DNA from: Cellvibrio sp. OA-2007
Lineage (GTDB): Bacteria; Pseudomonadota; Gammaproteobacteria; Pseudomonadales; Cellvibrionaceae
Assembly (NCBI RefSeq): GCF_000953825.1
Contig: NZ_BBUL01000076.1
Location: 1 to 41,865, forward strand
Direction of reading: 5' to 3'
Length of the DNA stretch: 41,865 bases
In this document: in pieces, positions 1 through 41,865 of the stretch
Position numbering within the stretch: position 1 is the stretch's first letter
How the letters are laid out: every line of letters begins with the position of its first letter
Notes under the pieces: generated by a model
The model's input: the letters and a program-made list of their open reading frames with translations, nothing else
Told to the model about the DNA's origin: nothing
Database searches by the model: none
Made by a program: the position numbers and the translations under genes

Positions 1-3000
1 ACGCTGGCAAGGCACCGCCACCAGCAAGTTGTGCGCTGTAGGTGAGCGTATCGCCAACATCCGGATCGGCAAATGTATTAGCGGCAAATTGAAAACTAAA
101 CGCGGCATCTTCAGTAGCGTTTTGATTGGGAATTGCATTGGCGACCGTGGGCGCATCGTTAGTGTTGGCGACGACAATATCGAAGGTGTCAGTTACTGTG
201 CCGCCATTGCCATCATTGGCGATTACATCGATTGATACAGTGCCAACAAAGGCATTAGTTGGTGTGCCGCTAAACGTGCGTGTCGCTGCATCAAAACTTA
301 ACCACGCGGGTAATGCCCCGCCACCGGCGAGTTGCGCACTGTAAGTGAGCGTATCGCCAACGTCAGAATCGGCAAATGTATTAGCGGCAAATTGAAAACT
401 AAACGCGGCATCTTCGGTGGCGTTTTGATTGGGAATTGCATTGGCAACCGTGGGGGCATCGTTAATAGGGTTAACGGTAATATTGACAGTATCTGTATCA
501 CTCAAGGCGCCGCCAGTGCCGGTATTGCCCAAATCATTGGTGGTGATACTCAGTGTTTCTGCACCCGAATAACCATTGTCAGGCGTGTAATAAAGCGTGG
601 ACAAGGCATTATTGATATTCGCAACTGTGCCGGTAAACACCATACTTCTGTCTGCTAAACCAATTCCAGTAGAGAAGGTTAAACCCGCAACGCTCGACAG
701 GGACAATATGCCATGGGCAACCGAGATACTGACCTGAACACTACTTCCACCTGCATCGACATCGGTAATTTGAATTTGATTGCCGTTACCTGCACTAAAA
801 ATCAAATCAGTATCTTCGCTAGTGACTTGCGCACCCGGTACTGTGTTGACCGGCGCATCATTCACAGCAGTGATATTGACGGTAAAACTATCGTTACCAG
901 ACAAGCTGCCATCGCTGGCGGTCATGGTGACCACATCTGTCGCAACCGGGGTATTGCCCGACAAGCGATAAGTTAACGTTCCGCCGTTATTGCCCGCAAA
1001 TAAATCATTGAGCTGTGCCGCTGTACCGCTGAGCACCAAGGTTTTGGTATTAACCCCCGAAACAATCACAACCCCCGTAGTACCTACAGTGGCTGCCAAA
1101 TTACTGTTACTCCATTGCGCAGCCAAGGTCACGGTCAAACTGTCACCATCATCGTCCGCTACCGTAATACCTGTGCCGTGCAGGTTCATCCATGTCTGTT
1201 CGTTAACGTAGTAATCCGTTGGCGTCACCGTGACTGTGGGCGCGTCATTGGTATTGATAACCGTCAGATTAAAGGTATCTGTCACTGTTCCGCCATTGCC
1301 GTCACTGGCAATCACATCAATCGAGATAGTGCCCACATGAGCATTAAGTGGAGTGCCTGAAAAAGTGCGTGTGCCTGCGTTAAAACTCAACCAAGAAGGC
1401 AGCGCCCCTCCTCCCGTGAGCTGAACCGAATAGCTCAGAGTATCGCCCACATCCTGATCGGCAAAGGTATTGGCAGCAAACTGAAAGTTAAAAGCAGCGT
1501 CTTCATTCGCGTTTTGATCGGGAATGGGGTTGGCTACTGTGGGCGCATCATTGGTATTGATGACCGTGATATCAAAGGTATCCGTGACCGTACCGCCATT
1601 GCCGTCGTTGGCGATCACATCAATCGACACAGTTCCCACATGGGCATTGAGTGGTGTACCTGAAAAGGTTCGCGTCGCCGCATCAAAACTTAACCATGCA
1701 GGCAAGGCGCCGCCACCGGCCAACTGTGCGGTGTAGGTCAAGGTATTGCCTACATCCACATCATTAAACACATTATTGGCAAAGGTAAAGTTAAACGCAG
1801 AGTCTTCAGTGGCAGTTTGATTGGGAATGGGGTTGGCTACTGTGGGCGCATCGTTAGTATTGGCGATGACCAGATCAAAAGTATCCGTTGCTGGCGTACC
1901 GCCTTGGCCATCATCCGCCGTTACCTTGATAGATATAGTGCCTACATCGGCATTGATTGGCGTGCCCGAGAAGGTGCGTGTGGCCGCATTAAAATTTAGC
2001 CATCCCGGTAACGCGCTGCCATCGGCCATGGTGGCGGTGTAGGTGAGCGTATCGCCCACGTCTATATCGTTAAAGGTGTTGGACGCGAATTGAAAATTAA
2101 AGGCGGCGTCTTCTGTGGCAGTTTGATTGGGGATGGGGTTAGCCAGTGTTGGATTATTGTTGGCGCCACTGGACACCTGAAAAGCCACATCCCGCCCTGT
2201 ATCCGCTACACCGGTACTGCTGTGAAAGGAGCCGTTGGCGTAAACATCGGCATTGTGAATCGCCGCCTTCACCTGCCCGTCATTGCTGCTGGATTCAATA
2301 CGAATAAAGTAGAGCTGATTGTCGGTGAGTACCGTACCGGTAAAGTTCAGCGCCTTCCACGCCAGCGTGGTGCCTATGTCGGCCGATGAAACAGTGGCAG
2401 AACCTACTACCGTACCGTTATAGGCGCCCGACAACAAAGTCACCGTGATGGTTTGCGCGGCAGCACTGGGGTCTTTCACCAGTTGCAACACAATTGAATC
2501 TACGGTGTACGTCGCCCCTACACTGTCGTGGAAGAAGCTTTGAAAGAAAGGAACACCGGCTGTAATGATCTGGGTATCGGTCGATGGGCCAGAGGTTTCA
2601 TAAACTTGGTTAGAAGAGCCAACGTTGTTTACTTGCAGATCAAAAAAATCAGAGACGGTGGTAGTACCATCGTTAGCGATAACTTCGATGGTGATATTGC
2701 CCACATCGCCATTAGAGGGAGTTCCACTAAAGGTGCGAGTATTGCCATCAAAGGTTAACCAACCGGGCAGCGGCGCACCACCGGGAATTTGCGCCGTGTA
2801 AGTCAGGGTATCGCCTACATCCTGATCGTTAAAAGTATTGATCGGGAAGGTGTAGTTATAAAACTGGTTTTCGGTAGCTGTTTGATTGGGGATTTGATTG
2901 GCTACCGTAGGTGCATCGTTGGTGTTGGCAATCGCAATATCAAAGTTATCCGATACCGTCGCTCCCGCGCTGTCAGTCGCAATCACCTTGATTGAAAGCG

Positions 3001-3530
3001 TGCCTACATCCGCATTGGCCGGGGTGCCCGAAAAAGTGCGCGTTGCTGAATCAAAGTTCAACCAACCTGGCAGTGCGCCGCCACCGGCAAGCTCGGCAGT
3101 GTAGGTAAAGCTATTGCCAACATCGCCATCGCCAAACGTATTGGCGGGAAAACTGTAGCTAAAGGCGCTGTCTTCCGTCGCGTTTTGGTTGGGAATGGGA
3201 ATATTCACAAAAGGCAAATCGTTGACGTTGTTGATCGTCAAATCAAAGGTATCTTCCGCTGTTCCGCCTTGGCCATCATTTGCAGTGACTTTGATACTTA
3301 TGGTGCCTATATCGCCATCATCCGGCACACCGCTGAAGGTTCTCGTACCGGCGTTAAAAAATAACCACGCCGGTAATGGATTGCCGTTAGCAAGAGTCGC
3401 TGTGTAACTCAGTGTATCTCCATCAACATCATTAAATGTGTTGATGGGAAAGGTGTAGCTATACAAGGCTTCTTCATTGGTTGACTGATTGGGTATAGGG
3501 TTGGCAACCGTAGGGGCATCATTAATCGCT
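1..3530 (-). repeat. Tandem ~300-bp coding repeats (He_PIG domains) inside the giant gene
   Basis: Eight units of about 300 bp are visible in three blocks: about 1-470 (two, the first cut by the edge), 1240-2150 (three) and 2640-3530 (three). The two leftmost units are nearly identical at DNA level: about 31-150 matches 331-450 at a spacing of exactly 300 bases with only scattered changes. Older-looking units to the right are more diverged. Such repeats recombine and collapse in assemblies, which may explain why the window ends here. Confidence 0.85.
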
Positions 3531-5467
3531 GTAACATTGATTGCGACAGTATCTGTGTCTGTAGCATCGTTATCGCCAGTTCTGCCTGCCCCCTTGTCAT
3601 TGGTGGTTATAGTGAATGTATCTGCTCCCACGTAATTAGCGCCAGGAGTGTAATTCACCGTTGCAGCAAGCGTTGCATTAACCTGCGATAAAGTCCCCGT
3701 TAAGGTCACACTACCTGTGCCGCTACCCACGATAACCGCCGAACCACCACTAACGTTTAGCACACCATGATTGACCGTTAATACAACTTCTATATCCCAT
3801 AGGTCATAGTCATCAATATCACTGATACTGACCCCAGTAATAGCAACCGCTGTATCCTCTGGCGTCACTACTGGGCCTGCAGGAACCGTATTGACCGGAG
3901 CATCATTTACATAACTTACATCAATCGTCAGTGTGTTCGGGGTAGGGTCTGTATTATCACCGCCACCGCTATCGCGCACCTGAAAGCCTATCTGAGCATA
4001 GTTGGTGGCGTTTTCATTGGGCGCAGGTGTGAAAACTAATTTTCCGGCGTTTATATCCGCTATTGAAATGAATTGATTTTGGGTAACAGAGCCACTTCCA
4101 GTAAGACTTAAGCTGCCAGCAGCCGGCAAGCTACTAATCACAACCCCAGTAAAACTATGTCCATCAACATCGCTAAAACCGAAGTTGGCTGCGGTTAATG
4201 CAAGCGGCGTGTCTTCTTGAGTATCTATCGCCCAATTGAACCCTTGCGGAGGTGTATTGCCAACATCTATCAGCGCGATCGCCATATCCTTGGTGGAATC
4301 ACCCGAATTATTAACAACAAATTCGCTCGCAATCACATTGCTATTGATATAGCCAATACCGACAAGATTATCGGCACCATCATTGGTTTTAAACTCTACC
4401 CAATACACCGTATAGGCATTAAAAGTCGTGTGCGTAAAGTCAAAATTGACCCAGCCAAGCGAGCCGCCAAGGCTAGCTGTAGTAACGGATGCAGTGGCAA
4501 TTGCGGGGCCATTATAGGTGGCCTCATGGACAATCATCTGCACGCTGGTGGAGCTGGTGCCGTGGTTAGCCAGCATGACTTGGATGCGATCGACCGTTTG
4601 CGTTGAGGTTAATTGCACCCCCTGCATAACTGTGCCGCCAGCAGAAATGATCTGCTCGTTGGTAGCTACGCCCGAATAGAGATGTGTGACATCCGCCAAG
4701 ACGCCCTGCCATTGCATGCTCTGATTGCCGTCAAACAGGGTTTTGGCCTCAATGACACCGACTTTTTCCTCCAGATCCCAGTCGGCACCGGCGCGCCCAT
4801 TACCGCTTAGATCACTACTCGCCGCTATATCAGCACCAGTCAAATCGCTCAGCTGGCGCAACAAGTTAATACCACTTTGATTAGCCGCCAAATCACAACC
4901 GTACAGCAGAATATCGGCGTCTTCACCCAGCGCTGTTTTCCATGCGGCCAATTGTTGCGCGTATTGGCTGATATTATTTTCGTTAACCACTTGGTTGCCG
5001 AGCTGGAGATTGCCAGCCACGCCATGGGAAATTACATGTATGGCAGAAATGCCGCTGGCGCCAGCAAGATAATCACTGATCTGGGCAATGCCATCTTTAG
5101 TTGCATCGATATAGATAATGGCGGTGGAATTGGCATCGGTGTGGCTGCGAATATCGTCAACCAAAGTCTGGTAGTTAGCAACTCCGGTATCCACAAAGAC
5201 TAGTGTGGTAACAGTAGATTGCACGCTGGGGGCGATATCCGCTTGGGAATCAATATCAAAATCGGGCTCGAGCCCTTGGCTCTCCATCATCGATGGGGTA
5301 TCTGGCATATAGATACTGACCAGATCGAGCTGTTCTGCAGCCTGGGTCAAAGACTGCCCATCAGCATGACCGTCGTCAAAAACGGCAATGTCTGCAGTGG
5401 CAGAAAACAATAATCTCGGCTCTAAGGCTTCAATTAAAGGACGACGGTGACGCGTAGCTTTGGACAT
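1..5467 (-). CDS. Giant LEPR-XLL / DUF4347 surface protein with Ig/cadherin-like repeats (partial, C-terminus beyond left edge)
   Basis: One open frame runs on the minus strand from an ATG at 5467 to the window edge with no stop, so at least 1822 residues. Residues about 9-23 carry the LEPR-XLL motif (LIEALEPRLLFSA). Residues about 85-250 match DUF4347, with SHG (His148) and YGCD (Cys191). A beta-sandwich-like module follows (about 258-380); a related one recurs at about 947-1102. The rest is cadherin/VCBS-like domains and eight putative-Ig (He_PIG) repeats of about 100 residues with the pattern ANPIPNQTATEDAAF...PAWLSFDAATRTFSGTP. There is no Sec signal peptide; proteins of this type are thought to be exported by type I-like routes. 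An in-frame ATG at 5545 preceded by AAAGG would add 26 residues, but LEPR-XLL proteins usually start just before the basic stretch, so I prefer 5467. Function is unknown; a surface adhesin is an inference. Confidence 0.88.
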   Translation of the reverse strand, partial: MSKATRHRRPLIEALEPRLLFSATADIAVFDDGHADGQSLTQAAEQLDLVSIYMPDTPSMMESQGLEPDFDIDSQADIAPSVQSTVTTLVFVDTGVANYQTLVDDIRSHTDANSTAIIYIDATKDGIAQISDYLAGASGISAIHVISHGVAGNLQLGNQVVNENNISQYAQQLAAWKTALGEDADILLYGCDLAANQSGINLLRQLSDLTGADIAASSDLSGNGRAGADWDLEEKVGVIEAKTLFDGNQSMQWQGVLADVTHLYSGVATNEQIISAGGTVMQGVQLTSTQTVDRIQVMLANHGTSSTSVQMIVHEATYNGPAIATASVTTASLGGSLGWVNFDFTHTTFNAYTVYWVEFKTNDGADNLVGIGYINSNVIASEFVVNNSGDSTKDMAIALIDVGNTPPQGFNWAIDTQEDTPLALTAANFGFSDVDGHSFTGVVISSLPAAGSLSLTGSGSVTQNQFISIADINAGKLVFTPAPNENATNYAQIGFQVRDSGGGDNTDPTPNTLTIDVSYVNDAPVNTVPAGPVVTPEDTAVAITGVSISDIDDYDLWDIEVVLTVNHGVLNVSGGSAVIVGSGTGSVTLTGTLSQVNATLAATVNYTPGANYVGADTFTITTNDKGAGRTGDNDATDTDTVAINVTAINDAPTVANPIPNQSTNEEALYSYTFPINTFNDVDGDTLSYTATLANGNPLPAWLFFNAGTRTFSGVPDDGDIGTISIKVTANDGQGGTAEDTFDLTINNVNDLPFVNIPIPNQNATEDSAFSYSFPANTFGDGDVGNSFTYTAELAGGGALPGWLNFDSATRTFSGTPANADVGTLSIKVIATDSAGATVSDNFDIAIANTNDAPTVANQIPNQTATENQFYNYTFPINTFNDQDVGDTLTYTAQIPGGAPLPGWLTFDGNTRTFSGTPSNGDVGNITIEVIANDGTTTVSDFFDLQVNNVGSSNQVYETSGPSTDTQIITAGVPFFQSFFHDSVGATYTVDSIVLQLVKDPSAAAQTITVTLLSGAYNGTVVGSATVSSADIGTTLAWKALNFTGTVLTDNQLYFIRIESSSNDGQVKAAIHNADVYANGSFHSSTGVADTGRDVAFQVSSGANNNPTLANPIPNQTATEDAAFNFQFASNTFNDIDVGDTLTYTATMADGSALPGWLNFNAATRTFSGTPINADVGTISIKVTADDGQGGTPATDTFDLVIANTNDAPTVANPIPNQTATEDSAFNFTFANNVFNDVDVGNTLTYTAQLAGGGALPAWLSFDAATRTFSGTPLNAHVGTVSIDVIANDGNGGTVTDTFDITVINTNDAPTVANPIPDQNANEDAAFNFQFAANTFADQDVGDTLSYSVQLTGGGALPSWLSFNAGTRTFSGTPLNAHVGTISIDVIASDGNGGTVTDTFNLTVINTNDAPTVTVTPTDYYVNEQTWMNLHGTGITVADDDGDSLTVTLAAQWSNSNLAATVGTTGVVIVSGVNTKTLVLSGTAAQLNDLFAGNNGGTLTYRLSGNTPVATDVVTMTASDGSLSGNDSFTVNITAVNDAPVNTVPGAQVTSEDTDLIFSAGNGNQIQITDVDAGGSSVQVSISVAHGILSLSSVAGLTFSTGIGLADRSMVFTGTVANINNALSTLYYTPDNGYSGAETLSITTNDLGNTGTGGALSDTDTVNITVNPINDAPTVANAIPNQNATEDAAFSFQFAANTFADSDVGDTLTYSAQLAGGGALPAWLSFDAATRTFSGTPTNAFVGTVSIDVIANDGNGGTVTDTFDIVVANTNDAPTVANAIPNQNATEDAAFSFQFAANTFADPDVGDTLTYSAQLAGGGALPA

Positions 5468-5709
5468 GGGCAAAAACGTCTCAAAATCTGTATCCCCGCC
5501 CAGGGCAATACAGACAAGGTTTAAGGCTGGGGGAAACCGTGGCATCCTTTAGAATTATGCGCTCCAGCCTAATTACTCTGCAGGCTTAACCTGCAATAAG
5601 CTTAAAAAACATACTGACTTATTATTTTGGCACATTTTTCAACTTTAACACTGCCTCATACAAAATAATCTAGCCTCTCGCTGCAGTGCTACAGAAAGTA
5701 GTAAGCACA
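5468..5709 (-). promoter_or_regulatory. Leader region of the giant gene, with a stem-loop/palindrome
   Basis: This gap separates the giant gene from the upstream adaptor gene on the same strand, so the giant gene may have its own promoter. A palindrome TGCAGG-CTTAA-CCTGCA lies at 5579-5595, about 110 bases before the preferred ATG. It has no T-run, so it is more likely an operator or RNA hairpin than a terminator. The region is AT-rich, but I see no convincing -35/-10 pair. Confidence 0.35.
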
Positions 5710-6558
5710 TCAAGGCAAATTGCGCGTATCGAGCAAATTCAAAGTAACGCCATCAAAGCTCACCCGGCATTTCAGGCCGCTGGGTAAGCGATTGCCGGGG
5801 TTGGCAAATTCCAATCGAATACCAAAGGTATTACTCGGCCCGTCAATAACCTGATCGACCAGTGTCACCTCTGCTGTATAACTGTGATCGACAGCACCCA
5901 ATTCCGGCTGCACTTTGGCTGTCATGCCAGCTTTTACCTTTCCGTAAAGACTGGCAGGCGCAAAAACCTCTACTCGCAGCGGGTTTAGCTGCGCCAACTT
6001 GAGCACCGGTTCAAAATCAATGTGTTCGCCCGGTTCTTTGAGGCGCTCCACAACCACACCATCGATGGGACTAACCAATGTTCTCCGCTGCAAATCGGCC
6101 AGCGCGCGCTTGTGCTCCAGTTCGGCTTGACGTTTGCGATCCAGCGCCTGCTGCAACTGCTGCTGTGCTATGGCGTGCTCGGTTTTAAGTTTATCCAGCT
6201 CGGAAAAAGAGGCCGCTTTTTTCTCATAGAGATCTTTTACCCGCGCCAGCGAGCGAGTACTAAACTCCAGCGCCAACTGCTGTGCTTGCACATCGCTGGT
6301 CAACTCAGCTTGGACACGGCGCAACTCGGCCGTTGCCGCCTCCAGCCCAGCGTCCAAGCGGGCTACTACATCGCCCTTTTTGACCTTGTCATTTTTATCA
6401 ACCAAAACCTCACTGATAACACCTTCAACTGCGCTACTCATCTCCACCACAACGGAGGGTTCAATCCGGCAATTGAGTTGCGCTGGCTCCTGTGTTTGCG
6501 CCAACGCTTCACTGCCACACAAGGCAACTAACAGTGAAAAACCAGACAATTTATGCAT
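5710..6558 (-). CDS. HlyD/RND-type periplasmic adaptor (membrane fusion protein)
   Basis: A 282-residue protein with an N-terminal signal-like hydrophobic segment ending near ALAQ (about residue 21). It then has the periplasmic adaptor layout: a lipoyl half-motif (VEGVISEVLVDKNDKVKKGDVVARLD, about residues 43-69), a coiled-coil hairpin (about 75-155), the second lipoyl half (SPIDGVVVERLKEPGEHI, about 163-180) and a beta-barrel domain to the end. Adaptors of this kind bridge an inner-membrane exporter and an outer-membrane channel. It is shorter than typical HlyD (about 400 residues) and lacks an obvious transmembrane anchor. It is the third of three same-strand genes (91 bases after the M50 gene) and precedes the giant surface-protein gene, so a role in that protein's export is inferred. 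No ABC transporter or TolC is present in the window. Confidence 0.85.
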   Translation of the reverse strand: MHKLSGFSLLVALCGSEALAQTQEPAQLNCRIEPSVVVEMSSAVEGVISEVLVDKNDKVKKGDVVARLDAGLEAATAELRRVQAELTSDVQAQQLALEFSTRSLARVKDLYEKKAASFSELDKLKTEHAIAQQQLQQALDRKRQAELEHKRALADLQRRTLVSPIDGVVVERLKEPGEHIDFEPVLKLAQLNPLRVEVFAPASLYGKVKAGMTAKVQPELGAVDHSYTAEVTLVDQVIDGPSNTFGIRLEFANPGNRLPSGLKCRVSFDGVTLNLLDTRNLP

Positions 6559-6649
6559 GTTGAATCCGCTATAAAAACATAAGGCGCCCTAAAATTTAGT
6601 GGCGCTATAAAATACAATTCGCTTATTACTATAGTGTAAAAAAAACGCG

Positions 6650-8815
6650 TTACGAAAAATGACGGATAAAAAGTTGCTGCAACCTGCGATACCACTGCAC
6701 TGCCATAGGCTCAGCTGGGTGCTGAAAACGCACATAAGCGCGTTCACCATAATGGCCAGATTGCACAAAATCGTGCAGGGTTAAATCGAGCAAAAACACT
6801 TTTTCCTTTACTCTTGTACCGGACGGATTAGTCGCATCTACCGCCAAACGCCCACCACCCAGTGCCCCCAAAATCTGACTGGGCAACTCCTGGGTTGCGA
6901 TTGGAACCTCTTGCATCAAGTCTGCCTCAATATTGCGCAAGGGATCGCTGGCAAATTTGACCCGGACCCCTTGGGTCGCCTGCCGAACCAAGCCCACCTC
7001 GTCTTGTAATAGAGCTGCACGCACCCGCACCCGATCTGGTTTTTCAATCAGCGCAAATTCATCGCCCTGCCGTAAAAAACTACCCGGTAAATGATGCTGG
7101 CGATTAATCCGGAAAACCCCTTCAGCAGGGCTGCGCACCACCAGGTTCACCACTCGGGATTGTAAGAGCTCAATTTCCGCCTTGATGGCATTGATGTCCT
7201 GCTCAAACAATTGCGCCTGCGCGCGATCACTGACCCAAGCTTGCTGATAGCGCGCTTCGTACTCGCGCAAATGCGCCTGTTCCGTTGCAAGATTCGCGAT
7301 TAGCAAAGGGTTATCTAGCCGCACCAACTCTTGCCCCTGCCCTACTCGTTCACCATCGGCAACCAGGACTTGCACCACTTCACCGCTTGATTCCACTTTC
7401 ACTCGCGCTTCATCCGGCAGCCAAAGCACAGCCTCGGCAGTGGTTGACATAGGCATGGGTACCGCCACGAGCAAAAGAGTCACCAGCACCACACCAGCCG
7501 CAGTCACCCCCAGCGCGCGCGCGCGCGTACTAGCCAGTTGTTTGTCACGCGCCACATAATTGAGCGCTTTTAGTGCTGGCCAGAACAACTGAAAGAACAA
7601 TAACCAACAGCCAATCACCAACCCCAGTGTCGGAAAATAATTGGCCACTAACAAAATGATAAAAAACAACATAAACACGCGATAAGCAAACGCTGCGACA
7701 CTGTAACTTGTTAACAACACAGCTTCGCGGATGTTCACTGCAGGCGAAAAAATACCGCTCACACCATAGGCATAGCGGCGCAATAAATAACTAAATTGTT
7801 GATTCGCACGAGTAGCAAGGTTAGGTAAATCACACGCATCAGTCAGCAGGTGATAACCATCAAAACGCATCAATGGGTTGCCATTAAAAAACAGGGTGGA
7901 TACACCGCCGATAATAATGATGTTGTATAAAAAATCGCGCAGAAAACCACTCGGCAATTGCAACCACAACAAGAGTGCAAGCGCTGCTAAAAATAATTCT
8001 ACCGCCATGCCCGCCGCCCCAACCATTAGCCGCTGGCGCTTGGATTGAAACCCGGTCGCGGCACTGGCATCGACATAGGGCAAGGGTGTGCCCACTACAA
8101 AGACCACACCGCAATCGTTCACCTGCCCGCCCCAGACTTTGGTAAATAAACCATGGCCTAGCTCATGTAACACTTTAAAACAGGGGTAAGTTAGCCAAAG
8201 CAGAAATAAATTGGCGGGCGATAACATCCGATCCAGATGCCCCTGTGTCAGCTGCGTCCAATGCACGCCCACTTGCAAGAGCGCATAGCCAACCACTAGC
8301 AACCAAACGATTCCCATAGTGCGCGATGCCAGTAAACGCGCTAGCGGCATTAATTTGTCGAGCAGACGATCGGGATTGCCAAGCGGGATATTCCACGTGA
8401 GCGGATTCATCAACAAACGCAGCCAGCGCTGTTGTTTCTTTTGCTCGCGCCGTGCAAATAATTCCTGCGTATTGGGCGGAAGATCGCACACCAATAAATC
8501 GGCGACATGTAAATATTGCAGGAGATGAATTAAATCATCGCGCGTGGGAATCTCATCGGCGGAATGATAAAACTCAGCTTGGGCCGCCGAAGCCAACACT
8601 TGTGCTAACGAATTACGACCGTTCATCGCACTGATCAAACGCCAAGCAGAGGGCGTCAAGCGATGAAAACGACCATTGCTTTTATCCTGCAGTATGTACC
8701 AGCGCTCATTGTTGTAGTCGCGCCGCTGGATATGAATATGGCGCGGCAACGCGGGGCGCAGTGATTCAAGCCGCTGCCAAATAGGATTGTTGTTAAGAGG
8801 TTGGGGTTCACTCAT
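6650..8815 (-). CDS. PqqD-like / M50 zinc metallopeptidase / HlyD fusion membrane protein
   Basis: A 721-residue three-part protein. Residues about 25-112 resemble PqqD-like (RRE) domains (YILQDKSNGRFHRLTPSAW, then NGRNSLAQVL), which in peptide-modification systems bind leader peptides. Residues about 165-425 form a multi-spanning M50 (site-2-protease-like) core with the zinc motif HELGH at 217-221 and the second motif NPLMRFDGYH near 313-322 (candidate metal ligand Asp319). After a further transmembrane segment (about 434-453) a HlyD-like arm follows, with lipoyl halves at about 472-500 and 559-590 and a coiled coil between. Start: ATG, 7 bases after the upstream gene's stop, so probably translationally coupled. 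All expected metallopeptidase residues are present, so activity is plausible. The substrate is unknown; the neighbouring LEPR-XLL protein is the obvious candidate. A (GC)7 tract lies at 7513-7527. Confidence 0.85.
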   Translation of the reverse strand: MSEPQPLNNNPIWQRLESLRPALPRHIHIQRRDYNNERWYILQDKSNGRFHRLTPSAWRLISAMNGRNSLAQVLASAAQAEFYHSADEIPTRDDLIHLLQYLHVADLLVCDLPPNTQELFARREQKKQQRWLRLLMNPLTWNIPLGNPDRLLDKLMPLARLLASRTMGIVWLLVVGYALLQVGVHWTQLTQGHLDRMLSPANLFLLWLTYPCFKVLHELGHGLFTKVWGGQVNDCGVVFVVGTPLPYVDASAATGFQSKRQRLMVGAAGMAVELFLAALALLLWLQLPSGFLRDFLYNIIIIGGVSTLFFNGNPLMRFDGYHLLTDACDLPNLATRANQQFSYLLRRYAYGVSGIFSPAVNIREAVLLTSYSVAAFAYRVFMLFFIILLVANYFPTLGLVIGCWLLFFQLFWPALKALNYVARDKQLASTRARALGVTAAGVVLVTLLLVAVPMPMSTTAEAVLWLPDEARVKVESSGEVVQVLVADGERVGQGQELVRLDNPLLIANLATEQAHLREYEARYQQAWVSDRAQAQLFEQDINAIKAEIELLQSRVVNLVVRSPAEGVFRINRQHHLPGSFLRQGDEFALIEKPDRVRVRAALLQDEVGLVRQATQGVRVKFASDPLRNIEADLMQEVPIATQELPSQILGALGGGRLAVDATNPSGTRVKEKVFLLDLTLHDFVQSGHYGERAYVRFQHPAEPMAVQWYRRLQQLFIRHFS

Positions 8816-8822
8816 AACTGCA

Positions 8823-10610
8823 TCACCACAACTTCAAGCGCAGCCAATGCCACAAATCGTGAAACCAAATCCAGCCCAAGGCTCGCTGCCCTACCATCAA
8901 TTTACCGGAACCGGTCATACCGGGGCGCAATACATCCAGCTCGCGGGTTAATTCCGCATCCACCCGAAAATAATTGCGCCCTTCGCGCACTTCACTGATC
9001 GGCGTGACACGTTTGATGCGCACGGCAAACACATCGCTGGGCAAACTGGAAAATTTTACCTGGCCTTGCTGGCCGGGTTGCACGGCGGCAATATCGCGTT
9101 CATCGACAAACAACTGCACTAAAAAACCTTGTGCTGCCGCAATTTCAAATAACACATCGCCCTGTTTGACCGGCGCGCCCTGGCTTTGTGAAATATCGTC
9201 TGAAACAATAATGCCATCCATCGGGGCGACTAATTGAGTGCGCGCCAATTGTTGGTCGATCAGCCTCAACTGGATACTGGCTTGATCCATTTGCGCACTG
9301 GCAATCGCCGCTTCAACACGATTGGAATTGGCCAATGCGGTATCGTAAGCCTGACGATATTGCTGCACCTGGCTCGCCAACTTGCGCCGCTCCAAACGCA
9401 AATCTTCATCATTCAACTGCGCCAAGGGTGCGCCTTTTTTTACACTATCGCCGGGGCGCACACTGATTTTGCCTAAATAGCCATCGTGCGGTGATACCAC
9501 TAAATATTTGTCTGTTGTTTGCAGCGCGGCATCGGCAGTAATGCGGTAATCGATTGGGACAAATAAAGCGACCAAAAATACTAATAGGCATGACGTAATA
9601 ATTTTGCCGCGCCAGGAATCCTCCCCAAACCAACGCTCCAAGCGCTGTGCGATACGCCTTTTTAAACCCTGCCACACATTGGCATTCGCCTGCTGCCGCA
9701 ATGCGAGAATCGCTCCGGCAAAATGCAATGCCTGTTGCACAAAACTGCGCTGATCGTCGGATAAGTCGGCTTGTTTATCCAGCTCGATGGTTAGCGCCCC
9801 AATAATCACATCGCCATTGCGCACCAATAAACTGTGCACCGACTGCAACTGTTGTTGCTGCAGCAATTGCTGATGGGAGCGTTTAATTAAATTGGGCGCT
9901 GGAGCCGCATCAACAGCCTGATCAATAACTGGCGAGCAATGAATGGCTGCGCCCTGCTCTATCGCCTCGGCCATAGCTTCGCTAATTGCCTGCATCGCCT
10001 GAGTGCGCTTATCAAAATTAGCCGAAAAAGATATGGCTTCCAGTTCAATATGGTTGGCCTGACACAAACCAAGGCTTACCCGGGTAGATTGCAGAAAACC
10101 GGCCAGCATATTCACCAAGCTGATTGCACTTTCTTGCAGTGAATTTTCTTTTAATAAACTGGCACTGAGCTGCAATAGTGCTGGGCTAGCGGAATTTTTA
10201 TCAATAACAGGGGCAGCAACCACTGGCTCAGCCTCGGCGGACTGCTGCAAGATAAACTGCAGCCAGTACTGACCCAACTTGAGGTTCTTTAATACGGCAG
10301 GTAATTCTTTTTTATCCTGAAGCTGCAAGCGCAATAACAGCACCCCCCAGCTCTCACCATCAATCACTAGCGGCTGACCAACAATAAAGTGCCCCGCCCC
10401 ATCGGGCGCCAGGTGCAGTCGTTTTTTGTCCTCCACCTGTGTAAGCGCCTCGCGCAAGGCTGCATTATTCGCTGCCGCATTAGGCCACTTGGCAAGAATT
10501 TTTGGCGGAACACCAAAGGGGGTTTGTACTAACATTGCCGCGCTGACGGTACCCAGCATTTGGCATTGCATACTCAGCCAGAGCTTGAGCGAAGCGGTAA
10601 AAGACTGCAT
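8823..10610 (-). CDS. GAF-like domain / HlyD membrane fusion protein
   Basis: A 595-residue protein. The N-terminal ~310 residues are predicted cytoplasmic and contain one clear GAF-like domain (about 145-305, ending GALTIELDKQADLSDDQRSFVQQAL) and possibly a second, degenerate one (about 10-115). A single transmembrane helix lies at about 337-353 (TSCLLVFLVALFVP). A periplasmic HlyD arm follows: lipoyl half SPHDGYLGKISVRPGDSVKKG (about 373-393), coiled coil (about 400-458), second half APMDGIIVSDDISQSQGAPVKQGD (about 462-485) and a beta-barrel to the end. It heads the cluster with the M50 fusion and the small adaptor. A GAF domain on an adaptor suggests that export is sensitive to a cytoplasmic ligand; this is inference. 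The ATG at 10610 has only a weak ribosome binding site. Confidence 0.82.
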   Translation of the reverse strand: MQSFTASLKLWLSMQCQMLGTVSAAMLVQTPFGVPPKILAKWPNAAANNAALREALTQVEDKKRLHLAPDGAGHFIVGQPLVIDGESWGVLLLRLQLQDKKELPAVLKNLKLGQYWLQFILQQSAEAEPVVAAPVIDKNSASPALLQLSASLLKENSLQESAISLVNMLAGFLQSTRVSLGLCQANHIELEAISFSANFDKRTQAMQAISEAMAEAIEQGAAIHCSPVIDQAVDAAPAPNLIKRSHQQLLQQQQLQSVHSLLVRNGDVIIGALTIELDKQADLSDDQRSFVQQALHFAGAILALRQQANANVWQGLKRRIAQRLERWFGEDSWRGKIITSCLLVFLVALFVPIDYRITADAALQTTDKYLVVSPHDGYLGKISVRPGDSVKKGAPLAQLNDEDLRLERRKLASQVQQYRQAYDTALANSNRVEAAIASAQMDQASIQLRLIDQQLARTQLVAPMDGIIVSDDISQSQGAPVKQGDVLFEIAAAQGFLVQLFVDERDIAAVQPGQQGQVKFSSLPSDVFAVRIKRVTPISEVREGRNYFRVDAELTRELDVLRPGMTGSGKLMVGQRALGWIWFHDLWHWLRLKLW

Positions 10611-10733
10611 AGGCGTTCTACGGTGATGTGTTATTCAAAAAGTCTAGTCTAATAAAGGCAATTTGTATAACTACTTTTATGATTATTGTGTCCCTGCAAA
10701 GAATAAACCAACGATGAATATTGTGCCAGCCGA

Positions 10734-10928
10734 TTATCTTTCACTGCGGATAATGACGTTCGGCTTGTCTCTAAGGCGCGCCTTAACTGCAGCCAAAATT
10801 GACAACTTTGCTTCATCATCAACCTGACTCCAGCAAGTAATCTCCGTCAAACTGCGATAGCAGCCAACACAAATGTCGTTGTCATCCAGACAGCAATTGC
10901 GAATACAGGGCGATTCCACTGTCGCCAT
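10734..10928 (-). CDS. DUF1289 family small cysteine-rich protein
   Basis: A 64-residue protein matching the DUF1289 pattern: SPCIRNCCLDDNDICVGCYR, with Cys at 8, 12, 13, 20 and 23, followed by EITCWSQVDDEAKLSIL. The cysteine spacing suggests metal or Fe-S binding, but no function is established for the family. It is a stand-alone minus-strand gene, divergent from the histidine kinase at 11126, with about 200 bases between them that must hold both promoters. Confidence 0.85.
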   Translation of the reverse strand: MATVESPCIRNCCLDDNDICVGCYRSLTEITCWSQVDDEAKLSILAAVKARLRDKPNVIIRSER

Positions 10929-11125
10929 AAATCGATCCCCCCAACATCAATGCGCCATGGTTATGACACATCATTATAAATAGCGACAAATACTAATTAT
11001 TTTCATCGCTACGACTGTTTTTAAGAGTATTTATCAATAGCTCATCTACACTCACACAGATTAGTGCTTTTTCTTCTGCGAGAACGAGGAAAAAAGTTTC
11101 TCAATGGAGATGGATTAAACGAGAC

Positions 11126-13285
11126 ATGCACAGAATAACACTGAGTAACACTATCGCGCCTGTGCCCATAGCAATAGGTGCTGTGCTATTACTGCTAATT
11201 AGCAGCGGGGTCATTACCATATGGCACAATCCGCTGAGTTTCCCATCGCTTTACCCCTATGCAACGCTAATGGCATATAACACCGCCGCTAGTTTTTTAT
11301 TGTGCGGCATGGCGTTAATCGCCCTGTTGAATCAATTACGCCGGACCGGTGTGGTACTGTCGCTTGGACTACTAATACTCAGTGGTATTCGCATCTCCGA
11401 AATGCTACTTGATCTGCCGATTGATGCAGATTATTGGTATAAAACACTATTGCCCAGCCCCATTACAGTGGCCATTCCCACCTCGTCAATTACCTCAATC
11501 ACTTTTGTATTTACCGCCGTTAGCCTGCTGTTACTGTTCAGCCAGCTGCTTACACCAACAAAAATCTTAGTTACCGCATTCATCGCACTGCTGATTGCAA
11601 CCATTGCCAGTGCAATCATGATCGGACACAGCCTGCATTTATTTCCCAGCTCCGTCTGGGCGGGGCGCAAAATGTCGCCACATACCGCCCTCTGTTTTTT
11701 TGCCTATGCTGCAGCAATTATTGCCAGCTTATACCCTCATATACTGACTGCTTTTACACGTTTAAAGTTTTTCAATCGTCTTACGATTGGCTTTATGTTT
11801 ATGAGCATCCTCTTTATTGGTATAGGCTCAATTGGCATTTTACAAATTCAAAGCGTTGCAGACATTTCACAAAAACTCTATCAAGAACCATTTCAAACCA
11901 ATAACGCAGCGCTTCGGATCAAAAATCATATAGGTTTACTCAACCGCACCATCAAAGATATTGCAGTGAACCCAGCGCTGGCAAAATCCAACCAATACCG
12001 CCTCATACTTGAACAGACAATCGACAATACCGAACAAGAAATTGAGCAATTTACTCACACTCAAGAACACGAGCCAAATCTACATGCCTTGCGCAATCAA
12101 TTTACACACTGGACAACAATAATAGACAACCTCTTTCAACAACTTGAACGGGGCGACATTACAGGCTACCAACAGAACGCACTGAATGAAAATCAACGCA
12201 ACATCGTCATTTTGGAAACCATTTGTGACGCAATCATCAATGGTGCGCAAAAAGAAATGGAGCAATTAAACAACGAAGCTATTCAGACAAAACATCACGC
12301 TGAAAACTTAATGTTTATTGTTATCTTCGGCTTTTTAATTGTGGGATTTTTTGTGTCTGCACTACTCACCCGCACCCTGAATCAACAATTGTCCAAAGTG
12401 CGCAGCACTATGCTCGATATTGCACAAGGCAATAGCGAGGCTCATATTCCGTTTCTTGATTACCCGCATGAAATAGGTGACATGGCAAGAACACTAGAGG
12501 TATTTGCCCATAATGTCTGTGAGCGTAAAAAAGATGCTGAACTGTTGATCAAACACCAACGAGAACTGGAGCAAACCAATCAACAACTAGCGCTAACCAA
12601 TAAAGAACTGGAAGCCTTCGCTTACGTCGCCTCACACGATTTGAAATCGCCCTTACGCGGCATTGCCCAACTCTCCACTTGGATTGAAGAAGATCTGGAG
12701 TCCAAAGAGTTTAGCGAAGTTAACAAACACACCAGCATGTTGCGCAACCGCATTTTGCGAATGGAAAGATTACTGGATGACATGCTGGTTTTTTACCGTG
12801 CAGGCAAAACCGATGGAGCAATCAGCCGTATTGATGTCGCCCATATGGCCAGAGAATTATTTGATATACAAAATACCAAACCCGGTTTGCAGCTCATTTT
12901 GGGAGAGAACCTCCCCAGTATTGAGACACTAAAGACGCCATTTGAGCAAACCCTACGCAACCTTTTCTCCAACGCTATTAAACATCACGATAAAGATGAA
13001 GGTGTAATTCGCGTAAATGCGCGCATTATCAATCAGGACTTTTATGAGTTTAGTGTTAGCGATGACGGACCTGGCATTCCACTCAAATTTCAGGAACGGG
13101 TCTTTGGCATGTTTCAAACACTAAAATCGCGCGACGAGTTGGAAGGCAGCGGTATGGGACTGGCGCTAATTAAAAAAATTGTGGAGACCTACGGCGGCAA
13201 CATCAGTGTATTTTCGGAAGGCCGCGGCTGCTGTTTTACTTTTACCTGGCCAATCCATATCAGCAGGACACTACATCATGATTGA
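11126..13285 (+). CDS. Membrane sensor histidine kinase
   Basis: 719 residues. The N-terminal region (1-205) has about six hydrophobic segments, a MASE-like integral membrane sensor. A further helix (about 216-240) starts a second unit: a periplasmic four-helix-bundle-like region (about 245-392), a helix (about 393-413) and HAMP (about 414-465). A coiled coil leads to HisKA with phospho-acceptor His504 in ASHDLKSPLRGI. The ATPase domain has the N box (NLFSNAIKHH, about 612-621), G1 (SDDGPGIP) and G2 (GSGMGLALIKKIVETYGG). The HisKA/ATPase pair resembles the bacteriophytochrome-type kinases that pair with Rcp1-like single-domain regulators, and such a regulator overlaps its 3' end by 8 bases. 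The signal is unknown. Confidence 0.9.
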   Translation: MHRITLSNTIAPVPIAIGAVLLLLISSGVITIWHNPLSFPSLYPYATLMAYNTAASFLLCGMALIALLNQLRRTGVVLSLGLLILSGIRISEMLLDLPIDADYWYKTLLPSPITVAIPTSSITSITFVFTAVSLLLLFSQLLTPTKILVTAFIALLIATIASAIMIGHSLHLFPSSVWAGRKMSPHTALCFFAYAAAIIASLYPHILTAFTRLKFFNRLTIGFMFMSILFIGIGSIGILQIQSVADISQKLYQEPFQTNNAALRIKNHIGLLNRTIKDIAVNPALAKSNQYRLILEQTIDNTEQEIEQFTHTQEHEPNLHALRNQFTHWTTIIDNLFQQLERGDITGYQQNALNENQRNIVILETICDAIINGAQKEMEQLNNEAIQTKHHAENLMFIVIFGFLIVGFFVSALLTRTLNQQLSKVRSTMLDIAQGNSEAHIPFLDYPHEIGDMARTLEVFAHNVCERKKDAELLIKHQRELEQTNQQLALTNKELEAFAYVASHDLKSPLRGIAQLSTWIEEDLESKEFSEVNKHTSMLRNRILRMERLLDDMLVFYRAGKTDGAISRIDVAHMARELFDIQNTKPGLQLILGENLPSIETLKTPFEQTLRNLFSNAIKHHDKDEGVIRVNARIINQDFYEFSVSDDGPGIPLKFQERVFGMFQTLKSRDELEGSGMGLALIKKIVETYGGNISVFSEGRGCCFTFTWPIHISRTLHHD

Positions 13286-13733
13286 TAAAATGTACCCTAT
13301 TGGCAATCAGGAATTTAAAACGGTCAACCTGTTGATTGTTGACGACGACGACATAGACGCAACTGCACTAAAGCGAGCCCTGCATAAACTGAAATTACTC
13401 AACCCACTCTATCGCGCCAAAGATGGATTGGAGGCTCTTGAAATATTGCGTAATGGCGAAATACCCAGCCCCTATATTATTTTGTTAGACATCAACATGC
13501 CGCGCATGAATGGCTTGGAGTTTTTAGAAGCCTTACGCGCTGACCCGGAGCTGACTCATGCGGTAGTTTTTGTATTGACTACATCCAAATCCGATGAAGA
13601 CATTATGGCGGCCTACCGGGAGCATGTGGCCGGCTATTTACTAAAACAACGTATGGACAGCGATTTTATCCAAGTCGTCAGTCTGCTTGATCACTACTGG
13701 CGAGTTATTGAATTACCAACCAATCAGCCTTAA
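13278..13733 (+). CDS. Single-domain response regulator (Rcp1-like)
   Basis: 151 residues from the ATG that overlaps the kinase stop by 8 bases, implying translational coupling. It is a REC domain only: acidic cluster VDDDD (21-25), phospho-acceptor Asp71 in LLDINMPRMNG, the conserved Thr in VLTTS and Lys in YLLK. Slightly longer loops and the partner kinase type match Rcp1-like regulators. With no output domain it probably passes phosphate or a protein-protein signal onward, plausibly to the REC-GGDEF-EAL protein 44 bases downstream. The kinase/regulator pairing is well supported by overlap; the downstream link is inference. Confidence 0.9.
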   Translation: MIDKMYPIGNQEFKTVNLLIVDDDDIDATALKRALHKLKLLNPLYRAKDGLEALEILRNGEIPSPYIILLDINMPRMNGLEFLEALRADPELTHAVVFVLTTSKSDEDIMAAYREHVAGYLLKQRMDSDFIQVVSLLDHYWRVIELPTNQP

Positions 13734-13777
13734 TTTTAAATCTGTATGACCTAGATCACTGCAAAGAGGCACCTTGC

Positions 13778-15535
13778 ATGAAGCTGTTACTCATTGACGA
13801 TAATGAGCTTGATCGACAAGCGATTATTCGCACCTTTAAGAAAACAGAATGGGACATTACCATTGCCCAAGCCAGCTCGGCGTATGACGGACTGGCGCAG
13901 TTTGATAGCGACGACTTTGATGCAGTTCTGCTCGACTATCGCCTGCCCGATATTGATGGTATGGAGGTCTTGCAGCTACTCAATAAACACCCCCGCCATC
14001 ACGCCGCCATTATCATACTCACTGGCGCCAATGCCGACGATAATCTTGAGCGCGAGTTTATCGCCGCGGGCGCGCAAGATGTTCTATTCAAATCAGAAGT
14101 CGCCCACAAACATTTAACTCGCGCCATTACTCACGCACAGGCGCGCCACTTGTTAGAGCGTCAACTACAAGAAAGCCATCAACGTCTGCGAGCACTGGCC
14201 GAAAACGATTCGCTGACCGGCTTGGCAAATCGCTATTATTTTGATGAAAGCTTGCGCTCCTCTATACAGCGGGCCAAACGCCACAACGAACAACTTGCGC
14301 TCTTGTTTCTGGATCTGGACAACTTCAAATTTATCAATGACGGACTAGGTCATGACACAGGAGACTTGGTACTAAAAGAGGTCGCCAATCGTTTATTACA
14401 AGTCGTGCGAGCAGGCGATATTGTCTGCCGTTTAGGTGGCGATGAATTTGCAATACTCGCGCACAACTTTGATTCCGAAGAAGCCATAAGCCAATTAGCC
14501 CAACGTATTCTTGCTGACCTGCGCCGCCCTATTATGATCGGCACCTACGAGAACTGTATTTCCAGCAGCATTGGCATCGCCACTTTTCCCGAGGCGGGCG
14601 ATAACGCGAGCGATTTGCTTAAAGCCGCCGATATGGCGATGTATCGCGCCAAACAAGATGGACGTGATAATTTCCAATTTTTTTCATCGATTATGCAAGC
14701 GCAAATGCAAGAGCGCTTACGTTTGGAAAAAGAATTGCGCGCAATTATTCCCACCGATCATTTTATTTTGTTTTATCAACCGATTGTGGATGCGCAAACA
14801 TTTGAAATTTGCGGTGCAGAAGGCTTAATACGCTGGGATCACCCTGAGCGCGGCATTTTGCCACCGAGCGAATTTATCGGCCTAGCCGAAGAAATTGGCT
14901 TAATCAGTGAGATTGATTCGCGCAGCCGTTTTAATGCCTGCCAACAATTAGCGGACTGGCGCGCACAAAATTTAGTGAATGACGACTTCAATATGAAGTT
15001 CAACGTCTGTGCACAACTACTTACCGATGATGATTTATATCAAGGCATTATTGATGATCTGGAGCGCACCGGTCTGCCCGGTCGCTGTGTCAGCTTGGAA
15101 ATCACCGAATCGATACTGATTGAAAACCTGCAAAATACAGCGCACAGCTTAAAAAAAATCCGTGATTACGGTGTCGATATTGCTGTGGATGATTTTGGTA
15201 CCGGTTATTCATCCATGTCCTACCTAAAAGAACTACCCGCACGTACCCTGAAAATTGATCGCAAATTTGTTATGGGCGTGCCTGACAACGCTGCCGACTG
15301 CCGCATTCTGCGTGCAATGATTGTGTTTGCCAAAAGCCTGGATTTAATTGTCGTAGTTGAAGGTGTAGAGACTCGCGAACAGGCGCGCATCTGCCGCGAT
15401 TACGGAGCCGACTTATTGCAAGGCTATCTTTTCTCCAAACCGATCTCACCATCGGCCTTTGAACAACTTCTACGCACCCACAACGCGCAGGAGTGGAGCA
15501 ACCATTTATCCACACGGGGAGTTATGACAGGTTAA
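13778..15535 (+). CDS. REC-GGDEF-EAL bifunctional c-di-GMP protein
   Basis: 585 residues: REC (1-120, phospho-Asp53 in LLDYRLPD), GGDEF (about 140-302) and EAL (about 312-570). The GGDEF signature is intact at 220-224, and an inhibitory-site RxxD (Arg211-Asp214) sits five residues upstream, so a product-inhibited diguanylate cyclase is plausible. In the EAL domain the signature reads EGL (348-350) instead of EAL, but the other catalytic positions are present: Asn409, Glu441, Asp471-Asp472, Lys492 and Glu528. Phosphodiesterase activity is therefore likely kept. It is the third gene of the kinase/regulator cluster, with AGAGG before the ATG. It would tune c-di-GMP, the ligand of the LapD receptor encoded at 37947. 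Confidence 0.92.
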   Translation: MKLLLIDDNELDRQAIIRTFKKTEWDITIAQASSAYDGLAQFDSDDFDAVLLDYRLPDIDGMEVLQLLNKHPRHHAAIIILTGANADDNLEREFIAAGAQDVLFKSEVAHKHLTRAITHAQARHLLERQLQESHQRLRALAENDSLTGLANRYYFDESLRSSIQRAKRHNEQLALLFLDLDNFKFINDGLGHDTGDLVLKEVANRLLQVVRAGDIVCRLGGDEFAILAHNFDSEEAISQLAQRILADLRRPIMIGTYENCISSSIGIATFPEAGDNASDLLKAADMAMYRAKQDGRDNFQFFSSIMQAQMQERLRLEKELRAIIPTDHFILFYQPIVDAQTFEICGAEGLIRWDHPERGILPPSEFIGLAEEIGLISEIDSRSRFNACQQLADWRAQNLVNDDFNMKFNVCAQLLTDDDLYQGIIDDLERTGLPGRCVSLEITESILIENLQNTAHSLKKIRDYGVDIAVDDFGTGYSSMSYLKELPARTLKIDRKFVMGVPDNAADCRILRAMIVFAKSLDLIVVVEGVETREQARICRDYGADLLQGYLFSKPISPSAFEQLLRTHNAQEWSNHLSTRGVMTG

Positions 15536-15623
15536 GCGTTCTATTTAGGTACGCCTCGCAGTATCAGCGATCAAGAAACACCCAGATAGCCAATGCCAAT
15601 ATGGCGCATTGAGTCAGACAATT

Positions 15624-15652
15624 TTGCACGGCTATTGTGATTGACCTATCAT
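15624..15652 (+). promoter_or_regulatory. Candidate sigma-70 promoter of trxB
   Basis: TTGCAC (15624-15629), a 17-base spacer and TATCAT (15647-15652). Transcription would start near 15659, giving a leader of about 45 bases. Close match to consensus with ideal spacing. Confidence 0.65.
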
Positions 15653-15685
15653 GCCCCCACATTGCGTAACACCCCCATCTTTTAG

Positions 15686-16651
<966 letters not shown>

Positions 16652-16679
16652 AATCCAGCCTTGTTGGCACCAAAACACC

Positions 16680-16710
16680 AAAGGGAAGGCTCTTTAGCCT
16701 TCCCTTTTTT
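16680..16710 (+). terminator. Rho-independent terminator of trxB
   Basis: Perfect 12-bp stem AAAGGGAAGGCT / AGCCTTCCCTTT with a 4-base loop, followed by a T-run to 16710. Confidence 0.92.
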
Positions 16711-16981
16711 ATTGCCACTTATAAATATTGGTATTACAAAGTTATCATAAATTAAACATATTTATCCTTTAACTGCTTGCTCATCCTTCAGATAGGTAAG
16801 GCAAAAAACAAGAATAGACCATCTATTTTTAGACTTATTAGTTATAAATAATCCAAGTTATCGGCCATTTTTCAGCCCCCATTTGACTCAACACCCCTAA
16901 TTAGTCGCCAATATGGTCGATTTTCGCCCTAACACCGCCCACGCAAGTACAAAACAACCACAAATTGGTAATACCAATTGG
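16711..16981 (+). promoter_or_regulatory. AT-rich gene-free region upstream of the TonB receptor, with a 17-base palindrome
   Basis: No gene is seen here. A perfect palindrome AATTGGTA-A-TACCAATT lies at 16963-16979, two bases upstream of the -35 hexamer of the receptor promoter. That is a typical place for a transcription factor site. The regulator is not identifiable from this window. Confidence 0.6.
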
Positions 16982-17010
16982 TTGACCTCATAAGCCATGA
17001 TACCTATACT
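16982..17010 (+). promoter_or_regulatory. Sigma-70 promoter of the TonB-dependent receptor
   Basis: TTGACC (16982-16987), 17-base spacer, TATACT (17005-17010), about 37 bases before the ATG. A GGAGG ribosome binding site lies at about 17035-17039. Confidence 0.75.
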
Positions 17011-17046
17011 AAAAAACGATGATAACCATAAAGCGGAGGCAACATC

Positions 17047-20000
17047 ATGTCGATAGAGCAAACGAAGCAGCGCAAATCATCAACGATAGCGCAGCAATTA
17101 TCATTCACACAGCGACCTTTGACCCGCTGGATTGCAGTGCTATCAGTCGCTGGTATTACCAGCCCTCTGATGAGCGGAGCAGCACTTGCTCAACAACAAA
17201 AACCGGCAGCAGGTGCGGTCGAGGAAGTCATAGTGACCGGCACCCGCAAATTGGTTCAGGACCAAATTGCGATCAAACGTGACGCTACTACGATTGTGGA
17301 TGGCTTGTCTGCATCTGATATTGGCGAGATGCCTGCACTCTCCATTGGTGAAGCACTGGAAGCCATTACTGGCGCCGCATCGCACCGTGAAAATGGCGGC
17401 GCTACCGAGATCACTATTCGCGGCTTGGGCCCATTCCTGAGCGCAACTCACTTTAATGGCCGCGAAGCGACCAACGGCAGCGGCGACCGCTCAGTTAACT
17501 TTTCACAATTCCCGTCCGAGCTGATGAGTAAAGTGGCGATCGCTAAAACTCAGGACGCGTCAATGATTGAAGGTGGCGTGGCCGGTGTCATTATGCTGGA
17601 AACACTGAAGCCGCTGACCTATGGCAAACAGCGTATCCAAATAGATGCAAAAGCCAACTACAACCCGGATCAGCAAAACGTCGATAACAGTTTACAAAGT
17701 GATTTGGGGTATCGCGGCACATTCAGTTATGTGGATCAATTTGAACTGGGCAATGGCCAAGCATTGGGTATATCACTCGGCATGCAGCGCCAAAACATAT
17801 CGCAGCCAGAAGCAGAATATCGCAGCTCAAGCCCTACTGGCTCTTCCCTTTGGGCCTGTTTAAATGACCCCACTAACACCAATGAAGGCTTTTTCCGCGG
17901 TTCGTCTGGCGATTGTGAAGACAGACGCTCAGGCGGCAGCAATCAGGGCTACGATACTGAAATTGACCCAACTACCGGCAAAGCGATTAGCGATGGAACT
18001 CCCTATGCCTGGACCGGTAGTTCACGCAGCTTCCGCCAAAATGAAACCTCGGATGAGCGCGACTCAATCTTTTTCGCCTTGCAATATCAGCCGTCTGAGG
18101 ATTGGGACATCAACCTAGATACACAGATTTCTGATCGCACTCAGGCTGAAGATCGCCATGATCTTATCTTCGAGCAAAAGCGTGTCACCCCGGGCGTAAC
18201 TGGCGAAACTCTGGTAACCAATGGCAATGGCGGCATTCTGCACTGGGAGGGTGTACCCCGTATCGAAGCTGACGGTGAGAAATTTTCACGCGAAGAAAAC
18301 TACAAAGCCTATGGCTTGAGTGTTGCTCATCAGGTCAATGACCAGTTGAAAATAGATGTGGATGCCTCTTATTCGCAGACTTTGCGCGAAGAATTGCAAA
18401 TCACTAACCGCGCTCAGGGCGATCGCATTCCACTTACTTGGACTATGGGAAGCACCATTCCCACTATCACAGTGGAAAATCAGGACCTCACCGATCACAG
18501 CTGGTTTGACGGCGGTTACCGCACCCGAATTGACCGCGAAAACGTGCGCGAAAACGAAATCAAAGGCCTGCGTGTAGACTTTGATTATGAAACCGATGGC
18601 GGGTTTATTACCGGTGTTAAAGGCGGTTTGCGCGGTTCAGAATTGAGCTTTGTACAATTCGGCGGCAGCCAAGGTAATGGCTCTCGCACCGAATACACCT
18701 CGAGCAACAGCGCAGTAGTAGATGCAATCATCGACAATTGTGCCATTGCTTTCCCCGAAAGCGGCTTCTTGTCTTCCGTGCGTGATGGCAACTTGATCAC
18801 CAATCTGGACAGTGACGGCAATGTCATTGCAGAGGGGACTGGCAACTCATTTACCGCCTTCAGAAACCAATGTTTTTCCAGCGCTTTGGTTGAGGCAAAT
18901 GGTGATGCTTTCGCCTATCCAGACGTGGAGCTGGTCAACCCTGGTTCAACCAACGTCACTGAAACCACTTACGCCGCCTACCTGATGGCCGACTATGAAA
19001 CCCAATTTATGCAGCGGGGCTTGCGCGGTAACTTTGGTGTGCGTGTGGTAGATACCGATGTCAGCTCCATTGGCTATCGCGATCGCTATCAAGTAGCGAC
19101 CGACCCGGTCACCGGTGTTGTCAGTATCGACACCATTGATGGCGATATTGAATCGGTAAAAGGTGGTGGCAGTTATACCGAGTTATTGCCCAGCATTAAT
19201 GTCGTGTGGGATTACGACGACGACAAAATCATTCGCGGTGGCATTTACCGTGGCATGTCGCGCATAAATCCATCTGACATGGGTTACTCGCGCACCTTTA
19301 CCACTGATGATGACGCCGATCCCACTACGCTGGACGATCTGCTCGTTGGTGCCAATGGTTCAGGCAATCCTGATGCGCAGCCACTCATGTCGTGGAACGC
19401 TGATGTGTCGTGGGAATGGTACCCCAATGATGACGCCATTTTTGCGGCGGGTCTTTATTACAAGAAATTCCAAGGTGGTTTTGAACAGCGCACCGTTATG
19501 GAAAATTTCGTCATTGATGGCCAAAACGTTAGCTTGCCGATCACCAATGCAGTGACCACGGACAAATCCAGCAATCTCTATGGCCTTGAGGCATCTGTGG
19601 CTTACCGCTTTGATTCCGGTATAGGGGTAAAACTTGGCTACAACTGGGCCGATACTGACTTTGAGTTTGAAGACAGTAACTATGGCGATACTTATGTAAC
19701 AGGTTTGGACGGCACTACAACCCAGCTTACCGCCGGAATAGTTCCACCCGCATCGGTTCCCGGTTTTTCCGAGCATGTATTCAACGGTCAGGTCTACTAT
19801 CAAATCGGTGAATTTGACGCCGCGATCATCTACAAATATCGCAGCGGCTACTTCCAACCTTACACCAGTAACGGCACTCGCCTGCGCTATGTCGGTGATG
19901 TAGGGACTTGGGAGGCGCGAGCGTCGTACAACATTACCGATAACGTCAAAGTCAAACTGGAAGCAATTAACCTGTTTAGCGCACCTAAAGAGCAATACTT

Positions 20001-20076
20001 TTACGCGGAAGATAATTTAGGTGAAGTGAATGATTACGGTCCACGCATCTTTGCTGGGGTCACCGTAAAGTTCTAA
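17047..20076 (+). CDS. TonB-dependent outer-membrane receptor
   Basis: 1009 residues. A basic N-terminal extension precedes a hydrophobic signal segment ending near AALA (about residue 48). A TonB-box-like EEVIVTG follows, then the plug domain (ATTIVDGLSASDIGEMPALSIGEALE... RGLGP... FPSELMSKVAIAKTQDASMIEGGVAGVI). The rest is a beta-barrel ending in Phe (GVTVKF), as outer-membrane proteins do. Plug and barrel features resemble the TonB-Xanth-Caul group, whose characterised members mostly import oligosaccharides in polysaccharide-degrading bacteria. The substrate cannot be named because no glycoside hydrolase, transporter or regulator sits beside it. It has its own promoter and palindrome upstream and a strong terminator after. 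Confidence 0.93.
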   Translation: MSIEQTKQRKSSTIAQQLSFTQRPLTRWIAVLSVAGITSPLMSGAALAQQQKPAAGAVEEVIVTGTRKLVQDQIAIKRDATTIVDGLSASDIGEMPALSIGEALEAITGAASHRENGGATEITIRGLGPFLSATHFNGREATNGSGDRSVNFSQFPSELMSKVAIAKTQDASMIEGGVAGVIMLETLKPLTYGKQRIQIDAKANYNPDQQNVDNSLQSDLGYRGTFSYVDQFELGNGQALGISLGMQRQNISQPEAEYRSSSPTGSSLWACLNDPTNTNEGFFRGSSGDCEDRRSGGSNQGYDTEIDPTTGKAISDGTPYAWTGSSRSFRQNETSDERDSIFFALQYQPSEDWDINLDTQISDRTQAEDRHDLIFEQKRVTPGVTGETLVTNGNGGILHWEGVPRIEADGEKFSREENYKAYGLSVAHQVNDQLKIDVDASYSQTLREELQITNRAQGDRIPLTWTMGSTIPTITVENQDLTDHSWFDGGYRTRIDRENVRENEIKGLRVDFDYETDGGFITGVKGGLRGSELSFVQFGGSQGNGSRTEYTSSNSAVVDAIIDNCAIAFPESGFLSSVRDGNLITNLDSDGNVIAEGTGNSFTAFRNQCFSSALVEANGDAFAYPDVELVNPGSTNVTETTYAAYLMADYETQFMQRGLRGNFGVRVVDTDVSSIGYRDRYQVATDPVTGVVSIDTIDGDIESVKGGGSYTELLPSINVVWDYDDDKIIRGGIYRGMSRINPSDMGYSRTFTTDDDADPTTLDDLLVGANGSGNPDAQPLMSWNADVSWEWYPNDDAIFAAGLYYKKFQGGFEQRTVMENFVIDGQNVSLPITNAVTTDKSSNLYGLEASVAYRFDSGIGVKLGYNWADTDFEFEDSNYGDTYVTGLDGTTTQLTAGIVPPASVPGFSEHVFNGQVYYQIGEFDAAIIYKYRSGYFQPYTSNGTRLRYVGDVGTWEARASYNITDNVKVKLEAINLFSAPKEQYFYAEDNLGEVNDYGPRIFAGVTVKF

Positions 20077-20096
20077 TGTTTGATAAGCGCCAAAAT

Positions 20097-20130
20097 AAAA
20101 ACGCCTGACCAACATTGGTCAGGCGTTTTT
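20097..20130. terminator. Bidirectional terminator between the TonB receptor and the DUF3313 gene
   Basis: Stem ACGCCTGACC / GGTCAGGCGT with inner AACATT loop, flanked by A-run on the left and T-run on the right. It therefore serves both convergent genes. Confidence 0.9.
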
Positions 20131-20143
20131 GTTTTCTAGCGGG

Positions 20144-20824
20144 TTAAGGCCTGGCGGAGAGTTTATCCAATTCTGTACGCAAATGACGCAACCATTGGTT
20201 AAATGCAAGGCGTACCTGAATGTTATTGGTGACACGATTATTCTCTTCCCATATGCGCCCCAAATCGCGCTGGTCGGTAATAATGGCCAAGGGCTTACCG
20301 GATACAGAATCGTAGAGCGAAATTTCCAGCGTCATAGTGCCCATACCTTCGCTATACACTTTCACATGAGTTGGGCGCCCTTTCATATCATCTTTACTGG
20401 CAAGCGGTGCTATTTCCAATACTTTGGCCGACACGGTCATCACATCGGCTCCCGCTTTCATCGCCGTTGAATAGGTGCCATCGGCAATTAAATTATTCAT
20501 CAAGGCTTCGGTGTAACGCTCTTGATAATAGCGACGATCGCTATCGTTCAACTCCCAGGGCGTATCGTCGATCAAGTTAGTGGATGAAGGCTTACGGATT
20601 TTCACATCGCTCAAATCCAACTGTTCAACCAACAGTTTTTTGTACTGCGCAAACTCTGCGCCTTTAGCGATAAAAGTACCGTCAAAACGGGTTTTTTCCA
20701 CCACCGTTAAACCGGCCTTGTCCGCTTTTAACTGCGCTTCTTTTTCGTGCGGTTTAGTGAATGAACAACCCGCCACGATACTGGCGGCCAACACAACTAG
20801 TGCAAGATTTTTCATGGTTTTCAT
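20144..20824 (-). CDS. DUF3313 lipoprotein
   Basis: 226 residues with a lipoprotein signal: basic start, hydrophobic stretch and lipobox IVAGC (Cys20). The mature part matches DUF3313 (LVEQLDLSDVKIRKPSS..., YYQERYTEAL, a conserved DVMTVSAKVLEI strand, and TMTLEISLYDSVSGKPLAII). Family members are outer-membrane or periplasmic lipoproteins of unknown function. It is convergent with the TonB receptor and shares its terminator. A second in-frame ATG (residue 4) is equally possible as a start. Confidence 0.85.
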   Translation of the reverse strand: MKTMKNLALVVLAASIVAGCSFTKPHEKEAQLKADKAGLTVVEKTRFDGTFIAKGAEFAQYKKLLVEQLDLSDVKIRKPSSTNLIDDTPWELNDSDRRYYQERYTEALMNNLIADGTYSTAMKAGADVMTVSAKVLEIAPLASKDDMKGRPTHVKVYSEGMGTMTLEISLYDSVSGKPLAIITDQRDLGRIWEENNRVTNNIQVRLAFNQWLRHLRTELDKLSARP

Positions 20825-21156
20825 AAGTTACCTACCTGTATCTCTGTGAGAGCGTTTGGCAGCCGGTGCTGCAGTGTACTTATAAGACGTTATTCGTAAA
20901 TCAGGGTTCAGTGGATGCTCATCCAACATGGCGCCTGACAGATTACAACAAAACGGCACCAGAGTCGTAAGCTATTGAAGCATAGATATAAATCCTGAGA
21001 TGTAATGCTTGTAAGGGAGTTTGTAATATTTTGTAGCCCTACTTCGTTAAGTAGACAGCTGACAAAAATCCGCATAAAAAAACAAATCCTAAAAAGCACA
21101 AAGGAGACCGAAGCCTCCTTTGTTGTTTTACTGCATCTAAATATCGCGAGAATTAA
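20825..21156. other. Gene-free region between the DUF3313 gene and purL
   Basis: 332 bases hold the upstream region of the DUF3313 gene (a TATAAG lies about 55 bases before its start on the minus strand, without a clear -35) and the purL terminator. The short open frames here show no protein character. Confidence 0.5.
21091..21123 (-). terminator. Rho-independent terminator of purL
   Basis: Read on the minus strand: stem ACAAAGGAG / CTCCTTTGT (21098-21123) closed over GCTTCGGT, then GC and five T residues. It starts about 34 bases after the purL stop. Confidence 0.85.
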
Positions 21157-24100
21157 TTAACCCACAAACACCCGTGCATTGCGGAACAAACGCAACCAGG
21201 CGCCATCATCTTTCCAGTCATCCGGTTTCCATGAATTGCTCACCGAGCGGAATACCCGCTCAGGGTGCGGCATCATGATGGTGACACGGCCATCTTTACT
21301 GCTAACACTGGTGATACCCAAGGGTGAACCATTGGGGTTGGCAGGATAGGTTTCAGTTGCGTTGATAGTGTTGTCGATAAAACGCAGCGCCACTGTACCG
21401 CTTTCGTTACAGGTTTTTAATGCATCGGCATTGGCAAATTCGGCGTAACCTTCACCGTGGGCGACGGCCACCGGCATATGTGAACCAGCCATGCCTTTGA
21501 ACAATACCGATGAAGATTCCTGCACTTGAACCAAGCTGAAACGCGCTTCAAATTGCTCCGACAAGTTGCGCACAAAACGCGGCCAATGATCTGCACCGGG
21601 AATGATATTTTTCAGGTTCGCCATCATCTGGCAACCGTTACACACGCCCAAACTGAAAGTGTCATCGCGGTGGAAGAAACGCTCGAACTCATCGCGCACT
21701 TTGTTATTGAACAAAATGGTTTTTGACCAGCCTTCACCTGCGCCGAGCACATCGCCGTAAGAGAAACCACCGCAAGCCACCAAGCCTTTGAAAGTTTCCA
21801 GCGATACACGGCCAGAGAGCAAATCGCTCATGTGTACATCAACTGCGTTGAAACCGGCGCGATCAAATGCGGCGGCCATTTCGATGTGGCCGTTAACACC
21901 CTGCTCACGCAATACGGCGATGGATGGACGCACACCAGTATTGATGAAGGGCGCAGCAACGTTTTCGTTGATGTCGTAACTAAGTTTGACACTCAAACCC
22001 GGATCATTTTTTACGATGCCATCGAATTCAGATTTGGCGCAGGCCGGGTTATCGCGCAAGGCTTGCATGCGATAGCTGGTTTCTGCCCAGAGTGATTGCA
22101 ATTGCGCACGGGCTTGGTTGAACAGCTCATTTGCACCTTGTTTAATCACCAAGGTATCGTTTGTATTCAAGCTGCCAATCGCTTTCACGCTCACACCTGC
22201 CGCCGCAAAACGTGCTTGCACTGCTGCAGAATTGGCGCGGGTGACTTGCACTACTGCACCGGCTTCTTCGTTGAACAGCACAGCCAGCGCATCTGCACCC
22301 AAACCGTCCAAATCAACGCTGACACCGGTGTGACCGGCAAAGGCCATTTCAGCGAGCGTGGTAAACAAACCGCCGTCGCTGCGGTCGTGGTAGGCGAGCA
22401 ATTCATTAGCGGCAAGGCTCGCTTGCATCGCATTAAAGAAACCTTTGAGTTGTGCGCCGGAATCCAAATCAGCGGGAACATCGCCCAACTGGTTGTAAAC
22501 CTGCGCCAAAATCGAACCACCCAAACGGTTTTTGCCGTTGCCCAAATCGAGCAGCAACAATTCGGTATCGCCCTTGTCGGTGCGCAGTTGTGGGGTCAGG
22601 GTTTGGCGAACATCGACTACCGGTGCAAACGCCGAAATAATCAGCGAGAGCGGCGCGGTCACGGCTTTATCTTCATTGCCGTCTTTCCATGCGGTGCGCA
22701 TGGACATTGAGTCTTTACCAACTGGAATAGTAATGCCGAGTTCAGGGCAAAGCTCCATACCGACTGCTTGCACGGTGCGATAGAGTTTTTCGTCTTCGCC
22801 TTTGTGGCCAGCAGCGCACATCCAGTTGGCCGAGAGTTTTACATCGGACAGCTTTTCGATGCGTGTTGCAGCGATATTGGTAATCGCCTCAGCAATTGCC
22901 ATACGGCCAGACGCAGGAGCATCGAGCAGCGCCAGCGGGGTGCGCTCGCCGATACTCATGGCTTCGCCTTTGATGCTGTCGTAACTCACCGTGGTAACGG
23001 CAACGTCAGCAACGGGAACTTGCCATGGACCGACCATTTGATCGCGCGCCACCATACCGGTGACCGAGCGGTCGCCAATGGTGATAAGGAAGTTTTTACT
23101 CGCCACGGCAGGATGCTTAAGTACCCGCTCCGCCGCTTCTTTTAATGCAATGCCATCCGTTGCAAACGCCTGTGTGACGGCTTGGTGTTTGTCGGCAGCG
23201 CGATGCATTTTTGGCGCTTTGCCAAACAATACCGACATAGGCAGATCGACCGGTTTAGCGTCGAAGTGTTTGTCGTTAACTAGCAGATGTTTCTCGTCAG
23301 TCGCCTCGCCCACTACTGCATAAGCTGCGCGCTCGCGCTGGCAGATAGCTTCAAAACGCGGCAGATCCGCCGGTTTGATCGCCAAGACATAACGCTCTTG
23401 CGACTCATTACACCAAATCGCCAATGGGCTCATACTCGGCTCATCGTTGGGCACATTGCGCAGTTCAAACTTGCCGCCGGTGCCGCCATCTTTCACCAAC
23501 TCAGGGAAGGCGTTGGATAAACCGCCCGCGCCCACATCGTGAATAAAGGCGATCGGGTTTTTATCGTCCAACTGCCAGCAGGCGTCGATCACTTCCTGAC
23601 AACGGCGCTCCATTTCCGGGTTTTGGCGCTGTACCGAGGCGAAATCCAGATCTTCTGACGATGAGCCAGACGCCATAGAAGATGCTGCACCACCGCCCAA
23701 ACCAATCAACATGGCTGGGCCGCCGAGCACGACTAATTTGGAACCGGCCGCAAAGGGCGGTTTTTCGATGTGTTCGGCTTTGATGTTGCCGTAACCACCG
23801 GCGAGCATAATCGGCTTGTGGTAGCCGCGACGCTCGCCGTCAAAGTTCTCTTCAAAGGTACGGAAGTAGCCGCAGATGTTAGGGCGACCGAATTCGTTGT
23901 TGAATGCAGCACCACCTATAGGACCATCAAGCATGATGTCGAGCGCCGTTACGATGCGGCCGGGTTTACCGTAGTTCTGTTCCCACGGCTGGACAAATTC
24001 GGGGATTTGCAGGTTGGATACGGTGAATCCATTCAAACCCACTTTGGGTTTGGAGCCACGGCCGACCGCACCTTCATCGCGAATTTCACCACCGGCACCA

Positions 24101-25026
24101 GTACCGGCGCCGGAGAATGGGGAGATCGCGGTCGGGTGGTTGTGGGTCTCAACCTTCATTAATAAATGAATCGGTTGCTGGGTGTATTCGTAGGCTTTGG
24201 TATCCGGATTGGGATAAAAGCGCCCTGCTTCGTGACCGACCACCACTGCGGCGTTATCGGCATAGGCCGAAAGCACATCCTCACCGCCGACTTCGTTGGT
24301 GTTTTTAATCATTTTGAACAGGCTGCGCTCCTGCTCAACACCGTCGATAGTCCAGGAGGCATTGAAGATTTTGTGGCGGCAGTGTTCAGAGTTGGCTTGG
24401 GCAAACATCATCAATTCAACATCGATGGGATTGCGACCGAGGGTTTTAAACGCATCAACTAAGTAGTCGATTTCATCATCCGCCAAGGCCAACCCGAGGG
24501 ATTTGTTGGCGGCAACCAACGCATCGCGGCCACCGCCAAGGATATCAACCGAGGTCTGCGGCGCTGGTGATTGGGATACAAACAATTGTTCAGCGGCTTC
24601 GAGGCGATCAAATACAGTTTCCACCATCCGATCATGCAACAGCGCCGCGATAACAGCGCGATCGGCTGCGCTTACAGCACCTGTCACATAGTAGGCTATG
24701 CCGCGCTCGATCCGGCGCACTGACTCAAGGCCGGTGTTTTTGGCGATATCAGTCGCTTTGGATGCCCAAGGGGAGATAGTTCCCAAGCGTGGCACTACCA
24801 AAAAGAGCTCGCCCTCATGACTTACTTGGCTTTCAACCTTAGGCCCATAAGTCAGCAGTTGTTGCAGCACGGATTGCTGTTCAGCACTCAAGGGCGCAGC
24901 AACATTGGCGAAATGCACAAACTCGGAACTCACACCGGTCACAGCGGGAACACGCTGTTGCAGGTTGGCCAAAAGTTTTTGCGTACGGAAACTGGAAAGA
25001 GCGGGAGCGCCACGCAGAATCAGCAT
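21157..25026 (-). CDS. purL: Phosphoribosylformylglycinamidine synthase
   Basis: 1289 residues, the length of the large single-chain gammaproteobacterial PurL. It converts FGAR, glutamine and ATP to FGAM in purine synthesis. Visible parts: N-terminal PurS-like region (starting [19 protein letters not shown]), the AIRS-like ATP-binding halves ([63 protein letters not shown]) and a C-terminal class I glutaminase with Cys1129 in [10 protein letters not shown] plus His1254 and Glu1256 in PHPER. It appears complete. purL and mltF are divergent neighbours in many gammaproteobacteria; here a hipA pair separates them. Confidence 0.98.
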
Positions 25027-25174
25027 AGTGGGAAGAGCCTCAGCATCGGGGGGATATGAAAAAGGCCGCCATTGTACTGGATTTTCCAGCAGATCAGGCA
25101 GGTTTTTATCCGCGCACGCCGCAACAACTAACCCTTAGGCTTAAGCGGCTATACAGCCCTTCCATAAATGATGT

Positions 25175-25867
25175 TCATTTAATTGTGAGGGTTGCTGCAT
25201 TAGCTTTTACAGCAGCAATACCCTTGTCTCTCTCAATACTTGAGGTATACATCTGGCTGGTACCAATAATCTTGCCGCTGGCTCCTTTAAGGTTGAAGTA
25301 GAATTTACCATTGATCGCTTCTTTGCGGTCATAGCGCTCATCCACTGGGCTGTTTTTTTGCGCTAAAGCAATCTCCGCCTCTGCCGCCACCCTAGACTCG
25401 TGGAATTCACCAATCAAAATCACCTCACCATTGCCAACTTTGAGTACAAAGTAAAATTGCCCTTTGTCATTTCTCCTGAGTTCGTACCAACCTAAAACCC
25501 TAAGCACATCTCTTTTAAAACTGGACAATCTATCTTGCCCAGAAACCAGAACATCTTCGGAGTCTTGTGCTTCCACTAATTTTTCAAACAGAAATTTACT
25601 GCTGGGCAATAACCCCAAACGAAGCCCAAAGGGTTTGAATACCGAATTAATAACGGCAATCGATTGGCTGCCGGTATCATTTTCTATATCGGACAGGGTG
25701 CGCCTGCTAACGCCTACCAGTGCGGCGTATTGATCCTGGCTCATCCCTAAAACCTCTTTGCGTAATTGCCGTAAAACCTTGCCCTCACTTAGCTCGCCAT
25801 CCAAAATTTTCTGCAAGCTGGTAACTAGCAATGCTTCGCGCTCTTGTGGTGTTAGTAATTTCATCAT
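25175..25867 (-). CDS. HTH regulator fused to two DUF1508 (YegP) repeats, candidate HipB-like antitoxin
   Basis: 230 residues. An XRE/HipB-like helix-turn-helix occupies about 31-90 (MSQDQYAALVGVSRRTLSDIENDTG). A linker leads to two DUF1508/YegP-type repeats: about 135-172 (GQFYFVLKVGNGEVILIGE) and about 187-225 (GKFYFNLKGASGKIIGTSQMY, then AAVKANA). HipB is normally about 70-110 residues with no such tail, so this is an unusual fusion. It starts 17 bases after the hipA stop on the same strand, so the two are almost certainly co-transcribed, in the order toxin first. It probably binds the inverted repeats upstream of hipA and neutralises HipA; both are inferred. The start could be either of two adjacent ATG codons. 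Confidence 0.82.
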   Translation of the reverse strand: MMKLLTPQEREALLVTSLQKILDGELSEGKVLRQLRKEVLGMSQDQYAALVGVSRRTLSDIENDTGSQSIAVINSVFKPFGLRLGLLPSSKFLFEKLVEAQDSEDVLVSGQDRLSSFKRDVLRVLGWYELRRNDKGQFYFVLKVGNGEVILIGEFHESRVAAEAEIALAQKNSPVDERYDRKEAINGKFYFNLKGASGKIIGTSQMYTSSIERDKGIAAVKANAATLTIK

Positions 25868-25884
25868 CTCGCCGCTACAAAAAG

Positions 25885-27237
25885 TTAGTTCAATAGCTCC
25901 CAGGCTTTTAATTTTTCATCCAAAAAATCAAAACCTATCGCTGGCAGTTGCAGTAATCGTGTGGATACACCGCGCTCGGCAAGCCGCTCAGGCAGACCTT
26001 TGAGTTTTTTGGCCAGCGCCATCAGTTCTTCAATAATAGCTTCCGGCGGTGCAACATCAGCCAATGCATGGGCAATCTTAATCCAATCAAAACGCCCGCC
26101 CTCTTCATAGGGTGAACCCCAGGTAGTGCTGCGAGTTATGCCTTCAGGGTCTGCTTTCATGGGTGCAAAATCATAAACTGGTGCCAAGGTAATACCTTGC
26201 GGGCGCTTGATCAGGGAGGTATTGCGCCCATGGTTATCGGAATTGCCGAAGACGACATTTAAAAAATCGCGTTTTACCCATTCGACCACAAATGCTTGTT
26301 GATCAAATGGTTCACCTAACTCTGTTACGCGATATTGCGCACGTAAAACTCGCAAGGTATCGCGCAGGGCAGTGAAATGATTGAGATAAGCACTAGGGGC
26401 TTTGCCAAGCACAGCGTAGAGTGATTCCAAACCGTAGCGCTGCTGCTGGCCACTGATAAAATCCACATCAAAACGCGGCAACCAAAGTGAAGGATAGCGC
26501 TCGCCCTCCAAGAGCCGCATATGCTGCGTATTAATAGTTTCAATGCCTAGAGCATTCAGTTCTTGATAGTAGTGAAATTCGGCGCGCAAAATATCGCAGT
26601 CATCCTGAGTACGATTGCCACGCGGGAATTTCACTAAATAATGCTGATCGCTGTTGGCTAAATCGTCTTGATAGGTATCAATCCAAATTTCATCACGCGC
26701 CGAGCAACGCACCAATAATTTAGGCGCCTCCCCTCCGGCACCTGTGGCACCACCACTGGCTGCACCCATCGCTTGCGCATATTCGAGAAAGTCACTGTGG
26801 CGCTCAACAACATCTCTGAGCTGAAAGCGCATCTGTGTTAGTTGGCTGCCGTCGACTTTAACCGGCAGCGCTTCTTTAATACGCAAGTTGCCTACCGGCG
26901 CTATAGTGCCTCGGGCGAGCAACTGGTAATCCTGCTGCGCGGGCGACAAATGGCCAATATCCAAATAATTGACCCAGTAACGCCGACTGGCTCCGGCGGG
27001 CATGATGTCATCCAAAAAAGCAAACCAGGGTTTACTGCGGTAGATTTGCATGAGATCCACAGGCAAGCTCAAGCTGCAGGCACATCCATCATCCCGTCCT
27101 AGGTATTCAAGTGCGTAACGCTGGGGATGGTAGCTTAACTGTGCAAGCCCATAGCGCCCCGCCGCAGGATCGGCAATATCCAGCAGCGCGGCATCTTGCC
27201 ACTTATCATGGTGAAATAATTGAAGAGTGAGAGTCAT
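25885..27237 (-). CDS. hipA: HipA-type serine/threonine kinase (toxin)
   Basis: 450 residues from the ATG at 27237; an in-frame TTG at 27267 lies inside a palindrome and is less likely the start. HipA kinases phosphorylate aminoacyl-tRNA synthetases (GltX for E. coli HipA) and cause growth arrest. Seen here: an N-terminal subdomain, a Gly-rich loop with APK (GGATGAGGEAPK, about 162-173), catalytic GNSDNHGRN (331-339, Asp334) and the metal-binding YDFAP (355-359). All key kinase positions are present, so it looks active. The sequence is of the longer YjjJ-like branch rather than a close match to E. coli HipA; the target is unknown. Confidence 0.88.
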   Translation of the reverse strand: MTLTLQLFHHDKWQDAALLDIADPAAGRYGLAQLSYHPQRYALEYLGRDDGCACSLSLPVDLMQIYRSKPWFAFLDDIMPAGASRRYWVNYLDIGHLSPAQQDYQLLARGTIAPVGNLRIKEALPVKVDGSQLTQMRFQLRDVVERHSDFLEYAQAMGAASGGATGAGGEAPKLLVRCSARDEIWIDTYQDDLANSDQHYLVKFPRGNRTQDDCDILRAEFHYYQELNALGIETINTQHMRLLEGERYPSLWLPRFDVDFISGQQQRYGLESLYAVLGKAPSAYLNHFTALRDTLRVLRAQYRVTELGEPFDQQAFVVEWVKRDFLNVVFGNSDNHGRNTSLIKRPQGITLAPVYDFAPMKADPEGITRSTTWGSPYEEGGRFDWIKIAHALADVAPPEAIIEELMALAKKLKGLPERLAERGVSTRLLQLPAIGFDFLDEKLKAWELLN

Positions 27238-27247
27238 AGCTTCGTTT

Positions 27248-27349
27248 TTGAGAAAAATATTTCTCAAATATTAACATTCAATTGAAAAAAGAGAAATATT
27301 TTGCACATTATTATATTTAATTGGACACATTGAGCAAAATATCACTCAA
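27248..27349 (-). promoter_or_regulatory. hipA promoter with two TTGAG-N10-CTCAA inverted repeats
   Basis: Two 20-base inverted repeats share the arms TTGAG/CTCAA with a 10-base centre: 27248-27267 (arms extend to a perfect TTTGAGAAA/TTTCTCAAA) and 27330-27349 (arms extend to ATTGAG/CTCAAT). Centres are 82 bases apart, about eight helical turns. On the minus strand a promoter TTGCTC (27337-27332), 16-base spacer, TATAAT (27315-27310) lies between and within them: the -35 is inside the distal repeat, and the proximal repeat is in the leader just before the ATG. This layout fits autorepression by the HTH partner. Confidence 0.68.
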
Positions 27350-27895
27350 TATCTTTATGGCTACGCCTGCCCAATACATAAATCCTCCTGATATGAACGC
27401 CCCTACCTCCTACCGCCAGTCGGGTTATCGATCAAGTTTAATAAATAGGCATGACTGGCAATTGGATTTATTGGTGTAGATAAAACCAAACCGCATTGCA
27501 GCTTATAACTAAAAAATCTCAATTTTGGCGATTTTTTGTGCAATTTTTTAACAAAAACTTACTCCTTCTGATCCTTTTTTGATGTTCTCTGATACGCCAA
27601 AGGCGTCAAAAGTCACATTTTTTAGTATTTTTTTGACCGTTTGTCGGCTTTAGTCATACGGCTGAAAATCGGCAAAACCCTTGCAATTTGCGGGACCAAG
27701 GCAAAAAAGGTCAAATTTTCACCATTCCCCTAGCCCATATATGCTCAAAAAACAAGCTAGGCGGCCTCAAAAGCCACAGATAAAATGGCGGGGTATTTGC
27801 ACGGGTCATTAATGGATTGGATTCGGCATGAATGCGCACACACGAAGAGAACAGCCTTTCGAGCGTTGCACTTCAGCAACCGGAGTAACCCCCTT
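27350..27895. other. Gene-free AT-rich region upstream of mltF
   Basis: No protein-like frame is visible here. A short hairpin (ACGCC-AAA-GGCGT) lies near 27594-27606 and several T-runs occur, but no strong terminator. The mltF promoter must be here; I see no convincing hexamer pair. An upstream in-frame ATG at 27785 would add 37 residues to MltF that look like non-coding sequence. Confidence 0.4.
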
Positions 27896-29416
27896 ATGGA
27901 AATTCGCAAACGATCAGCGTTAGTGATTAAGTCCATCCTAACGAGCTTTGTTATAGGTTCGTTATTTATTGCCAGCAGTGTATTGCTGGTACGTAGCACC
28001 CCTCCAACCCAGTTGGAGAAAGTACTTGAAGCAGGCGAATTGCGTGTTGTATCCACCAATGGCCCTACTACCTACTACGAAGGCTCCGATGGCCTGACGG
28101 GTTTTGAATATAGCCTTGTGAAAGGCTTTGCAGATTCGCTCGGCCTGAAATTAGTGATTGAAGATGAGCCGGACCTGAGCGAGATGCTTAACAGCGTTAG
28201 CGAGCAGAAGGTTCACTTTGCCGCAGCCAGTTTGACCGAACTGGAAAGCGGCAATACTCATGTCACTTTTGCTACCCCCTTTATGCAGGTTACCCAGCAG
28301 CTGATTTACAACAGCCGCCGCCCCCAACCTACCAGCATCAAAGACTTGCAAGGTAAAGAAGTACTGGTAATTGCCAACAGCTCCCATGCTGAGCGCCTCA
28401 AGGCACTGCAAAGCCAATTTCCCAAGCTGAATTGGCGAGCACTGGACAATGTTGAGATGATCGACCTACTGGATATGATCAATAAAGGCGAAGCCGATTA
28501 TGCAGTGATTGACTCTAGCGCCTACGATCTCAATCGCTGGTCCTACCCTAAGGCGCAATTAGCGTTTGATGTAAGTGATCCGCAGCCATTGGCGTGGGCA
28601 TTTCCCACCCAACAGGACACCACCTTATTTGATGCAGCACAGCAATACCTAAACAGCATCAAAGCCGATGGCAGCCTCGCCAAAGTGACCGAAGAATTCT
28701 TTGATCGCCACATTGAAGAAGTAACAACCGGCGAAGCAATGGCCTTCACCTATCGCCTTGAGCAGCGTTTACCGCAATGGATTGATGATATGCAAGCGGC
28801 CGCGGCCAAATACAATCTGGATTGGCAATTACTCGCCGCCATCAGCTATCAGGAATCTCACTGGAAAGCCGATGCCCGCTCTCATACCGGCGTGCGCGGT
28901 TTGATGATGCTCACCCGAAATACCGCCAAAGCCATGGGCATCAAAGATCGTGAAGATCCACAGCAAAGTATCCAAGGTGGCGCCAAGTACTTCAGTATTG
29001 TTATGAAGCGCCTCCCCAAACGTATTAAAGGTGAAGACAGACTAAACATGGCGTTGGCAGCGTACAACCAGGGTCTTGGTCATGTGGAAGATGCGCGCGT
29101 ACTCACCGAGCGCATGGGCGGTGACCCCACTAAGTGGGATGATGTGCGCAAATACATGCCGCTACTCGCCAAACAACAGTATTACAGCCGTGCCAAACAC
29201 GGTTATATGCGCGGTTGGGAGCCGGTCGGATTTGTGGATAACGTGCGCAACTACTACAAAATTATCGCCTGGCATCAACAGCAAAAAGAGTTCCGCCTCG
29301 CCACTACAAATAATGGCAACCGCCTGTCCGCCAATACCCGTCGGGATGATAGCGAAAAAAACAGCGCGGCTAGCGATACACTGGAAAGCACCAGCAATAC
29401 AGTCTCCCTACTGTGA
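27896..29416 (+). CDS. mltF: Membrane-bound lytic murein transglycosylase F
   Basis: 506 residues from the ATG at 27896 (CGGAG about 10 bases upstream). N-terminal signal/anchor (about 10-31), then a solute-binding-protein-3-like domain (about 38-275, starting EKVLEAGELRVVSTNGPTTYY) and an SLT transglycosylase domain (about 295-430) with catalytic Glu320 in SYQESHWKADARSHTGVRGLMMLT. It cleaves peptidoglycan glycan strands to 1,6-anhydro products in the periplasm. The domain order and length match MltF. Its usual neighbour purL lies upstream on the other strand beyond the hipA pair. Confidence 0.96.
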   Translation: MEIRKRSALVIKSILTSFVIGSLFIASSVLLVRSTPPTQLEKVLEAGELRVVSTNGPTTYYEGSDGLTGFEYSLVKGFADSLGLKLVIEDEPDLSEMLNSVSEQKVHFAAASLTELESGNTHVTFATPFMQVTQQLIYNSRRPQPTSIKDLQGKEVLVIANSSHAERLKALQSQFPKLNWRALDNVEMIDLLDMINKGEADYAVIDSSAYDLNRWSYPKAQLAFDVSDPQPLAWAFPTQQDTTLFDAAQQYLNSIKADGSLAKVTEEFFDRHIEEVTTGEAMAFTYRLEQRLPQWIDDMQAAAAKYNLDWQLLAAISYQESHWKADARSHTGVRGLMMLTRNTAKAMGIKDREDPQQSIQGGAKYFSIVMKRLPKRIKGEDRLNMALAAYNQGLGHVEDARVLTERMGGDPTKWDDVRKYMPLLAKQQYYSRAKHGYMRGWEPVGFVDNVRNYYKIIAWHQQQKEFRLATTNNGNRLSANTRRDDSEKNSAASDTLESTSNTVSLL

Positions 29417-29466
29417 TTCAAATAATCGTGTGGCTCGTATAAAAAGAGATAGATCTACGCTCACCT

Positions 29467-29493
29467 AAACTGCCGCACTTGCGGCAGTTTTTG
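29467..29493 (+). terminator. Rho-independent terminator of mltF
   Basis: Perfect 10-bp stem AAACTGCCGC / GCGGCAGTTT with ACTT loop, followed by TT G TTT. Confidence 0.85.
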
Positions 29494-29574
29494 TTTGGCA
29501 CTCAGATCAGGACATTAGGTAAGCAAGGGAGTAGAATGCCGCCCCATAAATAGCAGCCGATTGATGACCGCCCC

Positions 29575-32500
29575 ATGATTCCACGTATTAATCAAACCTC
29601 CCCTGTGCAAGCCCTGTACCTGAACTTTATCAACGCCTTGCGCGAGAATGGTTTCAGTGGCGATCTGAACCCGGACTACGCCAACCGCACGGTATTGGCG
29701 ACGGATAACTCCATCTATCAAGTGCTGCCACAAGGTGTGCTCTACCCCCGCGACACAGCCGATTTGGTGCGCATCGCCAAGCTCAGCCAGCAGCCAAAAT
29801 ACCAGGCCGTAGTGCTCAGCCCACGGGGTGGCGGCACTGGCACTAACGGCCAATCGCTCACCGATGGTTTGGTGGTGGATACCTCTAAATACATGAATCA
29901 AATTCTGGAGATCAACGCGGAAGAGCGCTGGGTGCGTGTGCAATGCGGTGTGGTGAAAGATCAGCTCAACGCGGCGATCAAGCCATACGGTTTATTTTTT
30001 GCGCCGGAACTCTCTACCAGTAACCGCGCCACCATCGGCGGCATGATCAATACCGATGCCTCCGGCCAAGGTTCCTGCCGCTACGGCAAAACCCGCGATC
30101 ATGTTCTCGAATTAAAAACCGTGCTGCTCGATGGCACTGAATGGGCATCCAAGGCAATCGATGAAACTGAATTAGAAGCCCTGTGGAAACGCGACGATCG
30201 CGTGGGTGAAGTGCATCGCATTGTGGACGCCATCCAACGTGAACATCACGCGCTGATCGAGGCAAAATTTCCCAAGCTCAACCGCTGCCTGACCGGTTAT
30301 GACTTGGCGCATATTCGCGACCAACAAGGTCGTTTTAATCTGAACAATATTCTGTGCGGCAGCGAAGGCACCCTCGGTTTTATCACCGAAGCCAAGATCA
30401 GCCTATTGCCCATTCCCAAATTCAGCGCATTGATTAACGTCAACTACCGCGATTTCAACGTCGCCCTGCGCGATGCCACTCAGCTGATGAAAGCGGAACC
30501 GACTTCCATTGAAACGGTGGACTCCAAAGTCCTGAATCTGGCGATGAACGATATAGTCTGGCACAGCGTGTCCGAATTTTTCCCAGCGCCAGAGAGCGGC
30601 GAAAAAATTCAGGGCATCAATCTGGTTGAATACACCGCAAACACAGAAGATGAGTTAAATGCGGATGTTAAAAAACTCACTGACATGCTCGATCAAGCTG
30701 CGCAGGATTCAAGCACTGGCCGCATCAGCTATTCCATTGCCTGGGGCAATGAAGCGGTCAATAAAATTTGGGGCATGCGTAAAAAAGCGGTAGGTTTACT
30801 CGGCAATGTGCAAGGCGAAATTCGCCCGGTACCGTTTGTGGAAGACACCGCAGTACCGCCCGAAAATCTCGCCGATTTTATCGCCGAATTCCGCGCAGTA
30901 CTCGATGAATACAATTTAACTTACGGCATGTTTGGCCATGTGGATGCCGGCGTATTACACGTGCGCCCCGCGCTGGACATGAAAGATCCTGCGCAAGAAA
31001 AAATGGTGCGCGTGATTACCGATCGCGTGGTAGCACTCACCCAAAAATACAACGGCCTCTTATGGGGCGAACACGGCAAAGGCGTTCGCTCGGAATATGC
31101 GCCGGCGTTTTTTGGCGAGCTGTATCCGCAAATCCAGCGCATTAAGGCGGCGTTTGATCCGCGCAACCAGTTAAACCCCGGCAAAATCGCCACGCCTTCG
31201 GCCGACATCAAACTGTTAAAAATTGATGAAGTGACCACACGTGGCCAGCAGGATCGCAAAATCCCAGTGCAAGTTTGGGAAGGCTATAGCGAAGGCATGC
31301 ACTGCAACGGCAATGGCCTCTGCTACAACTGGAACCCGAATGATGCCATGTGCCCCAGCTGGAAAGGCACCCGCGAGCGCAAGCACTCACCCAAGGGGCG
31401 CGCGTCGTTAATGCGCGAATGGCTCAAACAAATGAGCGAGCGCGGCGTTAATGCCATCGATGAAAGTAAAAAAGTAAAGCGCGCAAGTTTCTTATTCAAT
31501 TTGCCAACACGCATTATCAACACAGTTGGAAAACGCAAAGGCGAATACGATTTCTCTCACGAAGTACACGAATCCATGATGGGTTGCCTTGCGTGTAAAT
31601 CCTGTGTCGGTCAATGCCCGATTAAAGTCGATGTTCCCGAATTCCGCGCAAAATTTTTAGAGTTGTATTACAGCCGCTATATGCGTCCACTCAAGGATTA
31701 TTTTATCGGCGGTTTGGAATTTATGATTCCCACCCTCGCCAAAATGCCTTGGGCATACAACCTGATGATGAAACCGCAATTTATGCAGACGTTTATGGCG
31801 CGTTTTATCGGCATGGTCGATAGCCCACTGCTCACCGGCATCAGCCTGCACAAAGCCGCAGAAAAACTTGGGGTTAATTACGCCACCCTGGAAAACATCG
31901 CGCAGCTCACACCTGCCGAAAAAACCAAAGCGGTTATTCTGGTGCAGGATGCCTTCACCAGTTATTTTGAAACCCCGCTGGTAATAGACACACTCACCCT
32001 ATTGCAAAAACTCGGCTTTATTCCGCTACTGGCACCCTTCAAGCCCAACGGTAAACCCTTGCAAGTGCATGGCTTTTTAAAAGCCTTTGCCAAAGCGGCT
32101 GATACCAATGCAACCCAACTCAACGGCCTCGCCTCTTCCGGTATTCCACTGATGGGCATAGAACCGGCCATGACCCTCGCCTACCGCGCCGAATACAAAA
32201 AAGTGCTGGGCGATAACGCGCCTAAGGTGCAACTGATTCAAGAGTGGCTCGCGCAACAGAGTGAACAACTCAGCAGCAAAACCCGCGATTTCAAAGCCGC
32301 CGAGTTTTCGCTGCTCGCCCACTGCACCGAAAAAACCAATGCAGTGAGTTCGGTAAAAGATTGGCAAACGGTTTTCGCTCAACTCGGCCAACAATTAAAA
32401 GTGATCGAAACCGGCTGCTGCGGCATGGCTGGAACCTATGGTCACGAGAGCAGCAATGTCGAAACCTCTAAAAAAATCTATGCGCTGTCCTGGTCGCAAG

Positions 32501-32628
32501 TAGTGAACAACCCAGTCAACAGCGGCAAGTTAACCGCGACTGGTTATTCCTGTCGCAGCCAAACCAAACGCATCGACAATGTAAAACTGCCCCACCCAGT
32601 ACAGATTTTATTGCAACAACTCCATTGA
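29575..32628 (+). CDS. ydiJ: YdiJ-type FAD/Fe-S dehydrogenase (D-2-hydroxyacid oxidation)
   Basis: 1017 residues, almost the same as E. coli YdiJ. N-terminal FAD-binding type 4 domain (about 45-280: VVLSPRGGGTGTNGQSLTDGLVVD; ATIGGMINTDASGQGS; GSEGTLGFITEAKISLLP), then the FAD-oxidase C-terminal domain (GHVDAGVLHVRP; HGKGVRSEY; NPGKI). An Fe-S domain follows, with Cys671, 674, 677 and 681 in GCLACKSCVGQCP, and a C-terminal Cys-rich part (ETGCCGMAGTYGHE). E. coli YdiJ is reported as a D-2-hydroxyglutarate dehydrogenase; related proteins oxidise D-lactate, so the substrate is uncertain. It is probably membrane-associated and feeds electrons to the respiratory chain. Confidence 0.92.
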   Translation: MIPRINQTSPVQALYLNFINALRENGFSGDLNPDYANRTVLATDNSIYQVLPQGVLYPRDTADLVRIAKLSQQPKYQAVVLSPRGGGTGTNGQSLTDGLVVDTSKYMNQILEINAEERWVRVQCGVVKDQLNAAIKPYGLFFAPELSTSNRATIGGMINTDASGQGSCRYGKTRDHVLELKTVLLDGTEWASKAIDETELEALWKRDDRVGEVHRIVDAIQREHHALIEAKFPKLNRCLTGYDLAHIRDQQGRFNLNNILCGSEGTLGFITEAKISLLPIPKFSALINVNYRDFNVALRDATQLMKAEPTSIETVDSKVLNLAMNDIVWHSVSEFFPAPESGEKIQGINLVEYTANTEDELNADVKKLTDMLDQAAQDSSTGRISYSIAWGNEAVNKIWGMRKKAVGLLGNVQGEIRPVPFVEDTAVPPENLADFIAEFRAVLDEYNLTYGMFGHVDAGVLHVRPALDMKDPAQEKMVRVITDRVVALTQKYNGLLWGEHGKGVRSEYAPAFFGELYPQIQRIKAAFDPRNQLNPGKIATPSADIKLLKIDEVTTRGQQDRKIPVQVWEGYSEGMHCNGNGLCYNWNPNDAMCPSWKGTRERKHSPKGRASLMREWLKQMSERGVNAIDESKKVKRASFLFNLPTRIINTVGKRKGEYDFSHEVHESMMGCLACKSCVGQCPIKVDVPEFRAKFLELYYSRYMRPLKDYFIGGLEFMIPTLAKMPWAYNLMMKPQFMQTFMARFIGMVDSPLLTGISLHKAAEKLGVNYATLENIAQLTPAEKTKAVILVQDAFTSYFETPLVIDTLTLLQKLGFIPLLAPFKPNGKPLQVHGFLKAFAKAADTNATQLNGLASSGIPLMGIEPAMTLAYRAEYKKVLGDNAPKVQLIQEWLAQQSEQLSSKTRDFKAAEFSLLAHCTEKTNAVSSVKDWQTVFAQLGQQLKVIETGCCGMAGTYGHESSNVETSKKIYALSWSQVVNNPVNSGKLTATGYSCRSQTKRIDNVKLPHPVQILLQQLH

Positions 32629-32653
32629 TTACTTAGAAACAGGAATTCTAAAC

Positions 32654-33103
32654 ATGAATAGATTTGATAAAAGCTTTAATGGTAGTGATCCAATTACTGC
32701 GCGTCCGTTTAGTAGCGGACATCCAGATGGTGCATGGATAATATCTATCGTCTATGGGTTTATTCTATTTTCCTCTTCTGTCGGATTTTTTATCGGCCTT
32801 TATAAATCCATAACAGGCGACTCCATACAAGCACCATTAATAATAGGTTCACTTGTCAGTTGGTTGCTATTTGCCCCACCGATTAAATTAATATTTATGC
32901 GTTCAGCAAAAGCACTATTCTGGTGTTTAGCCGTGTTAGGTATTTTTGTATTAGCACTTGTAATCAGCCTCTTCACTAACGCTGACAGCATCATACCAAC
33001 TGCTCTAGCAACCATAGTGCAAGCTTATATTTGCTTTTATTTATATGGGCTATTAAAAGATGAGCTGATATTTTTAGACTCGAAACAGCACCCTTCTAAG
33101 TAA
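32654..33103 (+). CDS. Small four-helix membrane protein, unknown function
   Basis: 149 residues with four hydrophobic segments (about 27-50, 55-78, 83-104 and 110-133; for example AWIISIVYGFILFSSSVGFFI). I do not recognise the family. It starts 25 bases after ydiJ (AGGAA before the ATG region), so it may be transcribed with it. Its DNA is clearly more AT-rich than its neighbours, which could mean transfer or weak constraint. Confidence 0.65.
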   Translation: MNRFDKSFNGSDPITARPFSSGHPDGAWIISIVYGFILFSSSVGFFIGLYKSITGDSIQAPLIIGSLVSWLLFAPPIKLIFMRSAKALFWCLAVLGIFVLALVISLFTNADSIIPTALATIVQAYICFYLYGLLKDELIFLDSKQHPSK

Positions 33104-33159
33104 ACTTTAGTTTCAAAATTTAACTACTAACAACTTTCACTGACTGACGAGCCACGACT

Positions 33160-35727
33160 ATGAAATTATTACGCAAACTGTTTGGAAGCAAAGCCAAAGC
33201 CGAACCGATTAAGCCAGCACCTATTCCGGTTGCAGAACCCAAAGCACCGAAACCGGTTATTAGTTTGGATGTGGTTGAGCAAACCAACGATGAAAGCGAG
33301 CTGCTCAAACTCGCCAGCGATGGCGCCACCAGCCAATTGCGCCAAGCGGCTGCGGAAAAAATACATAGCCGTGAGATTCTGGAGCAACTCGCCAAAGCGG
33401 TGAAAACCAAAGACAAAAACGTATTTAAAATTGTTAAAGCTAAATTGGATGTATTTAAAGCGGAAGATGCAAAACTGGCAGAACTGGAAGCCAGTGCTGC
33501 GCGCATTTGCGAAAAGCTGGAACGCCACTCCCATTTTGAAGCAGATTCATTGTTCAAAGCAAAATTGACAGTATTGCAAAGCGAGTGGGATGCCTTGGGG
33601 CAAGTGTCTGCTGTAGCGCAAGCGCGTTACCAAAGCGCGCTTGCCGCCTGCGAAGAAAAAATTAACGCTCGCACGCAAGCCATCGCCGATGAAGAAGAAA
33701 AGCTATCACTCGATCAACAAGCCCTGCAATTGGCAGAAGAGGCTTATAACAGCCTAAAACAATTGGCGGGCGATATTTATCGCGCAAGCCATGTCGATGA
33801 ACTGCTCAACGCTAACTACGAATTAAAAATTCAGGAGTTGAGCAATGCTGTGCGTTTGGCTGCCAACCGCCAATTACCGCTAGATAAACTCAGCAAAGCG
33901 TTCGAACTGCGCAAACAGCAAACCTTGAATTTACTCGACCAAATCAAAACCTCCGGCACAGTTACACAATTAACCGAAAAACTGGAGCAAGCGGAAGATT
34001 CCGAGCTGGTCAAAAATGCACAGCAAAAACTGCAACAATTAATCAAGTCAGCAAAAGAGTTGGGCGATGAACTGCCGGAAACATTAAACGAAGCCAAAGC
34101 CAAGTTGGATGCAATCTGGGCGCAGCGCCATCAAACCGAGCAGGCGGCCAAAAATGCCCTGCGCGATTTCAGTGAACTGGCGCGCAAAGGTTTATGGGCA
34201 GCGGAGCAAGGTTTTGTGCGCAAAGCCCGCGCGATTCAAAAGGAGCTTGAAGAGAAACGTGCGCAATTGGCAGAAATCCCTAAAGGTATTCAAGCCAAAA
34301 TCGATGACTTTGAAGCACAGCTGGCAAAACTTGGCGATTGGCACGAATTTGCTGTCACCCCTAAAAAAGAATCGCTGATTACTCAGATGCAAGAACTGGC
34401 TAACAGCAGCATGAACCCAGAGGCTCTCGCGACTAAAGTGCACGAACTGCAAGACAACTGGAAAGAAGTCAGCAAAGGTGTACAGCAACAAGACGACGAA
34501 CTCTGGCAGCAATTCCAGCAGGCATCCGCCGTGGCCTATGCACCCTGCAAAGAATTTTTTGAAGCGCAGGCAGCGGAGCGCGAAAGCAACTTAAATAAAC
34601 GCCGCGAGTTAGTAAGTCAATTACAGCAGTATTTACAGGGCTACGATTTTAGCAATGCGGTGTGGAAAGACGTTGAACAAACTTTAAAAACGGCTCGCGC
34701 TGAGTGGCAAACCTACTGGCCGGTACCACGCAAAGCTGGCAATGAACTGCAAAAAGAATTTGAAAGTTTGATGGAACAATTGTTTGGCAAAATCACCAGC
34801 GAATACGAAAGTAACAAAAACGCCAAACAAGGTTTAATCGAACAGGCGCAAACATTGGTAGAGGCTACCGATATACGCGCGGCAACTGAAACAGTCAAAC
34901 AATTACAAGCCCAATGGAAAACCATCGGCAAAAGCTGGCACAAAGAAGATCAACAACTCTGGCAAGAATTCCGCAGCCATTGCGATGCGGTATTTGCCCA
35001 GCGCAACCAAGCATTTGAGGCAGCCAAAGAACAGCGTCAGGCAATCACCACTCAAGCCGAGAGTTTGATTGAACAACTCAACCAATTCAGCAGCCAAACA
35101 CTTGAACAACTGAATGCAGCGAAGGCAGATATAGACGCGGTTAAAACAGAGTTTTTTGCATTGGATTTACCAAAAGAAACGGCTAAAGCACTGCAAAACA
35201 AATTTAATGCCGCCATCACCGCGATTGCTACCAAACGCGATAGCGCGCGCAACCAAGCGGAAGAACAAAGTTGGACTGACTTGTTTAACGCACTGGACGC
35301 GCTGCGTGAATATGAACTTGCCGTAATTGCACAAACCGCCAGTGAAACCCTTGCTGCACAAAAAGAAAAATTGGACGAACTCATCGCCAGTACCCCGCGC
35401 TGGCCTAGTGGTACGCTTAGCCTGTTACAACAGCGCTTAGCCAAAGCAGATGCAATCACCAGTGCCACGCAAGTAAACAATACCGAACTGCTACGTACAT
35501 TAACTATTCGTGCAGAAATTTTGGCAGGTCTGGAAAGTCCGGCAGAAGACAAACAAGTGCGTATGGCGTATCAGGTTAAACAAATGCAGGAGGCTTTTGG
35601 CCAACGCGACAGCAGCTTTGAACCATTGGTGTTGGAGTGGATTGCGCTAGGTGGCGTGACAACTGCCGTTTATTTATCACTATTGAAACGGTTTAATTAC
35701 AGCAGAGCACAAGGCTTAAAAAACTAA
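33160..35727 (+). CDS. DUF349 domain-containing coiled-coil protein
   Basis: 855 residues, rich in Glu, Lys, Gln and Ala, mostly helical. DUF349 repeats are visible as the pattern W..IG..WHKEDQQLWQEFRSHCDAVF (about 585-615) and earlier versions (DNWKEVSKGVQQQDDELWQQFQQA near 430; ARAEWQTYWPVPRKAGNELQKEF near 515). The N-terminus (LLRKLFGSKAKAEP) is basic with no signal, so it is cytoplasmic. DUF349 proteins are widespread in gammaproteobacteria without a settled function. It has its own terminator, and the 56-base gap before it could hold little more than a ribosome site. Confidence 0.85.
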   Translation: MKLLRKLFGSKAKAEPIKPAPIPVAEPKAPKPVISLDVVEQTNDESELLKLASDGATSQLRQAAAEKIHSREILEQLAKAVKTKDKNVFKIVKAKLDVFKAEDAKLAELEASAARICEKLERHSHFEADSLFKAKLTVLQSEWDALGQVSAVAQARYQSALAACEEKINARTQAIADEEEKLSLDQQALQLAEEAYNSLKQLAGDIYRASHVDELLNANYELKIQELSNAVRLAANRQLPLDKLSKAFELRKQQTLNLLDQIKTSGTVTQLTEKLEQAEDSELVKNAQQKLQQLIKSAKELGDELPETLNEAKAKLDAIWAQRHQTEQAAKNALRDFSELARKGLWAAEQGFVRKARAIQKELEEKRAQLAEIPKGIQAKIDDFEAQLAKLGDWHEFAVTPKKESLITQMQELANSSMNPEALATKVHELQDNWKEVSKGVQQQDDELWQQFQQASAVAYAPCKEFFEAQAAERESNLNKRRELVSQLQQYLQGYDFSNAVWKDVEQTLKTARAEWQTYWPVPRKAGNELQKEFESLMEQLFGKITSEYESNKNAKQGLIEQAQTLVEATDIRAATETVKQLQAQWKTIGKSWHKEDQQLWQEFRSHCDAVFAQRNQAFEAAKEQRQAITTQAESLIEQLNQFSSQTLEQLNAAKADIDAVKTEFFALDLPKETAKALQNKFNAAITAIATKRDSARNQAEEQSWTDLFNALDALREYELAVIAQTASETLAAQKEKLDELIASTPRWPSGTLSLLQQRLAKADAITSATQVNNTELLRTLTIRAEILAGLESPAEDKQVRMAYQVKQMQEAFGQRDSSFEPLVLEWIALGGVTTAVYLSLLKRFNYSRAQGLKN

Positions 35728-35749
35728 ACCGCAGTAATTAACAATACAC

Positions 35750-35784
35750 AAAGCGAGCCGGTTAACACCTTGCTCGCTTTTTTA
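35750..35784 (+). terminator. Rho-independent terminator of the DUF349 gene
   Basis: Stem AAAGCGAGC / GCTCGCTTT (35750-35780) with a 13-base loop, then TTTT. Confidence 0.85.
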
Positions 35785-35821
35785 TTGTTCTTAATATGCT
35801 GAAAATCAAATAACTTGCAAT

Positions 35822-35930
35822 AAAAAAAGCAGCCACTGAAACCAGTGGCTGCAAGATAAGGGAGAGGTCAAACAAAATACAAAGGTGAGCTACTACAAAG
35901 AACAATCTACATAAAAGTTCAATATAAATA
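35822..35930 (-). ncRNA. Candidate small RNA, module B (hairpin terminator on the minus strand)
   Basis: On the minus strand a 10-bp hairpin GCAGCCACTG / CAGTGGCTGC (35829-35852) is followed by seven T residues: a strong intrinsic terminator with no protein gene before it. It is preceded by TTTGACC...CCTTAT, the same element found in front of the next hairpin to the right. A weak promoter (TTGAAC, 17 bases, TATGTA at 35936-35908) is possible. The 5' end given here is a guess. Confidence 0.4.
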
Positions 35931-35953
35931 GTTCAACCACAACATTAAGCTTT

Positions 35954-36037
35954 AAAAAAACTGGCGGAAAAAATCCGCCAGAAATAAGGTCAAACACAAC
36001 CCCTGTTCACTGCCCTGTCGATAGTTCAGTAAACATT
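35954..36037 (-). ncRNA. Candidate small RNA, module A (promoter plus terminator, about 84 nt)
   Basis: A minus-strand promoter at 36072-36044 points at an intrinsic terminator: stem CTGGCGGA / TCCGCCAG (35961-35981), then seven T residues. The predicted transcript is about 84 nt, with no convincing open frame. Just before the hairpin is TTTGACCTTAT, shared with module B. Shared element, hairpin and T-run suggest a duplicated sRNA gene. Confidence 0.5.
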
Positions 36038-36043
36038 GAGGCA

Positions 36044-36072
36044 ATCCTACCTCTTGCATACTAGTGGGTCAA
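36044..36072 (-). promoter_or_regulatory. Sigma-70 promoter of candidate small RNA A
   Basis: On the minus strand TTGACC (36072-36067), 17-base spacer, TAGGAT (36049-36044). No protein-coding start follows on this strand before the terminator. Confidence 0.55.
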
Positions 36073-36297
36073 GCTTTTTGTCATAATGACTTTATGCCAC
36101 CCAAAAACAATTCCGCCAGTAGATTATTTTTTACTGATAAGTAATTTAAGCAGACAATTGGCACTTAATTCCCTGGATGCAGCACTAAATCATGCGCAAA
36201 CGCATATGGCATAGCGGCACGTAACAAGGCACAATCCATCTTTGCTACTCAGCGCAGCTCGATGTTGGCAGATTGATTTTTCCAGAGGAGATACAGA
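36073..36297. promoter_or_regulatory. Upstream region of the GntR gene with palindrome GTCAT-A-ATGAC
   Basis: The palindrome at 36080-36090 lies 8 bases upstream of the small-RNA -35 and about 210 bases before the gntR start. It could serve a regulator of either side. I see no clear plus-strand promoter for gntR. Confidence 0.35.
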
Positions 36298-37017
36298 GTG
36301 GCGAAACAGCCCTTGATTAGCATGCGTCCAGAATCCAAAGGTTTGTCTTATGACCGCCCGGCGGCAAGCCAAATATTTGGCTTTATCCGCGATGCAATTA
36401 TCAGCATGGAACTTCTTCCCGGCCAAATGATTTCCGAAACTGCTCTCGCCCAGCAATTTGGTGTTAGCCGAACTCCGGTACGGGAAGCATTAATCCAACT
36501 CTCCAATATAGGTTTTGTTGAGGTGTGGCCACAACGCGGAACCTATGTGTCTAAATTCAGTATTGAAAAAATTCTAGAGGCACGTTTTATTCGCGAGGCA
36601 TTGGAGGTTGCAGTAGTCACCCAGATTGCCACCAATCCAGACGCAGCAACCCGCTTGGAGGCGGTGAACACCTGTGAAAAGATTATCGCCGACCAAAAAA
36701 CGGCAGCAGCAGATGATGACGCACTCGCCTTTCAAAAACTCGATGACAACTTTCACCATGCGCTGGCAAGTTTTACACAATATCCGCGTGTTGCAGCCTT
36801 TATCGAAGCAGAAAAAGCCCATATGGATCGTGTGCGCAATCTCAGTTTGCATGTGAGCGGTCAATATAAACGAGTCCTTAGCCAACATGCGGCGATTATT
36901 AAGGCAATCAAAGCTGGCGCTGCAGATAAATCAGCCGCTGCTATGAGTATGCACTTAAAAGATGTTTACAATATTTTGGAATTGATCCCACAGGAACATC
37001 CGGAATATTTTATTTAA
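36298..37017 (+). CDS. GntR-family (FCD/FadR-type) transcriptional regulator
   Basis: 239 residues from a GTG start preceded by GAGGAG at about 9 bases. The winged helix is at about 20-90 (SETALAQQFGVSRTPVREALIQLSNIGFVEVWPQRGTYVSKF). The C-terminal all-helical FCD ligand domain (about 100-230) shows the usual acid/His positions (DDNFHHAL, HAAIIKAIKAG). FCD regulators usually repress metabolic genes in response to small organic acids or sugar acids. No obvious metabolic target lies next to it. An ATG eight codons downstream is an alternative start without a good ribosome site. Confidence 0.92.
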   Translation: MAKQPLISMRPESKGLSYDRPAASQIFGFIRDAIISMELLPGQMISETALAQQFGVSRTPVREALIQLSNIGFVEVWPQRGTYVSKFSIEKILEARFIREALEVAVVTQIATNPDAATRLEAVNTCEKIIADQKTAAADDDALAFQKLDDNFHHALASFTQYPRVAAFIEAEKAHMDRVRNLSLHVSGQYKRVLSQHAAIIKAIKAGAADKSAAAMSMHLKDVYNILELIPQEHPEYFI

Positions 37018-37207
37018 GTAATATCCGCTACACCATTGCAGTACAGAGTGGCCACTGCAAGCGACTCTGTATTGCACTACTCCGCTGAGTGAAGCGAAAG
37101 ACGCATTTTTCCAAACACTGGCTATACTCCAAGGCATGCTGATCATTACAACGATGCAATCATGTCTTATTGTTTCCCTGCACTATTACACCTAACGGAA
37201 CATTTTG

Positions 37208-37882
37208 ATGTGCCGGTCTGAATCTTTTCATCTGCGCATTAAAATTATGCTGAGTCTGCTGGCGTTTATTTTTTCGCTTCTGGCATCTGCACAGCTAGAC
37301 CCGCAGAAAATGCAGCAGGTCATGCAAAACCGTTACGGCAGCGACGGCAGCGCTCTACTGAGTGCATGGAATCTCATGCTCGATAAAGCCAACCATTCAT
37401 CAGCAGAAGAAAAACTACTTCAGGTAAACCAATTTTTTAATCGCCATGTTCGCTATACCGAAGACAGTATTCTGTGGAAGAAGAGCGACTACTGGGCCAC
37501 ACCGGTAGACATTATGGGGATGCGCGCAGGTGATTGCGAAGATTACACTATCGCAAAATATTTCAGCCTGCTGCAATTAGGCATTGCAACGCAACAATTG
37601 CGTCTGATTTATGTAAAAGCCCAAATCGGTGGAGCACAGAGCAAAGTATTTCAGGCGCATATGGTGCTGGGCTATTACCCTACTCCGGATGCAATCCCAT
37701 TAATTTTGGACAGCCTGATTAACACTATTGAGCCCGCCAATAAACGCCCAGACTTGCACCCGATATTCAGCTTTAACAGCGACGGGCTCTGGGTGGGCAA
37801 TCAATCGACAGCAGCAGATCCAACTGCACGCCTATCGCGCTGGCGCGATTTGCTAGCGAGAGCCAAAGCAGAAGGTTTTTAA
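37208..37882 (+). CDS. lapG: Periplasmic cysteine protease LapG (BTLCP, DUF920)
   Basis: 224 residues from the ATG (a TTG one codon earlier is in frame). Signal-like N-terminus (about 8-28, ending ASA), then a bacterial transglutaminase-like cysteine proteinase domain. The catalytic triad is recognisable: Cys110 (RAGDCEDYTIAKYFSL), His151 (QAHMVLGYY) and Asp168 (LILDSLINTI). In Pseudomonas, LapG cuts the N-terminal retention module of the adhesin LapA after a di-alanine and releases it from the surface; LapD holds LapG inactive at high c-di-GMP. It lies 64 bases before lapD on the same strand, as in known Lap operons. Confidence 0.95.
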   Translation: MCRSESFHLRIKIMLSLLAFIFSLLASAQLDPQKMQQVMQNRYGSDGSALLSAWNLMLDKANHSSAEEKLLQVNQFFNRHVRYTEDSILWKKSDYWATPVDIMGMRAGDCEDYTIAKYFSLLQLGIATQQLRLIYVKAQIGGAQSKVFQAHMVLGYYPTPDAIPLILDSLINTIEPANKRPDLHPIFSFNSDGLWVGNQSTAADPTARLSRWRDLLARAKAEGF

Positions 37883-37946
37883 TAATGAACAATAGGTGCT
37901 CTACCCTAATATCATCAAAAACGACAAATAGTAAAAGGCAACCAGC

Positions 37947-39860
37947 ATGTCATTAATTAAACAATTGTGGATTGGTATTATTGTGCTCTTACTGTTAGTG
38001 CTGAGCGGTAATTTTGTTATCAGCACACTGACGGCAAAAACCTATCTACAGGAGCAATTGCGCTTAAAAAATATCGACAATGCCAATTCGCTGGCGCTAT
38101 CCATATCGCAAATGCCCGAGAAGGATCCCATCACCTTGGAACTACTCATTACTGCGCAATTTGATGCAGGCCATTACGAGTATATTATTTTTCAAGACGC
38201 CAACCAAAAACCTATTGTTGCGCGCAACTTTGAAGAACATACCCCTACCGCTACTACTGTGCCGCAATGGTTTTCCAAATACGTAAAATTTAATGTGGCG
38301 CCCGGCATTGCACAGGTACAAGATGGCTGGCAACAAGCGGGCACCCTGATAGTAAAAAGTCACTCGCGCTACGCTATAGAAGCACTCTGGCACAACACCC
38401 GCGATTTATTGGATTGGTTTATTGTAGCAACACTGCTGAGCGGTTTAATTGGCAGTTTTATTTTGAAATATATTTCACGCCCCCTGGATTTGGTTGTTCA
38501 TCAAGCTGAAGCCATAGGTGAACGCCGTTTTATCACCTCGGAGGAACCAAAAACTAAAGAGTTTCAGCGTTTGGTACGCGCGATGAATACGCTATCGCAG
38601 GGCGTTAAACAAATGCTAGATAAAGAGGCGCGCCAACTTGAGGTGCTGCGCCGCGAATCGCAAAAAGACCCAATCACCGGGCTAGCCAATCGCACCCATT
38701 TTTTAAACTTGCTCGATACGTTGTTAACCCGGGAAGATGCGCAGTCCTCTGGCATTTTGGTAATGGCGCGAGTGATGAATTTGAATGAACTCAACAATCA
38801 ATTGGGACACCAACAAGTCGACCAAATATTGCGTGTCCTTGCCGATGCTCTAAACGGTATTCAGGGTAGCTATGCCCACAGCTACGCAGGCCGCTTAAAC
38901 GGTAGCGATTTTGTTTTACTCACCCCAACCGATACGCCCATCGATATTTTCAGTGCAGATTTATCACAAAGGCTGAGCTTTCAACTACTTGCCAGCGGCT
39001 TTGACAAAATCGCCTTACCCCTAGCTTTATGCAACTTTACCAGCAGTGACAAACGCAATGAGCTTCTACACAAACTGGATGGTGCGCTGGCACAGGCAGA
39101 ATTAAAAGGTAACCGTGCAATTGTGATGTTGGAAAACAATCAAACGAACTATGCGCAACACAACTTAAGCGAATGGCGTACAGCCATTACCGCTTCATTG
39201 AGCGCACAAACTATTGCGCTAGCTAAATTCCCCGTGCGCAACACCAATGGTGATTTAATTCACCATGAAACCGCTGCACGCTTGAAATTAGATAGAGATT
39301 TCAAGTCCGCCGGTTATTTTATGCATTGGGCTGTACGTTTAGGATTAATGCCGGATGTGGATTTGGCCATAATAAAGTTAGCCTTGTTACAACTTGGCCA
39401 TACAAGTGAACCGCTGGCGATTAATATTTCGGCTGCGTCATTATGCAGCGCCAATTTTCGCGAACAGCTAATTGCCCTGCTGCGCAATGAGCCAGAGCAC
39501 ACGAAAAACTTGTGGCTAGAATTTCCTGAAATTTGCATGCTGCGCCATCTGGAAGAGTTGCGCGCGTTTTCTACGCGGCTGCGCAGCTTAGGTTGCCGTA
39601 TTGGCTTGGAACATGTTGGTTTGGAATTCACTCAATTTGGTGATTTACAGGCAATGGGGCTGAGCTATTTAAAAATAGACAGCGCCATTACGCGCGATAT
39701 TGACAGTAATACGAGCAGCCAAACATTTGTGCAAAGCCTCTGCACCCTGGGCCACTCATTAGGTATTGTGATGATTGCCGAGGGTGTAATCAGCGATGCA
39801 GAGCAGCAGTCTCTACGTAAAATAGGGCTCGATGGATTTACCGGCTCGCACATTATCTGA
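37947..39860 (+). CDS. lapD: c-di-GMP receptor LapD (degenerate GGDEF/EAL)
   Basis: 637 residues: transmembrane helix (about 8-27), periplasmic LapD/MoxY-type domain (about 28-152), second helix (about 155-173), HAMP (about 174-225), GGDEF-like (about 237-400) and EAL-like (about 405-637) domains. The GGDEF signature is degenerate (NGSDF, 318-322). In the EAL domain the catalytic DDFG has become EHVG (555-558) and the signature reads ETAARL, so it should bind but not make or break c-di-GMP. This is the LapD arrangement, where c-di-GMP binding opens the periplasmic domain to sequester LapG. The GGDEF-EAL protein at 13778 is one possible source of the signal. Confidence 0.95.
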   Translation: MSLIKQLWIGIIVLLLLVLSGNFVISTLTAKTYLQEQLRLKNIDNANSLALSISQMPEKDPITLELLITAQFDAGHYEYIIFQDANQKPIVARNFEEHTPTATTVPQWFSKYVKFNVAPGIAQVQDGWQQAGTLIVKSHSRYAIEALWHNTRDLLDWFIVATLLSGLIGSFILKYISRPLDLVVHQAEAIGERRFITSEEPKTKEFQRLVRAMNTLSQGVKQMLDKEARQLEVLRRESQKDPITGLANRTHFLNLLDTLLTREDAQSSGILVMARVMNLNELNNQLGHQQVDQILRVLADALNGIQGSYAHSYAGRLNGSDFVLLTPTDTPIDIFSADLSQRLSFQLLASGFDKIALPLALCNFTSSDKRNELLHKLDGALAQAELKGNRAIVMLENNQTNYAQHNLSEWRTAITASLSAQTIALAKFPVRNTNGDLIHHETAARLKLDRDFKSAGYFMHWAVRLGLMPDVDLAIIKLALLQLGHTSEPLAINISAASLCSANFREQLIALLRNEPEHTKNLWLEFPEICMLRHLEELRAFSTRLRSLGCRIGLEHVGLEFTQFGDLQAMGLSYLKIDSAITRDIDSNTSSQTFVQSLCTLGHSLGIVMIAEGVISDAEQQSLRKIGLDGFTGSHII

Positions 39861-39917
39861 TGCAAAAACTTATTATTAAAAGTGTATTGTTAAGGTTGCG
39901 CTTTTTAATGTGCTCGA

Positions 39918-40247
39918 TTAAAGGTGTAAGTTATCGCCATCATCCAGCAGTTGAATACCTTGGCGTTTGCCGCGCAATTCGCGGCGCGCCAATAGTTTAT
40001 CCTGCGCAATCGCAGGCAAGTCGGTAAAACGAATCACGCCCTGCTCCACCAACAAACTCACCACGTCTTCTAATACCCGCGCCATTGCCTGATCAGTTTG
40101 TTCGAGTGCGAGCTGTTCAGCGGATTTTTCACTCTGCAAAAACTGCAGTATTTCCGGTGCATCATCGCCGAGCGACTCGGTAAATTCTCGCTCAGCTACT
40201 TTGCTGATTGAAACAATCTCACCGCTTTGATTGCGTTTTACATACAT
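39918..40247 (-). CDS. Small conserved acidic protein (often mislabelled as tryptophan synthase beta-like)
   Basis: 109 residues starting MYVKRNQSGEIVSISK, then an acidic helical region (GDDAPEILQFLQ; MARVLEDVVSLLVEQGVIRFTDLP) and a basic segment near the end (LLARRELRGKRQGIQLLDD). I recall similar proteins labelled tryptophan synthase subunit beta-like in gammaproteobacteria; there is no PLP-enzyme motif here, so that name should not be trusted. It is convergent with lapD and upstream of, and on the same strand as, nothing else before the window's lapD end. A strong terminator separates it from the RTX protein. Confidence 0.78.
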   Translation of the reverse strand: MYVKRNQSGEIVSISKVAEREFTESLGDDAPEILQFLQSEKSAEQLALEQTDQAMARVLEDVVSLLVEQGVIRFTDLPAIAQDKLLARRELRGKRQGIQLLDDGDNLHL

Positions 40248-40261
40248 AAAATACCCTCAAT

Positions 40262-40293
40262 AAAAAATCCCGCTAAAAAAAGCGGGATTTTTT
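40262..40293. terminator. Bidirectional-looking terminator after the RTX gene
   Basis: Perfect 12-bp stem AAAAAATCCCGC / GCGGGATTTTTT with an 8-base loop. On the minus strand it lies 13 bases after the RTX gene stop and ends in a T-run; it also separates this gene from the small acidic protein. Confidence 0.88.
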
Positions 40294-40305
40294 CACACTT
40301 ATTTA

Positions 40306-41865
40306 TCAGTCAGTAATTAAATTTCCTGCGGCTTTTAATTGATTGATAATAGCCTGGTCGGTGCCACTGAGATTAACGCCATTTAAAATAATGGTTTGAT
40401 CTGTCGCACTTGCAACGTAGCCAGCACTATAGCCCCCAGCACTACTGATATGAACGGTTGTATTGCCTGCCGCATAGGTGAAATGCAAATAATTAGTAAG
40501 GTTCGTAGAGTTCTCACCTTGCAATAGATCGGAGAGGTGCAACACATCCCCTTGCCCAGTACTGAAGTCATTAATGACATCCGTTGCAGGTGCTCCGGCA
40601 GTACCTTTATCGGCCAGCGCCCATTTAAAGGTGTCCGCACCTAAACCGCCGGTCATAGTGTCGTTGCCTGCACCACCGCTAATAAAATCAGCACCGCTAG
40701 TGCCAACAATAGTGTCATTTCCAGCCGTACCATAAAATTGGTTATCACTTCCCATAGTCCCAAATACCGAGATAGTCAGGGTTGCTTTATCAGTACCGCC
40801 TTGACCATCCGATAAGGTATAGGTGAAATAATCCTTGGCAATTTGGCCAGGATGCAAACTGGCAAGATTATCGGCGGTGTAACTATAACTACCATTAGCA
40901 TTCAGGATTAACTTGCCATAAGCACCTTGCAATGCAACGCCTAAGGTGCCGTCGGTTCCTACACCTGCCTCTGCCCCAGTACGTACAGCAGCTACTGATA
41001 ATGTGCCGCCATCTGAATCCGAGTCGTTAACCAATACTCCCGAAGCAGCTGGGATGGCAACACTTGTTCCCTCTTGTACTGTCGCGGTATTGCGGCCAAC
41101 CGTTAACCAGGTAACAACATAGTCAGAGCCAGCTGTCGCTGTATCAAATTTAAGTTGATTAAATGCGATTGCATTACCTGAAGCATCTTTGACATCGACA
41201 GTTCCTCTGCGGGTAGCATCTGTCGGATTGAATTGCCCTCTACCTACTTCTACACCGCTGAGATAAGCAATCCACAAGCCGGTTTCGGGAACGCCAGCAA
41301 AATCGAGCTTGTCAAAACCAAAGCTTGCACTAACCACAGGAGCATTAAAGGTAACCAAAATAGCTTCGCCATTTTGGATTTCATCATCAACCTCTGTAGT
41401 GCTACCCTTTCCTGCAACGCCCATAGCACCTGCAACACCATCTGCGTTATTGGTAATTAATGTGCCGCCAATTGCGCTAATCGAACTGATAAATGGCTGA
41501 GTCCAGGTAAAGTTGGTGCCACTTTTTAATCCGGCGGTTAGTTGCGTGGATACAGGATCATCGCCGGCGACAGGAGCAATATTAGGTGGTGAGTCGTTAT
41601 CTAAAATGCGGCCCGTTCCGGTCACACCGCCAATGGTTAAAGGCACAGTTTCAGTTGCCTCAACAATGGCATCATCCACTGTTGGCACGGTGACGCTAAA
41701 GCTGGTCACGCCCGCAGGCACAATCAAGTTACCGCCAACCAGGGTCACACCATTGTTGAAGGTGGGTGTACCTATATCCGCTGCTACTGCAGTACCGCCA
41801 CCCAGGCTATAAGCCAAACTGGTTGGGGTGGCCGATGGGTTGCTCAGCGTCACGCTATAAACGAG
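40306..41865 (-). CDS. C-terminal part of a giant RTX-type type I secreted protein (partial, N-terminus beyond right edge)
   Basis: An open frame of 519 codons enters from the right edge and stops at 40306. In order: the end of a Calx-beta domain (SVTLSNPSATPTSLAYSLGG ... VDDAIVEATETVPLTIGG), a beta-rich module (about 41560-41090), a VCBS/Ig-like domain (LVNDSDSDGGTLSVAAV ... DYFTYTLSDGQGGTDKATLTISV) and four RTX-like nonapeptides (GNDTIVGTSGADFISGGAGN). It ends with a type I secretion C-terminal target region like the VCA0849 type (DVINDFSTGQGDVLHLSDLL). Its position next to lapGD makes it the likely LapA-type adhesin, but the N-terminal retention module that would prove it is outside the window. 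Confidence 0.9.
   Translation of the reverse strand, partial: LVYSVTLSNPSATPTSLAYSLGGGTAVAADIGTPTFNNGVTLVGGNLIVPAGVTSFSVTVPTVDDAIVEATETVPLTIGGVTGTGRILDNDSPPNIAPVAGDDPVSTQLTAGLKSGTNFTWTQPFISSISAIGGTLITNNADGVAGAMGVAGKGSTTEVDDEIQNGEAILVTFNAPVVSASFGFDKLDFAGVPETGLWIAYLSGVEVGRGQFNPTDATRRGTVDVKDASGNAIAFNQLKFDTATAGSDYVVTWLTVGRNTATVQEGTSVAIPAASGVLVNDSDSDGGTLSVAAVRTGAEAGVGTDGTLGVALQGAYGKLILNANGSYSYTADNLASLHPGQIAKDYFTYTLSDGQGGTDKATLTISVFGTMGSDNQFYGTAGNDTIVGTSGADFISGGAGNDTMTGGLGADTFKWALADKGTAGAPATDVINDFSTGQGDVLHLSDLLQGENSTNLTNYLHFTYAAGNTTVHISSAGGYSAGYVASATDQTIILNGVNLSGTDQAIINQLKAAGNLITD

Follow-up and report, generated by a model that had tools for sequence, protein, structure and literature searches.

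Introduction

The LapA/LapD/LapG proteins form the control system of a giant repeat adhesin. Here we describe a locus of Cellvibrio sp. OA-2007 that likewise has a giant repeat adhesin and c-di-GMP genes nearby, although the leader and the protease of its M50 operon are unrelated to the Lap parts; the window analyzed is a whole contig (C22) of 41,865 nucleotides. Type I secretion systems, including the PCAT exporters, resemble the locus in their HlyD-type periplasmic arms, giant cargo, and sometimes a nearby TolC-type gene. The PCAT exporters have a built-in peptidase that binds and cuts the leader, as described in an excerpt of PMC8277102. In contrast, the window cluster has no ABC transporter among the 14 proteins scanned, many homologous loci carry a SecA-like ATPase, and the peptidase of the window cluster is a putative intramembrane metalloprotease with a predicted RRE and is fused to an adaptor.

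The daptide and epipeptide site-2 leader peptidases (NF041824, NF058609) are similar to the M50 protein of the window in that an RRE-type domain is followed by a site-2 protease, and an extract of PMC10036551 states that the daptide leader is removed by an RRE-dependent intramembrane peptidase. However, the M50 protein adds a C-terminal HlyD arm and scores well under the family cut-off, and the clients of the daptide and epipeptide peptidases are short peptides, whereas the presumed clients here have thousands of residues. Accessory Sec (SecA2) is alike in that an extra SecA paralogue adjoins special client genes. No earlier description of the pathway proposed below was found in the open-access library searched, preprints excluded, in which LEPR-XLL occurs only as a domain name mentioned in passing.

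Results

The operon lies on the minus strand, as do all of its features given below, in the order GAF-TM-HlyD, PqqD-like/M50/HlyD fusion, small HlyD, and LEPR-XLL/DUF4347 giant. These ORFs, their domains and their order agree with a previous sequence-only reading, which had described three successive same-strand HlyD-type genes leading into a LEPR-XLL giant. That reading had also noted the absence of an ABC ATPase, and indeed a Pfam scan of 14 window proteins found none, the remaining window ORFs having been inspected by eye at most. One recurrent family was found at six homologous loci, and its member at locus L072 resembles, by eye, an importer-type ABC ATPase. The window also contains a separate LapD gene (37947-39860) and the end of an RTX-type giant.

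The first gene of the operon (8823..10610) encodes a GAF-TM-HlyD adaptor of 595 aa. Pfam searches assigned a GAF domain (PF01590, 4.4e-06) and an HlyD domain (PF16576, 4.4e-19) with a barrel-sandwich arm, and a single TM was predicted at residues 335-353, a topology that would place the GAF domain inside and the arm in the periplasm. The small HlyD-type adaptor of 282 aa (5710..6558) was identified by profile and Pfam matches, and its start resembles a signal peptide by eye. Homologues of the GAF-TM-HlyD and small HlyD adaptors were present at 75 and 59, respectively, of the 80 named M50 loci. None of the three window adaptors is a type I HlyD adaptor as judged by TIGR01843 (21.1, 31.3, and 76.7 against a cut-off of 208.65), and TolC-type genes were rare beside M50 (only 9 of the 80 named loci). 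A GGDEF-type gene sits behind the giant. DUF3467 was considered as a chaperone and rejected; a profile search gave no solved relative (best E 0.72).

The second gene (6650..8815) encodes the fusion protein of 721 aa, in which a PqqD-like RRE domain (residues about 27-110; 8486..8737) is followed by an M50 site-2 protease and a HlyD/MacA-type adaptor arm (residues about 454-710; 6686..7456). The PqqD score of this protein (14.7 bits) is below the Pfam cut-off of 23.4, and the PqqD profile matched 9 of 20 homologues at E up to 0.1; the domain is visible in the predicted structure. Profile and predicted model together suggest that the N-terminus adopts the fold of leader-binding RRE domains. The M50 domain also scored below its cut-off (19 vs 27.2 bits), with the motifs intact. 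HExxH and NxNPxxxxDG-type (NxxPxxxxDG) site-2 protease motifs were present in all 20 homologues and in all 91 M50 proteins examined. H217, E218, and H221 of the HELGH zinc motif (residues 217-221; 8153..8167) are invariant in 20/20 homologues, as is D319 (7859..7861), which by homology we take to be a zinc ligand, its role being known from the S2P family. No solved site-2 protease was among the matches listed in the fold search, which were filled by adaptors, and the link to site-2 proteases rests on the motifs and a weak profile match to 3b4r (E 0.0009). Homology to the daptide leader peptidase spans residues 34-404, and the daptide model matched 20/20 homologues. Since its score for the window protein was far under the equivalog cut-off (126.7 vs 300 bits), the protein appears to be related to the daptide-type RRE-dependent site-2 leader peptidases without being a member.

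The contig edge truncates the giant, so that only 1848 codons are seen (open frame 2-5545). Its probable start is the ATG at codon 27 (5467), as judged from the Cellvibrio mixtus homologue, which gives an N-terminal part at 2..5467; the missing end is probably on contig C82, to judge from synteny. The LEPR-XLL leader core IEALEPRLLFSATA (5396..5437) has the class-A leader pattern and, as expected for the family, is located close to the start of a long protein. It passed the curated cut-off of NF012209 narrowly (18.2 bits vs 17) and reached 23 bits in the genome search. No hydrophobic core or transmembrane segment was evident in the leader by eye, which makes it an atypical client for a site-2 protease. 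The leader is followed by a DUF4347 domain (4697..5203), which was a clear match (3.5e-52). With its invariant His and Cys, this domain is predicted to have a caspase-like fold with a His-Cys dyad, as in clan CD cysteine peptidases. Beyond it lie tandem Ig/cadherin-like repeats (He_PIG, Big_9, Cadherin_4/5 by Pfam; 2..4264).

A survey of genomes for co-occurrence of LEPR-XLL/DUF4347 with M50, which the sequence-only reading had proposed, gave a strong association in both the order and the phylum. In the order (145 genomes), 33/39 M50 genomes vs 10/106 others had DUF4347 or LEPR-XLL (p=7.6e-18, kinship uncorrected), and 29 of the 48 M50 genes among the matches listed have a LEPR-XLL or DUF4347 match within 25 kb. 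Among 249 Pseudomonadota genomes, LEPR-XLL was present in 62/79 M50 genomes vs 8/170 others (p=1.2e-33, kinship uncorrected), and M50 is present in every one of the 32 genomes whose LEPR frames reach 3000 aa or more. Across phyla, LEPR-XLL was also present in 17 of 20 selected M50 genomes vs 1 of 14 controls. Both gene orders occur, with the giant before or behind the putative export genes. Gene counts are to be read as "at least", the best seven candidates per genome having been scored in the order and the best four in the phylum. The M50 set of the order excludes matches weaker than 1e-26, most of which cover the HlyD arm only; as a result, genome G015 (2e-16; 3.5e-49 by profile in the phylum search) is M50-negative in the order count.

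The association has exceptions on both sides. Six of the 39 M50 genomes of the order have neither LEPR-XLL nor DUF4347, and 17 of the 79 in the phylum have no LEPR-XLL. Conversely, eight M50-negative genomes of the phylum have LEPR matches, in frames of 99 to 2514 codons. At 20 of the 80 named loci, some of which sit on short contigs, there is no LEPR, DUF4347, or long edge frame; at three further loci (L144, L154, L161) the genomes have LEPR proteins that may lie away from the M50 locus. Locus L070 was left out of the tallies because it is the same place as L120. Of 29 DUF4347 loci, 18 have a leader, recognized by pattern in 13 and by eye, as a variant, in 5; all 18 belong to genomes with M50. 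Eight have no leader, six being in M50-negative genomes and two having Sec-like starts, and three were left unparsed. DUF4347 was rejected as the M50-linked feature, since it was found without leader and without M50. These sequence matches show that the presence of the M50 gene goes with the leader more closely than with DUF4347, and leader variants track M50 clades in the cases examined.

A SecA-like ATPase was found at 63 of the 80 named M50 loci. Clear copies were present in 9 of the 145 genomes of the order, each adjoining M50. In the phylum, 33 clear genes were among the matches listed, in 26 of 249 genomes, and 31 of them are no more than 1.5 kb away from an M50 gene in the list; G258 and G217 were excluded from this set because their frames are full-length SecA. 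In contrast to accessory Sec, the SecA-like ATPase obtained better scores from SecA models than from SecA2 models, its alignment does not extend past the initial two thirds of SecA, it has HlyD adaptor neighbours, and it was not found in the window genome. Twenty-five aligned proteins showed almost no alignment to residues 661-909 of housekeeping SecA, and a test for the C-terminal third was negative. Of the 53 full-length SecA-like proteins, 48 have GEGKT and 28 have the tested arginine-finger pattern. The search of the window genome gave one SecA match only and none at the paralogue threshold; a dedicated SecA was thus rejected for this genome.

Discussion

Linkage, motifs, and predicted folds make it probable that the operon encodes a dedicated pathway, leader-dependent and non-ABC, by which giant LEPR-XLL-tagged surface proteins are exported and processed. 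Proteolysis-coupled export of a non-Sec giant, as the sequence-only reading had suggested, is still the best reading. The neighbourhood association, the lack of which would have refuted that reading, is strongly present, but it does not centre on DUF4347. The SecA-like ATPase of many loci, the leader-binding fold, the caspase-like DUF4347, and a C-terminal hairpin go beyond that reading.

We infer leader binding, cleavage, transport, and the role of the motor as follows. In the cytoplasm, the RRE would capture the leader, the role that RREs have in RiPP pathways, and the site-2 protease would remove it, as is reported for the related daptide peptidase, or cut another membrane segment. The HlyD arms would build a periplasmic conduit to a TolC-type channel, and the SecA-like ATPase would push the chain. 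Since the window genome has no SecA-like motor, the energy there would be supplied by housekeeping SecA or in some other way. The caspase-like DUF4347, which follows the leader, may process itself. The C-terminal hydrophobic hairpin may keep the giant in the membrane until its release, which is possibly controlled by c-di-GMP via the GGDEF-type gene behind the giant.

The hairpin could also be the substrate. A C-terminal hydrophobic hairpin with a charged tail is conserved in many LEPR giants, and GGDEF or hybrid-kinase genes are repeated neighbours of M50 operons, as expected if the protease acted on the hairpin and freed a membrane-held fibre under c-di-GMP control, in parallel to LapA/LapD/LapG, the leader only positioning the giant. 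We regard this as unlikely, because no hairpin was seen at the inspected ends of class-B giants and of very long giants, yet these go with the same kind of M50, and the feature common to the giants is the leader. The hairpin was rejected as a universal protease target on the same grounds.

It is rather improbable that the giant is a Sec client moved by housekeeping SecA/SecYEG, with the LEPR region serving as an unusual signal and M50 acting in quality control or as a signal-peptide peptidase. The lack of an own SecA-like motor in the window genome and the SecA ancestry of the motor elsewhere suggest a Sec link, but the leader has no evident hydrophobic core by eye, and the DUF4347 proteins with Sec-like starts have no leader.

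We give a slightly smaller chance to export of the giant through a standard type I system whose genes lie elsewhere, with the M50/HlyD cluster only trimming, retaining, or releasing it. Type I systems commonly carry giants of this size, a single type I adaptor gene is present in the window genome (on contig C29), and in genome G115 such a gene lies ~29 kb from the M50 operon on the same contig. However, type I adaptors (TIGR01843) were present in 15/22 class-A M50 genomes vs 89/145 overall, which is no association (p=0.64), and type I dependence of the giant was rejected on this basis. Seven class-A genomes had no type I adaptor among the best 11 candidates scored per genome, including G099, G127, and G117, which are 99-100% complete. 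In addition, the C29 system has a natural client in the RTX-type giant whose end, with the LapD gene, is in the window, and type I export would leave three adaptor-type proteins surplus. Adjacency by chance or inheritance without joint function is very improbable: related genomes inflate the counts and the co-occurrence statistics ignore the tree, but the association holds at the level of the order and the phylum and partly in other phyla, and with both gene orders.

Within the leader-dependent export reading, we propose more tentatively that an adaptor-fused RRE/site-2 protease first reads and cleaves the tag, and that LEPR-tagged giants of up to about 19,000 residues are then moved by a shortened SecA through a conduit of the HlyD type, with neither SecYEG nor an ABC transporter taking part. 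This would be an undescribed pathway across Pseudomonadota and also in Planctomycetota, Verrucomicrobiota, and other phyla. If this is true, the LEPR-XLL tag gains a decoding machine, and there is an export route that combines parts derived from efflux adaptors, SecA, and the leader peptidases of RiPP pathways. The display of the largest proteins of many bacteria would then be accounted for, and the question becomes testable: one leader, one protease, one motor.

Organization of the M50 operon

The window is a complete contig of a 4.6-Mb genome whose closest named relatives are Cellvibrio (M50 identity up to 78%). Four successive genes on the minus strand encode a GAF-TM-HlyD protein (8823-10610), a PqqD-like/M50 site-2 protease/HlyD fusion (6650-8815; the M50 protein), a small HlyD protein (5710-6558) and, running off the contig, a giant frame (2-5545). 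Likeness to Cellvibrio mixtus puts the probable start of the giant at codon 27 (5467). The giant comprises a LEPR-XLL leader, the DUF4347 domain of predicted caspase-like fold and Ig/cadherin-like repeats, in this order. Divergent from the operon lie three genes (11126-15535), for a histidine kinase, a receiver and a receiver-GGDEF-EAL protein, and a like three-gene order stands ahead of it in two Cellvibrio loci (L082, L083). The contig also carries a second, Lap-like adhesin locus, in which a LapD-like gene (37947-39860; LapD_MoxY_N, GGDEF, EAL) adjoins the terminal part of a minus-strand RTX/cadherin-type giant (40306-41865) truncated at the contig edge.

Co-occurrence of the M50 protein and the leader

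A named-genome scan yielded 566 related stretches, of which the best 80 were used for the locus tallies. These loci come from Pseudomonadota, Thermodesulfobacteriota, Nitrospirota, Planctomycetota, Verrucomicrobiota, Elusimicrobiota, Spirochaetota and Fibrobacterota, and include bins labelled Deltaproteobacteria or Myxococcota. Among them, M50 was present in 80, GAF-HlyD in 75, a SecA-like protein in 63, small HlyD in 59, DUF3467 in 19, SapC in 15 and a TolC-type gene in 9. LEPR or DUF4347 was visible in 26 loci, and in another 34 a frame of >700 aa reaches the locus edge; 20 loci had neither in view. When the genomes of 11 of the 34 edge-frame loci were searched for LEPR, seven edge frames proved by coordinates to be LEPR giants of 4,610-12,607 codons, L120 had a 10,907-codon LEPR giant two genes farther out, and no LEPR link to the locus was found for L144, L154 and L161.

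The sequence-only reading had called for a survey of co-occurrence, and the association with M50 was found at order and phylum level and, in part, in other phyla. Among 145 genomes of the order (M50 called at E up to 1e-26), DUF4347 or LEPR-XLL occurred in 33/39 M50 genomes versus 10/106 others, kinship ignored. In a phylum sample of 249 genomes, which overlaps the order sample by at least 19, LEPR-XLL occurred in 62/79 M50 genomes versus 8/170 others (p=1.2e-33, kinship ignored), and wherever a LEPR frame was at least 3000 aa long (32 genomes), M50 was present too. By hand count of its 132 genera, 38 had both, 4 M50 only and 2 LEPR only. M50 genomes picked across phyla had LEPR-XLL in 17/20 cases (9/12 outside Pseudomonadota; kinship ignored), versus 1/14 control genomes.

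In many SecA-bearing loci a DUF3467 protein of ~100 aa, possibly a client chaperone, is encoded immediately upstream of GAF-HlyD (e.g. L120:7868-8176). SapC (PF07277) genes recur near M50 operons (L096:12191-13045; L169:9719-10537; L176:17738-18499; L167:3203-3928) and, by eye, beside LEPR giants. The Phycisphaerae genome of L146 (G150) had 15 LEPR-XLL matches, more than any other of the 20 genomes searched, in frames 504-4872 codons long, and the longest LEPR-XLL frame among those listed has 19,427 codons (G221:C115:112865).

The leader, not DUF4347, goes with M50

The 29 DUF4347 loci separate the two features. A leader was found in 18 (13 by pattern, 5 variants by eye, e.g. LEKRYLFDGAA), all in M50 genomes. 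Eight had no leader: six in M50-negative genomes, and two in M50 genomes, on separate contigs and with Sec-like starts. Three were unparsed. Leader presence is associated with M50 (Fisher p=1.2e-4), and DUF4347 as the linked feature was ruled out by its leaderless occurrence in M50-negative genomes. One DUF4347 protein (L174:5848-13536), whose initial stretch as read contains no LEPR leader, has a Gly-rich C-terminal membrane tail, which suggests another anchoring route for such proteins.

In class-A leaders, to which that of the window belongs, the glutamate two positions ahead of LEPR is invariant (n=30), although the search pattern did not require it, and 24/30 end in SAD. Class-B M50 proteins form a separate clade accompanied, in the cases examined, by leaders ending in DGA, DAA or DAS (a small sample, 3 by pattern and others read). 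In the proposed pathway the leader would be bound and may be cleaved.

C-termini of the giants

The C-terminus of the window giant is probably on contig C82, since the gene order at the start of C82 (a repeat-protein end, a GGDEF-gene homologue and, by eye, an FtsK-like gene) matches C. mixtus, where GGDEF and FtsK-like genes likewise follow the giant. A second LEPR/DUF4347 giant of this genome starts at G000:C30:1-1762 (L001, L173) and probably ends at G000:C14:1-2430 (L185); the stretches seen of C30 and C14 contained no M50 operon. Many LEPR giants end in a hydrophobic hairpin, conserved and with a charged tail; the two C-terminal pieces of the window genome are among them, and the hairpin occurs alike in loci with and without SecA. 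It was absent from the very long and the class-B giants whose ends were examined. Retention of the giant and control by c-di-GMP may be further steps of the pathway.

A SecA-like protein as candidate motor

The 53 full-length SecA-like copies are 524-736 aa long (median 666 aa), and the copy that was scanned contained the SecA DEAD, P-loop and preprotein cross-linking domains. Nearly nothing aligned past residue 660 of housekeeping SecA in 25 aligned copies; the missing part holds the wing, two-helix finger and tail in SecA. The full-length copies carry GEGKT in 48 cases, DExD in all 53 and one arginine-finger pattern in 28. At thresholds that would miss diverged copies, clear copies occurred in 9/145 order genomes, every one adjoining M50, and in 26/249 phylum genomes, all with M50; at least 31/33 SecA-like genes of the phylum sample have a listed M50 no more than 1.5 kb away. 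Mapping presence and absence on the M50 tree required 9 changes. The window clade has no SecA-like gene; loss is likely, with the tree root unplaced. Where present, the protein may be the motor of transport. The comparison shows predicted folds, motifs, gene order and associations; leader binding and cleavage, transport and its motor, retention of the giant and c-di-GMP control are inferred. The main objections to the mechanism are a window genome without this motor, the rarity of a TolC-type gene nearby, the uneven conservation of SecA-like motifs and the relatedness of the genomes.

A proposed pathway distinct from type I secretion

Export of the giant by an ordinary type I system encoded elsewhere is improbable. 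The neighbourhood in one genome (G115) counts toward it. Type I systems, the nearest kind, are defined by an ABC transporter, which the sequence-only reading had reported absent and which a search of the window cluster did not find. In the open-access, non-preprint literature searched, LEPR-XLL comes up in two papers, each time as an aside, and no description of the combined parts was found. Passages of a review covering tripartite and type I systems mention SecA only alongside SecDF (PMC8277102). As the mechanism of this candidate pathway we propose leader-dependent export and processing dedicated to the giants.
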